From Natrarchaeobius chitinivorans (GTDB lineage Archaea > Halobacteriota > Halobacteria > Halobacteriales > Natrialbaceae), in assembly GCF_003841505.1 (NCBI RefSeq), contig NZ_REGA01000018.1, positions 1 through 64,000 on the forward strand: a stretch of DNA of 64,000 bases, in the 5' to 3' direction. The first letter of the stretch is position 1. Each line of letters opens with the position of its first letter. The translations under genes were made by a program, and so were the position numbers. The notes under the pieces are model-generated. The model saw nothing but the letters and a program-made list of their open reading frames with translations, made no database searches and had not been told where the DNA came from. Of this stretch, positions 1 to 64,000 are shown piece after piece.

Positions 1-2
1 TA

Positions 3-1153
3 ATGAGTGACGGAAGTTATGGGCATGGGCTGAGATGGGCGAGTGATGGGAGGAGACCGGCGGGGCGATCTCGTTCGTCATCTGAGTGCAGAGGAGTTGG
101 ATCGTCTGCTGGCCGAAGCAGACGATCCAAAGGTCATCAAGCGGCTCACCTTTGTCAAACGTCTCTACAAGGGTGCAACGTACGAGGAAGCAGCCGACGA
201 CGTTGGTAAATCTGCGTCGACTGGAAGTCGCTGGGCACGTCGGTGGAACGACGGCGGACTTGGTCAGTTGACACCGAACTTCGGGGGCGGAAGGCCCCCG
301 AAGCTCGGTGACGAGGAACAAGAGCGTCTTCTAGAACTCCTCCGAGAGGGACAGCCCTGGAAAGCACAGGAAGTCCATCAGCTCTTAGATGAGGAGTTCG
401 ATGTTGAGTATCATCCGGATTATCTCGGTCGATTCCTCCGGAATCTCGGACTCTCCTACGCTAAACCGCGTCCAAAACGCCCCTCCCGGCCAGAAAACGC
501 AGATGAAATCCTCGAAGAACGCGTCGCAGACGCGTTCGACGAGGAGACAGAGACAGCACATAACAAGCGTCCTGATGATGAGGACGAAGGCTGGGTCCTC
601 GACGACGATATTTGTACAGATGGAGGAACTGTCGTCGGTTTTTGTGACGCTTCGCATCCGCAACCATACGACAATTCGCATCGACTGTGGTACGTCGATG
701 ATCCGACACTGGAACGACCGCTGGTGAAGCTTGACGAACCAGCGGTCGGGTGCTATACGCTCAACGGCGAAAGTGTCCTGACGTTCCCTGAAGATCAATC
801 GAAAGAGAACATTTGTGCTCTACTGGAGGAGGTCCGCGAGCAGAATCCGCGTTCCCGGATTCTGCTCGTCTTGGATAACTTCTCATCTCACATCTGTGAA
901 TACACGCGCAAGCGCGCACACCAACTCGGTATCGATCTCGTCTTTCTTCCGGTTGGCTCACCGCATCTCAACCCAATCGAGCAGGTCTGGAAAGTGCTCA
1001 AACGCAATGCCTCGCCAATCGTCGTGGCGAGCGAGAGCGCGTTCCGCACTCTCGCTCGCCGTCTCTTCAACACCCTCACCGATCGACTTGGATTCGCCAA
1101 GTCCTGGATCGACCAGTTCCTCAGTCCATATTTGCAAAAGTTATCTTGATCAT
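3..1153 (+). mobile_element. IS630-type insertion sequence
   Basis: Element carrying one complete transposase gene. A TA dinucleotide lies at 1-2 and another at 1154-1155, matching the TA target duplication usual for IS630/Tc1 elements. Reading inward from both TA copies gives ATGA, and further in ATGGGCTGAG on the left pairs with ATGGACTGAG from the right, so the terminal inverted repeats are imperfect. It splits an IS110-type transposase gene whose first codons are at 1156-1339. The left TA is the first base of the window, so the left boundary rests on the inverted repeat alone. Confidence 0.7.
43..1149 (+). CDS. IS630 family transposase
   Basis: DDE transposase of about 368 residues, within the usual IS630 range. 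The N-terminal third is a helix-turn-helix region (about residues 14-60) and a winged-helix-like segment (about 80-130). The catalytic triad is visible: Asp in GFCDASH, Asp in LVLDNFSSH, and Glu in HLNPIEQVWK, the last being the signature of this superfamily. A second ATG three bases downstream of the first is an equally possible start. The reading frame is uninterrupted, so the element may be active. Confidence 0.9.
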   Translation: MMGGDRRGDLVRHLSAEELDRLLAEADDPKVIKRLTFVKRLYKGATYEEAADDVGKSASTGSRWARRWNDGGLGQLTPNFGGGRPPKLGDEEQERLLELLREGQPWKAQEVHQLLDEEFDVEYHPDYLGRFLRNLGLSYAKPRPKRPSRPENADEILEERVADAFDEETETAHNKRPDDEDEGWVLDDDICTDGGTVVGFCDASHPQPYDNSHRLWYVDDPTLERPLVKLDEPAVGCYTLNGESVLTFPEDQSKENICALLEEVREQNPRSRILLVLDNFSSHICEYTRKRAHQLGIDLVFLPVGSPHLNPIEQVWKVLKRNASPIVVASESAFRTLARRLFNTLTDRLGFAKSWIDQFLSPYLQKLS

Positions 1154-1155
1154 TA

Positions 1156-1339
1156 CGAGCATCTCGTACACCGGGCGGTAGTGGCCAGATGCTTCGATCG
1201 GAGCTTCGCCACCGGCGTACTGTTCGGCGAGCTCGTCAAGACGATCGTTTGGCAAGCGAATCTCATCTTGCAAGTTGCCGTCGTCGTCCACGACGGCAAC
1301 TTGCGAGTATCGTGTGTGGGTGTCTATTCCGAGGTACAT
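1156..1339 (-). pseudogene. IS110 family transposase, 5' fragment
   Basis: About 60 residues survive, beginning MYLGIDTHTRYSQVAVVDDDG. This is the start of the IS110 DEDD transposase, with the first catalytic Asp in GIDTHT. The frame then runs into the right end of the IS630 element, where the last residues are foreign. The rest of the gene should lie left of the window, beyond the IS630 insertion. It is dead by disruption. Confidence 0.85.
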
Positions 1340-1514
1340 AGGACGCCTCCGTTGGGACTGTGGCGTGAACGAGAGATCCTCCTATACGTGCTCGGTGGCA
1401 CAAGATTCCGCGTCTTATCACGGGCTCGGACCATTCTCTAGTAACGTGCTTATCGCACCGGATGAGTTGCGGTCTCAGCCAGTCCCTAGTGCCTCGTTCA
1501 CGGCCTAGGCCCTT

Positions 1515-1841
1515 AGCTGCGGGATTTTCATGGATTCTCTATACTGATGGCTTTCGGGCGTATGACCCGTTGGAAGAGGACGACGCATTCGAGCGCGACT
1601 ACGTTGTCCACGGCGATGACGAATACGTGCTGACGAGGTACACGTCAATACCTGCGAGAGCCACGCGTCGCTTCTGCGACGGTGGCTCTCGCCCCCATCG
1701 AGGCATCTCCAAAGACAAGTTGACCCAGTATCTCAGAGCGTTTCAGCTTCGTCGATAACTATACCGAAAACCGGGGCGAGAGGAATTCAGATACGCTGTC
1801 CGAGCCACGCTCTGAAATCAACAATGTGCTACGCAAAAGCG
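1515..1841 (+). pseudogene. IS1595-type transposase remnant with right end
   Basis: C-terminal remnant of an ISXO2-like (IS1595 family) transposase. It includes YTDGFRAYDPL with the second catalytic Asp, a frame-disturbed stretch, then HRGISKDKLTQYLRAFQLRR. It closely matches the C-terminal part of the degenerate element at 47336-48333. The right terminal repeat is visible at about 1815-1841, ending in AAAAGCG. The N-terminal half, including the zinc ribbon and first catalytic residue, is absent. Bases 1340-1514 between the fragments hold no recognisable gene. Confidence 0.75.
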
Positions 1842-1858
1842 TACAATAGGAAAATTTC

Positions 1859-3022
1859 TTACGAACCGTTTTCGGAGTACCAACTAGGAGTAACTGACGA
1901 CTCCGAAACTGCCTGCGCAATCGCGTCGCGTATCCCCTCCTCAAATGCGTCTACAGAAAACCGATCCGCAAACGAAGCGATGGTATCCGGATCCCATTGG
2001 ACACCGTCTCTCTCAAACTGTCGAACGGTGTCAACCAGTGACGGGCCTTCCTCTCCGGGACGAGTGTGACGGTACCCGTTTTTCCCCTCTATTACCTGAA
2101 ATTGTGTCATTCCCTCGTTAATGCCAAGCAGTGGCGTTCCAGCGGCAAGTGCCTCTACTGGGGCAATGCCGAAATCCTCATCTCGAGCATTGAAAACGAA
2201 CGCCTTTGCACCAGATAGCAACCGACGCTTCTCTTGTTCATCTACGAATCCTGTAAACTCAATAGTGTCGCCAGCCATGGCCTCCAATCGCTCTCGCTCT
2301 GGACCATCGCCAACGACAATCAACCGTTTGGACAGGTGATTAAACGTTTCGATGATACTATCGATATCCTTGTGCCAGTCCAGTCTCGACAGTGTGACGT
2401 AGAAGTCTTCTGTATCTGCCTCAGTAGGATCGTAGGTGTGGGTGTCTACTGGCGGGTAAACGACCGAAATTTTTCGTTCTGGAACGCCCCAGTACCGTTT
2501 CACGCGACGTTTGACGATTTCCGAATTCACGACGAATAAATCCGGTTTATTTGTATTGTGGTCGAAAAGAACTCGAATGAGATAATGGAAAAGAAGCCGG
2601 ATACTCGTGAACGGTTTCGACTCGATTTCAGTAATCTGGTCGGACTGGCGCCGATTCGTGTGGTGGATGTACGCAATCCAAGTCTGATCGTCCGGAGCAA
2701 CGTAAAATAGAGGTTCGTTTCCACTCGTAAGTATCACGTCGTACTCCCGAAGCGGGGCGGCTATCTGCCAGCCAAGCATGTGGGCAAGTTTCCGTGAGAG
2801 ACCACCGCTCGACAGCGCACGCTCCATCCACCACCCATTTATGAGCGCCTTTGGATCGATATCGTTCGGTTCAATTGATTCATCACGCCAGCCAACATAG
2901 AACGGTGGATAATCCAACGCACGGACAAGTTCCCACGCAAGGCGATCACCTCCTCCATTGGCGTGTTCTCCCCAGTGTGCAACGGCGATATCAGTGTCAA
3001 CAACGGCGTTTTCGCCGACCAT
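1859..3022 (-). CDS. Glycosyltransferase family 4
   Basis: GT-B fold glycosyltransferase of 387 residues that probably transfers a sugar from a nucleotide donor to a lipid-linked glycan at the cytoplasmic face. Residues 20-30 have the glycine-rich donor-loop pattern (ANGGGDRLA). Near residues 283-296 the E-x7-E type motif appears as EDFGIAPVEALAAGTPLLG. The start at 3022 is preferred over an in-frame ATG at 3076 because a TATA-like box (3047-3053) sits 28 bases upstream, implying a leaderless message. It faces the epimerase gene at 3135 divergently. Sugar specificity cannot be read from the sequence. Confidence 0.85.
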   Translation of the reverse strand: MVGENAVVDTDIAVAHWGEHANGGGDRLAWELVRALDYPPFYVGWRDESIEPNDIDPKALINGWWMERALSSGGLSRKLAHMLGWQIAAPLREYDVILTSGNEPLFYVAPDDQTWIAYIHHTNRRQSDQITEIESKPFTSIRLLFHYLIRVLFDHNTNKPDLFVVNSEIVKRRVKRYWGVPERKISVVYPPVDTHTYDPTEADTEDFYVTLSRLDWHKDIDSIIETFNHLSKRLIVVGDGPERERLEAMAGDTIEFTGFVDEQEKRRLLSGAKAFVFNARDEDFGIAPVEALAAGTPLLGINEGMTQFQVIEGKNGYRHTRPGEEGPSLVDTVRQFERDGVQWDPDTIASFADRFSVDAFEEGIRDAIAQAVSESSVTPSWYSENGS

Positions 3023-3046
3023 TGTTCGTGTCTCAAAGCCCAAGAC

Positions 3047-3053
3047 TATATTA
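3047..3053 (-). promoter_or_regulatory. TATA-like box for the GT4 gene
   Basis: TATATTA centred about 28 bases before the ATG at 3022, the spacing expected for a leaderless haloarchaeal transcript. It decides the start codon. Confidence 0.5.
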
Positions 3054-3134
3054 TTCACGTTCCATCTCGATCCCATAAGTGATCAGCAACCGAAAATCCC
3101 AACCTACTTGTGATCACTCTCAGAGTTGTGAAAT

Positions 3135-4052
3135 ATGAACGGCCAGCGTGTATTGGTGACAGGTGGTGCAGGATTCATTGGATCGAACTTGGCAAATTTT
3201 CTCGCAGACGACAACGAGGTTATCGCTATCGACGACTGCTCACTGGGTGCCCCAGAAAATCTCGATCAATCTGTTCAGTTCTACGAACGTAGCGTCCTCG
3301 GTCCGGACCTACCGACAGACGTTGACGTCGTCTTCCATCTTGCAGCGCTCTCCTCGTATGCAATGCACGAGGAGAACCCGAGAGAGGGGGCAAAAGTCAA
3401 CGTAGAAGGATTTATCAACGTCGTAGAACAGGCTAAAGAAAACGGCTGTGATACCGTCGCCTACGCCTCCACCTCTTCGATATACGGCAACCAAACCGAC
3501 CCATCACCCGAGGACATGGATGTCGAAACGAACACTGCATACGAAGCGTCAAAGATGGCCAGAGAACGGTACGGCGAATACTATGTGAACCACCACGACA
3601 TCGACGCCGCTGGACTCAGGTTCTTTTCCGTCTATCAGGGCTACGGCGGGGCAGAAGAACACAAAGGTGAGTATGCGAACGTCGTCGCACAGTTTGCCGA
3701 AGACATCGCAAATGGAGACGCACCCGTCATCTACGGCAACGGTACACAGACAAGAGACTTCACCCATGTTTCGGACATCGTACGGGCAATCGAGCTTGTC
3801 GCCGACAACCAGCTGAGCGGAATTTACAACGTTGGTACGGGGCAACGATACGATTTCAATACCGTCGTCTCGATGATCAATGACGAACTTGGAACGGATG
3901 TACAGCCGAAGTACGTTGATAACCCAATCCCAGATGACGTGTACGTTCACGACACCTGTGCCGACACGAGAAAACTCCGAAAGGCAACAGGATGGGAGCC
4001 AACAGTCGATTTCGAAGAGGGAGTAAAATTAGTCTGTCAAATTTATATGTAA
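3135..4052 (+). CDS. NAD-dependent epimerase/dehydratase
   Basis: Extended short-chain dehydrogenase of 305 residues, similar to UDP-glucose 4-epimerases, acting on a nucleotide sugar for the glycan pathway. The NAD-binding GGAGFIGS motif is at residues 10-17. The catalytic Tyr136 and Lys140 lie in AYEASK, preceded by STSSIYG. The length is typical. Start ATG directly precedes the Rossmann strand. Which sugar it epimerises or dehydrates is unknown; a second, different epimerase lies at 7255-8217. Confidence 0.88.
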   Translation: MNGQRVLVTGGAGFIGSNLANFLADDNEVIAIDDCSLGAPENLDQSVQFYERSVLGPDLPTDVDVVFHLAALSSYAMHEENPREGAKVNVEGFINVVEQAKENGCDTVAYASTSSIYGNQTDPSPEDMDVETNTAYEASKMARERYGEYYVNHHDIDAAGLRFFSVYQGYGGAEEHKGEYANVVAQFAEDIANGDAPVIYGNGTQTRDFTHVSDIVRAIELVADNQLSGIYNVGTGQRYDFNTVVSMINDELGTDVQPKYVDNPIPDDVYVHDTCADTRKLRKATGWEPTVDFEEGVKLVCQIYM

Positions 4053-4062
4053 CTTAGAAGGG

Positions 4063-4866
4063 TCAGTTCGCCTCGAAGAGATCAAAGAGGTCTGGATGGT
4101 CGGAATAGTCAGCCTCGAGTTGCTCGGGGGTCGGTTCATCCATTCTAATTTGATCACGGGTTCGTTGCCAGGCTTCGTGACGAGTACACACGTGCACCGG
4201 AACTGCATCCACACCAAGTAATTTCGCGATGCACAATCTGTGTTGCCCGTGGTTTTGCCACAGCAGCCGGCCATCTCGGGCGATGTTGACCCCGATTTCG
4301 TCCATTTGTTCGGTGCCAGAGCACCCTGGCCCAGTCTGTGGATTCTCCATGGCTTGATCCAATTGTTCCTGACTCTGGTATCCGTCGCGACCGATCGAAT
4401 GATGCAACTCGTCGAGATGGTCGAAAAACTGACCAACATCACTCATCGAAGTCAGTCCACGGAATTGCCCGCCAGATTTGATAATTGATTCGATGTGAAT
4501 GTAGTAAGACGTTTGCTCCCACTCGACCCCCTCCTGAAAGTGGCGTTGCAGAGATCGAAACTCCATTCGCTCTGTGAACTTCGTCCGAACCAAATCCCAC
4601 TTGCCACCGGAGACCTGTCCGTACTCGTCCAGCTGTCCCCCGAAGTAGGTTGTAGTTTCATACCGGATCGCATTTGGGGGAACCCAAACGATTTTTGCAG
4701 GATCTGCGTCAGTACGGCCACAGTCCCTTACGTACTGATCCCGTTGTGCAGTGACCCGAATTTCGTTGAGCGTCAGTTTCGATAGACGAACTAGGTTGGA
4801 ACTCGTCCTCCCAATTCCGGACCGTCGAGATAAGAAATATAGTTTATAACCGACACGAGGAATCAT
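4063..4866 (-). CDS. ParB-like domain protein of glycosylation locus (copy 1)
   Basis: Protein of 267 residues with a C-terminal ParB/sulfiredoxin-like segment: a conserved NIARDGRLL...HGQHRLCIAKLLGVDAVPVHV pattern followed by TRHEAW. The N-terminal part carries a shared VPP.A/G-G-KWD region. A clear paralog lies at 10564-11415 and a frameshifted third copy at 18330-18946. ParB-fold domains can bind DNA or CTP or act as nucleases or kinases; no function is assigned here. The start at 4866 is chosen because a TATA-like stretch near 4905 leaves about a dozen bases of leader; an ATG at 4932 would lie upstream of it. Confidence 0.6.
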   Translation of the reverse strand: MIPRVGYKLYFLSRRSGIGRTSSNLVRLSKLTLNEIRVTAQRDQYVRDCGRTDADPAKIVWVPPNAIRYETTTYFGGQLDEYGQVSGGKWDLVRTKFTERMEFRSLQRHFQEGVEWEQTSYYIHIESIIKSGGQFRGLTSMSDVGQFFDHLDELHHSIGRDGYQSQEQLDQAMENPQTGPGCSGTEQMDEIGVNIARDGRLLWQNHGQHRLCIAKLLGVDAVPVHVCTRHEAWQRTRDQIRMDEPTPEQLEADYSDHPDLFDLFEAN

Positions 4867-4992
4867 CGGGCTCTTGGCCGCACATTGACAGGGGCAGATT
4901 AAAATGCTACTGTTCGAAAGACCCACCCACACTGGATCGCCGTGCTGGGCCGGCCCCAGGTCACGGTCTCCGAGGTCGCGATACCCAGATAA

Positions 4993-6009
4993 ATGACGAA
5001 GGCACCCATGACATACCTAACATTCGTAATGGTTTCTCGGAACGATGGATACGGTGAGAACCTGCTTCATCGGATGCAAACCTGTATCGACTCCATCGTT
5101 ACCCTCGCCGAGCGCCACGAGGTTCCGACGGAACTTCTGTTAGTCGAGTGGAATCCGCCAGCCGACACCACGTCCCTCGAGGAGGCACTCGAGTGGCCAG
5201 ACCAGACCACGCAGACCGCCATCGACATACTCACCGTCCCGCCGGAGATCCACGCGACGCTTCCAGGATCCGACGAGCTTCCGTTGTTCGAATACATCGG
5301 CAAGAACGTCGGCATCAGACGGGCAGACGGCGAGTTCGTCCTCTCGACCAACCCCGATCTGATATACTCTAAGACGTTTTTCAGCCACCTCGCCAGCGAG
5401 CCGCTGTCCCACGAGTCGTTTTACCGAATCAACAAATACAACGTCGACTCGCTGGTCTCCCGCGAGATGAGTATCGACGAACAACTCGAGTTCTGTCGAA
5501 ACCACATCGCGGCGAAGTACACTCCGGCCGGGTATCGCGAACGGCCCTACTCCCGTCGACTCAGAAATATCGTCTACAGCTACTACACCTATCTACAGAA
5601 CCCGTGGCGGATCGTCGATCAGTTCCGGCGGCTCGGCGACGGCGCACCGAGGTCGCTGTACGATTTACACCACCTCGCCGCTGGTGACTTCATTTTGATG
5701 GGGAAAGAACAGTGGGAGACCATCGGTGGCCATCCAGAGTTCGAGTACAACTTCAACGTGGATTCGTACACCATCGTCAACGCCGCCGGGAACGGGCTGA
5801 CCGAAACAGTGTTTCCAGACGAGATCAGAGCCTATCACCAGCCCCACGACGACTTCCACGACGTACGCCCGCAAGGCGATTGGGACGAACTCGTCGAGTA
5901 CAGTCGGCGACTACTCACCGACGAGGAGCAACTGACCGATACCTCGACAACGTGGGGGCTAGCCGACGAGGAGATGCAGCGAGAGTCGATCTGTTCCCGG
6001 GAGGCGTGA
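4993..6009 (+). CDS. Glycosyltransferase family 2-like protein
   Basis: GT-A-like protein of 338 residues (333 if the ATG at 5008 is used). It begins with a beta-strand TFVMVSRNDGYG and has the acidic stretch ANGEFVLSTNPDL-like region (about residues 105-122) where the nucleotide-sugar and metal bind. A later LAAGDFILMGKEQWETIGGHPE segment matches the acceptor-side signature of GT2-like proteins. It lacks a membrane helix, so it should be cytoplasmic. It lies between the ParB-like gene and the convergent sugar dehydrogenase. Confidence 0.75.
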   Translation: MTKAPMTYLTFVMVSRNDGYGENLLHRMQTCIDSIVTLAERHEVPTELLLVEWNPPADTTSLEEALEWPDQTTQTAIDILTVPPEIHATLPGSDELPLFEYIGKNVGIRRADGEFVLSTNPDLIYSKTFFSHLASEPLSHESFYRINKYNVDSLVSREMSIDEQLEFCRNHIAAKYTPAGYRERPYSRRLRNIVYSYYTYLQNPWRIVDQFRRLGDGAPRSLYDLHHLAAGDFILMGKEQWETIGGHPEFEYNFNVDSYTIVNAAGNGLTETVFPDEIRAYHQPHDDFHDVRPQGDWDELVEYSRRLLTDEEQLTDTSTTWGLADEEMQRESICSREA

Positions 6010-6016
6010 GAGTCTC

Positions 6017-7258
6017 TCAGGACCGGTCGGCGTTCGGTTTCGGCGCGATACCGAATCCCTCGTACGGACGCTCGAGTCGCGTCTCCTCGAGCATCCCCCA
6101 CAGATCGTACACGATCGCATCCGAAGCGACCGTCTCGTTGATCGTCGGTTCGATACCGTCGAACTCCGGATGATTGACGGCGAGGATCACCGTATCCGCC
6201 CCGGACAACGTCTCCTCGAGAGTCGCGTCGGTCGTCACGTAGGGATCGTACGCGGAGACGGCGATTCCCTGGGCCTGTAAATCGTCGGCGATCCGTTTCG
6301 CCGGTGAGTTGTACGTATCCCCGACGCCGCCTTTGTAGGAAGTACCGAGAACAGCTACCGCAGTGGGTTGTTGGCGCAGGATTTCTGTCACGACATACGC
6401 GGGGATGGACGAGTTCGTCCGCCGAGTAGCGCTGAACAGATCCGGTGTCGTTGGTTGCTCACAGACGCGTGAATCCATGAGGAAGTGAGGGTCTTTCGGC
6501 AGACACTTCCCACCGACAGTTCCCGGCGTCGGAATGTCGTTCCGGGGATACTCGCGGTTCGCGAGTGAGATGGCCGTATGTGCGTCGAGGTCGAGCTGGT
6601 CGGCCGTGAACGCGATCTGATTGGCGATGGCGAACAGCGCATCTCGATACGAGTTGTCGATGAGTTTGACGAACATCGTCGTCTCCGGATCGGTGAACTC
6701 GATATCGCACTCGAGTCCGGCCAGCAACTCGGTCATCTGGTCTTTCCCACGTTCGTCAGAAACGCCGACGATCTTGGGCAAGGTCTTGATCTCCTCGATC
6801 GCTTTCCCCTCCGCGAGCCGTTCGGGGAACACGGTAAACGTTGGATCAGAGGCCGCAGAGTCGGCGATCGTCGCCTCCATCTTGGTCACGACGTCGACCG
6901 GAATAGTCGTCCGGTTGATGATGACGTGGTCGTCGTCGATAAACTCGGCGTACTCCCTGATCACGTCGAGAAATTCCTCCATCCGATTGCGCGGCGCGTT
7001 CACCGTAATCGCGACGTACTGGTGGTCCGAGATGACTGACGGATCGGTCGTCGCCGACAGCGTCCCCTCGGCAACACCAGTTTCGATATACGACTCGAGC
7101 TGGGGCTCTTGAAACGGTGCCTCCCCCCGGTTGATCGTGTCGACGCGGTCCGGGTCGACGTCGATGCACGTCACCGTCTCGGAGAGTTCGACCGAAAGCA
7201 CCGCTGCCCAGGGGACGCCAATTCGACCGGCCCCGATCACTGCAATTCCGTCTTTCAT
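6017..7258 (-). CDS. UDP-sugar 6-dehydrogenase (UDP-Glc/UDP-ManNAc type)
   Basis: 413-residue NAD-dependent nucleotide-sugar dehydrogenase that oxidises the C6 hydroxyl to a carboxylate, giving a uronic acid donor. The N-terminal GAGRIGVP (residues 9-16) binds NAD, the catalytic cysteine is C252 in GGKCLPKDPH, and PERLAEGKAIEEIKTLPKIVG is shared with the WecC-type family. Its start overlaps the stop of the epimerase gene upstream (7255), so the two are translationally coupled. Uronic acids are typical of haloarchaeal N-glycans. UDP-glucose versus UDP-ManNAc cannot be decided by eye. Confidence 0.88.
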   Translation of the reverse strand: MKDGIAVIGAGRIGVPWAAVLSVELSETVTCIDVDPDRVDTINRGEAPFQEPQLESYIETGVAEGTLSATTDPSVISDHQYVAITVNAPRNRMEEFLDVIREYAEFIDDDHVIINRTTIPVDVVTKMEATIADSAASDPTFTVFPERLAEGKAIEEIKTLPKIVGVSDERGKDQMTELLAGLECDIEFTDPETTMFVKLIDNSYRDALFAIANQIAFTADQLDLDAHTAISLANREYPRNDIPTPGTVGGKCLPKDPHFLMDSRVCEQPTTPDLFSATRRTNSSIPAYVVTEILRQQPTAVAVLGTSYKGGVGDTYNSPAKRIADDLQAQGIAVSAYDPYVTTDATLEETLSGADTVILAVNHPEFDGIEPTINETVASDAIVYDLWGMLEETRLERPYEGFGIAPKPNADRS

Positions 7259-8217
7259 ACGTGTTGGTGATACCAATCGATATACTCCGTGAGCGATTCC
7301 TCGAGACTGATCTCTGGCGTCCACCCGAGACGTTCTTTGGCCTTCGTCGAATCGGGAATGCGCTTTTTCACGTCATGTTCGAACGACTCCTGGCGTTCGA
7401 CGGCGAACGGTTCCTCACGGTCACACCGTTCCCAGATCAGTTCCGCGAGCTCGAGCATCGAGATTGCCTCTGCGGAGCCGAGGTTGAAGTGGTCGTTCGT
7501 CGCCGCCTCGTCGTACGCACACTTGTATACGCCAGCAGCGATGTCCCTGACGTTGGTGAACGACCTGATCTGCTCGCCACTTCCGAGAATCTCCAACGGG
7601 TGCTGTTTCTCGTCGTTGATCTTCAGGACGAAATCAGGGATGACGTGTGCCTGGCCAACCTCCTCGCCTGGTGGCTCACGTGGCCCAACCGCGTTGAACG
7701 GGCGAAAGATACTGTACTCGACGTCGTGCTGGTCGTGATACGCTCTGCAGTAGTACTCACCAGCCAGTTTCTGGAAGCCGTACGCGCTATCTGGCGGAGG
7801 AATTTCCCCCAGTTGCTCTTCGGTAACGGGAAACTCCGTCGCGTTCTCGTACACCATCGAAGACGAGGCATAACAGACACGGTCCATGTCGTGTTCGACG
7901 GCTGCGTCCAACACGTTCCGATTCATCGCGTCGTTAATCGAGATGATGTCGGCTGGCACGTGGTGGAAGTATCCGATTCCGCCAATCTTCGCAGCCAAGT
8001 GAACCACGACGTCGATGTCGGATAACGCGTCGATCGCGGCAGTCCGATCACACAGGTCGACGTCACGAACGTCGACGTCGGAGAGAGAATCCGAGAGGTT
8101 CTCCTCGTGTCCACTACTGAAATCATCGATAACCACGATATCGCGACCCTGATCCACGAAGTAATCCACAATGTGAGATCCAAGGAAACCAGCACCACCA
8201 GTTACAGCTGTGGGCAT
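7255..8217 (-). CDS. NAD-dependent nucleotide-sugar epimerase
   Basis: 320-residue extended SDR. GGAGFLGS is at residues 7-14, ASSSMVYE gives the catalytic Ser region, and SAYGFQKLAGEYY holds the Tyr and Lys pair. It probably supplies the substrate or uses the product of the dehydrogenase gene it overlaps. The ATG at 8217 starts right at the Rossmann strand; the longer frame to 8280 adds an unrelated leader. Together with the GT4 gene ending at 8284 it forms a three-gene minus-strand unit. Confidence 0.88.
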   Translation of the reverse strand: MPTAVTGGAGFLGSHIVDYFVDQGRDIVVIDDFSSGHEENLSDSLSDVDVRDVDLCDRTAAIDALSDIDVVVHLAAKIGGIGYFHHVPADIISINDAMNRNVLDAAVEHDMDRVCYASSSMVYENATEFPVTEEQLGEIPPPDSAYGFQKLAGEYYCRAYHDQHDVEYSIFRPFNAVGPREPPGEEVGQAHVIPDFVLKINDEKQHPLEILGSGEQIRSFTNVRDIAAGVYKCAYDEAATNDHFNLGSAEAISMLELAELIWERCDREEPFAVERQESFEHDVKKRIPDSTKAKERLGWTPEISLEESLTEYIDWYHQHV

Positions 8218-8283
8218 CGTGCTGTCCACTCTGCTCGTAACTATTAGCAGTATCGTTCTCCCCCGAAGTGACAGTGACACCTC

Positions 8284-9363
8284 TCAGGTGAGTTCGCGGT
8301 ACAGCGAGACGTGTTTCTCACCGACCTTCGCGAACGAGTTGTCCTGGCGGAACGACTGCATCCCGTCGATCAGTCGGTCACGGGCCTGGTGCTCGGCCAG
8401 GATTTCTCGGATCCGGTCCTCAGCGTCTGACACGGTCTCGAACAACAGGAGACAGCCGTATTCCGACTGCAACCGCTCGAAATACGGTAATCGGGTCGCG
8501 ACAGTCGGTAACTCGTAGGCAGCACACCAGTTGAAGATCCCACTTTGCGCGACTTCGTCGTACGGAAGGACCGCGACGTCCGTTGCCTCGAACGCGAGGT
8601 GAAATCGGTCCTCGGCCAGATGCCCCGTGACAGTCACGTTCGCCGGTGCAGTCTCGGTGATCGACTCGAAGTAGGCGTCCGCTCCCCGGCTCCCGCCGGC
8701 CACGAGAAACTCGTACTCCGGAAAGCGCTCCGCGATCTCCAGGAACGTCTCGTACCCCTTCGACGGACGAACGTACCCCGGTTCCGTGACCACGATATCA
8801 CTCGGTTCGAACCCGAACGCCGCTTTCGCGTCCGCTTCCGTCACCCCCTCGACGGTGTCACCGACGCCGTGTGTGAAACAGTGGGCATCGGAAACCGACA
8901 CGCTCCGTTCGAACTTCTCCTGACAGTTGGCGGAGAGAAAGATCACCGACGTAGCAGTACCGGCGATGAGTTTGTTCGCGAGCCAAATATAGAGCCCCTT
9001 AGCTCGAGCCATCGGAGGGCTGACACGGTCGCTGTTCCACGCTTCGTGGACGGTGACGACGACCGGCGTTCGGTGAATCCGAGAGAGAACGAACAGGAGT
9101 GGATAAAACAGCCAGAGCAGGTACCACTTCGTCCCGAACAGTCCGTACTCGTGTTGAACGTGGATGATATCGTCGTCGGTCCGTCCCGCCCGGATAGCTG
9201 TCCTTGCGTACGAGAAAAACGAGACAGGAGGCGTGTCGTCCGTCTCCAGGATCACCGTCCGAACATCGACCGCGTCCTCGACTTCCTCGAGAAGTGATTT
9301 CGAATAGGTACCAATCCCACAGGAGCCATCCATCGGACTGGTAACCAGCGTCACGGACGTCAT
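8284..9363 (-). CDS. Glycosyltransferase family 4
   Basis: 359-residue GT-B glycosyltransferase starting MTSVTLVTSPMDGSCGIGTYS, where the glycine-rich GIGTYS loop follows the first beta strand. The C-terminal donor domain contains EPGYVRPSKGYETFLE and the VAVLPYDEVAQSGIFNWCAAYELPTVAT region typical of the family. It is first in a minus-strand unit with the epimerase and the sugar dehydrogenase. The region before it is strikingly AT-rich, with TATTAA near 9400 as a possible promoter. Confidence 0.85.
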   Translation of the reverse strand: MTSVTLVTSPMDGSCGIGTYSKSLLEEVEDAVDVRTVILETDDTPPVSFFSYARTAIRAGRTDDDIIHVQHEYGLFGTKWYLLWLFYPLLFVLSRIHRTPVVVTVHEAWNSDRVSPPMARAKGLYIWLANKLIAGTATSVIFLSANCQEKFERSVSVSDAHCFTHGVGDTVEGVTEADAKAAFGFEPSDIVVTEPGYVRPSKGYETFLEIAERFPEYEFLVAGGSRGADAYFESITETAPANVTVTGHLAEDRFHLAFEATDVAVLPYDEVAQSGIFNWCAAYELPTVATRLPYFERLQSEYGCLLLFETVSDAEDRIREILAEHQARDRLIDGMQSFRQDNSFAKVGEKHVSLYRELT

Positions 9364-9517
9364 TGGGTTCGTGCTCGAGTAGGGACCCACCCCGGTTAAT
9401 ACATTTGCTCAACTGTGACCAAACCCCAAATAATTAATATGTTTGGAAAATGAGATTTATGATATTTCTTTGACTTGGAAGCATTGGCATGAATAGGTTC
9501 TATAGATATTATAGAAT

Positions 9518-9553
9518 CCTTTCCTTTCTACACTCACTTTCAGGAAGGAAAGG
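9518..9553. repeat. Inverted repeat in AT-rich gap
   Basis: A perfect 9-base stem: CCTTTCCTT at 9518-9526 pairs with AAGGAAAGG at 9545-9553, with an 18-base loop. It lies in the AT-rich 9364-9642 interval between divergently transcribed genes. It could be an operator or a remnant of an insertion. Nothing else is recognised in the interval except the TATA box of the next gene. Confidence 0.4.
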
Positions 9554-9612
9554 TGTGGATGATGTGATAAGGTTCCAGATATATCAACCAGAATATGTGG
9601 ATTGCATCTGGT

Positions 9613-9620
9613 TTTAAATA
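9613..9620 (+). promoter_or_regulatory. TATA box for the methyltransferase gene
   Basis: TTTAAATA centred about 26 bases before the ATG at 9643. This spacing implies a leaderless transcript and selects 9643 over the in-frame ATG at 9595. Confidence 0.6.
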
Positions 9621-9642
9621 TACGGAATGGAACAGAGCGAGT

Positions 9643-10338
9643 ATGAGCAATCAGGGTAGCTTCAGCGGAAGGAATCCGATTGAATTGGTGACTCGTCTTA
9701 ATCAGCTATGGCGGGAAGGTGGCCTGCATGCTATACGACAGGGAGCGGAAGATTATCTCAGACACAATACAATCATATTGGACAGAAAATACGAGGATGT
9801 AAGAAGTGATACCGACTATCGGTGGGAGTTCATAAACAATCACATCAATGATAGCACAGAGCGGTTACTAGATATAGGATGTGCAGAAGGATATTTTTGT
9901 GCTCGCGCGGCCGGAAAGGGCATAAATGCAGTTGGAATAGACACAAACGAAAAACGAATTAAGCAAGCCAAGGCAGATCATCCAAACGTTGATTTCAGAG
10001 TCCAGACGTTGTCCCCGGACAATGTAACCGAGTTACCCGAATCGGATATTATTCTGTGTTTGACAGTCCATCACGGATTTGTGAATGGGTACGGTTGGGA
10101 CGAGTCGGTCGAAATGATGAAAACCATACTGGAAAAAGGTGATTTACTCGTATACGAAGGCTCCGGGATCAGACGCGATCATCCATCACTTGATGAGGAC
10201 TTAGAAACAATAGACTATTACCGAGAGCTGTTGTTCGATATTTATGAAGACGCCGAAATAATCGAGGAAACATACACTGAATACGGATCAGGTGAACGAA
10301 CAGACTCCATGTATATAGTTGACTGTTCCAATATATAG
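9643..10338 (+). CDS. Class I SAM-dependent methyltransferase
   Basis: 231-residue Rossmann-fold methyltransferase. Motif I is LLDIGCAEGYF (about residues 75-85), followed by the acidic end of strand 2 in VGIDTNEKR, and CLTVHHG replaces the usual motif IV. It probably methylates a sugar or glycan intermediate, judging by context. Base composition is much more AT-rich than the flanks and its codon use is correspondingly different, which suggests recent acquisition. The 3' end is followed by a fragment of a sulfatase-like gene. Confidence 0.8.
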   Translation: MSNQGSFSGRNPIELVTRLNQLWREGGLHAIRQGAEDYLRHNTIILDRKYEDVRSDTDYRWEFINNHINDSTERLLDIGCAEGYFCARAAGKGINAVGIDTNEKRIKQAKADHPNVDFRVQTLSPDNVTELPESDIILCLTVHHGFVNGYGWDESVEMMKTILEKGDLLVYEGSGIRRDHPSLDEDLETIDYYRELLFDIYEDAEIIEETYTEYGSGERTDSMYIVDCSNI

Positions 10339-10397
10339 TATTCAGCGTCCAACTACGTATGGCAAAAATGAAGCAGATATAGCTTTTTGTGGCTCAC

Positions 10398-10514
10398 CTC
10401 GAGGTTCCCTGGTACGTGATCGAAAAGTTACCCCGTCTGGAGATCCACGCGGACCCGCCGCTCGAGCAAGAGCGTGCCGACGAAGACGATATCACCAACA
10501 GCGCCCGGCGGTGA
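10398..10514 (+). pseudogene. 3' fragment of a sulfatase-like gene
   Basis: Bases 10398-10493 match 12292-12387, the 3' end of the intact sulfatase-like gene, at about 85 of 96 positions. The encoded LEVPWYVIEKLPRLEIHADP continues in frame to a TGA at 10512. Only the last 30 or so codons remain; the 5' part has been replaced by the AT-rich methyltransferase region. It marks an old duplication or recombination junction around the ParB-like gene that follows. Confidence 0.8.
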
Positions 10515-10563
10515 CGAAACCTATTTGACGGTTTGTCCTAACGCGCAATCACCCAGCCCGTTC

Positions 10564-11415
10564 ATGGACCAGCTGACACAGCAACTCCGAGAACTCGTGC
10601 GAAACGAGGGTGTGGCCACGGCGACGAAACGGGTACTCCACTACGGACTCGTCCGGACCCCGTTACAGCTACTCCCAGTAGATAGGTTGCCGCCGTGGGC
10701 TGTCCACTACGGGTATGCCGCTCGGTCCCTCGTCTCCCGACACAGCAGTGATGCCGATCCATTACGCCTCGTTCAGGTCGAGCCAACGGCGATCGAGTAC
10801 ACCCACACCACCGGCCACCCAACACCTCCAACTCGATTCGGTCGTGTCGTCGGCGGAGAGTGGGACAGGAACCGGGTTCCAACGGCCACACATTACGTCT
10901 ATCGGTCAGTGCGACGCCGGTACGAGACCGGTGTGAGTTGGGAGGAGACGGCACTATACGAGGAACACGTTCGCAGAATTTCCGACGGCGACCCACAGCG
11001 AGGACCGCAAACGATCGAAGAGTTAGAGAAAGAGTGTTCGGACCTGGACGACCTCCTGGCCACAATCGAAGCTGAGGGATACAAATCTCAACGCCAATTG
11101 CTCCAGGAACGCCCCACGGACACTCGAACGTCGAACAACGATACGTTTCATCCAGTGCTGAACGAAGTCGCTGTGAATATCGGCCGGAACGGGGAGTTGA
11201 TCAAACGTGGATCGGGGACACATCGCCTGGCAGTCGCACGGGCGCTCTCGCTCGAGGCAATCCCTGTCCTCGTTCGAACACGCCACGCCAACTGGCAGGC
11301 CATCCGAGACGAAATTCGAGCCGCCGGGACACCGACCGATCTGGGTCCCCAGACTCGACAATACCTGACCCATCCAGACCTCGCGGATATCATCCCGGAC
11401 CAGTGGATTCAATAG
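10564..11415 (+). CDS. ParB-like domain protein of glycosylation locus (copy 2)
   Basis: 283-residue paralog of the protein at 4063-4866. Shared blocks are VGGEWDRNR versus SGGKWDLVR, GVSWEETALYEEHV versus GVEWEQTSYYIHI, GYKSQRQLLQE versus GYQSQEQLDQA, and NEVAVNIGRNGELIKR...THRLAVARALSLEAIPVLVRTRHANWQ. The C-terminal RxGTHRLxxA pattern matches ParB-like folds. The start at 10564 excludes an unrelated leader that overlaps the sulfatase fragment. It directly precedes the sulfatase-like gene. Function unknown; the repeated presence in this locus suggests a role in surface glycan synthesis. Confidence 0.65.
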   Translation: MDQLTQQLRELVRNEGVATATKRVLHYGLVRTPLQLLPVDRLPPWAVHYGYAARSLVSRHSSDADPLRLVQVEPTAIEYTHTTGHPTPPTRFGRVVGGEWDRNRVPTATHYVYRSVRRRYETGVSWEETALYEEHVRRISDGDPQRGPQTIEELEKECSDLDDLLATIEAEGYKSQRQLLQERPTDTRTSNNDTFHPVLNEVAVNIGRNGELIKRGSGTHRLAVARALSLEAIPVLVRTRHANWQAIRDEIRAAGTPTDLGPQTRQYLTHPDLADIIPDQWIQ

Positions 11416-11475
11416 TCAGTGCTGGGACCTACTCCCAGCAACGAGTCGCTCTCGACCGACACAACTCAGTGACCC

Positions 11476-12420
11476 ATGTTTCACCATCTTCACCGTGCTA
11501 AAGAGGTCCTCGAGGAACGAGGCGCAGTCGACCTGGCGAAAACGAGTCTTAGGTACGCGCCGATCGAACTCAACAACATCATTTACAACCTGCGGAGCGA
11601 CGACCCCACCAACGTCATGGATGAAGAGTGGGACGTCCTGATCCTCCTCGATGCGTGCCGGTACGACATGTTTCCGGACTCGACCAGGTGGGACGGCGAA
11701 CTCGAGTCGCGGATTTCGCTGGGATCGACGAGCGAGGAATTCCTCCAGCGAAACTTCGCCGACGGGACGCACCACGATACGGTCTACGTGAACGCCAATC
11801 CACACCTCTGTCGACTCGGGTTCGACGCAGACGTCTTTCACGCGGTCATCGATTTACTGAGTGAGACGAAACCGATCTTTCCCGAGCTGGACTGTGACAT
11901 CGAGACGGTCCACCCGGAGACGGTCGTCGAAGCGACCCGTGAGGCAATCGAAACGTTCGAGAACAAGCGATTCATTATTCACTTTCTCCAGCCCCATCAC
12001 CCGTTCATAGGCGAAGCCGGGAGAGAACTCGCCGAAACCGGTCAGATCACCCACGACAAGGACATCTGGACGGCCCTCCGTGAGGGCGACATCACTGACC
12101 ACGAGCTAGTCTGGGAGGCGTACAGGGAGAACCTCGAGATCGTACTCTCCAGTCTCGAGCCACTCATCGACGAGCTCACCGGGAAGATCGTCCTCTCCTC
12201 CGATCACGGGAATCTGGTCGGTGAACGCCCAGGGCCGATCCCCGTTGGGCCGGCCTATGGCCACCCGTACGGTGTCTACTGTGACGAACTCCTCGAGGTG
12301 CCCTGGTACGTGATCGAGAAGTCACCCCGTCCGGAGATCCGCGCGGAACCGCCCCTCGAGCAGGAACGGGCCGACGAGGACGATATCGAGCAACGACTGG
12401 AGGCGCTTGGATACAAATAG
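11476..12420 (+). CDS. Sulfatase/alkaline-phosphatase-superfamily protein
   Basis: 314-residue protein of the alkaline-phosphatase-like superfamily, found in haloarchaeal glycan loci. Metal-binding candidates are D59 in VLILLDACRYD, the HFLQPHHPF block (about residue 166 on) and LSSDHGN (about 240). C61 sits where the nucleophile of this fold is expected, but the CxPxR sulfatase signature is absent, so true sulfatase activity is uncertain; phosphoryl or other transfer is possible. No signal peptide is seen. A broken copy of its 3' end lies at 10398-10514. Confidence 0.7.
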   Translation: MFHHLHRAKEVLEERGAVDLAKTSLRYAPIELNNIIYNLRSDDPTNVMDEEWDVLILLDACRYDMFPDSTRWDGELESRISLGSTSEEFLQRNFADGTHHDTVYVNANPHLCRLGFDADVFHAVIDLLSETKPIFPELDCDIETVHPETVVEATREAIETFENKRFIIHFLQPHHPFIGEAGRELAETGQITHDKDIWTALREGDITDHELVWEAYRENLEIVLSSLEPLIDELTGKIVLSSDHGNLVGERPGPIPVGPAYGHPYGVYCDELLEVPWYVIEKSPRPEIRAEPPLEQERADEDDIEQRLEALGYK

Positions 12421-12423
12421 GCG

Positions 12424-13059
12424 CTACGAGTGGCGTTTTCGATCTCCGTTGATGAAGTACCAGTCCGAACAGTCTCCCTCCAGATACGGTTGGAGGTCGT
12501 TTTCGACGGCGAAGTCGACGAAGGCCTCCGCAACGTCACCGCCGGTGAAATCGACATCGTGACCGGCCAGGATGCCATCATCGTCTAACAGTGAATAATA
12601 CGCCTCCATATCAGCCTTTACGTAGTCGTACGTATGGTTGCCATCGATGTAGGCGTAATCGAGCGGTTCGGAGATCTCATCCGCAGCTTCCTGTGAGGGT
12701 TTTTCGATCCACTCGAGGGTATCGTACGACTGTAACTTACGCCGTGCCTCACGTTTTGCGTCATGCAAGGTCGAATCGGTCTTCGGAGACGATTCGTACC
12801 CATCGTAGTTCGTGTACGGATCGATCAGATACATTTTCTCGACGTCCAAACCCTCGAGGAGCGTTTTGGCGTTGTCAGCCCGCCAGACCCCAACTTCGGC
12901 GATCACCAACCCCTCACGTTCTTTGAGCAATTGTCGGTGACCAGCGCGGACCCGTCGCGATGGTGTTACGCTGTTACAAATGTAGAGTGAAATACTGTTC
13001 GCCAATGCTCTCGGACCATCGGACCGAAGTATATCAATAGAACGACCGACTTTATCCAT
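12424..13059 (-). CDS. Class I SAM-dependent methyltransferase (TylF/Mtf24-like)
   Basis: 211-residue methyltransferase. Motif I is IAEVGVWRADNAKTLLEGL, followed by MYLIDPYTNYDGYE, then DYAYIDGNHTYDYVKADMEAYYSLLDDDGILAGHDVDF, which is the pattern of macrocin O-methyltransferase-like enzymes that need a divalent metal. It probably O-methylates a sugar of the surface glycan. The ATG at 13059 begins at the conserved region; the longer frame adds 18 unrelated residues. It is convergent with the sulfatase-like gene, only three bases apart. Confidence 0.8.
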   Translation of the reverse strand: MDKVGRSIDILRSDGPRALANSISLYICNSVTPSRRVRAGHRQLLKEREGLVIAEVGVWRADNAKTLLEGLDVEKMYLIDPYTNYDGYESSPKTDSTLHDAKREARRKLQSYDTLEWIEKPSQEAADEISEPLDYAYIDGNHTYDYVKADMEAYYSLLDDDGILAGHDVDFTGGDVAEAFVDFAVENDLQPYLEGDCSDWYFINGDRKRHS

Positions 13060-13214
13060 AATCGTTGACTCTTTCCCAGGTCGGCAGGGCTCTGGCATAG
13101 TCAGAGTTGCCAACTCGAGAGTTAAGTGTATTCCCTATATCATAAATAATATATGTCGCATCCATATAGGAGTTTTTGTCATTCTGGTGCCAATATCGGT
13201 ACTGTGTACACTCA

Positions 13215-13967
13215 CTACTGAAACGTTTCTAATTCCGACTGGACTTTCCGTACGGTATTCGATATATCCTCATTTTGAATCTTGATCACCTGCACTCCTT
13301 CTTCTCGAAGTATATCAGCAAGGGTTTCACAGATAGTGGAGATCTTCACTTGGGAATCACGGTGATTCGATACCCATTCCTTATCGACGGCAACACTGTT
13401 ACGGGTGGATTGTCTCTCGAGACAAACCTCGACGGGGGCGTCAATATAGAATACGAGGTCGGGAAGTGGAACTGTCGAGAGGAACTCACGAGAAAAGGTC
13501 TTCGAAAAGTCAATACCCGAGTACCACTGTAACGTGCTGAGAAGTTGAATAAATCCCCTATCGACACTCAACGTCTCGTTAGGAAACACATTTTCCCTCC
13601 CCAATTGGTAAAGGCCTGCTGTTTCGTACAACCGAACGAAGGCGCCGTCCGGTTCGTTTTCAGCATAATCGAGCCCCCTCGAAAATGTGTCTAGATAGTC
13701 AGGAAAGTCCTGAACGAACCGTTTGAAAGCGTGGTAGGTGAACCGGTGCATGACGATCTCGTCGCTGACGTATCTGCCGAACCGTCCAGGAAGTACACCG
13801 TACAGAAACGCTACCGGTTTTGGGGCATCAGCACGTATATGTCGTTGAGCCAGATGGTGTCGGCTACTGACGTCGTTGATGCTGAGTGTCCTCGGAAACT
13901 CACTTCGGTCGTGAACGGTGGTTTTGCCGGCCCCATACGGGCCCATAAATTCTACGTAAGCGTCCAT
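13215..13967 (-). CDS. P-loop kinase-like protein
   Basis: 250-residue protein with a Walker A motif GPYGAGKT at residues 9-16 and a later LVFYIDAPVEVCLERQ segment with RNS, the pattern of thymidylate-kinase-type small-molecule kinases. The substrate is unknown. Its ATG overlaps the TGA of the NTase gene by one base (TGATG), so the two are coupled. In other polysaccharide loci I recall NTase-like and thymidylate-kinase-like domains fused in one protein, so this pair may be the split form; that is inference. Confidence 0.65.
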   Translation of the reverse strand: MDAYVEFMGPYGAGKTTVHDRSEFPRTLSINDVSSRHHLAQRHIRADAPKPVAFLYGVLPGRFGRYVSDEIVMHRFTYHAFKRFVQDFPDYLDTFSRGLDYAENEPDGAFVRLYETAGLYQLGRENVFPNETLSVDRGFIQLLSTLQWYSGIDFSKTFSREFLSTVPLPDLVFYIDAPVEVCLERQSTRNSVAVDKEWVSNHRDSQVKISTICETLADILREEGVQVIKIQNEDISNTVRKVQSELETFQ

Positions 13968-14758
13968 CAGTAGTCCGAAAACGCCTCCAGTTCGCCTCGA
14001 ATCGACCCATACTTTCTCTCATCGATCAGCAGATACGCCGTCTCCCACGCGTCGAAGAACATCAATTTCAAAAGCCGATGCAGCTTTTCGTCCTGGGATT
14101 CGTTCGACAGCACGGTATCTCTGAGCTCATTCATTCGGTCCATATAATACGATGGCGGGCCGTCCTCGTTGTAGTAAAATACGGTTCGACCGACCAAGTG
14201 GGCCAGCTCGTCGGGCGGACTCGGTACGTAGAAGCCGTTGTGTTGTACTCTGTCTCGAAGCATCAGCCGATCAATTTCGGGGTCAACTCGGTATTTTCCC
14301 GAATGTAACGGCGACGAATAGCACATGTGATTCCAGACATCGAACCGCAGGGTTTCGTGTTTCGAACGTGAATCACCGTATGCGAACTTGGCTAATTTTA
14401 CCTTATTGTCAGGTTCGTCCAAGTTCTGATGTTTCCGTCGAATCAGCAGATGGTCGATCACAATTTTCGGCTCAGAGAGAACACGACGGACCGACTCTCG
14501 AGGATCCTCTAGTGCGACACTGAGTTGTTCACGGATAGGGGCTTTCCTGTTCGGATCGCCAGGTATCGCATCCTCCATCACGCCGAACACAGCGTCGAAA
14601 TCGTCTTCGTGGACGAAGATATCAATGTCATCACCCCAGACTCGTTCAGGGAGGTCGACGAACCCCCGCAAAATCACGTACGAAATATCGTCCTCAGAGA
14701 GGGAGTGGGCAACAGACTCCAACACGCTTTGTTCGTCCGGGCTTAGTTCATAATACAT
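13967..14758 (-). CDS. Nucleotidyltransferase-fold protein
   Basis: 263-residue protein with the core NTase metal motif WGDDIDIFV (residues 41-49), preceded by YVILRGF and followed by a third acidic region at KIVIDHLLIRRK. It is predicted to transfer a nucleotide to a small molecule or protein. The C-terminal half is helical and contains LMFFDAWETAYLLIDE. It is translationally coupled to the downstream P-loop kinase and lies three bases after the small gene at 14761. Substrate unknown. Confidence 0.6.
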   Translation of the reverse strand: MYYELSPDEQSVLESVAHSLSEDDISYVILRGFVDLPERVWGDDIDIFVHEDDFDAVFGVMEDAIPGDPNRKAPIREQLSVALEDPRESVRRVLSEPKIVIDHLLIRRKHQNLDEPDNKVKLAKFAYGDSRSKHETLRFDVWNHMCYSSPLHSGKYRVDPEIDRLMLRDRVQHNGFYVPSPPDELAHLVGRTVFYYNEDGPPSYYMDRMNELRDTVLSNESQDEKLHRLLKLMFFDAWETAYLLIDERKYGSIRGELEAFSDY

Positions 14759-14760
14759 GT

Positions 14761-14961
14761 TTAGAGATCTTTCATCTCCTTGAGAGAAGTTCCCGCCTCG
14801 ACGACGGCTTCTGCAAATTCTCGGTACTCTTCTTCCGTGAAGGTCAGTTGGAGTTCATCCATGTGCAGATCGACCCTCCCCTTTTCGTTTAGCTCGATCT
14901 GGACCTCAGTCGATTGATCCTCGAGTTCGAAGTCTGCAAGTAATCGTTCGACGATGCCCAT
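14761..14961 (-). CDS. Small acidic protein, 66 residues
   Basis: Small cytoplasmic-looking protein beginning MGIVERLLADFELEDQ. Its middle, KGRVDLHMDELQLTFTEEEYREFAEAVVEA, resembles the C-terminal half of the neighbouring 70-residue protein (RNVRLEMTIDDFLEFYENVEQT), so the two may be paralogs. The start at 14961 is chosen because it follows the upstream stop codon by one base (TGAGATG), indicating coupling. No known family is recognised. Confidence 0.6.
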   Translation of the reverse strand: MGIVERLLADFELEDQSTEVQIELNEKGRVDLHMDELQLTFTEEEYREFAEAVVEAGTSLKEMKDL

Positions 14962-14962
14962 C

Positions 14963-15175
14963 TCAGAGTTCACCCAGTGTTTGTTCGACGTTCTCGTAGA
15001 ACTCGAGAAAGTCGTCGATCGTCATTTCCAGTCGCACGTTTCGATGGTGGATATGGATAGCTTCGCCGACGTTGTCCTCAATCCTGAAAACTTTCGGGTT
15101 CCGACCAGGGACTGGGTCCAGCTCCCGTTCGGCAAGTGAAAGAACGAGAACGTTTTGACCGCTACGTTCATCCAT
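14963..15175 (-). CDS. Small protein, 70 residues
   Basis: Protein beginning MDERSGQNVLVLSLAERELD, with IHIHHRNVRLEMTIDDFLEFYENVEQTLGEL at its C terminus. First gene of a four-gene minus-strand unit with the 66-residue protein, the NTase and the P-loop kinase. No family is recognised. The divergent interval 15176-15300 contains a TATA-like ATAAATA at 15251-15257 for the phosphoesterase gene on the other strand. Confidence 0.6.
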   Translation of the reverse strand: MDERSGQNVLVLSLAERELDPVPGRNPKVFRIEDNVGEAIHIHHRNVRLEMTIDDFLEFYENVEQTLGEL

Positions 15176-15300
15176 ACTGGTTCCCCTGTAGCAAGAACCC
15201 ATCACTATTACGGTTCCCTAAATGACCGGCCAGAAAACGAATATGACCCCATAAATAGACCAGAGTTTACTATGGGTAAAACGAAACACAAGAACAGTTG

Positions 15301-16164
15301 ATGGATGAAATCGCCGTCATCTCAGATATTCATTTGAGAAGAGAACTGGAAGCGGAGATCGTTGCGGCGATAGAGGACTGTTTATCGTACATTGAACACC
15401 ACACCGATGTCAGTTACGTATTCGTTCTCGGCGACCTGATAACGCACAGTCGATCTGTCGAGGAAGACAAGCAGAGGTTCCGAACGCTCCGGGCAATCTT
15501 CGACAACTACCAAGTCTCACCTGTCTGGCTGCTCGGAAATCACGATGTGATGACTGTCAGCCGACCATCGATAGGTGATATTCTCGATCAGGAGAAGTTC
15601 TTCGGACAGATCACCATTGGATCTCGATCGATCCTCTATTTGGATACGAGCTGGCCAGAATCGCAGAGTCCGAACGGGTTTCTGGATAGGGGCCAGCTAG
15701 AGTGGGTGAAAGAAACAGTGGAAGAACGTAAGAACGTCGTGATTCTGCTCCATCACCCGGTCGGGTTCTTCAATTTGGACAACAATCCATGGTTTCGTCA
15801 CTATCCAGAGAGAGCATATCTCGCGAATCGGAAAGAGCTCCACGAAATACTCACTCGAAACAACACCACGTTCCTGACGATAAGTGGCCACATACACGCT
15901 ACGCAACTCTCTGAGTCGCCTACAATGCCACACATATCCATCAATGCATTCAGTAACGAACGGCCATCGAAACCATTGACAGGAGAGTTCGCAATAGTCC
16001 GATTCGACGAGGGCGTATCGATCGAAATCAGGAACGAGAAACGAGTTCTCAGAACGTATCACGTCGACGAAAAGCAGGTACGCTCTCAGACGAATGCATT
16101 GGGTCGCTGGCTATCACTCCTTCGAAAATCGAAGTACACTCGGAGAGTCTTCGGACCGAGATGA
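15301..16164 (+). CDS. Calcineurin-like metallophosphoesterase
   Basis: 287-residue metallophosphoesterase with all metal motifs: D9-x-H11 in ISDIH, GDL near residue 45, GNHD at about 79-82, HHP near 150, and GHIH near 200. It should hydrolyse a phosphate mono- or diester. In this context it may release a phosphate from a CDP-alditol pathway intermediate (inference). The ATG at 15301 overlaps the TGA of a nine-codon upstream frame starting at 15272. No signal peptide, so cytoplasmic. Confidence 0.85.
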   Translation: MDEIAVISDIHLRRELEAEIVAAIEDCLSYIEHHTDVSYVFVLGDLITHSRSVEEDKQRFRTLRAIFDNYQVSPVWLLGNHDVMTVSRPSIGDILDQEKFFGQITIGSRSILYLDTSWPESQSPNGFLDRGQLEWVKETVEERKNVVILLHHPVGFFNLDNNPWFRHYPERAYLANRKELHEILTRNNTTFLTISGHIHATQLSESPTMPHISINAFSNERPSKPLTGEFAIVRFDEGVSIEIRNEKRVLRTYHVDEKQVRSQTNALGRWLSLLRKSKYTRRVFGPR

Positions 16165-16287
16165 TCGAACGAGCCACGCTTCGAGTGAGGACGGTACCGG
16201 ATACGCCCCCCATACCCGTCTCACATTCGATAGGTCCTCTGGCCAGGTGAACAACAAGGTTTTTCTCCCGAATCAGTCACTACCCGC

Positions 16288-17046
16288 ATGATGGATACGG
16301 TCATTATGGCAGCGGGGAAAGGGGAGCGATTGGGGCCCCGCGAAGAAACTCTTCCGAAATTGTTTGTCGAAGTCGGAAATAAGACCATATTTGAACACCA
16401 ACTCGAGGCGCTTTCCCCACTACAATCAACTTTGATCGACTCCGTCGTAACGGTCGTACTCGGATACGGGTTCGTAGATTCGCCAGACGCCGAACACAAA
16501 CTCAGCGAGTACGTTCACATCGATCAGCGGTTCGAGTACAACATCGTATATCTCGAGAACTGGAAAGAAGTCGAGAACTCGAAATCAGCCCTCGCTGGCG
16601 TCGAGTCGGTAGATGGAGACGACCATGTGTTGCTACTTTGTGGCGACGTCATCGTATCACCTGGTCAAATGGAGGAGTTCATCCAGACATTTTACGAAGA
16701 GTGTTCGGACTCAGCGTACAGTGCTGTGGGGGCGTTCGAAGGATATCAAAGCGAGATGACAGCCATCAGATGGGATACGAACGATGTAGTAACCGATTAC
16801 GGAGCGATCGAAGGTCACCAGGAAGCAGGCATGTTCATCCTTCACAGAGAACACGTACAGACAGCGAAAGACCGGTGGGAAAGATCTGGTGGAGAAGAAT
16901 GGTTTCCAGTCGTGTTTCCGGAAGTTCCCTCGAAGGCAATTCGGTTGGACCCGGGTGAGCACATCGAAATCAACACCCAGGAGCATCTAACGGAGGGGGA
17001 AGAGATCCTTCCGTTCGAAGGAAAGAACACAGGCCATACTCGATGA
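16288..17046 (+). CDS. LicC-like sugar/alditol-phosphate nucleotidyltransferase
   Basis: 252-residue NTP transferase. The N-terminal AAGKGERLGPREETLPKLF binds the nucleotide, VLLLCGDVIV holds the metal-binding Asp, and the NWKEVENSKSAL region corresponds to the block that precedes GDV in phosphocholine or alditol-phosphate cytidylyltransferases. It probably makes a CDP-activated donor, but a hexose-1-phosphate substrate is not excluded. The first of two adjacent ATGs is preferred since a weak TATA-like GGTTTTT lies 26 bases upstream. The next gene downstream resembles CDP-glycerol-using transferases. Confidence 0.72.
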   Translation: MMDTVIMAAGKGERLGPREETLPKLFVEVGNKTIFEHQLEALSPLQSTLIDSVVTVVLGYGFVDSPDAEHKLSEYVHIDQRFEYNIVYLENWKEVENSKSALAGVESVDGDDHVLLLCGDVIVSPGQMEEFIQTFYEECSDSAYSAVGAFEGYQSEMTAIRWDTNDVVTDYGAIEGHQEAGMFILHREHVQTAKDRWERSGGEEWFPVVFPEVPSKAIRLDPGEHIEINTQEHLTEGEEILPFEGKNTGHTR

Positions 17047-17159
17047 ACTGAGAAAATTATCGCCCGCAACGGTAGTAGTTTGCGTGACAGTGTAACGGGA
17101 TGTACAGTTCAGATGCCATCCAAAAAAGTTAACAATTAGTGTAAAAGTGGTAGAGCAAG

Positions 17160-18290
17160 ATGGAATCTGGCATATCTTTCTCCTCGGACCCAACCATAAC
17201 TTTCTTCTCAAATGGACCTGTTCGAAAAGAAGCGCTGGACCCGATAGTAGCAGAGGCGGAGAGACGAGGATACGACACAGTGTTCGAAGAAGACCTATCA
17301 GCTGAAGCAGAGGTAGGAATCTATAACGAGCACACATACCGGATACAGGAAGTCAATGCAGCGCTGTCTGTGATTGGATTTCATAGTATCGATTGTCCCT
17401 ACAAAGGAGACCACTGGATCGGTGAGCCATGGGATCAGTTCGATATTGGGTTCGTTCCCGGCGCTGCAACTGGTGAGAAGTGGGTGAGAAATTCTTGGTA
17501 TCCGAAGGCAAGACCGGATATAGGTCTGTTCGAGGTCGGCTGGCCGAAATCCGACGACGTGTTTTCAGACTCGTTTCAGCAACGATTGGAAGCGATCCGG
17601 ACGGAATATCGGGTTCCTGAGGGAAGTTCAGTCATGTTTACACCCTCGTATCCATCGACTGAAAAACTGCGCGAGTTTTTATCGGCAACTGAAAAGTACG
17701 ACAACAGGCTGGTAAAGCTCCACCCGAGTCACAATAACAGAGAGATTGCCCAAGGGGTGAAAACTGATGACGTTATTTTCCTTGACGAAAATAAAAAGAT
17801 AATGGAATGTCTGTCGATAGCAGATGTCTCTGTCTCCGATGAGTCCAGTGTGATTCAGGAGTCGATACTAACAGGAACGATCCCAGTGTCCGTAACCGAT
17901 TGGATGATCGGATCGAATAGAGACAAAAAGCCGAGTGCACGGATGCCGGGTTTTGCAATTCAGACACCCCGGAGTAACCTCGGAAGTACGTTGAGTTCAT
18001 TGGTTGACGACCTCGAGGCCCACCGCGAACAGCTCCTCGAACAACGAGACCACCATTTCGCGAACGTCGGCTCGAGTGCAGCGGTAGCGATGGACGTCAT
18101 CGAAGCAGTGATACACGACGACCCACTCCCAGTTGCACCTCTCGAGCCGGAGTATTCCCTTCCAGCACACATCTACGGAATTGCGAGAGCAAACGTGGTG
18201 GACCACACGCCGGAGGCACTCAAAGATGTACTTCGCCGCTCCGGCACCGAACGAGTGTTACAGTACATTGACGATCGATCCATCAGGTGA
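17160..18290 (+). CDS. CDP-glycerol glycerophosphotransferase-like protein
   Basis: 376-residue GT-B-like protein. The C-terminal half has KLHPSHNNREI...VIFLDENKKIMECLSIADVSVSDESSVIQESILTGTIPV, the arrangement of TagB/TagF-type teichoic acid polymerases (His, then ADxxxSDxSSxxxE). It could transfer an alditol phosphate onto a glycan. The N-terminal half is short and divergent. It follows the cytidylyltransferase-like gene by 113 bases. UDP-GlcNAc epimerase-like or other GT-B enzymes are alternatives. Confidence 0.6.
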   Translation: MESGISFSSDPTITFFSNGPVRKEALDPIVAEAERRGYDTVFEEDLSAEAEVGIYNEHTYRIQEVNAALSVIGFHSIDCPYKGDHWIGEPWDQFDIGFVPGAATGEKWVRNSWYPKARPDIGLFEVGWPKSDDVFSDSFQQRLEAIRTEYRVPEGSSVMFTPSYPSTEKLREFLSATEKYDNRLVKLHPSHNNREIAQGVKTDDVIFLDENKKIMECLSIADVSVSDESSVIQESILTGTIPVSVTDWMIGSNRDKKPSARMPGFAIQTPRSNLGSTLSSLVDDLEAHREQLLEQRDHHFANVGSSAAVAMDVIEAVIHDDPLPVAPLEPEYSLPAHIYGIARANVVDHTPEALKDVLRRSGTERVLQYIDDRSIR

Positions 18291-18329
18291 ACTCACGAAC
18301 CGAAGGCAGTGAGGTGATTCGATCCCCGG

Positions 18330-18946
18330 TCAGGTGGCTATCTCTTGCCGTTTGATAGTCGGGATCGACGCGGTGGGATCCGTTTGATAATGTGAGTGGC
18401 GGATACGAATCTTTGCAGGGATGCGTTCGAGGTCAAAAACTTTCGCAATCGATAGGCGGTGGGCCCCATCGCGGCGGATTAACTCGCCATCTCTCCCGAC
18501 ATGGACCTCGATCGGGTACGATAGGTCGTAGCCGTTGTGTCTGATATCCTCGACAGGTCGTCGTATTTGGACAGTTCAGTAGTCTCACGTGTGGAGTGAT
18601 CCTGTCGGTGGTTGTGGTATGTCGTCTCTCCCCATGGACTACCCTTCGAAAAATGCGATACGAAGCTCTGGTGAACGAAATGTGGATCGAATCTAGATTT
18701 TAGCTGATCCCACTCGCCACCGAGGACGCGATATCGAGGAACCTCTCCAAAATTATCACTGATGTCAGATAAACTGATTGAGTGGTTTATATTTTCGGGG
18801 TTGGCCTCAATGATCTCGGCAGGCCTCGGTGCGGACGCACCGTATTTCAGCCGATAATAGATGTACCGGAGAGCATAGGACGTCGTCGTCGATAGGGTTG
18901 TAACCGGCCACTTCTGCTCAAATTGGTACCGGAGGCCGAAAATTAA
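18330..18946 (-). pseudogene. ParB-like domain protein (copy 3), frameshifted
   Basis: Translation of the minus strand gives a third ParB-like paralog. The upper part reads VPRYRVLGGEWDQLKSRFD...SPWGETTYHNHRQ and breaks near 18555-18565. The frame then shifts to EDIRHNGYDLSYPIEVHVGRDG, then ELIRRDGAHRLSIAKVFDLE, IPAKIRIRHSHYQ and a stop at 18330. No start codon is visible upstream of the open region and the C terminus is shorter than in the other copies, so it is decayed rather than simply misread. It fills most of the 18291-19085 interval. Confidence 0.7.
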
Positions 18947-19048
18947 TCACTCAGCGTTCACATCGTTTTTATCGTTCGAACAAGAATAATGGTTACGATC
19001 AGACGGTGCGTCGAAAGACTCCACCGATTCGTGGCCGAACCCAGACCA

Positions 19049-19056
19049 TTTTATAC
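19049..19056 (+). promoter_or_regulatory. TATA box for the flippase gene
   Basis: TTTTATAC centred about 34 bases before the ATG at 19086, giving a predicted transcription start near 19079. An ATG at 19065 would be upstream of that start, so 19086 is chosen. Confidence 0.5.
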
Positions 19057-19085
19057 TTCCTCTGATGAGGAACGCCACGAACAGT

Positions 19086-20537
19086 ATGCGCCTTGGTCAA
19101 ACGTCGTTTATTCTATTCCTCTCGAAAATATTCGGATCATTTCTCGGGTTCGTCGCGACGATCTACTTCGCCAGAGTACTCGGTGAAGAGGTCCTCGGAC
19201 AATACGCACTCGTCTTGACGATCGTAGCATGGGTGGGAATCGTTTCTTCGGTAGGGTTCTCGGGAGCAATCGAAAAACGAATTAGCGAAGGCGACGAACC
19301 CGACCGCTATCTCGGGGCCGGGATCGTCATTACGGGAGGAATACTGATCCTGGCAACCGTATTTGTCCTCCTGTTTCGGAGTCAGATCAATGCGTACGTT
19401 GGTGTGCCAGTTGCGGAGTTCGTCCTCTTGCTGCTGTTCGCGAGCAAGCTCAAGGCTCTGGTGAACGCTTCTCTGAAAGGGACTCATCTCGTCCACGTCT
19501 ACGCGGTACTCTGGAGTGGGAAACTTCTCACGAGGGCGACCGCCCAGATTGCACTGGTCGCAATCGGGTTCGGACTCACGGGCATGCTCTATGGATACGC
19601 AATCGCCTCACTCGTGACCGCGACTGTCGGCATCTGGGTGCTGGGGTTGCGTCCGGCACGGCCGACGACGAAACACGTCCGGAGCCTGTTCGATTACGCG
19701 AAATACAACTGGCTGGGCGGAATGCAGGGAAAGACGTTCGATTCGGTCGACATCGCAGTGCTCGGGTTTTTCGTTACGCAAGGATTGGTTGGGATCTACT
19801 CCGTCGCGTGGTCTCTCGGAAAGTTTCTCGACGTCTTCGGACGGTCGATCAGCAGTACCCTCTTCCCGGAGATGAGTGAGCTATCCAGCGCAAACGACAT
19901 GAAGGCCGTGGCTACACTCACCGAAGATGCGCTCAGTTATGGTGGACTCATCCTCATCCCTGGATTGGTCGGCTCACTCGTCATCGGAGACCGCTTGCTC
20001 GCCATTTACGGTGATGGGTTCGTCGCCGGTACGGAAGTGCTGGTAATCCTTATCGCCGCGTTGTTGATCTATACGTACAACAAGCAACTACTCAATACGT
20101 TGAACGCAATCGATCGACCCAATCTGGCGTTCAAAGCGAACGGAGTGTTCATCGTCTCGAACATCTCCCTCAATGTCGTACTCGTGTGGCAGATAGGATG
20201 GGTCGGGGCAGCGATTGCGACGGCCGCTTCCGCGGCTGTCAGTTTATGTCTGGCATTCCGGTACTCGAAGAGGGTAGTACCGTTCGAGATCCCCGTTCGG
20301 GAATGTAGCTACCAGTGGATCGCAGCGCTTCTAATGGGGGCTGTCGTGGAATTGAGCCGAGAATTTGGAGAGCGAAACTGGGGATGGGTTCAGGACTACA
20401 ACGTTGTTTTCGTCGTGATGCTCGTCACGATCGGTGCGGGAATCTACTTTGCCACGTATTTTGCTGTCTCCCAATCGTTCAGAACCACAGTTACGAACAA
20501 TCTACCGATAGAGGTACCGCTGGTTAGCGAGCGATAA
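19086..20537 (+). CDS. Wzx/AglR-like polysaccharide flippase
   Basis: 483-residue integral membrane protein with about 12-14 hydrophobic segments, beginning MRLGQTSFILFLSKIFGSFLGFVATIYFARVLGEEVLGQYAL. This is the N-terminal signature of the oligosaccharide flippase (MATE/MVF-like) superfamily. It probably moves dolichol-linked glycan across the membrane before transfer by AglB. It lies on the side of the locus next to aglG and aglB. GC content rises sharply after its end. Confidence 0.85.
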   Translation: MRLGQTSFILFLSKIFGSFLGFVATIYFARVLGEEVLGQYALVLTIVAWVGIVSSVGFSGAIEKRISEGDEPDRYLGAGIVITGGILILATVFVLLFRSQINAYVGVPVAEFVLLLLFASKLKALVNASLKGTHLVHVYAVLWSGKLLTRATAQIALVAIGFGLTGMLYGYAIASLVTATVGIWVLGLRPARPTTKHVRSLFDYAKYNWLGGMQGKTFDSVDIAVLGFFVTQGLVGIYSVAWSLGKFLDVFGRSISSTLFPEMSELSSANDMKAVATLTEDALSYGGLILIPGLVGSLVIGDRLLAIYGDGFVAGTEVLVILIAALLIYTYNKQLLNTLNAIDRPNLAFKANGVFIVSNISLNVVLVWQIGWVGAAIATAASAAVSLCLAFRYSKRVVPFEIPVRECSYQWIAALLMGAVVELSREFGERNWGWVQDYNVVFVVMLVTIGAGIYFATYFAVSQSFRTTVTNNLPIEVPLVSER

Positions 20538-20562
20538 TCACGATGCGAGCCAGATCGCCTGA

Positions 20563-21498
20563 TTACTCTTCAAAATCCGACCGCCGCGTCGTCGCCAAGC
20601 CATACAGATATCCGAACCCCACCGCAGCGGTAAATACGAAAATCGCGCCGAACTGCTTGAGTTTGGAAAGTGAAGGTCGACGTGCGACCGAAGCCATTCG
20701 ACTCGGCACAAACTCGAGCAGTAACTGCTTTAGATACTCGTTTTTGTCGCCCGCAGCCTCCGGCAACAGCAGGTCCATGATCCGCTTGGAGTACCCCTGC
20801 CAGAACGATCGAAACACGAGCCAACGAAACTCGCCGCGGTAGTCGAAGAGCTTGTGGTTGACCACCGCCTGCTTGTTGTAGATCACGCCCTTTCCGTACG
20901 CGTTCGCCATCCGGATGCAGACGGGCGCTTCGTGGGCCTGGATGTGCCGATCTCCCTTTCGACCGGTGTTCTCGTCGTAGCCGCCGACGTTCAAAAAGAC
21001 GTCCCGGCGAAACGAGATGTTCGAGCCGTACGTGTTCCGCAACTCGTCCATGTGCTCGCCCATCCCCCGCTCGTCACAGCCGACGAGCCAGTAGAACTCG
21101 GCGGGGAAGAACTCCGGCTTTTCGGTCACCCAGTCGGGTTTCGCGTGTCCGCCGACGGCTATCGCATCGGTCCCCTCGTAGACGCGGGCCAGTTCCGCGA
21201 TCCAGTCGGGTTCCGCGACGGCGTCGTCGTCGATGAACGCCACGACGTCGCCGGTCGCGATCTCCGCCCCTCGAGTTCGGCTGTAGGAGATCCCCTGGTT
21301 CTCGTCGTTACAGCGAAGGACGACGTCCTCGAGGTCTCCGTAGTCCTCGCGGACGCGGTCGAAGACCGCCTCGTTGCCGTCGACGACGACGACGACCTCG
21401 AGGGGATCGTACGTCTGCGCGAGAACGCTGTCGACGCACTCGGAGAAGACGTCGTACCGTTCCATCGCGTACGTACAGACGACCGCGGAGACCTTCAT
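20563..21498 (-). CDS. aglG: AglG-like dolichyl-phosphate glycosyltransferase (GT2)
   Basis: 311-residue GT2 enzyme. The N-terminal VSAVVCTYAMERYDVFSECVDSVLAQTYDPLEVVVVVDG block and the DDD metal site D90-D92 (AFIDDDAVAEPDW) are typical. A C-terminal hydrophobic helix (about 278-296) anchors it in the membrane. It strongly resembles haloarchaeal AglG, which adds a hexuronic acid as an early sugar on the dolichol carrier; the exact sugar is inferred. It is divergent from aglB, and a TATA-like box near 21526 lies 28 bases from its ATG. Confidence 0.75.
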   Translation of the reverse strand: MKVSAVVCTYAMERYDVFSECVDSVLAQTYDPLEVVVVVDGNEAVFDRVREDYGDLEDVVLRCNDENQGISYSRTRGAEIATGDVVAFIDDDAVAEPDWIAELARVYEGTDAIAVGGHAKPDWVTEKPEFFPAEFYWLVGCDERGMGEHMDELRNTYGSNISFRRDVFLNVGGYDENTGRKGDRHIQAHEAPVCIRMANAYGKGVIYNKQAVVNHKLFDYRGEFRWLVFRSFWQGYSKRIMDLLLPEAAGDKNEYLKQLLLEFVPSRMASVARRPSLSKLKQFGAIFVFTAAVGFGYLYGLATTRRSDFEE

Positions 21499-21520
21499 CG
21501 TCGCTCGATTACCGTGAACG

Positions 21521-21530
21521 GTGAATAAGC
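21521..21530 (-). promoter_or_regulatory. TATA-like box for aglG
   Basis: GCTTATTCAC on the minus strand, centred about 28 bases before the start at 21498, implying a leaderless message. A comparable box for aglB lies 120 bases away on the other strand. Confidence 0.5.
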
Positions 21531-21646
21531 CTTTTCCTTCGCACGATCGCGCCCGCGAGGAGGGTAATCGTTAATTAGACCGGAGAGTCACCGATTGCTG
21601 GTCGATTTCGGCTGGGATATGAAAACAGCGCAAGTATATGACAAGG

Positions 21647-21653
21647 CTTATTC
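21647..21653 (+). promoter_or_regulatory. TATA-like box for aglB
   Basis: CTTATTC centred about 28 bases before the aglB ATG at 21678, as for leaderless haloarchaeal genes. No Shine-Dalgarno sequence is seen before the ATG. Confidence 0.5.
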
Positions 21654-21677
21654 TGCGCTTGGGTCTGTTGCAACCTA

Positions 21678-24647
21678 ATGAGTACGGACACCGAGCGTGT
21701 CGAGGGAGAGACGGAGTCGTCGCTGTCTCTCCTCGAGACGTGGAATCAGTGGTATCACATCCCGATCGTCGGGGTCGTGATGCTGTTTATGTTCTCGATT
21801 CGGATTCAGGCGTACGACCGGTTCGTCACCGAGGACGGAACGCCCGCCCTGGCCGCGATCGACTCCTGGTATCACTGGCGGACGGTTCAGTGGACGGCGG
21901 AGAACTACCCGCGGACGATGCCGTACGACGTCTGGACTAGCTTCCCGTCCGGCCGATACGTCGGTCAGTTCGGCACGCTTTTCGACCAGATTATCGTCAC
22001 GGTGGCGATGATCGTCGGCCTCGGCGATCCGTCGACGGAACTCCTCTATACGATCGCGTTACTCTCGGTGCCCGCGATGGCCGCTCTCGTCGCGATCCCC
22101 GTGTTTCTGATCGGTCGCCGCCTCGGGGGGACGGTCGGCGGGATCGTCTCCGTCATCCTCCTCGCGCTCGCGCCCGGGACGTTCCTCGCACGAACGACCG
22201 TCGGCCAGCTCCAACACCACGTCGCCGAAGTGCTGTTCATGGCGATCGCCGTCCTCGCCTTCATGGTCGCGCTCCGCGTGGCCGAACGGGAGCAGCCGAT
22301 CTACGAACTCGTCGTCGACAAGGACTGGGACGCCCTCCGAACGCCGACCATCTACAGCGCGCTGGCCGGCATCGCACTCTCGCTGTACATCTGGGTGTGG
22401 CCGCCGGGCGTCGTCCTGATCGGCATTCTCGCGGTGTTTTTCACCGTCCAGCTCTGTCTCGACTACGTTCGAAACGTCTCGCCCGACCACGTCGCGTTCG
22501 TCGGAGCGGTGAGCCTGGGGCTCACGGCGGTGATTACGGCGCTGCTCATCGAAGAACCCGGCACGAGCGTCACGAGTTTCGGCTACCTCCAGCCGGCAAG
22601 CGCCGCGCTGGTCGCGCTCGGCTGCGTCTTCATGGCCTGGTTCGCCCGTCAGTGGAACGCCTACGACGTCGAACGGGTGTACTACCCCGCAGCCATCGCG
22701 GGCCTGATCGTGGCCGGATCCGCCGTGGTGTGGCTGGCCCTTCCCAGCGTCTTCGATACGTTTGCGGGCAATGCGATGCGCCGCGTCGTTCCCTTCGGCC
22801 AGACCGCGACGGACCTCACCATCCAGGAGGCCCAGCCGCCCGGAAACTTCAGCGAACACGTCTTCGCCGAGTTCGGGGCCGCGTTCTACACGATGCTCGC
22901 CGGCCTCGCCGTCCTGATCGCGCGTCCGTTCCTGGGTCGGGAGTTCCGGACCGAACAAACGCTGATCGTCGTCTGGTCGCTGTTCCTGATCAGCATGGCC
23001 GCGACCCAGATCCGCTTTGCGTACTACCTTGTCGTCGCCGTCGCCGTCGTCAACGCGGTGTTCATCGCGGCGACCCTCGAGTTGCTCGACTTCGATATCG
23101 ACTACCTGCGAAGCGTCGAGGCGATAAAAAGCGTCGAAGCCTACCAGGTCATCGTCATCGTGATGGTCGTCCTGTTGCTGTTCGCGCCGTTGCTCCCGCC
23201 CGTCGCGGCCGACACGGACACGGCGTGGAACCAGAGCGCGAACACGGGTCCGAACCCGACCGCCCAGACGTGGGAGCCGTCGAACCACTGGCTCAACGAG
23301 AACACGCCCGAACCGGGCAACTGGGGCGGTGCGGACCGCGCCGACGAACTCGAGTTGTACGGCACCTACGAGTATCCGGAGGACGGTAATTACGACTATC
23401 CCGAGGGAGCCTACGGCGTGATGTCGTGGTGGGACTACGGCCACCTGATAACGGTACAGGGCGAGCGGATCCCCCACTCGAACCCGTTCCAGTCCGGCGC
23501 AAGATCGTCGTCGGCGTTCCTGACCGCCGAATCCGAGGAGCGATCCGAACTGATCCTCGACGCCATCGCCGCGGGCGAGTCGCCGAGCGATCACTCGAAC
23601 GAGCAACTCGAGTCGATGATCGCGGACGCCGACGAGTCGGACGAGGAGATCCGGTACGTGATGGTCGACGACCAGATGGCCGGCAACAAGTTCCCAGCGA
23701 TCGCGACGTGGACCGGGCCGGAGTACAACTACTACACGACGCCGGAGGACCTGAGTCCGAACGAGCCGGTCGAACGCGACGAAATCGGCGAGACGTTCGC
23801 CGACGTTCCGTACTACAACACGACGGTGGCCAACCTGTACTTCGGCGACGCCATCGGTATGGAACACTACCGGCTGGTTCACGAGAACGACGAGCGGATG
23901 ACGACGTTCGTCAGTTACGCGGTCGTCGATGCAGAAACCGGCGAACTGCAGTACAACGCAGACGGAAATCCGATGGTGTCCGTCAATCAGATCCTCGATC
24001 AGCGGACGTACATACAGATGATACAGATACAGCAACATCCGGATTTCGACATCGAGGAATTCGACAGACGACAACACACTCCCGTCAAAACGTACGAACG
24101 CGTCGAAGGCGCGACGATCGAGGGATCGGTCGACGTCGAGAATACTGAGGACGCGACCGTAACCGCCGCAGTCGAGCTCGATACGGGAGGCGAACGCGGA
24201 ACCTTCGACTACGTCCAGCAGGGCGAACTCGAGGACGACGGCTCCTTCGAGTTGACGGTTCCGTACGCGACCAACGACGAACTCGGCGTCGAGGACGGGT
24301 ATACGAACAGCGCCGTCGAAGCGACCGAAGAGTACAGGGTGACGGTGACCGCACCGACCGATGACGGGTTCGACGCGTACGACGGAGAGGTCGACGTTCC
24401 GGAGACCGCGGTCGTCGACGGCGAAACCGTCGAGGTCACGCTCGAGGAACTCGAGTTCGACGATGCAGAGGAGATCGAAGACGAGACCGACGTCGACCCC
24501 GAAGACGACTCTGACGTCGACGACGTCGACGGCAACGAGAGCGACGGTACGGACGACGGAGCCGAAGACGTGATCGACGACGAGGCTACGGACGACGGCG
24601 ACACCGCCGGATCGTTCACGCCGGTTGCCGCCGACGTGGCCGGGTAA
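21678..24647 (+). CDS. aglB: Oligosaccharyltransferase AglB
   Basis: 989-residue STT3-family enzyme that transfers the lipid-linked glycan to Asn of N-x-S/T sequons on the outer face of the membrane. The N-terminal half has about 13 membrane helices. The DSWYH motif is in the first external loop, and the catalytic-domain signature WWDYG is W584-G588. Later parts are a soluble beta-rich domain and an acidic tail rich in Asp, Glu and Thr, ending VAADVAG. The length matches haloarchaeal AglB. It is divergent from aglG and marks the end of the glycosylation locus. Confidence 0.96.
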   Translation: MSTDTERVEGETESSLSLLETWNQWYHIPIVGVVMLFMFSIRIQAYDRFVTEDGTPALAAIDSWYHWRTVQWTAENYPRTMPYDVWTSFPSGRYVGQFGTLFDQIIVTVAMIVGLGDPSTELLYTIALLSVPAMAALVAIPVFLIGRRLGGTVGGIVSVILLALAPGTFLARTTVGQLQHHVAEVLFMAIAVLAFMVALRVAEREQPIYELVVDKDWDALRTPTIYSALAGIALSLYIWVWPPGVVLIGILAVFFTVQLCLDYVRNVSPDHVAFVGAVSLGLTAVITALLIEEPGTSVTSFGYLQPASAALVALGCVFMAWFARQWNAYDVERVYYPAAIAGLIVAGSAVVWLALPSVFDTFAGNAMRRVVPFGQTATDLTIQEAQPPGNFSEHVFAEFGAAFYTMLAGLAVLIARPFLGREFRTEQTLIVVWSLFLISMAATQIRFAYYLVVAVAVVNAVFIAATLELLDFDIDYLRSVEAIKSVEAYQVIVIVMVVLLLFAPLLPPVAADTDTAWNQSANTGPNPTAQTWEPSNHWLNENTPEPGNWGGADRADELELYGTYEYPEDGNYDYPEGAYGVMSWWDYGHLITVQGERIPHSNPFQSGARSSSAFLTAESEERSELILDAIAAGESPSDHSNEQLESMIADADESDEEIRYVMVDDQMAGNKFPAIATWTGPEYNYYTTPEDLSPNEPVERDEIGETFADVPYYNTTVANLYFGDAIGMEHYRLVHENDERMTTFVSYAVVDAETGELQYNADGNPMVSVNQILDQRTYIQMIQIQQHPDFDIEEFDRRQHTPVKTYERVEGATIEGSVDVENTEDATVTAAVELDTGGERGTFDYVQQGELEDDGSFELTVPYATNDELGVEDGYTNSAVEATEEYRVTVTAPTDDGFDAYDGEVDVPETAVVDGETVEVTLEELEFDDAEEIEDETDVDPEDDSDVDDVDGNESDGTDDGAEDVIDDEATDDGDTAGSFTPVAADVAG

Positions 24648-25204
24648 CGGGTCGAACTCGAGACGTCCCGCGGTTCGTGGTACGTATCCGTTCGCGAGCG
24701 ACGGACGTAACTCCCTTCTCGAGATGGTCACCGAGGACTCGTGCGCGCGGGACTGATAACGGTACTCGGTGGTTCGTCTGTACATCTCGAGCGGATGCGT
24801 TGGCGTCCCGGAAATCGTCGACGGAGTCAGAGGCGACGGCCCACGAAGTCGTGACGGCCCGCTATAACTGAGTACTATCGACCGGTCCGCTGTTGTGCGA
24901 AAGCTCGTAGCAGTCCGGAGTGACGTCGGTCGACATCTCGAGTGTCGATATTCAGAAGGGAGACCAAAACTCCGTCCGACGTTCCCAGCCGAGTGATTCT
25001 TTTGCTGTGGTGTCGGCTGAAGCGTCGTCAACCACTTCGATGGTTCATCGTGTAGACGAGACAACACCCATTCATCAGTTCACTGTATCTGGCACTCACA
25101 TAGTACGATTTCTACCCCACCATATATCGAAGTATCTTTTTATAAAAATATATAAGTAAATATAAGATAATTATATTTCCATCGGGCACATCCATTGGAA
25201 TGTG
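24648..25204. other. Gap after aglB
   Basis: No convincing gene. Short frames here lack start signals or typical codon use. The last 100 bases are extremely AT-rich (25120-25180) and include the promoter of the next small gene. The contrast with the surrounding GC-rich DNA is strong. Confidence 0.5.
25171..25178 (+). promoter_or_regulatory. TATA box for the DUF7503-like gene
   Basis: TTATATTT centred about 30 bases before the ATG at 25205, within a stretch of nearly pure A/T that may also be a binding site for chromatin proteins. Confidence 0.45.
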
Positions 25205-25339
25205 ATGTCCGACAAAGACAGCATGAAAGACTACCTCGCAAAGCACCCACGAATGATCGGCGTCCTGTTCACCCTGTTCGTCCTGCTCAGTCAGGCGGGT
25301 ACGGCGGCGGCAGGACTCCACGGCCAGGTTGGACCGTAA
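25205..25339 (+). CDS. DUF7503-like small membrane protein, 44 residues
   Basis: Short gene encoding MSDKDSMKDYLAKHPRMIGV, then a hydrophobic stretch LFTLFVLLSQAG, then TAAAGLHGQVGP. The hydrophilic head, single hydrophobic segment and small-residue tail match a haloarchaeal small-protein family I know as DUF7503; the hydrophobic stretch could be a membrane anchor or a signal peptide. Its strong AT-rich promoter suggests high expression. Function unknown. It sits alone between aglB and the convergent CHAT gene. Confidence 0.75.
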   Translation: MSDKDSMKDYLAKHPRMIGVLFTLFVLLSQAGTAAAGLHGQVGP

Positions 25340-25389
25340 AATCGAACAGTCGCTTACGAAACAGCACCAGAACTGGTTTTGCGGGCGGA

Positions 25390-27465
25390 TTAGTCGAGTT
25401 GGGGCGAGCCGATACCGTCGTTCCACCGCAGTCGTCCATCGAGTAAGACCGGCAACTCGGTCCAGGTGAGGTACTCCTGAATGGATTGTGCGCCGACTGC
25501 CGCGTGCGGAGTGTACTTCGGTGAGAGGTGGGTGTCTGCTACCGACTCGAGATCCGAAGCGGTTGCCGTTCCGAGTTTGTACTCTTTCGTCGAGTACGAG
25601 CGAATGGCGAAACCAAACTCGTCGTCGCTCCGGCGGTCAAGATCGATGATTCCGGGCGGACCGGCGTTCGACTGGGCGATGTCGGCCGACCCGTCGCCGA
25701 CGATGAGGTACTGCTCGCCGAGAGCGGTGTTTTGCTGGGCGATTTCGAGTGCCCCCCGTAGCGAAAAACCGCGGTTGAGCAGTCTCGCCAGGGCTTCGCC
25801 GGCCTCGACGGCGTCTTCGTTGATGACGTCGCTGTACGTACTCACCCCGCCGAACGCGCCGCGGCGGGTGAGCGCGAGCCCCTGCTCGTAGGATCGACAG
25901 GCGTTCAGGAAGAAGACGCCGAGGTCAATCGACTCGAGGTCGCGGACGTCGAGGTCGTCGTCGGGACAGCGGATGCCGTCTTCCGTTGCGTGGCCGATGT
26001 AGTGGAGGAAATCGTAGCCGCCGTCGGTGAGCAAGGACGCGAACTGATCGGTGTCGACGCCGAACTCCGAGCGGATTTCGAACGGGAGTTCCTCGCGGTT
26101 CCCGTAGGTTTCGTCGAGCAGATCGTGTTCGGCGATCATCCGGGCGTCGTTGCAGATCAGCAGGATCTCGATCGATTCGCTGCGGGCGTCGCGGTCGATC
26201 TGGTTTCGGTACGCTTCGATCGTCGCCTTGGAGGCGTTGTGCGGAATGGCGTCGCCGAACCACGCGTGCTCGACCGATTCGTCGACGATATCGGGGGCGA
26301 CGAACGCCGTCTCCCTGTCGTGTGGCGGCGCGGAGCGATACTCCGTCGCCGAACGGACCATCTGTGCGGTCGTCGGCTCCGGTTGTGGAACCGCCTTCGG
26401 CGTCTGTCCGCGGGCTTCGCGGACGATTCCGAGTTCGTTGACGACGAACGGAATCAACTCGACGCTCTCCGGTTCGTCGGGAACGTAGGCGGTCAACGGC
26501 CAGCGCGGAACGTGCGGTTCGATAACCTCGTACGGCACCTCGAGGTATCGCTCCAGCCGGACTGGAAGCGGCTCGTCGTACGTGTCGGCGAAGTCGAACG
26601 GCAGTTTCCCTTCCAGTGTGGCCCGTTCGATGATGTCGTACTGGAAGATTCCTTCCGTCCGGGTCAGGCAATCGAGGAAGAAAAATCGCTTCAACAGCTT
26701 GGCGATTCCGTCGCCCACATTCCCCTCTTCGAGCAGCGAACGCTCGAATCGGGGCGTTGCGAGCCTCGAGTTCTCGCCTAGTCGGACCGTCGCGCCGAGG
26801 AAGAACGCGAGCGGCGCAGCCTGATAGATCGCGATTTCCTCCGGCGGAACGACGAGTTCGACCTCTCCCTCCGGCGGATCGATTTCGGACGGGACCTCGA
26901 AGCGATCGCCCAGTTCGATCAGCGGCGGATGGCCGCGTAGCGTGGGCCACGTCCGTTCCGGTGACGTCGTCTTCAGTGCCGACGGAACCGCGGATATCGC
27001 TCGAGCCAATGAGTCGAGATCGGAAGGCGTCGTTATCGTCCCGACTGGCCGATCGTGGAGCGACCGGGCACCGACTTCAACCCCGGTTTCCCGTACAAGC
27101 GATATCTGCAGCGATCTCAGATTGATATCGATCGTCCCCGGAACGTCGATCCGAACGTACAGCTTGATCGGACCACTCAGACCGATGAACTGGACGTCGT
27201 CGTCGAGTTGGACCGTATCTCCCGCCTCGAAATTCGCCTCTGCCGTCCCGGTCTCGTCGTGAAGCGTCGCGGCGTAGAGTTGGTCGAAGACGATTTCGTC
27301 CGTCTCGAGCGTACAGGTTTCGTCGACGGTAAAACAGAACTCGTCGGGGTCGATCGAATCCCTCGAGACGGTTCCGTTCGTCTGAATCTGCAGGTGCCGC
27401 TGCTCGAGGGAATCGTGTACCTCCAGGCCCGTCGGGTCCGTCGTTTCTTCGAACTCGATCGTCAT
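25390..27465 (-). CDS. CHAT domain (caspase-like) protein
   Basis: 691-residue protein whose C-terminal region is a CHAT peptidase: H492 in FLHYIGHATEDGI and C523 in VFFLNACRSYEQG form the His-Cys dyad, with later FSLRGALEIAQQNTALGEQYLIVGDG. The N-terminal 400 residues are unrecognised and rich in beta-strand and acidic sequence. The start at 27465 is chosen over an ATG at 27507 because a GAGGAGA Shine-Dalgarno sequence lies just upstream of it. It is downstream of a Cdc6-like ATPase gene and likely cotranscribed with it. It may act as a regulated protease or be part of a stress or defence response (inference). Confidence 0.8.
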   Translation of the reverse strand: MTIEFEETTDPTGLEVHDSLEQRHLQIQTNGTVSRDSIDPDEFCFTVDETCTLETDEIVFDQLYAATLHDETGTAEANFEAGDTVQLDDDVQFIGLSGPIKLYVRIDVPGTIDINLRSLQISLVRETGVEVGARSLHDRPVGTITTPSDLDSLARAISAVPSALKTTSPERTWPTLRGHPPLIELGDRFEVPSEIDPPEGEVELVVPPEEIAIYQAAPLAFFLGATVRLGENSRLATPRFERSLLEEGNVGDGIAKLLKRFFFLDCLTRTEGIFQYDIIERATLEGKLPFDFADTYDEPLPVRLERYLEVPYEVIEPHVPRWPLTAYVPDEPESVELIPFVVNELGIVREARGQTPKAVPQPEPTTAQMVRSATEYRSAPPHDRETAFVAPDIVDESVEHAWFGDAIPHNASKATIEAYRNQIDRDARSESIEILLICNDARMIAEHDLLDETYGNREELPFEIRSEFGVDTDQFASLLTDGGYDFLHYIGHATEDGIRCPDDDLDVRDLESIDLGVFFLNACRSYEQGLALTRRGAFGGVSTYSDVINEDAVEAGEALARLLNRGFSLRGALEIAQQNTALGEQYLIVGDGSADIAQSNAGPPGIIDLDRRSDDEFGFAIRSYSTKEYKLGTATASDLESVADTHLSPKYTPHAAVGAQSIQEYLTWTELPVLLDGRLRWNDGIGSPQLD

Positions 27466-27561
27466 GTCTCCTCGCGTCGCTACCGGACCTTTCTTGCGCA
27501 CCGACAAAAAGGATACCGTCGCCGGTGTCGGCGGTTCGCCGCGTTCGTTTATCCGGGTTTC

Positions 27562-28725
27562 TCACGCGCCGTTCGAGCCACACGCCGGGGTGAGCGACCG
27601 GAACACGATCGCCGGAAACCGGCGTTCGATCGCACTGGGGCGGCGGCCGGTTCCGTTCGCCGGGAGCGGGACGCGTTCGATCACGCCGCGATCCGCGAGT
27701 TCGTAGAGGAAGCGCTTGACCGTCCCGGCCGTCAATGACGACTGCGCGGCGATCTCGTCCGCGACGTCGCGAACGGGACGATCGGTGGAATCGATCGTCG
27801 CGAGCACCGCCAGAACCTGCTGTCTGGTCTCCGACAGCGAGAGCGCTCGATCGACGTGGACGCAGCCGTCGGGCACGTCGGCTATCGCCCGCTCTATGTG
27901 GCGGGGTTCGATCCGGTCGGCACCCTCGCCGGTCGCAGACACCGCCGCGCCGTAGAGGCCCGCAAGCGCGTCGTGGGCGTTTCCGTCGGCCCACTCCGCC
28001 AGCTCCCGAACGGATTCGTGGTCGAGGGTTCCCGGCTCGAGGCCGGTCGAGACGCGATCGGTGACGATGTCGACGAGTCCGTGATCGCGGTAGGCCGACA
28101 GTTCGACCGTCGTCCCGCCCCAGCCGGTGGGTGCGTCACATCCGACGGCGACGGTCGAAACGTCGTCGGCGACGGGCTCGAGGTACTCTCGGGCGCGCTC
28201 GTAGGACAGCGTCTCCGGTTCGTCGTGGTGGTCGATCGCGACGACCGCCCGTCGGTCGTGGCGCGCGAGTCGTTCTCGGAGACGGTCGCGAAGCGCACCG
28301 GTTCCGATGCCGCTTTCCGGAATCGGCTCCGCCGATAGCACGGAGAGGATCGTCCGATAGAGGGCGAACTCACTCTGGATGCGACGGGCGTCGACGTAGA
28401 CGAACCAGGTGACCGGATCGGTTCGGTCCGCGCGCGTCGCCGTTCGGATCGACCGGTCGTTCCCACCCAGTCGATCGTTCATCGCCGCAAAGAGCGCGAC
28501 CACGACCGCCGACGTCCCCGAGCCCGTTGGGCCGGTTACCGCGACCGGCTCGGGGAGCGTCCCGTCGAACACCGGCTCGAGGGCGTCGAGCAACTGCTCG
28601 AGGACCGGACCGCGACCGACGGGCTCCGTCGGGTGGACGACCGGGCTCAGGTATTCGCGGTCGACGACGATCCCCCCGCCGTCGCGTGCGGCCCGCCGCC
28701 GGTCGATCCGCTCGGAGAGGTCCAT
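27562..28725 (-). CDS. Cdc6/Orc1-like AAA+ protein with degenerate P-loop
   Basis: 387-residue protein with the Cdc6 layout: N-terminal HPTEPVGRGPVLEQLLDALEPVFDG, P-loop region, FVYVDARRIQSEFALYRTIL, RAVVAIDHHDE (Walker B), and a C-terminal winged helix (about 290-365: VRDVADEIAAQSSLTAGTVKRFLYELADRGVIERV). The Walker A region reads GPTGSGTS at 65-72, with Thr71 where the essential Lys should be, so ATP hydrolysis is doubtful. It may be a DNA-binding regulator rather than a replication initiator. Its ATG overlaps the glpC stop by one base, implying cotranscription with glpABC. Confidence 0.7.
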   Translation of the reverse strand: MDLSERIDRRRAARDGGGIVVDREYLSPVVHPTEPVGRGPVLEQLLDALEPVFDGTLPEPVAVTGPTGSGTSAVVVALFAAMNDRLGGNDRSIRTATRADRTDPVTWFVYVDARRIQSEFALYRTILSVLSAEPIPESGIGTGALRDRLRERLARHDRRAVVAIDHHDEPETLSYERAREYLEPVADDVSTVAVGCDAPTGWGGTTVELSAYRDHGLVDIVTDRVSTGLEPGTLDHESVRELAEWADGNAHDALAGLYGAAVSATGEGADRIEPRHIERAIADVPDGCVHVDRALSLSETRQQVLAVLATIDSTDRPVRDVADEIAAQSSLTAGTVKRFLYELADRGVIERVPLPANGTGRRPSAIERRFPAIVFRSLTPACGSNGA

Positions 28726-30074
28726 TACGTCGACTCCGTCGCCGCGTTCGGCCCGACGAGTGCCGCCTCGAGTACCTCGAGCGTGTGCGTGATCTCGTAT
28801 CCCGTCCCGTGTTCCATCTGCATCGAGCAGGTCGGACACTCCGTCAGTCCCGCCGCCGCGCCAGCCTCCGACATGTGCTCGAACATCTCTTCCCCGATCT
28901 TCATGGACGTTTCGTAGTTCTCTTCCTTCCAGCCGTAGGTCCCCGAAATTCCGGAACAGGAGTCGCCGACGTCCGTGACGTCGACGCCCTCGACGACGTC
29001 GAGCACCTCGAGGGTCTGTCCGTCGAGGCCCTGGTTTCGTGCGTGACACGGGGCGTGGTAGGCGAACTCGTCGAACTCCGGTCCGACCGACGTCCCCTCG
29101 AGTGCGGACTCGAGGTCCTCGTGAACCCGCAAGTACTCGACGGCGTCCCAGGTGTTCGCGGCGACGTCACCGGTCCCGTCGACGTCGAACAGCTCGGGAT
29201 ACTCCTGGCGAATCGACATCGAACAGGAGCTACAGGAGGCGACGACGTCTGCGCCGTCGTCGATCGCCGACGCGAGTTCTCGGACGTTCGTCTCGGCCGA
29301 GCGGCGGGCGTCCTCGAGCATGCCGTTCGCGAACATCGGCGTGCCGGAGCAGTGCTGTTCGGGAACCACGATCTCGTAGCCGAACCGCTCGTAGACGCGG
29401 ACGAGCGCCTTCGCGACCTCCGGCGTGTTGTAGTTGGCATAACAGCCGTGGAAGTACGCGACGCGTTTGTCCGGGTTCGATACGTTCGATCCGTTCCGTT
29501 TCGCCCACCACTCCCGGAACGTCTCGGTCGCGAACTCGGGGAACTCCCGCTCGCTCGTGATCCCCAGCGTCTTCTCGCCGAGCCACCTGGTGATCGACAG
29601 CCCCATGACGACGTTCGCGGTTCGAGGGAACGCCGCGGCCAGGGGTGCGAGTCGCCGGTAGTTCGCGAGAATTCGGTTTCGAAGGTACTCCCGGGAGAAT
29701 TTGGACATGTTCTGCTCGACGTACTCCCCGCGGGCCGTGTTGTGCATCTGCGAGAGGGGGACCTCGGAGGGGCAAGTGCTGTCACAGCGCATGCAGTTCG
29801 AACACTTCATCACCGATTCGTCGACGTCGTGGTCGTCTTTGCGCTTGAGCCGCCACTGTTCGGGCCCCTGGAACTTCGGCCCCGGGAACTCGTCGTCGAC
29901 CTCGGCGACCGGGCAGTTCGTATCGCAGGTCGAGCACTTGTAACAGTCGTCCGCGCCCGGCCGGAGGTCCATCTCTTCGGCCTCGGGAAACACCTGGATC
30001 GGTTCGAACTCGCCGGCGTCCCGGCTTCGCTCACTCGATTCACGTTCGTCCGTCGATCGCTCTGCGTCGCTCAT
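28725..30074 (-). CDS. glpC: Anaerobic glycerol-3-phosphate dehydrogenase subunit C
   Basis: 449-residue Fe-S subunit that passes electrons from GlpAB to the membrane quinone pool. Two cysteine clusters bind [4Fe-4S]: CYKCSTCDTNCP (about 43-54) and CSNCMRCDSTCP (about 90-101). Two later CCG-type domains contain HGCYANYNTP...HCSGTP and APCHARNQG...DSCSGISGTYG. The start at 30074 follows a GGAGGAGA Shine-Dalgarno sequence. It is third in the glpA-glpB-glpC order, and the Cdc6-like gene overlaps its stop. Confidence 0.93.
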   Translation of the reverse strand: MSDAERSTDERESSERSRDAGEFEPIQVFPEAEEMDLRPGADDCYKCSTCDTNCPVAEVDDEFPGPKFQGPEQWRLKRKDDHDVDESVMKCSNCMRCDSTCPSEVPLSQMHNTARGEYVEQNMSKFSREYLRNRILANYRRLAPLAAAFPRTANVVMGLSITRWLGEKTLGITSEREFPEFATETFREWWAKRNGSNVSNPDKRVAYFHGCYANYNTPEVAKALVRVYERFGYEIVVPEQHCSGTPMFANGMLEDARRSAETNVRELASAIDDGADVVASCSSCSMSIRQEYPELFDVDGTGDVAANTWDAVEYLRVHEDLESALEGTSVGPEFDEFAYHAPCHARNQGLDGQTLEVLDVVEGVDVTDVGDSCSGISGTYGWKEENYETSMKIGEEMFEHMSEAGAAAGLTECPTCSMQMEHGTGYEITHTLEVLEAALVGPNAATEST

Positions 30075-30162
30075 GATCTCTCCTCCCTCGATCGGTCGCG
30101 TTCGGGCGAACTCGAGCGGGTTCGACGGCTCGGCCCGCACGGGCCGTACTGGCTCGAGTCGC

Positions 30163-31488
30163 TCATCCGCTCTCCTCCGCGGCGCGGGTTCCGGTGACGT
30201 AGCCCGTCGCGATGGAGACGCCCGCGCCCGATTTCTCCGCCGCGTAGTCGTAGCCGCCGAGGACCGCCCCCGCCGCGCGAAGGTTCGCGAACTCGGGGTC
30301 GCCGTTGGCGTCGAGCGGCCGGAGTTCGTGATCCGGCGCGAGGCCGAAGCGGGCGTAGGGCTGTTCGCCGAAGACGTCGTCGACGAACCAGTCGTACCGG
30401 TCGTCGGCGTGAGGGACGTGACAGTCGAAGATCTGCTCGACGAAGCGCTCCCGGTCCGCTTCGATCCCCTTTCCGACCAGCCCCCCGGTCGCGAGGACGT
30501 ACTGCTCCGCGCGGTGGGGGATCTCCGCGCCGTGTCGGTCGACGACGACGCGAGCGATCCGATCGCTGCCCCCGGCGCTCGTCTCGTAGTCGACCACCGG
30601 CACGCCCGACGTAACCCGGACGCCGGCCGCCTCGAGTGCGTCGTACAGCATCTCCTCGAGGCGGATTCCGGGGAGACTCGGCGGCCCCATCGGGACCTCG
30701 AACACGTCGACGCCGAGCGCGTCGGCCAGATCGGCCCGGACCTCGTCGGCCCGTTCGTCGCCGAGGATCGCGGGGAAGCCGACCCGCGTCTCGTCCGCGA
30801 GGCGATCCCGGACGGCCGCGGCGAGCGCGTCCCGTGAACCTATCTCGCCGCCGTCGGTCGTGATCGCGGCCTCCTCGAGCGCGTCGGCTCCCACGCGTTC
30901 GTTCCGATCGAGCAGGTGGGCGTAACGAGTCACCTTCGCGTCGTCCCGGACGATCCCGGGAAACCGCAGCGTCACGCCGCGACAGTCGAAGGGGACGCCT
31001 GCGGCCTCGAGGTGGGCCGCCGCGAGCGGCGCGTCGAAGTCGGGAAGCGTCTCGAAGCCGACCAGCAGGCCGTCACGGTCGTCGCTGGCGAGTCCCGCCG
31101 CTGCCGAGGTGGGGTAGCGAGCGGTCGGCTTGACCGTCCCGCCGTGGGTCGGGACGAGCGCGTTCCGATCGGTGTGTCCGCCCGCGTAGGCGTCGCCGAC
31201 GACCCCGTCGAAGAAGTCTAGCGCCTCGCGTACGGCGTCGATTCCGACGCGCTCGTAGGGATGTCCTCGCGGAAGCCCCTCGAGCGCCGGGAACGGATCC
31301 GCAAGCGGCCCCTCGCCGTCGGGCGCGTATCCGAGCACGTCGATCAGCCCGCTGGCGTGGCGGAGCGTACTCTGTTTGTACGTCACGAGTCGAACCCGTG
31401 CTCCGCGATCCGCGTCGGCGGCTGAGAGGGCCGCTATCGCCCCCGCGAGGCCGCCGCCGATTACGAGGACGTCGTCCTCGATCGCCAT
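30163..31488 (-). CDS. glpB: Anaerobic glycerol-3-phosphate dehydrogenase subunit B
   Basis: 441-residue flavoprotein subunit. The dinucleotide-binding motif is VLVIGGGLAGAIAALSAAD (about residues 7-25), followed by RLVTYKQSTLRHASGLIDVLGY, a GlpB hallmark, and THGGTVKPTARYP. With GlpA it forms the catalytic dimer oxidising glycerol-3-phosphate to dihydroxyacetone phosphate. It lies 33 bases after glpA and 88 bases before glpC. Confidence 0.92.
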   Translation of the reverse strand: MAIEDDVLVIGGGLAGAIAALSAADADRGARVRLVTYKQSTLRHASGLIDVLGYAPDGEGPLADPFPALEGLPRGHPYERVGIDAVREALDFFDGVVGDAYAGGHTDRNALVPTHGGTVKPTARYPTSAAAGLASDDRDGLLVGFETLPDFDAPLAAAHLEAAGVPFDCRGVTLRFPGIVRDDAKVTRYAHLLDRNERVGADALEEAAITTDGGEIGSRDALAAAVRDRLADETRVGFPAILGDERADEVRADLADALGVDVFEVPMGPPSLPGIRLEEMLYDALEAAGVRVTSGVPVVDYETSAGGSDRIARVVVDRHGAEIPHRAEQYVLATGGLVGKGIEADRERFVEQIFDCHVPHADDRYDWFVDDVFGEQPYARFGLAPDHELRPLDANGDPEFANLRAAGAVLGGYDYAAEKSGAGVSIATGYVTGTRAAEESG

Positions 31489-31521
31489 CTCAGCCGTCCA
31501 CCTCGAGTCGGTCGGCTCCCA

Positions 31522-33222
31522 TCATCGGCCCTCCCCGGCGTCGAACGCCGCGTACTCGAGCGAGGCCGCGTCGGCCTCGGGATCCGACGGGTCGGCACTC
31601 GCCGGATCCCGGTCCCGGTTCATCGTCGTCGCGTGAAGCGCGTAGTTCAACATCGCCTGCGAGAGCTGTTCGCCCCAGAGGGCGTGTCGTTGCCCCTTCC
31701 AGCGCTCTTCGAACAGTTCGTCGAGGGCCCTCCGAACCGTCACCTCGTCGTAGTCGGGATGGAGTTCGTTCGCCATCGGCCCACAGCAGAAGCCGCCCTG
31801 GCAGTTACCCATCGAGGCTCGCGTGCGGATCCGAACCGCGTTCAGGTCCGACCCGGACTGTGCGATCGCGTCTCGCACCTCGGCCCGCGTCACGCCCTCG
31901 CAGGGGCAGATCACCGGGTTCGGCTCGTCCGTCTCGAGGACCGCCCGCGAGCGACTGCCGAGTCGCTGTTTGCTCCGGCGGGCGATCGGCGACCGCAGGC
32001 CGAAGTCGTCCATCCCGTCCTCGAGTCGCTCGAGGTTCTCGCTGCCCGGAAGCGGCTCCTCGGCGGTGGGACAGGCAGCGCGGACGCCGAGTTTCCCGCA
32101 GACGAAATCCGAGATCTCCTCGGCCATCGCCCTGTAGGTGGTGAACTTGCCGCCGACGATGCTGACCAGCCCGGAGACGCCGTCGCGCTCGTCGTGATCG
32201 AGCAAGAAGAAATCGCGCGTGATGTCCGTCGGATCCGCGGTCCCTCTCTCCGGCGGTTCGTACAGCGGCCGGACGCCCCAGAACGACCGGAGCGTCCGCG
32301 CCTCCGAGAGGATCGGCACGAGTTCGGAAAGCGTATCGATCATCGTGTCGACCTCCCACTCCGCTTCCGGGTAGTCGTCGGGATCCGTGACCTCCTCGTC
32401 GGTCGTCCCGAGGATGGCGGTCGTCTCGTGGGGGACGATGATGTCCGCGTCGCCTTTCGGCCGACAGCGGTTGATGACGGTGTCCACCTGCCTGACGTTC
32501 ATGATCGTCATGACGCCCTTCGACGGACGCACCTCGACCTCGAGGTCCGCCATCGCGGCGATCTGGCCGGCCCACGCGCCGGTCGCGTTGACGACGTACT
32601 CGGCGGTGATCTCCTCGGTGCTCCCCGAAGTCCCGTGGTTTCGTCGGCCGGGGCCCGAGTCGTGGCGGACTCGCACGCCGTAGACGTCCGCGCCCTCGCG
32701 TAAGAGGTCGACCACCTCCGCGTGCGTTTCGATTCGCGCGCCGTGGGCCTCCGCGTCGAGTGCATTCGCGACACAGAGGCGAAACGGGTCGACCGCGCCG
32801 TCGGGTACCTCGATCGCGCGCGAGACGTCTTCGGCGAGATAGGGTTCTCTCTCGCGGGCCTCCCGGCCGGAAAGTGCGCGTGCCGGGATTCCACACTCGC
32901 GACAGCCCTCGAGTTTCTCCCGGAAGTACGAGTCCGAATCCTCCGGCCGTTTTACGAACAGCCCGCCGGTCATCTCGACGCAGTGGCCTGCGATGTTCCG
33001 AAGGATTTCGTTCTCCTCGATGCACTCGGTGGCGCTCTCCCGATCGGAGACCGCATACCGGCCCCCGCTGTGCAAGAGACCGTGCATCCGACCGGTCGTG
33101 CCGTCGGTGAGGTTATACCGCTCGACGAGGGTAACCTCGAGGCCGCGCATCGCCAGATCACGGGCGATACCACAGCCGGTCGAACCGCCGCCGAGAACGA
33201 GGACGTCTGTCTCCGTTGCCAT
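31522..33222 (-). CDS. glpA: Anaerobic glycerol-3-phosphate dehydrogenase subunit A
   Basis: 566-residue FAD-dependent catalytic subunit. FAD binding is at [20 protein letters not shown]; the DAO fold continues through [20 protein letters not shown]. The C-terminal BFD-like [2Fe-2S] domain contains VICPCEG...[11 protein letters not shown], with four cysteines. It converts glycerol-3-phosphate to dihydroxyacetone phosphate. A TATA-like ATAAAATAAAG near 33256 on the minus strand would start transcription about eight bases before the ATG. It is divergent from glpK. Confidence 0.94.
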
Positions 33223-33512
33223 TCCGTTGGCACAATCAGGACGCCCCGACGCTTTATTTTATCGGTGATACGGCACCACTCATAACGAATATTGTATGAA
33301 CAGCTGGGGTACTGATCCGATATCGGCGCTGCAGGCAGTCGTTACGGTTCAGCCTGGCGCTCTGGATCGGTGTCGCTGTACCAGAGTCGCGTCTCCGCCG
33401 GCAGGCGACGGACGCGACCATACCAACGTTTATGCTTGTCGTCCATGTCATTTACCAGCAGTATGGTGTCGGCAGTAAAACTGACCGTGGCTCGTCGAAC
33501 GGGTGGGCGTCG
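33223..33512. promoter_or_regulatory. Divergent glpABC / glpK promoter region
   Basis: 290-base interval between two glycerol operons. The glpA TATA-like element is ATAAAATAAAG (minus strand, about 33251-33261). For glpK, GTTTATGC near 33429-33436 is a candidate. No clear palindromic operator is visible by eye. No other gene is seen. Confidence 0.5.
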
Positions 33513-35051
33513 GTGACCGGCGACGGCTACGTCGGCGCGGTCGATCAGGGAACGACCGGAACGCGGTTCATCGTGTTCGACCACGACGGGAGCGTCGTCT
33601 CGAGCGCCTACGAACGACACGAACAGCGCTATCCGGAAGCCGGCTGGGTCGAACACGATCCGGTCGAAATCTGGGAGAACACGAAGACGGTCATCACGCG
33701 GGCGCTCGGCCGCGCGGACGTCGGCCCGGAACGGCTCGAGGCCATCGGTGTGACCAACCAGCGGGAAACGACGGTGCTGTGGGACGCCGAGTCCGGAACG
33801 CCGATCTACGACGCCATCGTCTGGCAGGACCGCCGGACGACAGACCGCATCGAGACACTCGAGAGGAACGGCTCGACCGAGACGATCCGGGAGAAAACCG
33901 GCCTCGAGCCCGACGCCTACTTCTCCGCGACGAAAGCCGAGTGGCTGCTCGAGGAGGCCGATCCGATCAAGATGGAACGCGCCCGGCCGGCGGACGTCCG
34001 CGACCGTGCGAAAGCGGGCGAGATCCTGTTCGGGACGATCGACAGCTGGCTGATCTACAATCTCACTGGCGAGCACGTCACCGACGTCACGAACGCCTCG
34101 CGGACGATGCTCTACAACGTCCACGATCTCGAGTGGGACGACGACCTCCTCGCGGAGTTTTCGATCCCCGAAGCGATCCTCCCCGACGTCCGCCCCTCGA
34201 GCGACGAGGCGACGTACGGGACGACCGATCCCGACGGCTTCCTCGGAGCAGAGGTGCCGGTTTCCGGCGCGCTCGGCGACCAGCAGGCGGCCCTGTTCGG
34301 CCAGACCTGTTTCGATCCCGGCGACGCGAAAAACACCTACGGGACGGGGTCGTTTTTCCTGATGAACACCGGCGAGGAGGCCGTCGAGAGCGACCACGGC
34401 CTGCTCACGACGATCGGCTACCAGCGCTCCGGCGAGGACGTCCAGTACGCCCTCGAGGGATCGATCTTCGCCACCGGCGCGGCCATCGAGTGGCTCGAGG
34501 ACGTCTCGCTGATCGACGATCCCGCCGAGACCGCAGAACTCGCCCGCAGCGTCGATTCGACCGACGGCGTCTACGTCGTGCCGGCGTTTACCGGCCTCGG
34601 CGCGCCCCACTGGGACCAGCGTGCGCGCGGAACGATCGTCGGAATGACCCGTGGAACCCGCCGGGAACACGTCGTCCGCGCGACCCTCGAGTCGATCGCC
34701 TACCAGACCCGCGACGTCGCCGAGGCGATGGAAGCCGACTCGGGAATCGAGATGACGAGCCTGAAAGTCGACGGCGGCGCCGTCAAGAACAACTTCCTCT
34801 GTCAGCTCCAGTCGGACGTCATCGGCTCGCGGATCGTCCGCCCGGTCGTCGACGAGACCACCGCCCTCGGCGCGGCCTACGCCGCCGGCCTCGCCGTCGG
34901 CTACTGGGCCGACCTCGAGGCGTTGTGCAGCAACTGGCGGGTCGACCGCGAGTTCGAGCCCGAAATGGACGAGGCCGTCGCGGACGAGCGCCACGAGCGC
35001 TGGATCCAGGCCGTCGAGCGATCGCGCGACTGGGCTCGAGACGATCGGTAA
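33513..35051 (+). CDS. glpK: Glycerol kinase
   Basis: 512-residue FGGY kinase phosphorylating glycerol to glycerol-3-phosphate. The start is a GTG at 33513, giving VTGDGYVGAVDQGTTGTRFIVFDHDG; the 27 codons before it from the ATG at 33432 lack family similarity. Other signatures are GVTNQRETTVLWD, GTGSFFLMNTG (phosphate binding) and the second FGGY block LKVDGGAVKNNFLCQLQSD. Length is close to the bacterial enzyme (about 500). The 3' end is the first unit of a 22-base tandem repeat. Confidence 0.93.
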   Translation: MTGDGYVGAVDQGTTGTRFIVFDHDGSVVSSAYERHEQRYPEAGWVEHDPVEIWENTKTVITRALGRADVGPERLEAIGVTNQRETTVLWDAESGTPIYDAIVWQDRRTTDRIETLERNGSTETIREKTGLEPDAYFSATKAEWLLEEADPIKMERARPADVRDRAKAGEILFGTIDSWLIYNLTGEHVTDVTNASRTMLYNVHDLEWDDDLLAEFSIPEAILPDVRPSSDEATYGTTDPDGFLGAEVPVSGALGDQQAALFGQTCFDPGDAKNTYGTGSFFLMNTGEEAVESDHGLLTTIGYQRSGEDVQYALEGSIFATGAAIEWLEDVSLIDDPAETAELARSVDSTDGVYVVPAFTGLGAPHWDQRARGTIVGMTRGTRREHVVRATLESIAYQTRDVAEAMEADSGIEMTSLKVDGGAVKNNFLCQLQSDVIGSRIVRPVVDETTALGAAYAAGLAVGYWADLEALCSNWRVDREFEPEMDEAVADERHERWIQAVERSRDWARDDR

Positions 35052-35150
35052 TCGCACACCACACGATCGATAGACGCACATCACACGATCGGTAATCGCA
35101 CACCACACGATCGATAGACGCACATCACACGATCGGTAGACACACACCAC
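35041..35150. repeat. Five 22-bp tandem repeats after glpK
   Basis: Five consecutive 22-base units start at 35041 inside the last codons of glpK. Two types alternate: ACGATCGGTAATCGCACACC... and ACGATCGATAGACGCACATC..., in the order A-B-A-B and then a mixed fifth copy. They fill the convergent interval between glpK and the flavoprotein gene. There are no spacers, so they are not CRISPR. They could act in termination or bind a protein, or be replication slippage products. Confidence 0.85.
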
Positions 35151-35215
35151 GCGAACGGATGCGAACTCCGAGTGTTCGACTCGAGCGGATCGGTCGTCGG
35201 CCGCCAGCGGCTTTC

Positions 35216-36631
35216 TCACCGAATCGATCCGGAGAGGACCTTCGCGGCGACGAGGACCGGATCCCAGGTGGTGTTAAACGGCGGGGCGTACGCGAGGTCG
35301 TAGTTCTCGAGGTCGAACACCGTCGCTCCTTCCTCGAGCGCGGCGACGACGGCGTGGCTGCGGTGGACCGCGCCTTCGCCGTACTCGCTGACCAGACTCG
35401 CGCCGAGCAGTCGCCCGGACCCGCGGTCGGCCGTCATCGTGACCGTGACCGACCCGCCGGCGGGATAGTACCCGGCGCGGGATTTCGCCGTGATCGTCTC
35501 GGTGACCGGATCGAACCCCGCATCGCGTGCGACCTCGTGATCCAGCACGCCGGTTCGAGCGGCCTCGACGTCGAACGCTTTGATAGCCGCGGTTCCGGCG
35601 ACGTCGCCGCCTTCGGTTGGCCGTCCGGCGACGGTCTGGCCGACCGCACGCCCGTGACGATTGGCCGTCAGCGCGAGCGGGACGTACGTCGGCTCCCCCG
35701 TGACGACGTGAACCGCTTCGGCGCAGTCTCCCGCCGCGTAGACGTCGGGAACGTTCGTCTCCCGGTAGGCGTCGGTCGCGATGGCACCCGTCGAGCCGAG
35801 ATCGATTCCGGCGTCTTCGGCGAGGTCCGTCCGGGGACGAACGCCGGTCCCGAGCAAGACCATGTCGACCGGGATGCTGTCTTCGGCCGTGAGGACCGCG
35901 TCGACCTCGTCCGCTCCCGACAGCTCCCGGACGTCGGCCTCGAGGTGCAAGACGACGTCGCGATCGCGGAGGTGCTCGGCGACCTCCTCGCTCGTCTCGT
36001 CGCTGAACCCCTTCAACACGCGCTCGCCCCGCTGAAAGAGGTTCACTTCGAACCCGTTTGCCGCGAGCGCCTCGGCCATCTCGATCCCGACGTAGCCGCC
36101 GCCGACGACCGCCACCGGGCCGGTACAGTCCTCGAGGTACCGACAGGCTGGGCCTCGATCGGGCTGCTGGAGGGACTCCCCGTCGCGGGCTCGAGCGACG
36201 TACTCCCGGAGTTCCTTCCCGTCGCTCATCGACCCGAGCGTGTAGACTCCCGCCAGATCGGTTCCCTCGATCGGCGGGGCCACCGCCTGCGCGCCCGTCG
36301 CGACGAGGAGGTGGTCGTAGGACTGAATCACGTCGTCACCGTCGTGCTCGGCGAGGACCTCCCTGCGGTCGGGATCGATCCCGACGACTTCGTGGCCCGT
36401 CCGAAGGTCGATATCGCGTTCGTCGCGAAACTCCTCGGGGGTGACCGAGACGAGCGACTCGAGCGACTGGATCTCGCCTTTGACGTAGTAGGGGAGCCCG
36501 CACGCGCCGTAGGAGACCCACTCCCCTTTCTCGAAGACGACCACCTCGAGGTCCGGATCGTCGCGTTTCGCCTTGCTCGCGGCGGACATCCCCGCCGCGT
36601 CGCCACCGACGACGACGAACGTCTCGTTCAT
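35216..36631 (-). CDS. CoA-disulfide reductase-like FAD/NAD(P) oxidoreductase
   Basis: 471-residue flavoprotein. FAD binding: VVVGGDAAGMSAASKA (residues 6-21). The redox Cys is C44 in WVSYGACGLPYYVKGE, as in CoA-disulfide reductase and NADH oxidase. NAD binding: VAVVGGGYVGIEMAEAL. The C-terminal dimerisation domain follows. It probably reduces disulfides of CoA or another low-molecular-weight thiol with NAD(P)H, or oxidises NADH. The ATG at 36631 is 31 bases after a TATA-like GTATAA. It is divergent from the phosphatase gene. Confidence 0.85.
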   Translation of the reverse strand: MNETFVVVGGDAAGMSAASKAKRDDPDLEVVVFEKGEWVSYGACGLPYYVKGEIQSLESLVSVTPEEFRDERDIDLRTGHEVVGIDPDRREVLAEHDGDDVIQSYDHLLVATGAQAVAPPIEGTDLAGVYTLGSMSDGKELREYVARARDGESLQQPDRGPACRYLEDCTGPVAVVGGGYVGIEMAEALAANGFEVNLFQRGERVLKGFSDETSEEVAEHLRDRDVVLHLEADVRELSGADEVDAVLTAEDSIPVDMVLLGTGVRPRTDLAEDAGIDLGSTGAIATDAYRETNVPDVYAAGDCAEAVHVVTGEPTYVPLALTANRHGRAVGQTVAGRPTEGGDVAGTAAIKAFDVEAARTGVLDHEVARDAGFDPVTETITAKSRAGYYPAGGSVTVTMTADRGSGRLLGASLVSEYGEGAVHRSHAVVAALEEGATVFDLENYDLAYAPPFNTTWDPVLVAAKVLSGSIR

Positions 36632-36704
36632 GATTCGATCGATACGGTGTCCGCCGTCGTTATACTGTCGGACAGCAGCAGTGGTACTGTCGCTGGATCC
36701 GACC

Positions 36705-36711
36705 GCTTTAG
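36705..36711 (+). promoter_or_regulatory. TATA-like box for pgp
   Basis: GCTTTAG centred about 28 bases before the ATG at 36736, consistent with a leaderless transcript. Confidence 0.4.
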
Positions 36712-36735
36712 GTCGCCGATCACCGTGATAAGGTA

Positions 36736-37422
36736 ATGACAGCCGATCCGCCGCTCGTTCTCGACATCGACGGAACGTTGACCCGCCCCGACGGCTGGGG
36801 CATCGACCCCCGCGTCTTCGATCCCATCCGGGAGTGGGAGGCCCCGGTCGTCCTCGCCACCGGGAAGGCGTTTCCCTACCCCATCGCACTCTGTCACTTC
36901 GCCGGCGTGCCGGAACTCGTCGTCGCCGAAAACGGCGGCGTCGTCTACACCGGCGACGACGTCTTCTTCACCGCCGACAGGGAAGCGCCACAGGCCGTCG
37001 TCGACGCCTACCGCGCCGCCGGCTACTCGACTGGCTGGGGCGAGGAAGACACCGTCAACCGCTGGCGCGAGACGGAGGTCGCGATCAGCCGAGAACAGCC
37101 GGTCGAGCCGCTTCGCGAGATCGCCGCCGACTACGGCCTCGAGGTGATCGACACCGGCTACGCCTACCACGTCAAGGACCCGACGCCGACCAAAGGCGAC
37201 GGCGTCGAGTACGTCGCCGATCACGTCGGATTCGACCTCGCCGATGCCGTCGCCGTCGGCGACTCGATCAACGACGTCTCGACGTTTTCGGTCGTCGGCC
37301 GGAGTTTCGCCGTCGCCAACGCCGACGACGAGGCCAAAGCCGCCGCAGACGAGGTACTCGAGCGACCCCACTTCGACGGCACGCTGTCGGTCATGGAGCG
37401 GGTGTCGGACCGCGACGCGTAA
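36736..37422 (+). CDS. pgp: Phosphoglycolate phosphatase (HAD-IIB, archaeal)
   Basis: 228-residue HAD phosphatase. Motif I is LDIDGTLTRPDGW (residues 9-21), motif II VVLATGKAF, motif III Lys in PTPTKGDGVEYV, and motif IV GDSINDVSTF. The size and small cap match the TA0175-type archaeal enzymes that hydrolyse 2-phosphoglycolate; sucrose-phosphate-like substrates are an alternative. It is divergent from the flavoprotein gene. Confidence 0.87.
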   Translation: MTADPPLVLDIDGTLTRPDGWGIDPRVFDPIREWEAPVVLATGKAFPYPIALCHFAGVPELVVAENGGVVYTGDDVFFTADREAPQAVVDAYRAAGYSTGWGEEDTVNRWRETEVAISREQPVEPLREIAADYGLEVIDTGYAYHVKDPTPTKGDGVEYVADHVGFDLADAVAVGDSINDVSTFSVVGRSFAVANADDEAKAAADEVLERPHFDGTLSVMERVSDRDA

Positions 37423-37495
37423 CAGGCCTCCCTTCATCGAGACGACTGCCGGGTGCTCGCAGAACGCTTTTCTCCCGCCGCACGAAGGAGTAGCT

Positions 37496-37840
37496 ATGGC
37501 AGTCGTGACCGCTCCCGCTATCGCCGCGTTCGGAGTCCTCGCGACGATCGCGATCTTCGTCTTCGTTCGCCGGGACGCGGTCCGGCGGGACGTCACGCGG
37601 CCGAACTCGTGGGCCGCCGTGGCGGCGGTACCGTTTCTCGTCGGCGTCTCGCTGCACCTGTTCGCGACCGTTCCAACGACGGGCGTCATCATGACCGCGA
37701 ATACCGGGCTCGTCCTCTACACGTTCGAACGGGAGATCGCGGCCGAGGACGACGATCCGGCCGAACCGGGACGCCTTCCACACGACCCCGTCCGCTCGTC
37801 GTCGGATTCGACTCGAGGGCCCGAGTCAGACGAGGAGTAG
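37496..37840 (+). CDS. Small membrane protein, 114 residues
   Basis: Three hydrophobic segments: residues 6-24, 40-60 and about 63-80, followed by a charged tail rich in Asp, Glu and Arg. The ATG has an AAGGAG Shine-Dalgarno sequence six bases upstream. No family is recognised; similar short proteins occur in haloarchaea next to taw1. The cytoplasmic or external side of the tail cannot be judged. Confidence 0.7.
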   Translation: MAVVTAPAIAAFGVLATIAIFVFVRRDAVRRDVTRPNSWAAVAAVPFLVGVSLHLFATVPTTGVIMTANTGLVLYTFEREIAAEDDDPAEPGRLPHDPVRSSSDSTRGPESDEE

Positions 37841-37921
37841 CCAATCACGGGTCGTCACTGGATCGACGGGGGCGACCGACACCACACGGCTTTTGTCCGC
37901 GCCTCTCGAATCGACGCCAAC

Positions 37922-38959
37922 ATGAGCAACTCCGCCGATTCCGTCGACGCTTCGGCCGGGACGGAGACGGACGCCGACGGGGACGACAGCGACGGCGGGC
38001 CTGCCCAGGTCTCGAGTCCGGACTACCACAGCGAGAACCACACCGCGGCACAGACCTGCGGCTGGACCGCAAACGCCCTGCGCGGGGAGGGAAAGTGTTA
38101 CAAGAACATCTACTACGGCATCGAGTCCCACCGGTGTATCCAGATGACGCCGGTGGTCAAGTGCAACGAACGCTGCGTCTTTTGCTGGCGCGATCACAGG
38201 GGTCACGCCTACGAGATGGACGAGGTCGAGTGGGACGATCCGGAGGCCGTCGTCGACGCGTCGATCTCGCTCCAGAAGAAGCTCCTGTCGGGCTTTGGCG
38301 GCAACGAAGAGGTCCCCCGGGACGTCTTCGAGGAGTCGATGGAGCCCCGACACGTCGCGATCAGTCTCGACGGCGAGCCGACGCTGTACCCCTACCTGCC
38401 CGAACTCATCGAGGCGTTTCACGATCGGGACATCACGACCTTCCTCGTCTCGAACGGTACCCGTCCCGACGTGCTCCGGGAGTGCGACCCCACGCAACTG
38501 TACGTCAGCGTCGACGCGCCCGAACGACACACGTTCGATCAGGTCGTCAAGCCGGTCGAAGACGGCGCCTGGGATCGGTTGCTCGAGACGATGGACGTCC
38601 TGGCCGAGAAAGACGAAACCCGGACCGTGCTCCGGACGACGCTCGTCGAGGGGGAGAACATGCACCACCCAGACTGGTACGCCGGCTTCTACCAGCAGGC
38701 CGACCCCGACTTCGTCGAGTTGAAGGCGTACATGCACGTGGGTCACTCCCGCGGACGCCTGGATCGGTCGTCGATGCCCGACCACGAGGATGTCGTCGAG
38801 TTCGCCGACGGGATCCGAACCCACATGCCCGAGTTCACGGAGCTCAAAGACGTCCCCGCCTCTCGAGTCGCCCTGCTCTCGAAGACCCGCGACACGTGGG
38901 TTCCGAAGCTGAAAAAGGACAGCGAGTTCTGGGACGCCGATCCCGTCGCGGGTGATTGA
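37922..38959 (+). CDS. taw1: 4-demethylwyosine synthase
   Basis: 345-residue radical SAM enzyme (Taw1/TYW1) that makes the tricyclic wyosine base at G37 of tRNA-Phe from N1-methylguanosine and pyruvate. Radical SAM cysteines are C81, C85 and C88 in CNERCVFCWRDH. SLDGEPTLYP, FLVSNGTRPDVL and YVSVDAPE are conserved SAM and substrate blocks. The N-terminal 35 residues are acidic and variable. CGWTANALRGEGKCYK precedes the fold as in other archaeal TYW1. A TATA-like CTTTTG lies about 30 bases upstream of the ATG. Confidence 0.94.
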   Translation: MSNSADSVDASAGTETDADGDDSDGGPAQVSSPDYHSENHTAAQTCGWTANALRGEGKCYKNIYYGIESHRCIQMTPVVKCNERCVFCWRDHRGHAYEMDEVEWDDPEAVVDASISLQKKLLSGFGGNEEVPRDVFEESMEPRHVAISLDGEPTLYPYLPELIEAFHDRDITTFLVSNGTRPDVLRECDPTQLYVSVDAPERHTFDQVVKPVEDGAWDRLLETMDVLAEKDETRTVLRTTLVEGENMHHPDWYAGFYQQADPDFVELKAYMHVGHSRGRLDRSSMPDHEDVVEFADGIRTHMPEFTELKDVPASRVALLSKTRDTWVPKLKKDSEFWDADPVAGD

Positions 38960-39339
38960 CGCGATCTGCTGTACTCGAGACGCGGCCGTCGGTCGAGAGT
39001 GGCGGGAAACGGTACGATCGTTTCACCGACTACTATGACCGTTCCCGGCAACGTTCTAATCGCATCCGGCTTCACATCGGAGCAGGGTCGGAGTACCGCG
39101 ACGGCTGGTTCGTCGCGTTCGGCGCGGACGCCGGTGACGCGGTTCACCGCATCGACGGCTCCGTCGCCACCGAATGCTGATCACTCGGCGGCCACTGTCG
39201 GAGTTGCACGTATCGGTGGGTTTTTCTCGCCGTCGCCGAACGGATACAGTATCCGCCGGGATCCGGACGGCACCATAACGATTTTGTTACGCGTTCCACA
39301 TCCGGTACGCTTTTGACGGACTGTCCCGAACGACCAACT
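38960..39339. other. Gap between taw1 and ribK
   Basis: A 74-codon open frame on the plus strand beginning at a TTG (38956) with GC-rich third positions in its second half ends at 39180. It lacks a start signal and a recognised family, so it is not called. The last 30 bases hold the ribK promoter. Confidence 0.4.
39310..39316 (+). promoter_or_regulatory. TATA-like box for ribK
   Basis: CTTTTGA centred about 27 bases before the ATG at 39340, indicating a leaderless message and selecting that start over the ATG at 39313. Confidence 0.45.
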
Positions 39340-40047
39340 ATGTCAGTGATAGCCGAGTCCGCCGTTGGCTACGACGAACTCGCGGTTCTCAAGCTTCTCG
39401 CACTCGAGGGCGGGCTCGAAGGGGACGTCAAAATCTCGTGTTCACACCTCGCGGACCGTCTCGACGCCTCGAACCAGACCGCTTCCCGTCGCCTCCAGCG
39501 CCTCGAGAGCGCCGACCTCCTCGTCCGGGACACCGTCAGCGACGGTCAGTGGGTCGAGATCACCGACGGGGGTGAGCGAGCGCTTCACGCGGAGTACGAA
39601 GATTACCGACGGATCTTCGAGACCGGTTCGGCGGTCGACCTCGCGGGGTCCGTCACGAGCGGAATGGGCGAGGGACGACACTACATCTCCCTTTCCGGGT
39701 ACAAACGCCAGTTCGAGGATCGACTGGGCTACGAGCCGTTTCCCGGGACGTTGAACGTCGACCTGCGCGAGGAGAGCGTCCGGCGTCGGGGAGCGCTCTC
39801 GACGCTCGAGTCGATCCCGATCGACGGCTGGGAGGACGACGAGCGCACGTACGGACCGGCGATCTGTTACCCCGCGACCGTCGAAACGGCCGGCGGCGAT
39901 ACGTACGAGACGGCACACATCATCGCGCCCGAACGCACCCACCACGACGAGGACCAACTCGAGGTCATCGCGCCGGAGAAACTCCGGGACGAACTCGGAC
40001 TCGAGGACGGCGAGCACGTGACGATTTCGCTGGGTGAGAACCGATGA
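39340..40047 (+). CDS. ribK: CTP-dependent riboflavin kinase with winged helix
   Basis: 235-residue archaeal RibK, which uses CTP to make FMN. Residues 1-90 form a winged helix ([29 protein letters not shown]), as in RbkR proteins that also repress riboflavin genes. The kinase domain carries [31 protein letters not shown] and [33 protein letters not shown]. It overlaps ribB by four bases (ATGA), so the two are coupled. The protein may regulate its own operon. Confidence 0.92.
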
Positions 40048-40757
40048 CGGGTCATCGCGCCGAACCCCGCCGGACCGCGGATGGGGGATCGAAGCCGTCG
40101 ACGCCGCTCGAGGACACTCCGTTCGAGAACGCACTCGAGTCGCTCCGAGCCGGGGATCCGGTACTCGTCCACGACGCCGCCGACCGCGAGGGAGAGACCG
40201 ACCTGATCTACCACGCAGACGCGGTCACGCCCGAGGCGGTCGCGCGATTGCGAAACGACGCCGGCGGACTCGTCTGTACCGCTTTCGACCACGAGACGGC
40301 CGACGCCTTCGGGCTCCCGTTTTTATCCGAGGAGATCGATCACCCGGCGACGACCGACCACGACCTCGGCTACGACGAACGGTCGTCGTTCTCGTTGACG
40401 GTCAACCACCGCGAGACGTACACGGGAATCACGGACAGCGATCGCTCGCGGACCATCCGGGCGCTTGCCGAGGCGGCCGCCACACCCGAACGCGTCGAGT
40501 TCGCCGAGGAGTTTCGCGCTCCCGGCCACGTTCACCTCCTGAGGGCCGCACCGGAACTGCTGGACCAGCGGGAGGGCCACACCGAACTCGCCATCGCACT
40601 CGCCGACGCGGCGGGTCTTCCACCCGCCGTCGTCGTCTGCGAGATGCTCGACGACGAAACCGGAGAGGCGCTCTCACCGGTCGACGCCCGCGCCTACGCC
40701 AGACGCAACGGGTTCACGTACCTCGAGGGACGAGAAATCCTCTCCCGGTTGGGATAG
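40044..40757 (+). CDS. ribB: 3,4-dihydroxy-2-butanone-4-phosphate synthase
   Basis: 237-residue enzyme making the four-carbon riboflavin precursor from ribulose-5-phosphate. Signatures are [20 protein letters not shown] (acidic metal loop), [25 protein letters not shown], and [13 protein letters not shown]. Slightly longer than bacterial RibB because of a hydrophilic N terminus of about 35 residues. Start overlaps the ribK stop. Confidence 0.93.
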
Positions 40758-40907
40758 CGCAATCGTTGAAAATTCGCTTCTTCCCCCGTCTCCCCGATCC
40801 GGGCCCGAAAACGGCCACAGTTTTCGTAACTCCATCCAGTAGCCCGTACGAGAGACGGAACCTTCGGGTCGAATCCGCCGCCACACCGTTTCGACGCTCG
40901 CGGACTG

Positions 40908-41255
40908 TTACTTACGTCCGCGGCTGGCGAGCCGTTCGGAGTCGGAACCGCTTCGATAGACGGCATAGAGGACCAGGACGGCGATTGTGAAATCGAATCC
41001 GTGCTCGACGAGGTGATGAACCGTCATTGGAACGAGCCCGAACACCGTCCCGAGGCCGACAAACGACCGCACGGCGAGCAATCCGAGCACGACCGTAATC
41101 AGCAGATACCGCATCGATCGCCGTCGGGTGTACGCCACGACACCACACCCAAAGAGGATCGTCGTCCCAGCGGCTGCCAGCACGATGACGGTCAACAGCA
41201 GTGGTGCGAGTTGTGGATCGAGCCACCCGACCCCGAACGGACTCGTTGGGTGCAT
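40908..41255 (-). CDS. Small membrane protein (DUF7471-like)
   Basis: 115-residue protein with three hydrophobic segments (about 17-45, 50-72, 84-103) and a basic C terminus ERLASRGRK, likely cytoplasmic. It begins MHPTSPFGVGWLDPQLAPL. It is divergent from a tandem winged-helix regulator at 41498, a pairing I associate with haloarchaeal DUF7471 proteins. Function unknown. Confidence 0.65.
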   Translation of the reverse strand: MHPTSPFGVGWLDPQLAPLLLTVIVLAAAGTTILFGCGVVAYTRRRSMRYLLITVVLGLLAVRSFVGLGTVFGLVPMTVHHLVEHGFDFTIAVLVLYAVYRSGSDSERLASRGRK

Positions 41256-41497
41256 CTCCGCTATGTTATCTCGGTCTGAGAGTTACGTATGTGCTTCGGT
41301 TGTCGACGTTTTCCTCGGCGCTCGAGTCGAATACACTCGCGGCCTCGTCTGCGTTCGTGGTCGACGATCGAGATCACCGTAAACAGACGGGTCAAATGAC
41401 GGTTCTCAGTTATCAGGAACGATCGAAATCCGTTAAGACAACCTGGCCACTAGGGTTCGATACACCGCGGAAACCGACGAGAACGTACCCGATACCA

Positions 41498-42025
41498 ATG
41501 AACGACACTCGACGACAGATCAGAGCGCACGTCCAGACGAACGCCGGGATTCACTTCAACGAACTCGTCAGGGAGTCGGAGTTCGCACCGGGACAGATCC
41601 AGTATCACGTCCGCCGATTGATCGAGGCGGACTCGCTCGTCCGGGCGGAGTTCTACGGACGAACGCACTACTACCCCCCGGCGTACGACCAGTGGGAGCA
41701 GGCGGCGCTCGCGCTGTTCCGTCGGGAGACGACCCGCGAAATCGTCGTCGAACTGATCGAAACCGAGCCGACGGATCCAGAATCGATCGCTGAAGCGCTC
41801 GGAATCGCCCGGAGTACCCTCGAGTATCACCTCGATCGACTCGTCGAACACGAGATCGTAACGAAACGCTACGACGAGCGAAACCGGGTCACGCTTCGAC
41901 TCGCCAACCCCGAGCGAACGGGCGAGTTGTTGTCGACGGTCGAGCCGACCGTCCCGGACCGGCTGCTCGATCGGTTCACTCGCCTCGTCGACCAGCTCCT
42001 CGAGCCGCCGGTCGACTCCCCCTGA
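41498..42025 (+). CDS. Tandem winged-helix transcriptional regulator
   Basis: 175-residue protein with two winged helices. The first spans residues 1-60 (IRAHVQTNAGIHFNELVRES, then QIQYHVRRLIEADSLVR). The second spans 80-150 (REIVVELIETEPTDPESIAE, then ALGIARSTLEYHLDRLVEHEIVTKR). The start is the ATG at 41498. It sits between a membrane-protein gene and the copper-handling operon and could regulate either (inference). Confidence 0.75.
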   Translation: MNDTRRQIRAHVQTNAGIHFNELVRESEFAPGQIQYHVRRLIEADSLVRAEFYGRTHYYPPAYDQWEQAALALFRRETTREIVVELIETEPTDPESIAEALGIARSTLEYHLDRLVEHEIVTKRYDERNRVTLRLANPERTGELLSTVEPTVPDRLLDRFTRLVDQLLEPPVDSP

Positions 42026-42089
42026 GCCCGACCGACGTTCTGACCGCGACCCCGCTACGTCTCTCGACAAATCGGTACAGCAATCCGTC

Positions 42090-44162
42090 TCAGTCGAATC
42101 CACCACCGCGGACTCGCACCGACTCGAGTGCGACCGCGATGACTCCGCCAATCACTGTGAGGACGGCGCCGAACTGGAGGAGGATCTGGAAGCCCGTCGC
42201 CTCCACGCCGTCTGTGTGACCGTCCGCGTGGCCTTCAGGCTCGTGGTCGTCGACGTGGTCCTCGGCGTGGTCGTGGTCGTCGACGTGATCCTCGGCGTGA
42301 TCGTGGTCCTCGGCATGGTCGTCGTGGTCGTGATCTTCGGAGTGACCGTCCGCCGGAACGACCACCGCAGCGATCCACTCGCTTACGTACGATCCCTCGG
42401 GCGCTCCCGTGATCCGAAGCTCCCAGATTCCATCGTCGGCGAGGGGCTGGACGACCGCGTACGCGCCGTCGTCGGTCTCCTCGAGTTCGACCTCGAACTC
42501 CGTTCCGTCGTCGCTACTCGCCAATAGGCGGACCGGCTGGTCGGACGCGACCGCCTCGCCGCCGTCGTCGAGAAACGTCGCTTCGAAGACGATCGGCTCG
42601 TCCGCCTCGAGAAGGAGCGTCTCACCCGCGGTCTCGTCGGCGGCGGGAAACGCCGTCACCTCGACGACGTGGTCGTCGTACTCGTACTCGATGGTCGATT
42701 CGACGAGGTCGTCGCCGCCGGCAACCGCGGCCGTCGGCGCGGACGTGAGGACGCCCGAGAGCACCACCACGGCGACCAGCAGGGCGACCTCGAGGCGGAC
42801 GGAGCGTACGAACGTCGAGACCGACCGTCCGCGGCTCGAGCGTTCGACGCCGCCGTCCGTGCTCGCGGGTCGGGAGCCGTCGGCGGTTTCGGTGCGTCGG
42901 TCGGCCGCCATCCGGGGGAGAAGTACGAATCGCGAGAGGCCGCCGAGCCCGAGCGCCACCGTCGCGAGGACGAGTTTTGCGACCAGCGTGAGCCCGTAGG
43001 CCGTCTCCGTGAGCCCGTCGGCGGTCGGGACGTGCCACGAGGCGAGGACGAATCCCGACGCGACCACGAGCGTGACGCCGACGAACGCGAGGAGCGAAAA
43101 CCGTTCGATCGTTCGCGCGAGCAGGTCCGCTCTGTCGTCCGGTTTCGCGGTTCGAACCGCGGGGACAACGCCCAGCGCGAGGACGGCGAGCCCCCCCGCC
43201 CAGAGGCCTGCGCCGAGGAGGTGTGCGAAGTCGACGGCTGCGCCCTGGAACCGATCGATCGCCGTCGCCGAGTGACTCGTCCAGGCGATCGTTCCCGCGA
43301 CGGCGAGCGCGCCCGCGAACGCGGCGACGGACGAAGCCCGTTTCGCGACGAGCCCTCGAGCGGCGGCCGCGACGAGTCCCGTCAGGCCGACAGCGAGTGC
43401 GACCTGTGCGATCCAGGCCTCGCCGAGGGGCGTCTCGACGAACTGTGAGATCGTCTCGAGCGAGAGCGGGCCCAGTGCGGTCGTTCTGGCGAGTCCGAGG
43501 ACGACCGCGCCCACGAGCGTGAGGCCGGCGGCTCCAGCGAGGAGCCGACCGATCCGTCCGTCGACGCGCGACCTGGTGGTGGCGTCCGCTCGAGCGAAGA
43601 CCGGTCGGACCGCGAGCGTCGCGACCGCCGGGATCCCGAGCAGGCCGACGACGCCCACGAGCAACAATGCTTTCGCCCCCGCTTCGACCGGGGGAATCGT
43701 TTCGTCGCCCTCGTCGTCCTCGTAGGCCTCGAGGACGGCGTCGCGATCGAGCGGTTCGTCGCCGACGGCGAAGAAGAACGAGCCGGAGGTGGTGTGGCCG
43801 TCGTCGGCGAGCACCTCCCACTCGACGACGTACATTCCATCGTCACCGGCCGCGTCGTCGATCGGCACGCGGACGACCTGCGTGTCGTCGGGATCGATCT
43901 CGGGTTCAGCCGAGACGACCTCTCCGTTCGGGTCCTCGACGGTAACGTCGGCGTTGACGACGCCGTCGCCGGAGAAGTAAAGCGTCACGTCGTCGGGCGG
44001 CGAGTCGACCTGCTCGCCGTTCGCGGGGTCGCTCTCGCTCAGGTAAGCGTGGGCCGCGACGGGAGTTCCCACGAGCGCGAGCGCCAGCGAAGCCACGAGG
44101 AGACCGACGAGTGCCGCCGCGGCGAGCGACCGGGCCCGAGCCATCGAGGTGCCAGGGGGCAT
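42090..44162 (-). CDS. CopC-CopD fusion protein, copper handling
   Basis: 690-residue membrane protein. The N-terminal signal peptide (about 1-38) is followed by a CopC domain starting with a Cu-type His in VAAHAYLSESDPANGEQV and ending TTSGSFFFAVGD with a second His. Eight or so membrane helices of CopD type follow (about 170-480). The C-terminal external part ends in a His- and Asp-rich tract (EDHDHDDHAEDHDHAEDH pattern) and a final helix. It probably binds copper outside and imports it or delivers it to enzymes. An ATG at 44144 is an alternative start. It lies four bases downstream of the beta-propeller gene. Confidence 0.88.
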   Translation of the reverse strand: MPPGTSMARARSLAAAALVGLLVASLALALVGTPVAAHAYLSESDPANGEQVDSPPDDVTLYFSGDGVVNADVTVEDPNGEVVSAEPEIDPDDTQVVRVPIDDAAGDDGMYVVEWEVLADDGHTTSGSFFFAVGDEPLDRDAVLEAYEDDEGDETIPPVEAGAKALLLVGVVGLLGIPAVATLAVRPVFARADATTRSRVDGRIGRLLAGAAGLTLVGAVVLGLARTTALGPLSLETISQFVETPLGEAWIAQVALAVGLTGLVAAAARGLVAKRASSVAAFAGALAVAGTIAWTSHSATAIDRFQGAAVDFAHLLGAGLWAGGLAVLALGVVPAVRTAKPDDRADLLARTIERFSLLAFVGVTLVVASGFVLASWHVPTADGLTETAYGLTLVAKLVLATVALGLGGLSRFVLLPRMAADRRTETADGSRPASTDGGVERSSRGRSVSTFVRSVRLEVALLVAVVVLSGVLTSAPTAAVAGGDDLVESTIEYEYDDHVVEVTAFPAADETAGETLLLEADEPIVFEATFLDDGGEAVASDQPVRLLASSDDGTEFEVELEETDDGAYAVVQPLADDGIWELRITGAPEGSYVSEWIAAVVVPADGHSEDHDHDDHAEDHDHAEDHVDDHDHAEDHVDDHEPEGHADGHTDGVEATGFQILLQFGAVLTVIGGVIAVALESVRVRGGGFD

Positions 44163-44165
44163 CGG

Positions 44166-45434
44166 TTACCTGAGTGTGCCGCTGTAGCCGACTCCCGAAT
44201 CCCCGACGTACTGGACGGTATCGACGCCCTCCTCGACCTCGACGTGATCGACGACCTCCCGTGCGTCGACGTCGACGATGGGGACGGTTCCGTCTGCGTC
44301 CGCGGGCGAGACGAAGTAGCCCCCGCCGGCGACGCCGGTTCGGTGGAGGTGGTGTGCCCCTTCGGGTCGCTCGATGTCGCCGATGTCGACCGTCTCGACG
44401 GCCTCGAGTTCCTCGACGTCGATGATCGAGGCCTCGTCGGTCATCGTGTGGGCGGTGATCGCATAGAGCGCGTCGTCGCCTTCGTGATAGCGCAGGGCGT
44501 CGGGGCCCTCGCCGACGTCGACGACGCCGAGTTCGTCGCTGTCCTCGCTCGTCGCGTCGAGGAATCGAATGCTGTCCCCGTCGAGGAGGCCCATAACCTG
44601 CTCGTCCGGAGAGAGGTACATCCCGCCCGAAACGTCGAGCCTGTCGACGATCTCGTCGCTATCGGAATCGACGACGACGGTCTCGTCTCCGAACTCGAAG
44701 TACGCGAGCCCCGTTTCCGGGCTGTAGGCCTTGTAGTGGGTGCCCTGATCGTCGACGTCGTCGAATTCGATGAAATCGCTTCGCTCGTAGTTCTCGAGCT
44801 CGATCACCGGCACACCGGGGTCGTTCACGTTCGTCGCGTACCCCCTCGAGCCGAAGTCCTCGTGGTAGAGGAGCTTGCCGTGGCCTTCGTTCTCGAGGCC
44901 CGACTCGACGATCTCAGTGACCTCGTGGGAGTCGGTGTCGATGACGTAGAAGGTCCCCTCGTCGTCGCTGTGAACCCACATCTCGTCGTCGTTTGGATGG
45001 TACATGTGCGTCGGTCCCGGGCCGACGTCGACCTCGGAGACGATCTCACGGGTTTCGGTGTCGACGACGAGCACCTGCGATGGAGACTCCCGGATAACGT
45101 AGATCTCGCTGTAGTCGGCCGTAATCCGCGGGTCGCCCCAGCCTTCCTCGGAGAGTCCGTCGGTGATCTCGTCGACGACCTCGCCCTCCGCGGGGTCGAT
45201 GATCGCGATCGTGTTGGGGGCAAAGGCGTAGACGAACCCGTCGCTTCCCACTGGGCTCGAATCGTCGGTATCGTCGTCGCCGTGACCGTCGCTGTGGTCG
45301 TGGTCATCGCCGTGATCGTCGTCACCGGTTACCTCCTGTTCGTCGCCGTTACCGCCGAGGCAACCGGCGAGGGCGATCACCGAACTGCCTGTCGCAACCT
45401 GTACGAATCGTCGTCGGTCGATGGGGGTTTGCAT
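44166..45434 (-). CDS. Tat-exported His-rich beta-propeller lipoprotein
   Basis: 422-residue protein with a twin-arginine signal (PIDRRRFVQVATG) and lipobox ALAGC near residue 25, so it is exported folded and lipid-anchored. A His/Asp-rich metal-binding linker (DDDHGDDHDHSDGHGDDD) follows. The rest is a YVTN-type beta-propeller with repeated blades (ITADYSEIYVIRES, VVDTETREIVSEVDVG, and similar). It probably scavenges copper or zinc for the downstream CopCD protein; that pairing is inferred from the operon. The start at 45434 is supported by a TATA box 25 bases upstream. Confidence 0.82.
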   Translation of the reverse strand: MQTPIDRRRFVQVATGSSVIALAGCLGGNGDEQEVTGDDDHGDDHDHSDGHGDDDTDDSSPVGSDGFVYAFAPNTIAIIDPAEGEVVDEITDGLSEEGWGDPRITADYSEIYVIRESPSQVLVVDTETREIVSEVDVGPGPTHMYHPNDDEMWVHSDDEGTFYVIDTDSHEVTEIVESGLENEGHGKLLYHEDFGSRGYATNVNDPGVPVIELENYERSDFIEFDDVDDQGTHYKAYSPETGLAYFEFGDETVVVDSDSDEIVDRLDVSGGMYLSPDEQVMGLLDGDSIRFLDATSEDSDELGVVDVGEGPDALRYHEGDDALYAITAHTMTDEASIIDVEELEAVETVDIGDIERPEGAHHLHRTGVAGGGYFVSPADADGTVPIVDVDAREVVDHVEVEEGVDTVQYVGDSGVGYSGTLR

Positions 45435-45455
45435 ACCCCACCCTTTAGGAGCCAC

Positions 45456-45462
45456 TATATTT
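45456..45462 (-). promoter_or_regulatory. TATA-like box for the copper operon
   Basis: TATATTT (as read on the plus strand) centred about 25 bases before the ATG at 45434, the right distance for a leaderless message. Confidence 0.5.
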
Positions 45463-45659
45463 CGACTTCTGGTTCAATAGTAGAAAAGGGCGTGTGCGGC
45501 TTTCACGGACGATTCTGGAATCTATCCGATCGTAGCTCGAGCGGCGGCCGACCGACGCGGAGTCGGCGGAGGCAGAGGCCTCGAGCTCAGCGGATCCGGC
45601 GGTGGCCCGGACGTGCCTGACCCGTCGCGCCGAAAAATCGCGAACACTTAGCTAGAAAA

Positions 45660-45733
45660 GAGGGCGCTAAGCCCCCGTCCTCAAGGAGCGAACGAGCATA
45701 TGCGAGTGAGCGAGTAGGGCGGGGATACAGCGT
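45660..45733. repeat. Hairpin upstream of tnpB, similar to its 3' hairpin
   Basis: Imperfect hairpin: CCCCGTCCT pairs with AGGGCGGGG, one G-T mismatch, enclosing CAAGGAGC...GAGT and an inner palindrome around GAGCATATGC. The same layout (stem, CAAGGAGC, inner stem, GAGTAGG, closing stem) appears at 47025-47085. It may be the left end of the tnpB element or a relic of another one. Confidence 0.7.
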
Positions 45734-45802
45734 CCGCACGACTCTCAAACGGCTCTATCAAAATGATTAACTAACTACAACTACTAGTGGAGAGCAAGTC
45801 GC

Positions 45803-47071
45803 ATGGAGTACAGTCCACGATACAGACTCTTTCCCACGACCGAACAGCGTGAGAGCCTCGACTGGACTCGAAACATCGTGCGACAACTCTACAACCACGC
45901 ACTCCACGAATTCAACAACATTCCAGAAGCCGACGGAACGCTTCGACAGCGCGTCTGGCAAGTCCGAGACGAACTCCCCCAACTCAAACAACAGTGGACC
46001 GACCTGAAACAGGTCTACTCCACCGTGTTGCAGAAAGCTGTCGAACGAATCCGCACCAACATCAATAATCTCGACAAACTCAAAGCCAAGGGATACGACG
46101 TTGGCTCACTGAACTGGAAATCGCCGCGAGAGTACAGGAGTTTCACGTATCGGCAATCGGGCTTCGAACTCGACAAGAAGAGTGGCCCGCGAAACCGAGC
46201 AATACTCCGCGTAAAGAAAGTCCGTGGCGACACACTGCAAATCCCGATCCGCCTTCACCGTGATCTTCCCGAACACGACGCTATCAAGGAAGTCACGGTA
46301 AAGAAAGAGCCCACGGGAGCGTGGTACGCCTCGTTCTGCATCAGCACGAACGAACCCGAGAAGCCCAACTCTGACGGCATTGACACTGAAGATACCGTCG
46401 GTCTCGACCTTGGTGTTCTCAACTTCGTCCACGACTCGGACGGGCGCTCCATCGGACGACTCGAGTTGTCCGACGATCGAGAACGGTTGGAACGCGAGCA
46501 GCGGTCACTCTCGCGCAAACAGTACGAGTCTCGCAACTGGGAGAATCAACGGCGTCGAGTTGCTGCGGTTCACGCTCGCATGTCGAACAAGAAGCGCGAT
46601 TACAAGCACAAACTTGCACATTTCTATACGACGGAGTACGATGCCGTATTCGTCGAGGATTTGAACGTGAAGTCGATGCTCGAATCCGATGGTAATGCGC
46701 GGAACAAGGCTGAAGTCGGCTGGCGTGACTTCATCACGGTTCTCACACACCACGGTCGAAAGAACGGGTGTCACGTGGTCAAGGTCGAACCACATGGGAC
46801 GACGAAGGAGTGCGCCAAGTGTGGTGTAGAGACTGAGAAACCGCTCTGGGTTCGAGAGCACACGTGTCCGTCATGCGGGTTCGAGGTGGATCGGGATTGG
46901 AACGCCGCGTTGAACGTAAAATCGCGTGGGTTGGACAAACTAGGAGTGGTTCACTCCGAAGCAACGTCTGTGGAGACTGCAACCGCTGTGGATACACTTT
47001 CCGTATCTGCAAGTCGCGTCGTCGAAGCAGGAAGCCCCTGCCTCAAGGAGCCAGCTACTGCTGGCGAGTAG
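45803..47071 (+). CDS. tnpB: TnpB, RNA-guided nuclease of an IS200/IS605-type element
   Basis: 422-residue TnpB, the compact ancestor of Cas12, which cuts DNA guided by an RNA from the element's right end. RuvC residues are D202 (VGLDLGVLN), E285 (VFVEDLNV) and the Asp pair D363/D365 (DRDWNAALN). A zinc finger CAKCG...CPSCG lies between the last two. The N-terminal helix-turn-helix begins MEYSPRYRLFPTTEQ. No tnpA lies nearby, so it is a stand-alone tnpB. The 3' end contains the hairpin that should be part of the guide RNA. Confidence 0.93.
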   Translation: MEYSPRYRLFPTTEQRESLDWTRNIVRQLYNHALHEFNNIPEADGTLRQRVWQVRDELPQLKQQWTDLKQVYSTVLQKAVERIRTNINNLDKLKAKGYDVGSLNWKSPREYRSFTYRQSGFELDKKSGPRNRAILRVKKVRGDTLQIPIRLHRDLPEHDAIKEVTVKKEPTGAWYASFCISTNEPEKPNSDGIDTEDTVGLDLGVLNFVHDSDGRSIGRLELSDDRERLEREQRSLSRKQYESRNWENQRRRVAAVHARMSNKKRDYKHKLAHFYTTEYDAVFVEDLNVKSMLESDGNARNKAEVGWRDFITVLTHHGRKNGCHVVKVEPHGTTKECAKCGVETEKPLWVREHTCPSCGFEVDRDWNAALNVKSRGLDKLGVVHSEATSVETATAVDTLSVSASRVVEAGSPCLKEPATAGE

Positions 47072-47088
47072 GCAGGGGTAGTTCACTA
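47020..47088 (+). ncRNA. Putative omega RNA scaffold / right end of tnpB element
   Basis: The tail of tnpB carries a hairpin: CCCCTGCCT pairs with AGGCAGGGG over nine bases, enclosing CAAGGAGC, an inner CCAGC/GCTGG stem, and GAGT. TnpB omega RNAs overlap the 3' end of the gene and extend into the flank, so the guide would start near 47088. RNA production is inferred by analogy; the sequence shows only the structure. Confidence 0.55.
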
Positions 47089-47112
47089 CGGTGGCATTCA
47101 ACACACTCGACA

Positions 47113-47148
47113 ATGGGATTCCACGAAATGGACGTCGACACGATCTGA
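47113..47148 (+). pseudogene. ilvE-like 5' remnant, 11 codons
   Basis: ATG GGA TTC CAC GAA... encodes MGFHEMDVDTI then TGA. The intact ilvE at 48428 begins MGFDEMESVNTI, so this looks like the start of a second ilvE copy cut off by the mobile elements to its right. Only 36 bases survive, so chance similarity cannot be excluded. Confidence 0.5.
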
Positions 47149-47173
47149 ATACTGCCAATCCCCAATATACCAA

Positions 47174-47327
47174 CGCTCTTCCGTAAGAGATTGTTGATCC
47201 AGTTGTGTTGCCCGTCTGTTTGACTGAGATCTGCGTGTAGAGCGGTTCCTGATCGATGACTCAGTTCATCACAATCAACGCACAATCGCAAGAGGGCGCT
47301 CCATCAACAATGTGGTACACAAGAGCG
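47174..47327. mobile_element. MITE-like element with IS1595 ends
   Basis: A 154-base segment. It begins CGCTCTTCCGTAAGAGATTG and ends GTGGTACACAAGAGCG, which mirror the termini of the IS1595-type element eight bases to its right. Its interior has no transposase sequence. It was probably mobilised by an IS1595-type transposase. Its flanks do not show a matching duplication. Confidence 0.65.
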
Positions 47328-47335
47328 AACGTGTT

Positions 47336-48333
47336 CGCTCTTCTGTAGGAGATTGTTGATACCGCTCAGCTGTGGCTGTCGAATCGAAGAGGACAAGGAC
47401 ACCGCGTCAGCGGTGTCCGATACATATGATTCCGCTCGATGTGTTTGAGTCGGAATTGGTCGCAGCGGACCTGCTCCAACAGGTTTGCTGGCGTTACGGA
47501 GTTTCCTGTCCCCGCTGTCGTTCTGACTTGACAGTCAAGAACAGAAGCTATGGGCACTTTCAGCGCTATCTCTGTAAGAATTGCGACCGTACATTCAACG
47601 ACAAGACCGGCACGATCTTCGCCCATTCGAGGATTGCACTCAGAAAGTGGCAGTTCTCGATTTATGCGTTTCTCCGGTTTAACACGAGTCTTCGCCAGCT
47701 TCAGATAGAAATCAACGTTCAGTCCAAAACAACCACCAGCGCGTCGAGCGCTTCACGAAGGCGCTCGACGCACATTCGCTCGCCCTCGTAGGTCCCGTCG
47801 AAATCGACGAATTCTACGTCTCTGCGGGGATGAAAGGCCGCGAGTGCGACCGACCGTCGCGCTCGCGTGGCCTGTCCACGCGTGGGCGAGGATCAGTATA
47901 AGCAGGACAAACCGCCGGTGATGACGATCGTCGATCTTGGCACCGGAAATCGGTACGTGATCCCCACGAAATCCGCTGACGAATCGACGCGACCCCTTCT
48001 CGCAAACCGCGATAAGGAGCCACTGACCGTCTACACCGGCGGATTTCGTGCCTACGATCCACTCAGCGAGGACGACGCATTCGACCGCGAATACGTCGTC
48101 CACGGTGACGGCGAATACGCTGACGAAGACGTTCACGTAAACACCTGCGAGAGCCACGGATCGCTGCTGCGACCGTGGCTCTCACCTCATCGAGGTATCT
48201 CAAAAGATAAGCTCACACAGTATCTCCGAGCCTTCCAGCTTCGACGAAAATTACTGCGGAAACCAGGAAGAAAAGCGCTCAAACACGCTATCAAAGCTAC
48301 GCTGTGAAATCAACAAAGTGCTACACAAGAGCG
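47336..48333 (+). mobile_element. Degenerate IS1595-type insertion sequence
   Basis: The left end CGCTCTTCTGTAGGAGATTG and right end (reverse complement) CGCTCTTGTGTAGCACTTTG form imperfect terminal inverted repeats. One broken transposase gene lies between them. The eight bases flanking each side do not match. It sits beside the MITE-like element with the same ends. Confidence 0.8.
47372..48307 (+). pseudogene. IS1595 family (ISXO2-like) transposase, frameshifted
   Basis: The N-terminal zinc ribbon has CPRC and CKNC; the frame breaks near 47727 and again near 47891. Merging the three frames restores an ISXO2-like transposase, with EIDEFYVS holding the first catalytic Asp and HRGISKDKLTQYLRAFQLRRK at the end. 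The second catalytic Asp, present as YTDGFRAYD in the remnant at 1515, is Gly here (YTGGFRAYD). It is therefore inactive on two counts. Confidence 0.85.
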
Positions 48334-48427
48334 CATCCTCAATTTACCCGATTACTCGGTGATGAATGTAGGGGTCGTGTGACGGAAAGGGTTAAGAGTG
48401 AATTGGCGAAAGGTGGGAGTATCAGCC

Positions 48428-49360
48428 ATGGGATTCGATGAAATGGAATCCGTGAATACGATCTGGATGGACGGCGAGTTCGTCGACTGGGACGACGCGC
48501 AGATCCACGTCCTCACGCACGGACTACACTACGGCAGCGGCGTCTTCGAGGGTGCACGCTGTTACGACACCGCGAACGGACCTGCCCTCTTTCGCTGGGA
48601 GGAGCACCTCGAACGGCTCTATCAGTCGGCACAGCCCTACGAGATGGAGATCGATCACGACCCCGAGGAACTCACCGAGGCGACGATCGAACTCATCCAG
48701 CGCCAGGAGTTGCCCTCCTGTTACATCCGCCCGATCGCATTCTACGGCTACAACTCGCTGGGCGTCAGCCCCAAAGACTGCCCGACGAAAACGGCCATCG
48801 CCGTCTGGCCGTGGGGTGCCTACCTCGGGGAAGACGCCCTCGAGAACGGCATCGACGTGATGATCTCCTCCTGGCGCAAACACGCCTCGAGTCAGATCCC
48901 GACGAACGCGAAGACGACCGGCCTCTACGTCAACAGCATGCTCGCCGGCGAGGAGGCCCGCCGGAACGGCTTCGCGGAGGCGATCGTCCTCAACAAGGAG
49001 GGCAACGTCGCCGAAGGGCCCGGCGAGAACCTCTTTCTCGTGCGAGACGGCGAGATCTACACGCCCGGCCTCTCCGAATCGATCCTCGACGGCATCACGC
49101 GCGACGCCGTCATCACGCTCGCAGAGGACCTCGGCTATACGGTCCACGACACCGTCTCGATCTCGCGGGGCGAACTCAACACCGCCGACGAACTGTTTTT
49201 CACCGGTTCCGCGGCGGAGGTCACGCCGATCCGAAAAGTCGACAACGTCGTCATCGGCGACGGTTCGCGTGGGCCCGTCACCGAAGCGATCCAGTCGCGG
49301 TTTTTCGAGGTCGTCGAACGGGAGACCGACGAGTACGACGACTGGTTCACGTACGTCTAG
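48428..49360 (+). CDS. ilvE: Branched-chain amino acid aminotransferase
   Basis: 310-residue fold-type IV PLP enzyme, catalysing the last step of Leu, Ile and Val synthesis. The PLP lysine is K162 in NAKTTGLYVNSML. Other blocks are HVLTHGLHYGSGVFEGARCY, EGNVAEGPGENLFLVRDG, and ADELFFTGSAAEVTPI. The start at 48428 gives MGFDEMESVNTIWMDGEF; a TATA-like GGTTAAGA near 48392 leaves a leader of about ten bases. A remnant of a similar start is at 47113. Confidence 0.94.
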   Translation: MGFDEMESVNTIWMDGEFVDWDDAQIHVLTHGLHYGSGVFEGARCYDTANGPALFRWEEHLERLYQSAQPYEMEIDHDPEELTEATIELIQRQELPSCYIRPIAFYGYNSLGVSPKDCPTKTAIAVWPWGAYLGEDALENGIDVMISSWRKHASSQIPTNAKTTGLYVNSMLAGEEARRNGFAEAIVLNKEGNVAEGPGENLFLVRDGEIYTPGLSESILDGITRDAVITLAEDLGYTVHDTVSISRGELNTADELFFTGSAAEVTPIRKVDNVVIGDGSRGPVTEAIQSRFFEVVERETDEYDDWFTYV

Positions 49361-49444
49361 TACTATTTTCCGCCCGTCAGTTCTGCCGAACCCCGGAATC
49401 GTCTCGAGCTACGCGGGAGACCGGGACGGCGATCCGTCTCCGTC

Positions 49445-50155
49445 TCAGTCGTCGTCGGCGTCGGAGGGTTCGACCTGACCGCTCGCTTTCGCTTCGTCGA
49501 CGACGTCGATCGAGACGCCGGCGTCCATTCCCCGCGTCCGGTCCGCGTCGCCGAACCCGGCGCTCAAGACACGTGTGAGCGCGTCTTCGACGTCCTCGTC
49601 CAGTTCCTCGATGCGCTCGGATTCGACCTCGATGACGAACCCGGTCGTGATGTTCGGCGACGTCGGCAGAAACAGCACCTCCCTGTCGTCTTCGGTCACC
49701 TTCCCCGTCTTGAACGCGGTCATCCGGAGCCCCTCCCACACCTCGAGTTTGACCGGGGTCTGGAGCGATTCTTGCTCGCCGAAGGCGGTTTCGGCGGCCA
49801 TCTTCGAGGCGTTGTAGACGACTCGCATCACCGGCACCCGGTTCGCCACGTTGTCGACCACGCGCTCGACCAGTCCGCCGACGGTCGTCCGCATGAGATA
49901 GCCGACCGAGAGCGTGAGGATGATAAACACGGTCAGCGTGACGATGACCCGCAGGAACTGGGCGAGCTGTTCGCGGGTCTGGACGGCCTGGTCGCCGTCG
50001 CCAGGGATGAACGGTTCGAGCGCCTCGGCCTCGAGTATGAGTCCGGGCGTGACGCCGGCGACGAGACCGTAGATCCAGTAGATGACGTAGAGGGTGATGA
50101 GAATCGGGCCGAGGACGATCAGCCCGCTCGCGAAGTCCCGCTTCCACGAAGCCAT
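49445..50155 (-). CDS. DUF502 family membrane protein
   Basis: 236-residue protein with two helices at the N-terminal half: ASGLIVLGPILITLYVIYWIYGLV (about 9-32) and a second at 68-88 (VIVTLTVFIILTLSVGYL). A soluble conserved segment RVPVMRVVYNASKMAAE...LEVWEGLRMTAFKTGK...LFLPTSPNITTGFVIEV matches DUF502. The tail is acidic. Function unknown; members are widespread in bacteria and haloarchaea. Confidence 0.85.
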   Translation of the reverse strand: MASWKRDFASGLIVLGPILITLYVIYWIYGLVAGVTPGLILEAEALEPFIPGDGDQAVQTREQLAQFLRVIVTLTVFIILTLSVGYLMRTTVGGLVERVVDNVANRVPVMRVVYNASKMAAETAFGEQESLQTPVKLEVWEGLRMTAFKTGKVTEDDREVLFLPTSPNITTGFVIEVESERIEELDEDVEDALTRVLSAGFGDADRTRGMDAGVSIDVVDEAKASGQVEPSDADDD

Positions 50156-50194
50156 GTTCTGTGACTCACGCCAGGGGCTAATGAGCCCTTCCCT

Positions 50195-51031
50195 TTATCG
50201 GCCGAGAACGGCACGGAGGGCGAACCGGAGGTTTTCCTTTCTCTCCATCGCTCTCCGATAAAAGTACGACTTCCAGCGATCGCCGTAGGGAGCGTACTGC
50301 CAGACCTCGTACTCCTCGGCGAGGTCGTACTGGGCGTCTTCGCGTACGCCCATGAGCATCTGAATCTCGAAGTCGGTCCCGTACTCGTCGTGTAACTCGA
50401 TGGCGCGTTCGATCATCGCCGGATCGTGACTGCCCACGGCGATGCCGCCGTCGAACTCGGAGAAGGCGTACTCGAGCAGCCGCTCGTACTCGCGGTTGAC
50501 CCGATCGGTGTCTTTGTACGCGACGTCCGCGGGTTCGTCGTACGCTCCTTTGACGAACCGGATCTTGCCGGGGACGTCCGCGAGCCGTTCGACGTCGTCT
50601 CGCGTCCGTTTCAGGTTCGCCTGGACGCAGACGCCGACGCCGTGTTCGTACTCGGTCGCGAGTTCCTCGAACGCCTCGAGCGTCGGATCTGTCGTCGTGT
50701 GGTCTTCCATGTCGATCCAGACGAACACGTCGTGATCGGCCGCGGTGGCGACGACGTCGTCGAGTTCCTCGCGGAAGACGTCGACCCCGAGGTCCAGGCC
50801 GAGCTGGGAGGGTTTGACCGAGAGAGACGCCGCGAGGTTCGACGTCGCGATGTCCTCGGCCAACGACCGGTACTCGGCAGCGTCGGACCGAACGGGCGGT
50901 CGACTCTCGTAGTGTTCGCCGAGCAGATTGACGATCGCGTTGACGTCTCGCTGATTCACCCTGTGGACGTGATCAAGCGCCTCCGCCGGGGACTCCCCCG
51001 CGACGAACCGACTCGCGATTGGCGGGATCAT
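50195..51031 (-). CDS. putA: Proline dehydrogenase
   Basis: 278-residue FAD-dependent TIM-barrel enzyme, the first step of proline breakdown, giving pyrroline-5-carboxylate. Conserved blocks include LSVKPSQLGLD, VWIDMEDHTTTD, RFVKGAYDEP, IAVGSHDPAMIERA, EIQMLMGVRED and the C-terminal YFYRRAMERKENLR with the substrate-binding arginines. It is the stand-alone PRODH type, not the bifunctional PutA. The start at 51031 matches the beginning of similarity. Confidence 0.88.
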   Translation of the reverse strand: MIPPIASRFVAGESPAEALDHVHRVNQRDVNAIVNLLGEHYESRPPVRSDAAEYRSLAEDIATSNLAASLSVKPSQLGLDLGVDVFREELDDVVATAADHDVFVWIDMEDHTTTDPTLEAFEELATEYEHGVGVCVQANLKRTRDDVERLADVPGKIRFVKGAYDEPADVAYKDTDRVNREYERLLEYAFSEFDGGIAVGSHDPAMIERAIELHDEYGTDFEIQMLMGVREDAQYDLAEEYEVWQYAPYGDRWKSYFYRRAMERKENLRFALRAVLGR

Positions 51032-51148
51032 ATCGGACGTATCGTCCGCGGAACATAAGTCGTTTCGTCCGTTCTCATCGATCTCGGCGTCATCGACCCA
51101 CGCGGCCGCCCGTCCTCGGGGGTCCGGTCTGCAGATGGCGACCAGTCT

Positions 51149-51178
51149 GATACGGATTGCTGTCACTGTTTACCGGGC
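51149..51178. repeat. Dispersed repeat copy
   Basis: The stretch TACGGATTGCTGTCACTGTTT (51151-51171) recurs as TACGGACCGCTGTCACTGTTT at 57000-57020. This copy supplies the stop codon of the M20 peptidase gene. Half-copies of this type are scattered in haloarchaeal genomes. Confidence 0.5.
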
Positions 51179-52336
51179 GTTCTCCTCACGGGATCGGTCG
51201 TCCCCTCCGCTCTCCGGCCACGTCTCCGCAACCTGTCGGTACGTTTCCCGACAGCGCTCGAGGACCGAAATCGAGACGCTCTCGTCTCTGGTGTGGGCCT
51301 CCCCGGGTTCGGAGGGGCCGTATACGAGACACGTCGTTCCGGCCTGTGAGAGCCATCCCGCGTCCGTCGCGTGCGGTTTCGTGACGAGTTCCGGGTCGCC
51401 CGACTGGCACTCGCGGGCGGCCGCGAGCATCCGGCCGGCGAACGCATCGTCCTCACACAGCATCGGTGGCAGATTCTGATCGACGGTCCACTCGACGTCC
51501 GGGATATCCGAGAGAACCCCGAAGTCGATGCGTTCGCCGGGGACCGTTCGCTCGTCGACCGTGAACGAACATCGATCGGGGACGACGTTGATCGCCGATC
51601 CGCCGTCGATCTCGGTGACGGCGACGCTCCCGGTAAGCGCCTCGCCGGCGACGTCGACCGCGGGGAACTCGAGGGCCCGAATCCGATCGATCGCATCGGC
51701 CGCGCGGTAGATGGCGTTTTCGCCGGCGTCGGGTTCGCTTGCGTGAGACGCGACGCCGTGGGCGGTGACGGTGGTTCCCCGTCGACCGCGGTGGGCGACG
51801 ACGACGTCGGTGACTCCGGGTTTCGAGTAGTTCGTCGACCCCTCACCGACGACGGCGTAGTCGGGGACGAACCCCTCTTCGATGGCGTGGCGTGCACCGA
51901 CGCCGCCGACCTCCTCGCCGACGAAACTCGCGAAGACGAGGTCACAGCCGTCGGGCGGCGTCGCGTCTCGGAAGGCGACCATCGCGGCCGCTACGGCACC
52001 CTTCATGTCCGCCGCACCGCGGCCGAAGATGCGGCCCTCGCGTTCCTCGACGAGGTACTCGCCCTCGCGTCCCGGGTCGTCTCGAACCTGCGAGTCGGCC
52101 GGCGGGACGACGTCGTGATGGCCGACGAGCGCGAGCGACGGCCGATCAGTCGACCCGTCGCCGTCCTGTCCTGTCGGCCCCTTTCGTGCGAGGACGTTTC
52201 CGACGGCGTCCCGGGTAACGCGAGCCGCGGTTTCCTCGCGGAGCCACGTCTCGATGGCGTCACCCGCGTCAGTCTCGTCTTCGTGACTCGGAATCGAGAC
52301 CAGCGTTCGGGTCAACTCGGCGACGCTCGAGGTCAT
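51170..52336 (-). CDS. M20 family metallopeptidase/deacylase
   Basis: 388-residue zinc hydrolase of the ArgE/DapE group. Metal sites are LALVGHHDVVPP (His, with Asp after it), GRGAADMKGAVAA (Asp), and GEEVGGVGA (catalytic Glu pair), with the lid domain in between (SHASEPDAGENAIYRA). Substrate could be N-acetylornithine, succinyl-diaminopimelate or a dipeptide; context does not decide. The start at 52336 begins MTSSVAELTRTLVSIPSHED. Its stop is inside a dispersed repeat. Confidence 0.85.
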   Translation of the reverse strand: MTSSVAELTRTLVSIPSHEDETDAGDAIETWLREETAARVTRDAVGNVLARKGPTGQDGDGSTDRPSLALVGHHDVVPPADSQVRDDPGREGEYLVEEREGRIFGRGAADMKGAVAAAMVAFRDATPPDGCDLVFASFVGEEVGGVGARHAIEEGFVPDYAVVGEGSTNYSKPGVTDVVVAHRGRRGTTVTAHGVASHASEPDAGENAIYRAADAIDRIRALEFPAVDVAGEALTGSVAVTEIDGGSAINVVPDRCSFTVDERTVPGERIDFGVLSDIPDVEWTVDQNLPPMLCEDDAFAGRMLAAARECQSGDPELVTKPHATDAGWLSQAGTTCLVYGPSEPGEAHTRDESVSISVLERCRETYRQVAETWPESGGDDRSREENAR

Positions 52337-52908
52337 GGAGGACGGTTCGGTGACCCGCCAGTTCATACTGTCGAAGACACGTTCGTGACGGAATCCGTTC
52401 ACATAGACCTCTTCGATTCCCCGAGTGTTCCCGCGGTCTGGGAAATCGATCTCGCCCTGGAGATGTACCGTGTGACGACCAGCGTCGTAGTCACTCTCGA
52501 GGACGGGTTTCGGTTACAACGGAGGCCGAAGCAGTCGGGGCCATGTACAGGGGCGGCGTCCGAGTCGGGCAACTCGAACGTCGACCCGAATACGTTTGTG
52601 TCAGAGGCACACGACGACTACCGACGATCTTTGCGAATCGAACCGATCGGCGTGCTCCCGCTTGACCCATCGGGTGGCAGTTGTCGTGGTGCATCGTAAC
52701 GTCCACTGTGGGCCTCCCTTACCTTACCGTATGAACGCCGATTCAACGGGTGAACATCCATGGAAAATCGATCACTGTGTGAAATCCAGAACGTCTTCGA
52801 GGCGATCGTCGACTCGCCTCGTCCGAGGGCAGAGCCGCTACTATCGAGCGATCGATGGTCTCGTGCCTCCCAGAAGTACTAAGAGCCTGTGAACGGGACG
52901 AACAGATA
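52337..52908. other. Gap upstream of the regulator gene
   Basis: No firm gene. A 40-codon frame at 52760-52882 reads MENRSLCEIQNVFEAIVDSP and has a plausible composition but no promoter or family support. Another at 52542 is arginine-rich and less likely. Confidence 0.35.
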
Positions 52909-53715
52909 ATGGGGTACGACAGGGGGAAACAACTGTTCTCTTCGCCACACCGCCTCGCGTTACTTCGCGAGTTACGGTCCCAGCCTGCGGATACGCAGTC
53001 GCTTACTGACGCGCTGTCGATCTCACGAGTGACCGTCCAGCGCCACCTGAACCGGTGTTCCAAACTCGGCTGGATCCGCAAAGTCGACGGTCGCTACGAA
53101 CTCACCCCGGTCGGAAAACACGCCTGTGAGGCCGCGACGGCGTTTCTCGACCGCCTCTCGGTGCTTGGGGAGTACGAAGACATCGTTCACACGCTCGCCG
53201 CGGTCGACGACTCGTTCGATCCGCTCTTGCTCGCCGACGCGACGATATCGGTCGCCGAACCCAGCAACCCACACGAGCCGATCATCCACTACCGGAACAC
53301 GGTGACGGAAGCGGCCACGGATTCGATTCGGGGCATCCTGCCGGTGTTCAGTGAACTCCTCACCGAAGTCCACCGCGATCTGTTGAAATCCGAGGTCGAA
53401 ACCGAACTGGTGGTAACCCAGTCGGTCCTCGAGGCGGCACCACCCGACGCGACGGATATCCCGTCCGACTCGTTCGGCCTCTACGTCATCGACGAGCCAC
53501 TCGAGTTCGGTCTGACGCTGTTCGACGAGACCGCGGTCGTCGGGACGTACGACGAAGGGACGTTCGTATCGTGTATCGAGAGCACCGATCCGGCGTTTCG
53601 CGAGTGGGTCGTAGCCGTCTACGAGGGCTACCGCGAGCGAGCGAGCCGCGTCCCGCTCGAGGTGACCGCCGACCCCGACTGCGTCGTCCAGTCTGGGTCC
53701 GATTCTGCGGAGTGA
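52909..53715 (+). CDS. Winged-helix transcriptional regulator
   Basis: 268-residue regulator. Residues 5-75 form a winged helix (LFSSPHRLALLRELRSQPAD, then TQSLTDALSISRVTVQRHLN, CSKLGWIRKV), followed by a ligand-binding-like domain of about 190 residues. No metal site is apparent. The ATG at 52909 is chosen because it starts the conserved region. Target genes are unknown; the divergent gap may hold its operator. Confidence 0.75.
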   Translation: MGYDRGKQLFSSPHRLALLRELRSQPADTQSLTDALSISRVTVQRHLNRCSKLGWIRKVDGRYELTPVGKHACEAATAFLDRLSVLGEYEDIVHTLAAVDDSFDPLLLADATISVAEPSNPHEPIIHYRNTVTEAATDSIRGILPVFSELLTEVHRDLLKSEVETELVVTQSVLEAAPPDATDIPSDSFGLYVIDEPLEFGLTLFDETAVVGTYDEGTFVSCIESTDPAFREWVVAVYEGYRERASRVPLEVTADPDCVVQSGSDSAE

Positions 53716-53836
53716 ATGCGAGTCGGTGACGGCGCGACCAGAGGCGAACGACCGTCGCCACGAACTCCGCCAGCGGGGACTCGATTTCTCCGACTCGCGT
53801 TCGCCTCCTGCCGTCCTCCGACCCCACTCCCGCAGC

Positions 53837-53842
53837 CTTTTA
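53837..53842 (+). promoter_or_regulatory. TATA-like box for the PIN-ATPase gene
   Basis: CTTTTA centred about 28 bases before the ATG at 53868, so the transcript is predicted to be leaderless and this ATG preferred over one at 53850. Confidence 0.5.
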
Positions 53843-53867
53843 CGCGTACGTGACCAACACGCGGCTA

Positions 53868-55751
53868 ATGAACGTCGTGCCGGATACGAGCGTGGTCATC
53901 GACGGCCGCGTCTCGGAGACGATCGAAGACGGGCAGTTCGAGGGAGCGACGATCTCGATACCGGAAGCAGTCGTCGCGGAACTCGAAGCGCAGGCTAACG
54001 ACGGAATCGAAACCGGCTGGGACGGCCTGGAAGAACTGAAGCAACTGGCAACCCTCGCCGACGACGGCCTCGTCGACCTCGAGTACGTGGGGGAACGGCC
54101 CAGCGCAATCGAGCGCGGGCACGCCTCCGAAGGCGAGATCGACGCCCTCATTCGCGACATCGCAGAAGAGCTCGAGGCGACCTTTCTGACGAGTGATATC
54201 GTTCAGGCCGAGGTGGCGAAAGCGAAGGGACTCGACGTCACGCACGTATCACCCGAAACCCGCGACGTCGGAACGCTCACCGTCGAGGAGTATTTCGACG
54301 AGACGACGATGAGCGTTCACCTGAAGACGGATACGGTCCCGATGGCCAAGCGGGGCGAGCTCGGCGAGATGCGCTACGAGGAGATCGCCGACGAACCGCT
54401 CGACGAAGCCACGATGGACGAGTACGCCCGCGAAATCGTCGACGGCGCGAAGGAGGCGCCGGGAGGGTTCATCGAACTCTCCGAACCTGGCATGAAGATC
54501 GTCCAGTTCCGCGAGTACCGGATCGCCATCGGCCGTCCGCCATTCGCCGACGGGATCGAGATCACGGCCGTTCGACCGATCGCCCAGACCGACCTCGAGG
54601 ACTACGACCACGCCGACGAACTCAAAGACCGACTGCTCGAGCGCCAGCGCGGCGTTCTCGTCTCGGGCTCGCCGGGAGCAGGCAAGTCGACGCTTGCACA
54701 GGCGGTCGCGCGCTATCTCAACGGTCACGAGTACGCGGTCAAGACGATGGAGAAACCGCGAGACCTGCAGGTCGGTCCCGAGATCACCCAGTACACCGAA
54801 CTCGGCGGTGAGATGGCCAAGACTGCCGACGCGCTATTGATGGTCAGACCGGATTACACCATCTACGACGAGGTTCGCAAGACCGACGACTTCGAGGTCT
54901 TCGCCGACATGCGTCTGGCCGGCGTCGGGATGATCGGCGTCGTCCACGCGACCCGGCCGATCGACGCCCTCCAGCGGCTCATCGGCCGCGTCGAACTGGG
55001 GATGATTCCACAGGTCGTCGACACGGTCGTCTACGTCGACGCCGGGGAGATCGCCAAGGTGTACGACGTCAAGACCGAGGTCAAAGTTCCAGCCGGGCTC
55101 ACCGAAGAGGACCTCGCTCGACCGGTGATCCTCGTCACGGACTTCCAGACAGGCGAACCCGAGTACGAGATCTACACGTTCAACCGCCAGGTCGTCACCG
55201 TTCCCCTCGTCGACGAGGACGGCGGTCCCGGAAGCGATTCGGGCGTCGACCGCATCGCCAAACAGGAGATCGAACGCGAGATCCGCTCGGTCGCACGAGG
55301 CTACGTCGACGTCCAGCTCAAGAGTCAGGACAGAGCCATCGTCTACGTCGAAGAGGACGACATCTCGAGTGTAATCGGCAAAGGCGGCGGCCGCATCACC
55401 GACATCGAAAACCGACTCGGAATCGACATCGACGTTCGGACCCACGACGAGAATCCACACTACGGAGCGAGCGGAGGCGGCGGTGCCGGCACGAACGGCG
55501 GCGGCGGCGGTGGCGGCGGTTCCGGGCAAGCCGGGCAGATGGTCACCCCCGAGATCACCTCGAGACACATCGTCGTCCCCGTCGACGGCAACCACGGTGA
55601 AACCGTCGAGATCCAGGCCGGCGGCGAGTACCTCTTTACCGCGACGGTGAGCCGCGGCGGCGAGATTCAGGTTTCCCGCGGCAGTGCGATCGCAGACGAA
55701 CTCGAGGCTGCGATCGATCGGACGGAGCCGATCACGGTCGTCCCCTCGTAG
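53868..55751 (+). CDS. PIN-ATPase-KH protein (PINc/VapC-type ATPase)
   Basis: 627-residue protein found across archaea. Residues 1-115 form a PIN RNase domain (VPDTSVVIDGR with the first Asp, EGEIDALIRD, LTSDIVQAEV). An ATPase of the PilT/VirB11 type follows with Walker A GSPGAGKST (about 266-274). A KH RNA-binding domain (IGKGGGRITDIENRLGIDIDV) begins at about residue 502, followed by a glycine-rich linker and a final domain. It probably acts in RNA processing. The last 90 bases are duplicated downstream at 55868-55957. Confidence 0.9.
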   Translation: MNVVPDTSVVIDGRVSETIEDGQFEGATISIPEAVVAELEAQANDGIETGWDGLEELKQLATLADDGLVDLEYVGERPSAIERGHASEGEIDALIRDIAEELEATFLTSDIVQAEVAKAKGLDVTHVSPETRDVGTLTVEEYFDETTMSVHLKTDTVPMAKRGELGEMRYEEIADEPLDEATMDEYAREIVDGAKEAPGGFIELSEPGMKIVQFREYRIAIGRPPFADGIEITAVRPIAQTDLEDYDHADELKDRLLERQRGVLVSGSPGAGKSTLAQAVARYLNGHEYAVKTMEKPRDLQVGPEITQYTELGGEMAKTADALLMVRPDYTIYDEVRKTDDFEVFADMRLAGVGMIGVVHATRPIDALQRLIGRVELGMIPQVVDTVVYVDAGEIAKVYDVKTEVKVPAGLTEEDLARPVILVTDFQTGEPEYEIYTFNRQVVTVPLVDEDGGPGSDSGVDRIAKQEIEREIRSVARGYVDVQLKSQDRAIVYVEEDDISSVIGKGGGRITDIENRLGIDIDVRTHDENPHYGASGGGGAGTNGGGGGGGGSGQAGQMVTPEITSRHIVVPVDGNHGETVEIQAGGEYLFTATVSRGGEIQVSRGSAIADELEAAIDRTEPITVVPS

Positions 55752-55867
55752 AATATCTACCGCGAGCGAACAACGTGAGCGAGCGGCGCTTTTTTGGTGC
55801 AGATTTTTTATCGGGGTTCGAGCGCGCCAGCGGCGCGCGAGGACCCTGGCAAAAAAGGTGCGTGCGT
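55752..55867. repeat. REP-like element after the PIN-ATPase gene
   Basis: 116-base element containing GAGCGAGCGGCGC, a T-rich stretch (CTTTTTTGGTGCAGATTTTTT), a palindrome around GCGCGCCAGCGGCGCGC, and a matching GGCAAAAAAGGTGC. It is flanked on both sides by the same 90 bases of coding sequence. It could also serve as a terminator. Confidence 0.65.
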
Positions 55868-55957
55868 GAGATCCAGGTTTCCCGCGGCAGTGCGATCGCA
55901 GACGAACTCGAGGCTGCGATCGATCGGACCGAGCCGATCACGGTCGTCCCCTCGTAG
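55868..55957 (+). repeat. Direct repeat of the PIN-ATPase 3' end
   Basis: Repeats 55662-55751 at 88 of 90 positions, including the final codons and TAG of the gene. It is no longer part of a complete gene. The reading frame through the inserted element can continue into it from a start at 55775, but that frame is probably not used. Confidence 0.9.
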
Positions 55958-55988
55958 AGTATCCAACCGCCGGTAGAATCGGGCGACC

Positions 55989-56402
55989 TCAGCGGCCGTC
56001 GTCGTCCCGGTACAGCTCCGGATTGCGCCACCAGAACAGTCCCCACGCGAGGACGAATCCCGAAATCATTGCGACGATGTCCTGGACGATCTGAGAGAAA
56101 CCGAAGTCGCTGATCGCGACGATCGCGAGCGACGACGCAGTGACCGCGCCGACGAGGACGAAAACGACGTCACCGACGATTCGCTCCCACCTGTATTCCC
56201 AGTACCCCTGGCGGTCGTCGTCGTACCAGACCCCGACGTAGATCAACACGAGCGACATCCCTGCGATGACCGTCACGACGCGATACTCCTCGGAGAGGCC
56301 GGCCGGCTCGAAGACGATAACGTTGATCGCGTTCGCGAGTATCGTCATCCCGAACAGCCCGACCAGCAGCCATCCCCACCGCGGCAACCGCTCTTTGTCC
56401 AT
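55989..56402 (-). CDS. Small membrane protein, 137 residues
   Basis: Four hydrophobic segments (about 12-32, 41-60, 73-93 and 102-125) with short loops, beginning MDKERLPRWGWLLVGLFGMT and ending WWRNPELYRDDDGR. The N terminus is likely cytoplasmic. No family recognised. A TATA-like GTTATTTT on the minus strand lies about 27 bases upstream of the ATG, so it is probably leaderless. Confidence 0.7.
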   Translation of the reverse strand: MDKERLPRWGWLLVGLFGMTILANAINVIVFEPAGLSEEYRVVTVIAGMSLVLIYVGVWYDDDRQGYWEYRWERIVGDVVFVLVGAVTASSLAIVAISDFGFSQIVQDIVAMISGFVLAWGLFWWRNPELYRDDDGR

Positions 56403-56528
56403 GCGTGTGGACGGTCACCGTGACAAAATAACCCTACCGTTCTGCGACATTACGTGTCAGTGTCCGAGAGAATCGCAGACAGCCATCGATTCGGATTCGT
56501 TACTCGCCAGCCGGAGGACAAGTCGACC

Positions 56529-56819
56529 TCACTCCGCACAGCAGGCGTCTTTCGGACGCTCTTCGGCCCCGTTTCCGTCCGCGACGACCGGTTCCTCGAG
56601 CCGGTAGAGGCTCTGGCGAGCGTCCGCAAAGTAGATGTCCTCGTCTACCATTCCGATCTCCTCGAGGCGTTCGAGGGCGTAACGGACGGTTCGAGCAGAT
56701 AACATCGATTCCTCGACGATCTGCTTTTGAGTCAGCGGTCCGTCGTACTCGAGAACCTTGAAAACGAGTTTCGCGCTCGGTGGCAAATCTTCGATTTCCT
56801 CCCCGTCGTTCTCTCCCAT
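56529..56819 (-). CDS. Small winged-helix regulator
   Basis: 96-residue DNA-binding protein: LPPSAKLVFKVLEYDGPLTQ, then KQIVEESMLSARTVRYALERLEEIGMVDEDIYFADARQSLYRL, a MarR/TrmB-type winged helix. The C terminus ends DACCAE with two adjacent cysteines that might sense metals or redox (inference). The start at 56819 is supported by a TATA box about 29 bases upstream; the longer frame to 56873 overlaps that box. Confidence 0.8.
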   Translation of the reverse strand: MGENDGEEIEDLPPSAKLVFKVLEYDGPLTQKQIVEESMLSARTVRYALERLEEIGMVDEDIYFADARQSLYRLEEPVVADGNGAEERPKDACCAE

Positions 56820-56844
56820 ACTACGATTCGAAATCCCCCAGCAG

Positions 56845-56852
56845 TATAAAAG
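56845..56852 (-). promoter_or_regulatory. TATA box for the small winged-helix gene
   Basis: Reads CTTTTATA on the minus strand, centred 29 bases before the ATG at 56819, consistent with a leaderless message. Confidence 0.6.
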
Positions 56853-56999
56853 TTGAGCCTTACCCGTCGACACGATCAGTCAATTATTGTGAGTTACTAG
56901 TAGGGTAAATTACCTCGAGAGACCGTGAGCGTCGCGCATTCGAATGATTGACCGGTCAGTCAGGATTGCGAACCACGAGACGTGATCTTCGGGTAATTG

Positions 57000-57023
57000 T
57001 ACGGACCGCTGTCACTGTTTTCG
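57000..57023. repeat. Dispersed repeat copy
   Basis: TACGGACCGCTGTCACTGTTT matches the copy at 51151-51171 except at two adjacent positions. It is in the interval 56874-57157, which holds no gene but two related repeats. Confidence 0.5.
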
Positions 57024-57075
57024 AGGACCCACACTCGTTACGGAATCACCAGAAACGACCGCTCGCAGTCGGTTT

Positions 57076-57158
57076 CATACGGATTACTGTACCGATGTAT
57101 CGGCGTACCCGCCGCCCGGGTCGCGGGTGCGCCGGTACTGATTTACAGTAAACCGTAT
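57076..57158. repeat. Long imperfect palindrome
   Basis: CATACGGATTACTGTACCG on the left pairs with CGGTACTGATTTACAGTAAACCGTATC on the right, with a GC-rich centre (GCGTACCCGCCGCCCGGGTCGCGGGTGCGCC). It ends at the last codon of the DUF5305 gene. It shares the TACGGA core with the dispersed repeats above and could be a transcription terminator or a mobile repeat. Confidence 0.6.
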
Positions 57159-58342
57159 CAGACCTGGTCCCACACGTCTTCGTCGTCGAAGTCGGGTTCG
57201 CCCTCCTCGTCGAAGCCGTCGGGTTCGTCGAACTCCGAGATTTCGTTCGACGGCGACACCTGACCCGGCGTGGTAGCGGTTTCTCCCTCTGCGAGATTCA
57301 TCGCCGGCCAGGTCGTCTGTTCCCAGAGGCCGCGTTCGCTGTAGTAGTAGACGACGTCGCCGTTGACGACGGCGAACAGTCCGCGCTGGCGGTCGTGGAC
57401 GACCCGTTCGTTCGCGTCGATCGCGACGTCGACGACGTCCTCCAGCGTGTCGAGTGCGATGTGGTGATCGCCGATCCACATCGGGATCGATCCCCGGGAT
57501 ATCCACTCGGCGTACCGCCGCTCGTGGACCGACCGTCTGGCGGATTCGACGTCCGTCGGCGCCCGTCGGAAGATGAGAACGCCACCGGCGAGCGACAGCG
57601 TTCCGACCAGCGAGAGCACGGCGATGAGCGCCGGACTCCGCGGCTCCGAGATTTCTTGGGTGCCGACGGTGTGGGAGTGTGGTGGCTCGCTCGAGTCCGA
57701 AAGCGGCTCTTCGAGCCAGTAGGCCTCTTCGGTCAACTGCAGCGTCGTCGAGTCCGTGTGGGTTCCGGTGTGAGTTCCGGTGTCGTACTCCACCTCGAGG
57801 ATCATGCGGAGTCCGATCGATCCGACGTTTCCGACCTCCTCTTCGAGATAGCGCTGGCGCTCGAGGTAGGATTCGACATCGATGGTCGTCGAAGACCGCG
57901 CGACGCCGTCTTCGGTGGTCGCTGTCGTGTTTATCTCTTCGTGCGTTTCGGTCCAGAACGTATCGTCGCCGCGGCTCGCCTCGAACTGCAGCGTCAATCG
58001 GTGCGTGACTTCCCCACCGTCGATCGGGGTTCTGGCGGTTTCGTTCGTCAGTTTCGTCTCCGGTTCGACGACGAGTTCCGGCGACGCGTCCAGAACGTAG
58101 ACGGGACTGTCGGAGAGCTGTTCGTCCGCTTCCCACAGACTGCTCCCGTCGACGACCGTCGCGCTCGTCCGCACTTCAGAGGCGGCCGATTCCTCCGCAG
58201 TCTGTGTGACAGTGGCAGTCTCCGGACTGGCCACGGCCCATCCCGTAACGATGAGGGCGAGAATGCCGATGACGACCAGTGCGATTGCCACCGAACGGCC
58301 GTGGTTGGCAAGCACCAGCTCGAGTCGCGGATTGTCGATCAC
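57158..58342 (-). CDS. DUF5305 family membrane protein
   Basis: 394-residue exported protein: N-terminal helix (about 16-38), a beta-rich external domain (about 40-245), a second helix (about 246-268) and an acidic cytoplasmic tail ending DEEDVWDQV-like residues. It follows the signal peptidase gene by 134 bases on the same strand. DUF5305 members occur next to such peptidases in haloarchaea; the function is unknown. It may assist assembly or processing of the exported proteins in this cluster. Confidence 0.75.
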   Translation of the reverse strand: MIDNPRLELVLANHGRSVAIALVVIGILALIVTGWAVASPETATVTQTAEESAASEVRTSATVVDGSSLWEADEQLSDSPVYVLDASPELVVEPETKLTNETARTPIDGGEVTHRLTLQFEASRGDDTFWTETHEEINTTATTEDGVARSSTTIDVESYLERQRYLEEEVGNVGSIGLRMILEVEYDTGTHTGTHTDSTTLQLTEEAYWLEEPLSDSSEPPHSHTVGTQEISEPRSPALIAVLSLVGTLSLAGGVLIFRRAPTDVESARRSVHERRYAEWISRGSIPMWIGDHHIALDTLEDVVDVAIDANERVVHDRQRGLFAVVNGDVVYYYSERGLWEQTTWPAMNLAEGETATTPGQVSPSNEISEFDEPDGFDEEGEPDFDDEDVWDQV

Positions 58343-58476
58343 TCGTGTTCCCCCACGTCAGCCGACTCGGCGGTCCCCCGTGAGCGATCCATTACAGAGG
58401 AGACAGGTCGGCAGATCAACGTATAAATCGAATCAGGGATGCCATCATTATAACGGTAGTGGTTCGAAGACACGTC

Positions 58477-59646
58477 TTAGCGCCACTTGCGAAGCTTTCG
58501 TTCGATTCGCGTCGAGAGCGGAACGTGATCGCCTGTGGTCCGGATTCGGAAGTCCCCGGTTCCAAAGAGGACGATCACCAGGAGAGAAACGACGCCGACC
58601 ACGACGCCGTTGACCGCGGCGATCGCGACGAGCGGATGAACGCCGTGGAGCGCGACGAGCAGGGTCGGCGGCAAGACGGCGAGATACCGATACTCACCGA
58701 CGTGACGCGTGTACTCGCCGGTCGACTCCGGAGCAGTGAGCGAGACCGTTGTCTCGGCGTCGTCGCGCACGCCGACGGTCTGCCAGTTCGGATCCGTTTC
58801 GATTCCGGAGCTCTGGGCCTCGTAGACGGCGACGATGGGAACGTATCCCGCGTTGTCAGTCACTCGAGTGAGTTCGCCCGTCTCTCCCGGTGCGAGCACC
58901 TGCGGATCGTCGGTTGGCGAGTCCGTACTCACGACGCCGTACTCGGAGGTCCCGGCTGGAACCACCATCGCCGCGGTCGCGAACGTCACCAGAACGAGCA
59001 AGACGAGCCCCAGTGCGACCCAGAATCCGATCACGTTCGCCCGGCGACGGCTCCGTCTCGTCTCCCGTCTGGTGGGCCCGAACTGATCGAAGAGGGTGCC
59101 GAATGCGAGCATCGCGATCCCGACACCGACCAGAAGTGCCCCGGCGTTTTCGGTCCCATCGTCTGTCGCCAGACCCAGCACCTGTCCGACGGCGTCGGTG
59201 GCCGTCGTGACGATTCCCTGGATCCCCATGACGACCGTCCCGAGGTGGGGAACCGTGACGACTTCCCCGTTTACCTGCCAGGCGGTTGCGACGATCTGGC
59301 CGTCCGAGACCAGCGGCTCGGGGCCGTCCTGGTCGGTAAACGGGTTGGCGTCGCCGGCGGTTACGTACCCATCGTCGGTCACCTCGACGACGCGGTGGGT
59401 CGTCAACCCGCCGTCGTGTAACTCTCGAGCGTCGTATACGACGACGTCACCTTCTTCGATGTCGCCAGAGACGGCGGCCGGAACCGCGACGAAGCCGTCG
59501 CCGGCCGACATCGTCGGCTCCATGCTCCCGGTCGCGACGTACCCGAGCAGGATCGGCTGGCCCAGCAGTTGCCCGACGAGCAACGTGACGACGACCACGG
59601 CGAGAGCGAGACCCACTCCTCGTTCGAGATACGCTCGAGCCGTCAT
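58477..59646 (-). CDS. Signal peptidase I, archaeal type with membrane domain
   Basis: 389-residue serine peptidase. Ser41 in GSMEPT and His84 in LTTHRVVEV form the archaeal Ser/His dyad, with Asp99 in TAGDANPF. At 389 residues it is about twice the usual length of SipW-type enzymes: a second half with three helices and an external beta domain follows (about 165-389). It cleaves signal peptides outside the membrane and, by context, probably those of the neighbouring exported proteins. A run of Gs before the ATG may serve as a Shine-Dalgarno sequence. Confidence 0.87.
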   Translation of the reverse strand: MTARAYLERGVGLALAVVVVTLLVGQLLGQPILLGYVATGSMEPTMSAGDGFVAVPAAVSGDIEEGDVVVYDARELHDGGLTTHRVVEVTDDGYVTAGDANPFTDQDGPEPLVSDGQIVATAWQVNGEVVTVPHLGTVVMGIQGIVTTATDAVGQVLGLATDDGTENAGALLVGVGIAMLAFGTLFDQFGPTRRETRRSRRRANVIGFWVALGLVLLVLVTFATAAMVVPAGTSEYGVVSTDSPTDDPQVLAPGETGELTRVTDNAGYVPIVAVYEAQSSGIETDPNWQTVGVRDDAETTVSLTAPESTGEYTRHVGEYRYLAVLPPTLLVALHGVHPLVAIAAVNGVVVGVVSLLVIVLFGTGDFRIRTTGDHVPLSTRIERKLRKWR

Positions 59647-59748
59647 CTCAACCCCCGGGAGTTCGTCATAGTCGGTTCGCCGCTCGATCGATAGCTGATC
59701 GGAAGCACAGCCACATAAAGGCTGGAGAACTCGGGATTGGGTCCGTCA

Positions 59749-60657
59749 TCACCAGCGGCGTCCGGCCCTCGTCAGCGCGAGGAAGAGTCCGACCGCAAGC
59801 GGCGGGGCGAGCGCCGCCGTCATGGACGCGGACAGTTCACGGGTTTCGATCGCGAACGGTCCCGGTTCGGTGACTTCGACCGTGCCGGCCGAGACGCCGT
59901 CGACGGTGAGGTCGTACGTTCCTGGCTCGTCTGGAGTCCACTCGAAGGAGACCGTTTCCGACTCCGACGGTGCGAGTTCGACGGTTTCCGTCCCGACGAC
60001 GTCGCCGTCGACCGCGAATTCGACCGAAGCCACGCCCGTTTCGTTGCCGACGTTCTCGTAGGTCGCGGTCACCGTCACCGTCTCGCCCGTCTCGAGGGCG
60101 GTCGGGGAGGCCTCGAGGTCCGTCTGCTCGATCGACGCGGCGGTGACGTTCTCGCCTTTCTTCTCGGGATCCTCGATCGGGGGACTGGCTCCGCTCGTGC
60201 CGCCACTGCTTGCGTCTTCGCCGTCGTCGTCGTCCTCCGCGTAGGAGACGACGATCGTGAACGTTTCAGTTCCCTCGAGGGCGACGTTCGTGTCGACCGA
60301 GACGCCGACCGTCACGACGTCTCCCGCGTCGAGTTCGAGCGGGCTCGAGTCGGTTATCTCGGCGTTCGGGTCGCCATCCTCGTAGAACGCGAGTCCGTCG
60401 GCGTCGCTTTCGATCCGGACCGATTCGATCGTGTCGTCCGTGGCGGTTATAGAGAACGCCTCGTCGGTCTCGGTGACGGCCCGATCGTTGAGTCGGTCGA
60501 AGTCGAGCGACAACTCGCCGCCGTCGACGGACGCGTACGGCGACGTCGACTCGAGCGTGATCGGACCGGCCGTGTCGCTCTGGACCGACACGGCCGCAGT
60601 CGGCACTGCGAGTACCAAGGCGAGTACCGCGATTCCGACGAGCAGGTGTGCGTTCAT
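59749..60657 (-). CDS. Exported protein with CARDB-like domain
   Basis: 302-residue protein: signal peptide (about 1-23), a beta-rich N-terminal domain (about 30-145), an acidic/Ser linker, a CARDB-like bundling domain (about 165-255: ENVGNETGVASVEFAVDG, ETVELAPSESETVSFEWTPDEPGTYDLTVDG), and a C-terminal hydrophobic helix followed by RAGRRW. It is anchored outside the membrane. It is between the GAFSQ-motif protein and the signal peptidase gene, probably in one unit. Confidence 0.75.
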   Translation of the reverse strand: MNAHLLVGIAVLALVLAVPTAAVSVQSDTAGPITLESTSPYASVDGGELSLDFDRLNDRAVTETDEAFSITATDDTIESVRIESDADGLAFYEDGDPNAEITDSSPLELDAGDVVTVGVSVDTNVALEGTETFTIVVSYAEDDDDGEDASSGGTSGASPPIEDPEKKGENVTAASIEQTDLEASPTALETGETVTVTATYENVGNETGVASVEFAVDGDVVGTETVELAPSESETVSFEWTPDEPGTYDLTVDGVSAGTVEVTEPGPFAIETRELSASMTAALAPPLAVGLFLALTRAGRRW

Positions 60658-60801
60658 CGTCTCGAGCGGTATTCAGCGACGACACTCCCGACCAGTTCGT
60701 GATCGAGATGGATCTCGTGGTGGTGCAACTGGAAAGACTGCGCGACGGCGTCGGTGTGACGACGCACCGATCACCAGTTTCGGCTAATCGCTCCTCTTCG
60801 A

Positions 60802-61371
60802 TTAGGTCGACGCATCAGTGGCCGTGAACGTCATTTCGTCGAGTATGTCGTCGCCGTCGTTCAACGTCGTCTGCGTGGTGTCGATCACGAGGTCGACCGT
60901 AACCTCGTCCCCGTCCCCGAGTTCCCATTCGTTGCCGGATTCGGTATCTCCGATGAGGTCGTATTCATCGCTGACGCCCGTCGGCGTGTCGGTGCTCGCG
61001 CTCTCATTGAACTCGAGGCTGAAGATCGATCGTGCGTTGGTGTCGTCGACGTTCTCGCCGGACGAGAGCGTAACGCCGAGTTCGATCGGCTGGCCGCCGT
61101 TGTTCTCGATGTCGATCGCCCCGTCGACTCTGGTTGTTCCGTTGAGGTTGATGTTATTCTGGTCGATTCCCAGCGTTCCGCCGTCTTCGTCGATCAGCTG
61201 CGAATCGGTGTCGCCGCGGAGCGTCAGCAGCGCCGACGAGTCGTCAGCAACCGAGATATCTGCCGTTCTGGTTGCTTCCACCTGGCTGAACGCGCCAGTA
61301 CCGATTGCTGCGCCACCGCCGGCGACGATCGTTCCGAGTCCGAGTAACACGTTGCGTCTGTTCATTCTCAT
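60802..61371 (-). CDS. Exported GAFSQ-motif protein (DUF1102-like)
   Basis: 189-residue exported protein. An N-terminal Tat-like or twin-Arg-like signal (MNRRNVLLGLGTIVAGGG) is followed by GTGAFSQVEATRTADISV (GAFSQ at 26-30). A beta-rich domain fills the rest with IDIENNGGQPIELGVTL. The same GAFSQ...ATR segment is in the protein at 62243-63391. It is the kind of subunit processed by SipW-like peptidases (inference). It may form surface fibres or a matrix component. An ATG two codons downstream is an alternative start. Confidence 0.75.
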   Translation of the reverse strand: MRMNRRNVLLGLGTIVAGGGAAIGTGAFSQVEATRTADISVADDSSALLTLRGDTDSQLIDEDGGTLGIDQNNINLNGTTRVDGAIDIENNGGQPIELGVTLSSGENVDDTNARSIFSLEFNESASTDTPTGVSDEYDLIGDTESGNEWELGDGDEVTVDLVIDTTQTTLNDGDDILDEMTFTATDAST

Positions 61372-61636
61372 GGGTTCAGTCTCACGATCCGAACCGTCGA
61401 TCGGCGATCCGATCCGGTTCGGTTCTTACTCGAGTACCAGACAGTCCACCATCTTTGTATTAGGTAGCCAGAAGGTTCGAACGGTCGGCGAGAAGACGTT
61501 CAAGCCGGTCTTGAACGGAGACCATCGACGACGAACCGAACTTGTTCGGGGCCGTCGCCGATGATCTCTGCCGACTCCACGAAATCAGCAAACTTATGTG
61601 TCGACCGGGCGTCACTGTTGCTCGTGAGGGGGATCG

Positions 61637-62197
61637 ATGGCGACGCTCGAGGGCGAGACTGACTCGAGCGACGAGGTGCCGGGATCGAGTCGCGGCGAGA
61701 TTTTCGACCTCTTGAGTAACCACCGCAGGCGGTACGCGATCCACTACTGCAAGCGCGAGGAGGGACCAGTCACGCTCGGCGAGTTAGCCGAACACGTCGC
61801 GGCCTGGGAGCTGGACAAGGACGTGTCGGAGATAACCTCGACGGAGCGAAAGCGCGTGTACACCTCGTTACAGCAGACCCACCTGCCCACGCTCGAGCGC
61901 GCCGGGATGGTCGAGTTCGACGACCGGACGATCGAACTCACCGACGCCGCCGCCGAACTCGAGGTTTACCTCGACGTCGTCCCCGGTGACTCGATCCCGT
62001 GGGGGGTCTACTACCTCGGCCTTTCGGCGCTCGGATTCGTCGTGTTAGCCGGCATTGCACTCGAGATCGTGCCAACGGCGACGGTTCCGCCGCTTGCGTG
62101 GGCGGCGATCGTGCTCGTTCTGTTTGCGGCCTCAGCGGTGGTACACGTCCTCTCGAGTCGGCGGATGCGGCTGGGAGAAATCGAACGGCCGCCGTGA
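61637..62197 (+). CDS. Membrane-anchored winged-helix protein (DUF7344-like)
   Basis: 186-residue protein: an N-terminal winged helix (about 15-110; EIFDLLSNHRRRYAIHYCKR and TERKRVYTSLQQTHLPTLERAGMVEF) and two C-terminal helices (about 120-142 and 147-168). A GAGGGGG Shine-Dalgarno-like sequence lies just before the ATG. It is divergent from the GAFSQ-protein gene and likely regulates the secretion cluster (inference). DUF7344 is the haloarchaeal family I believe it belongs to. Confidence 0.75.
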   Translation: MATLEGETDSSDEVPGSSRGEIFDLLSNHRRRYAIHYCKREEGPVTLGELAEHVAAWELDKDVSEITSTERKRVYTSLQQTHLPTLERAGMVEFDDRTIELTDAAAELEVYLDVVPGDSIPWGVYYLGLSALGFVVLAGIALEIVPTATVPPLAWAAIVLVLFAASAVVHVLSSRRMRLGEIERPP

Positions 62198-62242
62198 TCT
62201 CGGAGACTGCGCCGAGACGCCGTACTTCGAGTGAGCGAGTCG

Positions 62243-63391
62243 TCACTCCTCACGGACGTATGGCGGTGGATCCTCGCCGTCGGCGACGGTCGTCACCGAG
62301 CCGGAATCGACCGGAATGCCACTTTCGGTCCACACTTCGACCGAGATCTCGTACGGTTGGTTGCTCGTCCCGCCCTGCGTTCCGCCGCCGTCAGGGTAGG
62401 TAACGGTGCCTGTCGGCTCGTCGGAACTCTCGACCGTCTCATCGGACCAGGAGTGGTTCTGATTATCGAACGTGACTTCGACGTGACCGAAGTTTTCGGT
62501 GTTCGACAGTTCGTACTCGACGACAAATTGGACCTGATCGCGCTGGAGATCCGTGTTGTCGGTTACCGTGAACGACTCGAGGATCGGGTCGTCGTCGCCG
62601 CCGAAGTCGTCGTCATCGTCGTCGCTCTCGCCGTCGGCGACCCTGGTCGTTTGCTCGAAGATAACCGATCCCCGTTCCTCGTCGAGGACCTCGAACGTGA
62701 ACTCGTAGGTACTCCCCTCGGCTCCGCCGTCGTTGCCACTCGAGGGATACGAGATCACACCTTCAGGGTCCGTGACGGTGAACGACTCGTTCAGGTTACG
62801 ATCGCCGTCGCTTACGTTCTCGACGAACAGCTCCATCCGATCGAAGTCGGGAACGTCGAGAACCTGGTACTGCACGTCGAACTCGACGTTCGAGTTCTGC
62901 GTTCGATCGATGATGGCGTAGTTGAGTCCCGGAATCGAGGTTCGGCGTCGCACCTCGACCGAGAGCGATTCGCCGTCGGACGCCGTCACGTCGAACGCGA
63001 GCGCGTCCGTTCCGCCGTCCCGTTCGGAGGCGATAGATACCGTAACAGGTATCGACTCTCCCGGCTGGAGCGTCGTTTCCGACGGAGAGACCGACTCCGA
63101 CTCGAGCGGATCGACCAGTTCGACGGTGACCTCGAGTGGCGTCTCTGCGTTGTTGGTTACGTCGACGAGCGGTTCGTCCGAGGAACCGACAGCAACCAGC
63201 GGGGCGACGTCGAGACCGAGCAACGCGTCGCCGTCCGGTCCGACGCCGATCGACGCACCGCGAGTCGCGGCCGTTTGAGAGAACGCACCCGTCTCGGTGA
63301 GCATGAACCCGGCGCCGACGGCGACGAAACCGCCGGCGATGACGCTACGGCGCGTGGTCGATCTCCCCCCGGTTCGTCGACGGTTCCCCAT
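62243..63391 (-). CDS. Exported GAFSQ-motif protein, large
   Basis: 382-residue exported protein. After a Tat-type RR signal (STTRRSVIAGG) comes the ETGAFSQTAATRGASIGV segment (GAFSQ at 35-39). Two beta domains follow: one about 50-145 (VTNNAETPLEVTVELVD), and repeated units around 165-255 and 275-375 of similar layout (FDVQYQVLDVPDFDRMELFVENV and VQFVVEYELSNTENFGHVEVTFDN). An acidic linker separates them. It probably works with the shorter GAFSQ protein. Convergent with the regulator at 61637. Confidence 0.78.
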   Translation of the reverse strand: MGNRRRTGGRSTTRRSVIAGGFVAVGAGFMLTETGAFSQTAATRGASIGVGPDGDALLGLDVAPLVAVGSSDEPLVDVTNNAETPLEVTVELVDPLESESVSPSETTLQPGESIPVTVSIASERDGGTDALAFDVTASDGESLSVEVRRRTSIPGLNYAIIDRTQNSNVEFDVQYQVLDVPDFDRMELFVENVSDGDRNLNESFTVTDPEGVISYPSSGNDGGAEGSTYEFTFEVLDEERGSVIFEQTTRVADGESDDDDDDFGGDDDPILESFTVTDNTDLQRDQVQFVVEYELSNTENFGHVEVTFDNQNHSWSDETVESSDEPTGTVTYPDGGGTQGGTSNQPYEISVEVWTESGIPVDSGSVTTVADGEDPPPYVREE

Positions 63392-63591
63392 GAAATCGAA
63401 TACATATAAGCTCTCGAGACAGATAAGTAATCTGGTTGAATCCCGTTTTCGAAGAGTGTGCGCGGGGAATTAAGCACGCTCTCCGGTGACCTGCACCTGT
63501 ACGCTCCCTGGTGACACGCACCTGTCTCGTCGAGTAGAAAAGCGATACGTCGTCACCTATCGCGGCCCAACGGCGTCTCCAACCCGAACGG

Positions 63592-63598
63592 CTTTTGA
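63592..63598 (+). promoter_or_regulatory. TATA-like box for the EMC6-like gene
   Basis: CTTTTGA centred about 27 bases before the ATG at 63622, supporting this start over the ATG at 63595. Confidence 0.5.
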
Positions 63599-63621
63599 AC
63601 TCCGCTACCCGAGTTCAGTCC

Positions 63622-63945
63622 ATGTCGACCGAATCGATCAGCGATCGACGCGAGCACATCCGCTCGATCAGCGTAACGGCGCTGTCGGCATTGCTCGGCG
63701 TCGGCGCGGCGCTGGCCTCCGCTTCCCTGACCGGTGACGTTGCGCCGGCCGAGGCGGCGACCCAGACGACGCCGCTGTTGCTCGTCGTCGGTGCGATCCT
63801 CGTCCAGTTCGTGCTCTTCGATTTCACGAGCATCTACGACGACGACGAGTTCGGGGTCAAACACTACCTGTTCATCACGTTCATGACGTTCTCGTTCTGG
63901 TTCGTGGTGTGGGGAATCCTGCTGACCGCGGAGGCGGCCGTCTAA
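63622..63945 (+). CDS. EMC6-like membrane protein
   Basis: 107-residue protein beginning MSTESISDRREHIRSISVTA, with three hydrophobic segments (about 17-38, 48-68 and 78-103), matching the haloarchaeal family named for its similarity to eukaryotic EMC6, a subunit of a membrane-protein insertase. It lies two bases before the start of the ABCE1 gene, so the two are probably cotranscribed. Confidence 0.75.
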   Translation: MSTESISDRREHIRSISVTALSALLGVGAALASASLTGDVAPAEAATQTTPLLLVVGAILVQFVLFDFTSIYDDDEFGVKHYLFITFMTFSFWFVVWGILLTAEAAV

Positions 63946-63947
63946 CG

Positions 63948-64000
63948 ATGGCCGACGACAGTATCGCCGTCGTAGACCTCGATCGGTGCCAGCCCGACCG
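63948..64000 (+). CDS. ABCE1/Rli1 ribosome recycling ATPase, 5' fragment
   Basis: Encodes MADDSIAVVDLDRCQPD, the first 17 residues of the archaeal ABCE1 (RLI) protein, with the first cysteine of its N-terminal iron-sulfur domain. It splits terminated ribosomes into subunits. The gene runs off the window. It starts three bases after the EMC6-like stop. Confidence 0.85.
   Translation, partial: MADDSIAVVDLDRCQPD

Follow-up and report, generated by a model that had tools for sequence, protein, structure and literature searches.

Gene content and base composition of the locus

The analysed window comprises 64,000 nt of Natrarchaeobius chitinivorans (NZ_REGA01000018.1, positions 1–64,000, forward strand), in which all open reading frames listed in an earlier note were confirmed in position. 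Three genes are co-directional on the forward strand: gene 15301 (15301–16164) encodes a calcineurin-like metallophosphoesterase (Metallophos, 50.5 bits), gene 16288 (16288–17046) a LicC/IPCT-like cytidylyltransferase with the NTP_transferase domain of the GT-A NTP transferases, and gene 17160 (17160–18290) a protein of 376 aa, putatively a divergent TagF-like CDP-X:acceptor phosphotransferase of the PF04464 family. A divergent operon on the reverse strand starts with two tiny genes, tiny gene 1 (14963–15175, 70 aa) and its paralogue-like neighbour tiny gene 2 (14761–14961/14973, 66–70 aa), and continues with gene 13967 (13967–14758), coding for an MNT-fold-like nucleotidyltransferase, and gene 13215 (13215–13967), coding for a P-loop nucleoside/thymidylate-kinase-like protein. 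The earlier note had read all of these genes as one possible module that could make, activate and polymerise an alditol phosphate.

Downstream and on the forward strand follow a Wzx/MurJ-type polysaccharide flippase (gene 19065, 19065–20537; Polysacc_synt, 68.5 bits) and, 3.4 kb from the module, the oligosaccharyltransferase AglB (gene 21678, 21678–24647; AglB_core-like 71, STT3 63 and AglB_L1 55 bits), and the cluster therefore looks like an N-glycosylation (agl) cluster. The gap at 18.3–19.1 kb, checked for an absent module gene, holds only a decayed ParB-like fragment. Upstream, gene 11476 (11476–12420, forward strand) encodes a protein of the alkaline-phosphatase/sulfatase superfamily that is met repeatedly in TagF glycan loci, with homologues (30–42%) in 11 of the 42 first comparison loci. 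These homologues match PF00884 below the cut-off, and the protein is possibly an accessory hydrolase or transferase.

The GC content amounts to 50.2% in the module, 55.0% in the remaining glycan locus (1859–12420) and 63.8% beyond 25 kb. The low GC content is therefore a property of the whole glycan locus, of which the module is the lowest-GC part; the low values pointed out before are real, and the transfer of a small unit, suggested earlier from these values and the grouping of the genes, is not supported. GC-binned gene calling was used, so as to include the low-GC genes.

The TagF-like protein, its cytidylyltransferase partner and their pairing

The 17160 protein matches PF04464 (Glyphos_transf) with 31.2 bits at a Pfam gathering cut-off of 22.1, bearing out its earlier description as CDP-glycerol glycerophosphotransferase-like. 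The match on the single sequence spans residues 123–232 only (110 residues), and a profile–profile alignment of the 17160 family with haloarchaeal TagF proteins covers 275 columns (E = 5e-7). H75 and H188 of 17160 occupy the same alignment columns as H444 and H584 of TagF, which, as H96 and H233 of Bcs3, are required in PF04464 enzymes (PMC10299916); they are invariant across the three orthologues (17160 plus two) and are the putative catalytic histidines. Moreover, GWPKSD (residues 127–132) corresponds to the GYPRND motif and SDESS (residues 226–230) to the ITDYSS-type motif. By these sequence features 17160 is assigned to the PF04464 family as a very divergent member. Orthologues were found in just 2 of 391 other genomes (G211 and G045), neither of them adjoining an NTase gene; relatives in genome contigs were confined to G211, and there were none in plasmids or viral contigs. 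In the PDB, neither 17160 nor its small family found a relative, and the AlphaFold model, built from two sequences, is unusable for judging a GT-B fold (pLDDT 41.5). In PF04464 enzymes the residue three positions after the first catalytic histidine is a proline (P447 in TagF) for glycerol and a glycine for ribitol (PMC10299916). 17160 and both orthologues have an aspartate (Asp78) at this position instead of the glycerol-type proline.

The 16288 protein is matched by NTP_transf_3 (43.9 bits) and NTP_transferase (36.4 bits) in Pfam. Its best PDB relative with the single sequence is LicC (1jyk), and the family profile finds LicC (3e-20), PntC (8e-20) and IPCT (1e-15) as best PDB matches, the five top matches all being CTP-dependent phospho-alcohol/phosphonate cytidylyltransferases or close relatives. 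The LicC-like cytidylyltransferase of the earlier note is thus recovered, with a preference for CTP:phospho-alcohol enzymes over sugar-1-phosphate enzymes that is seen with the profile and is weaker with the single sequence. The signature ends with P23-K24, and P23, K24, D120 and E227, including the metal-site Asp and Glu, are invariant in 20 homologues. GT-A fold family, signature and metal-site residues are shared with the LicC CTP:phosphocholine and the inositol-1-phosphate cytidylyltransferases (1jyk, 2xme), whereas 16288, with about 250 aa, has no fused domain and reads EIN where some relatives have EID. 16288 is a cytidylyltransferase-type enzyme and is proposed to form CDP-X from CTP and X-phosphate.

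The pairing of both genes is strongly conserved in haloarchaea. Among 392 haloarchaeal genomes, 103 encode a PF04464 protein, and some of the genes already bear a RefSeq name (‘CDP-glycerol glycerophosphotransferase family protein’). A PF04464-type gene lies beside close relatives of 16288 in all 20 fetched neighbourhoods, which were picked by the NTase alone (E ≤ 2e-29, the next matches following only at E ~ 1e-9); conversely, such an NTase is found in 17 of 20 loci picked by a full-length PF04464 protein. The refuting observations named in the earlier note, a missing PF04464 match and missing co-occurrence in other genomes, were both not made. The pairs are usually adjacent and often have a glycerophosphodiesterase (GDPD) as third partner, as do 13 of 16 loci of the short-transferase subfamily c6. 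The arrangement PF04464-NTase-GDPD is independently annotated in Haladaptatus halobius (plasmid NZ_CP085337.1), and such operons have the same adjacent, co-directional two-enzyme core as the window; however, they carry a GDPD instead of the metallophosphoesterase, their transferase belongs to c6, and the scored c6 loci have no AP-like or Wzx gene, unlike the window. Full-length haloarchaeal PF04464 proteins align with TagF (3l7i) at 3.6e-51, and of the 32 in which the WHG motif can be read, 22 have the glycerol-type proline. Glycerol kinase and GlpABC, at one point assigned to genes beside some of the loci, proved to be wrong: the genes in question encode SNF transporters and subunits of acyl-CoA carboxylase.

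It is improbable that 17160 is an ordinary GT-B glycosyltransferase resembling PF04464 by chance, with 16288 as an ordinary sugar-1-phosphate nucleotidylyltransferase. GT-B families share features, 17160 does match the glycosyltransferase model NF046086, though with 22.9 bits far under its cut-off of 200, and the best NCBIfam matches of 16288, all sub-threshold, are sugar NTases. Against this stand the score of 17160 above the curated PF04464 cut-off, the alignment of both TagF histidines, the tie of the 16288 family to PF04464-type genes in every fetched neighbourhood and the profile's preference for CTP:phospho-alcohol enzymes.

Proposed function of the pair

Polyol phosphates in phosphodiester linkage characterise the teichoic acids of bacteria as well as some capsules. 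For haloarchaea, neither a teichoic-acid-like polymer or phosphodiester-linked polyol phosphates nor a paper on PF04464 gene function was found in the literature searched.

The reading that we favour by a small measure is that 16288 and 17160 act together as a two-step module for phosphate-linked decoration within an AglB-type surface-glycan locus. From CTP and a small phosphorylated alcohol (X-P), 16288 would make CDP-X, whose X-P moiety 17160 would pass on to a hydroxyl of the lipid-linked glycan at the inner face of the membrane, releasing CMP, with H75 as the predicted base and H188 holding the pyrophosphate. The Wzx-type protein (19065) might then flip the decorated glycan and AglB (21678) might attach it to S-layer or other proteins. 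Judged from sequence, the transfer of a CDP-activated phospho-group by the pair is well supported; glycerol or another alditol is the leading but unproven candidate for X, and considered most likely in view of the TagF/TarF-like nature of the related haloarchaeal genes and the glycerophosphodiesterase that often accompanies them. Of the earlier proposal, an activation and transfer pair within a haloarchaeal glycan (AglB) locus therefore stands, while a defined alditol is not supported, given Asp78 in place of the glycerol-type proline.

15301, which was correctly recognised before as a phosphoesterase, is proposed by analogy to be the phosphodiesterase/phosphatase of the module, taking the place that the GDPD holds in many related loci; it may trim or recycle phosphodiesters, as proposed for the GDPD there. 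The window module is without a GDPD or a HAD phosphatase, and the genome's only PF03009 match lies on another contig. One distant homologue of 15301 adjoins TagF (L079). Since the other homologues, in further genomes, are mostly unlinked to PF04464, a role of 15301 in the module is only suggested. Its best NCBIfam match, a cyclic-nucleotide PDE, is sub-threshold. A reading of 15301 as a GpdQ-type glycerophosphodiesterase was tested against the PDB and gave no match at 0.001.

A strictly teichoic-acid-like function, with synthesis of CDP-glycerol (or CDP-ribitol) and its polymerisation by 17160 into a poly(alditol phosphate) chain on the cell surface, is unlikely. It would agree with the kinship of 17160 to the TagF/TarF family, with the GDPD partners in related loci and with the proline that most TagF-like proteins of haloarchaea have at the glycerol pocket. 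17160 resembles the wall teichoic acid enzymes TagB/TagF/TarF/TarL in family score, the two histidines, the GYPRND/TDYSS-type motifs and the proposed CTP-activated donor. However, it is very divergent from them, has Asp and neither Pro nor Gly after the WHG-type motif, is paired with a LicC-like NTase and not with TagD, and lies in an AglB/Wzx setting in an archaeon, which favours a decorated glycan over a free polymer. A TagD-type gene is absent from 13215–18290, and the three PF01467 matches of the genome are all on non-window contigs. No TagA/TagB/TagGH-type set was seen in the scanned part of the locus, and no ABC gene of a TagGH-type exporter was present among the locus proteins scanned, which include the Wzx-type flippase and AglB. 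The polymerisation put forward in the earlier note cannot be read from the sequence, and a lone short transferase such as 17160 could add a single group. The TagF-like capsule polymerases Cps3D and Bcs3/CroT are comparable, as these PF04464 enzymes also belong to heteroglycan and not to wall teichoic acid loci, although 17160 is without their fused glycosyltransferase or phosphatase domains.

Somewhat less improbable, but still doubtful, is that X is not an alditol and that some other phospho-group activated by CDP is transferred, for example phosphoramidate, phosphocholine/ethanolamine or a phosphonate, with 17160 as a PF04464 branch of that specificity. The O-methyl phosphoramidate pathway of Campylobacter (Cj1415–Cj1418) has a LicC-like cytidylyltransferase and a P-loop kinase in common with the window, and in six related genomes PF04464 genes have a Cj1415–Cj1418-like cassette nearby. 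The only genomes with 17160 orthologues, G211 and G045, also have a Cj1418-Cj1417-Cj1416-like cassette at a distance of 12 and 29 kb, and such a cassette was found in just 5 of 195 genomes. Moreover, the 16288 profile matches LicC and PntC best, and Asp78 alters the alditol pocket of 17160. In contrast, the genome of the window lacks two enzymes of the pathway at the thresholds applied: the Cj1417-like gamma-glutamyl-CDP-amidate hydrolase (no NF045546 match at 1e-15) and a full Cj1418-like glutamine kinase (NF004508, best 50 bits at a cut-off of 501). Furthermore, 16288 is nearest to NTases paired with full-length TagF (50–52%) and not to the cassette NTases.

Extending the favoured decoration reading, it is tentatively suggested, with the odds rather against it, that about a quarter of the sampled haloarchaea attach CDP-activated polyol phosphates via phosphodiesters to surface or N-linked glycans as an archaeal counterpart of teichoic acids, the window representing a divergent AglB-linked branch. 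The order-wide pair of activating enzyme and transferase and the frequent glycerophosphodiesterases make this question directly testable in culturable strains, among them the sequenced Haladaptatus and Halorussus species. By such decoration, haloarchaeal surfaces might gain additional negative charge, store phosphate or offer receptors to viruses, and the RefSeq label for haloarchaeal PF04464 genes gains a functional frame, together with cases in which it is unsafe.

The divergent operon

The nucleotidyltransferase, P-loop kinase and two tiny genes of the reverse strand are placed as described before, and their family matches are weak or marginal: 13967 reaches 19.3 bits with NTP_transf_5 (PF14907) at a cut-off of 31.2, 13215 reaches 27.1 bits with Thymidylate_kin at a cut-off of 27.0, and the tiny genes have no family match. 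The same protein of another locus (L103|10408) is matched by both tiny genes, which are therefore related. Homologues of 13967 occur in 3 of 145 other genomes.

Whether these genes belong to the pathway, as had been assumed, or form an independent cassette outside of phosphate transfer, e.g., toxin-antitoxin-like or regulatory, is evenly balanced. Homologues of both tiny genes lie directly upstream of the 13967 homologue in L102 (genome G145) and L103 (genome G129), forming a self-contained cassette without the kinase, and the operon runs opposite to the co-directional module genes, which speaks against the assumed membership. However, the cassette in L102 is only 3.2 kb from a TagF-GDPD-NTase operon, and each of the four genomes in which the MNT protein occurs, albeit a small number, also has PF04464. 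Homologues of the kinase 13215 are rare and found in haloarchaeal glycan loci, where they instead adjoin a ParB-like gene (L149–L151), which again speaks for an independent cassette; another one lies in a TagF/Cj1418-like locus (L170), and 13215-like kinases are also present within the Cj1418-like cassette regions of G172 and G045, in agreement with a non-alditol group X.

A probable cytidylyltransferase and transferase pair in a glycan locus

The window represents the first 64 kb of contig C18 (95.7 kb) in a draft haloarchaeal genome of 4.57 Mb, and all open reading frames listed in the earlier note are present at their positions. The module is surrounded by a glycan locus extending from approximately 1.9 to 24.6 kb, which encodes GT4 glycosyltransferases, epimerases, a UDP-glucose/GDP-mannose-type dehydrogenase, methyltransferases, one GT2, an alkaline-phosphatase-superfamily protein (11476; its own Pfam match is a weak one to PglZ only, its homologues weakly match Sulfatase), a Wzx-type flippase (19065) and the oligosaccharyltransferase AglB (21678). 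From this gene content, the locus most likely serves protein N-glycosylation (an agl locus), a point absent from the earlier note. The low GC content, taken there, with the grouping, to suggest a transferred unit, is a feature of the entire glycan locus instead (module: 50.2%; remaining locus: 55.0%; beyond 25 kb: 63.8%); the AglB gene has a GC content of 63.5%. The observation behind the CDP-alditol/teichoic-acid-like module proposed for 13215–18290 is confirmed, and its interpretation is supported in part. The best reading, which we consider somewhat probable, is a pair for CDP-activated phospho-group transfer within the AglB glycan locus, with glycerol or another alditol as the leading identity of the transferred group. 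The literature searched, with most subscription journals outside its scope, contained no paper on the haloarchaeal function of such genes.

The proposed activating enzyme (16288–17046, plus strand) contains the nucleotidyltransferase signature and the metal-site residues. With a family profile of 20 homologues the best solved relatives are LicC, PntC and inositol-1-phosphate cytidylyltransferases, the single sequence being less decisive.

The transferase and its donor

The protein encoded by 17160–18290 (plus strand) matches PF04464, as the earlier note had supposed (31.2 bits, cut-off 22.1; residues 123–232). A profile built from 20 full-length haloarchaeal members of PF04464 aligns with 17160 and its two orthologues over 275 columns (hhalign, E = 5e-7), placing H75 in the column of the WHG histidine and H188 in that of the second conserved histidine. 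In Staphylococcus TagF (3l7i), matched by the haloarchaeal profile at 3.6e-51, these columns correspond to H444 and H584. Their counterparts in Bcs3, a TagF-like capsule enzyme, are the strictly conserved H96 and H233, whose exchange to alanine abolished or drastically reduced activity (PMC10299916). Moreover, the residue three positions after the first histidine is a proline in glycerol-phosphate enzymes (TagF P447) and a glycine in ribitol-phosphate enzymes (PMC10299916). By our reading, of the 32 haloarchaeal proteins whose WHG motif is readable, 22 have the glycerol-type proline; 17160 and both orthologues have an aspartate. Taken together, the PF04464 match and the aligned histidines support the predicted class of a PF04464/TagF-like phosphotransferase, but with aspartate in place of the diagnostic proline or glycine its donor is not supported. 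Among 391 other genomes only two contain orthologues of 17160 (33–34% identity), whereas 16288 is closest to nucleotidyltransferases paired with full-length TagF (50–52% identity), suggesting that the transferase of the pair was exchanged.

Alternatively, the transferase branch of 17160 may handle a non-alditol donor. Both genomes with orthologues belong to the six (G001, G020, G045, G059, G172, G211) carrying a cassette similar to the Campylobacter phosphoramidate genes, composed of a PEP-synthase-like protein (as Cj1418), a GATase (Cj1417) and a LicC-like nucleotidyltransferase (Cj1416). These cassettes are contiguous, and each is sited within or close to a glycan locus that has PF04464 genes (L095:10217–14843; L091:15954–19750, partly sequenced; L121:4585–8941; L168:16401–19923; L147:18132–19574 with L169:574–3687; L170:14768–19432). 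The two cassette kinases tested score 869–908 bits with NF004508 (cut-off 501), a family to which Cj1418 presumably belongs, while NF045546 yields 71–129 bits on the cassettes, below its cut-off of 250. A search of the window's own genome revealed neither the hydrolase nor a full kinase of the Cj1418–Cj1417 type, making phosphoramidate unlikely for the window's module. In L121, the cassette kinase has an additional N-terminal CTP_transf_like domain (PF01467).

Conservation of the pairing

A search with 16288 in 195 genomes of the order resulted in 21 places beyond the window at E ≤ 2e-29, followed by a drop to E of about 1e-9. In the 20-kb neighbourhoods taken for 20 of these, selected by the nucleotidyltransferase alone, a PF04464-type gene is located at most two genes away in all 20. 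The partners belong to the TagF-like cluster (n = 7) or a shorter subfamily, c6 (n = 13); most also score as PF04464 in the genome survey, while the c6 gene of G162 does not and is recognised by clustering only. For the 21st place (G204:C1), the coordinates adjoin a surveyed PF04464 match. Conversely, 17 of 20 loci picked by full-length PF04464 contain a nucleotidyltransferase of the same cluster, in 16 at most two genes away. RefSeq independently annotates a PF04464–nucleotidyltransferase–GDPD triad in Haladaptatus halobius, and a TagF–nucleotidyltransferase pair in Halorussus aquaticus. Contrary to the impression left by the earlier note, PF04464 is common in haloarchaea, being found in 103 of 392 genomes (in 72 of them, by our count, scoring 100 bits or more).

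The glycerophosphodiesterase GDPD (PF03009) is the third recurrent partner, present in 13 of the 16 c6 loci as well as in several TagF loci; in the latter the nucleotidyltransferase is fused to a HAD-IIA phosphatase. A cytidylyltransferase of approximately 500 residues, shown in L080 to be such a fusion, occurs in L080, L087, L092, L096, L102, L106, L108, L114 and L117, in operons that also carry TagF and GDPD and are sited outside obvious glycan loci.

Neighbouring genes

Where related loci have GDPD, the window's module has the metallophosphoesterase 15301 (15301–16164, plus strand), whose putative role, attractive though it is, would resemble that of a glycerophosphodiesterase: most of its homologues are not linked to PF04464, and a PDB search at 0.001 gave no relative. 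Two further homologues in the same genome (G000:C8:163351–164121 and G000:C20:35046–35846) each have one in-frame stop codon.

On the opposite strand (13215–15175), the MNT-like gene (13967) makes up a conserved cassette with its two tiny neighbours, whose order and strand are kept in L102 and L103, in L102 at 3.2 kb from a TagF–GDPD–nucleotidyltransferase operon. The P-loop kinase 13215 is outside this cassette; its rare homologues are sited in glycan loci, three times adjoining a ParB-like gene and, in the single case of L170, in a TagF locus that also has a Cj1418-like cassette.

The 775-bp gap 3' of the transferase (18291–19064) contains a decayed ParB-like gene copy with in-frame stops (approximately 18384–18904, minus strand), with two intact relatives in the window (4063–4932 and 10474–11415). 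This family, without Pfam match and with a GxHR-type motif by our reading, is recurrent in haloarchaeal glycan loci (also L004, L102, L104, L107, L118, L148–L151). Furthermore, an intact-looking DDE_3 transposase is located at the left contig end (43–1149), and its homologues flank or interrupt related glycan loci too (L035, L082, L168).
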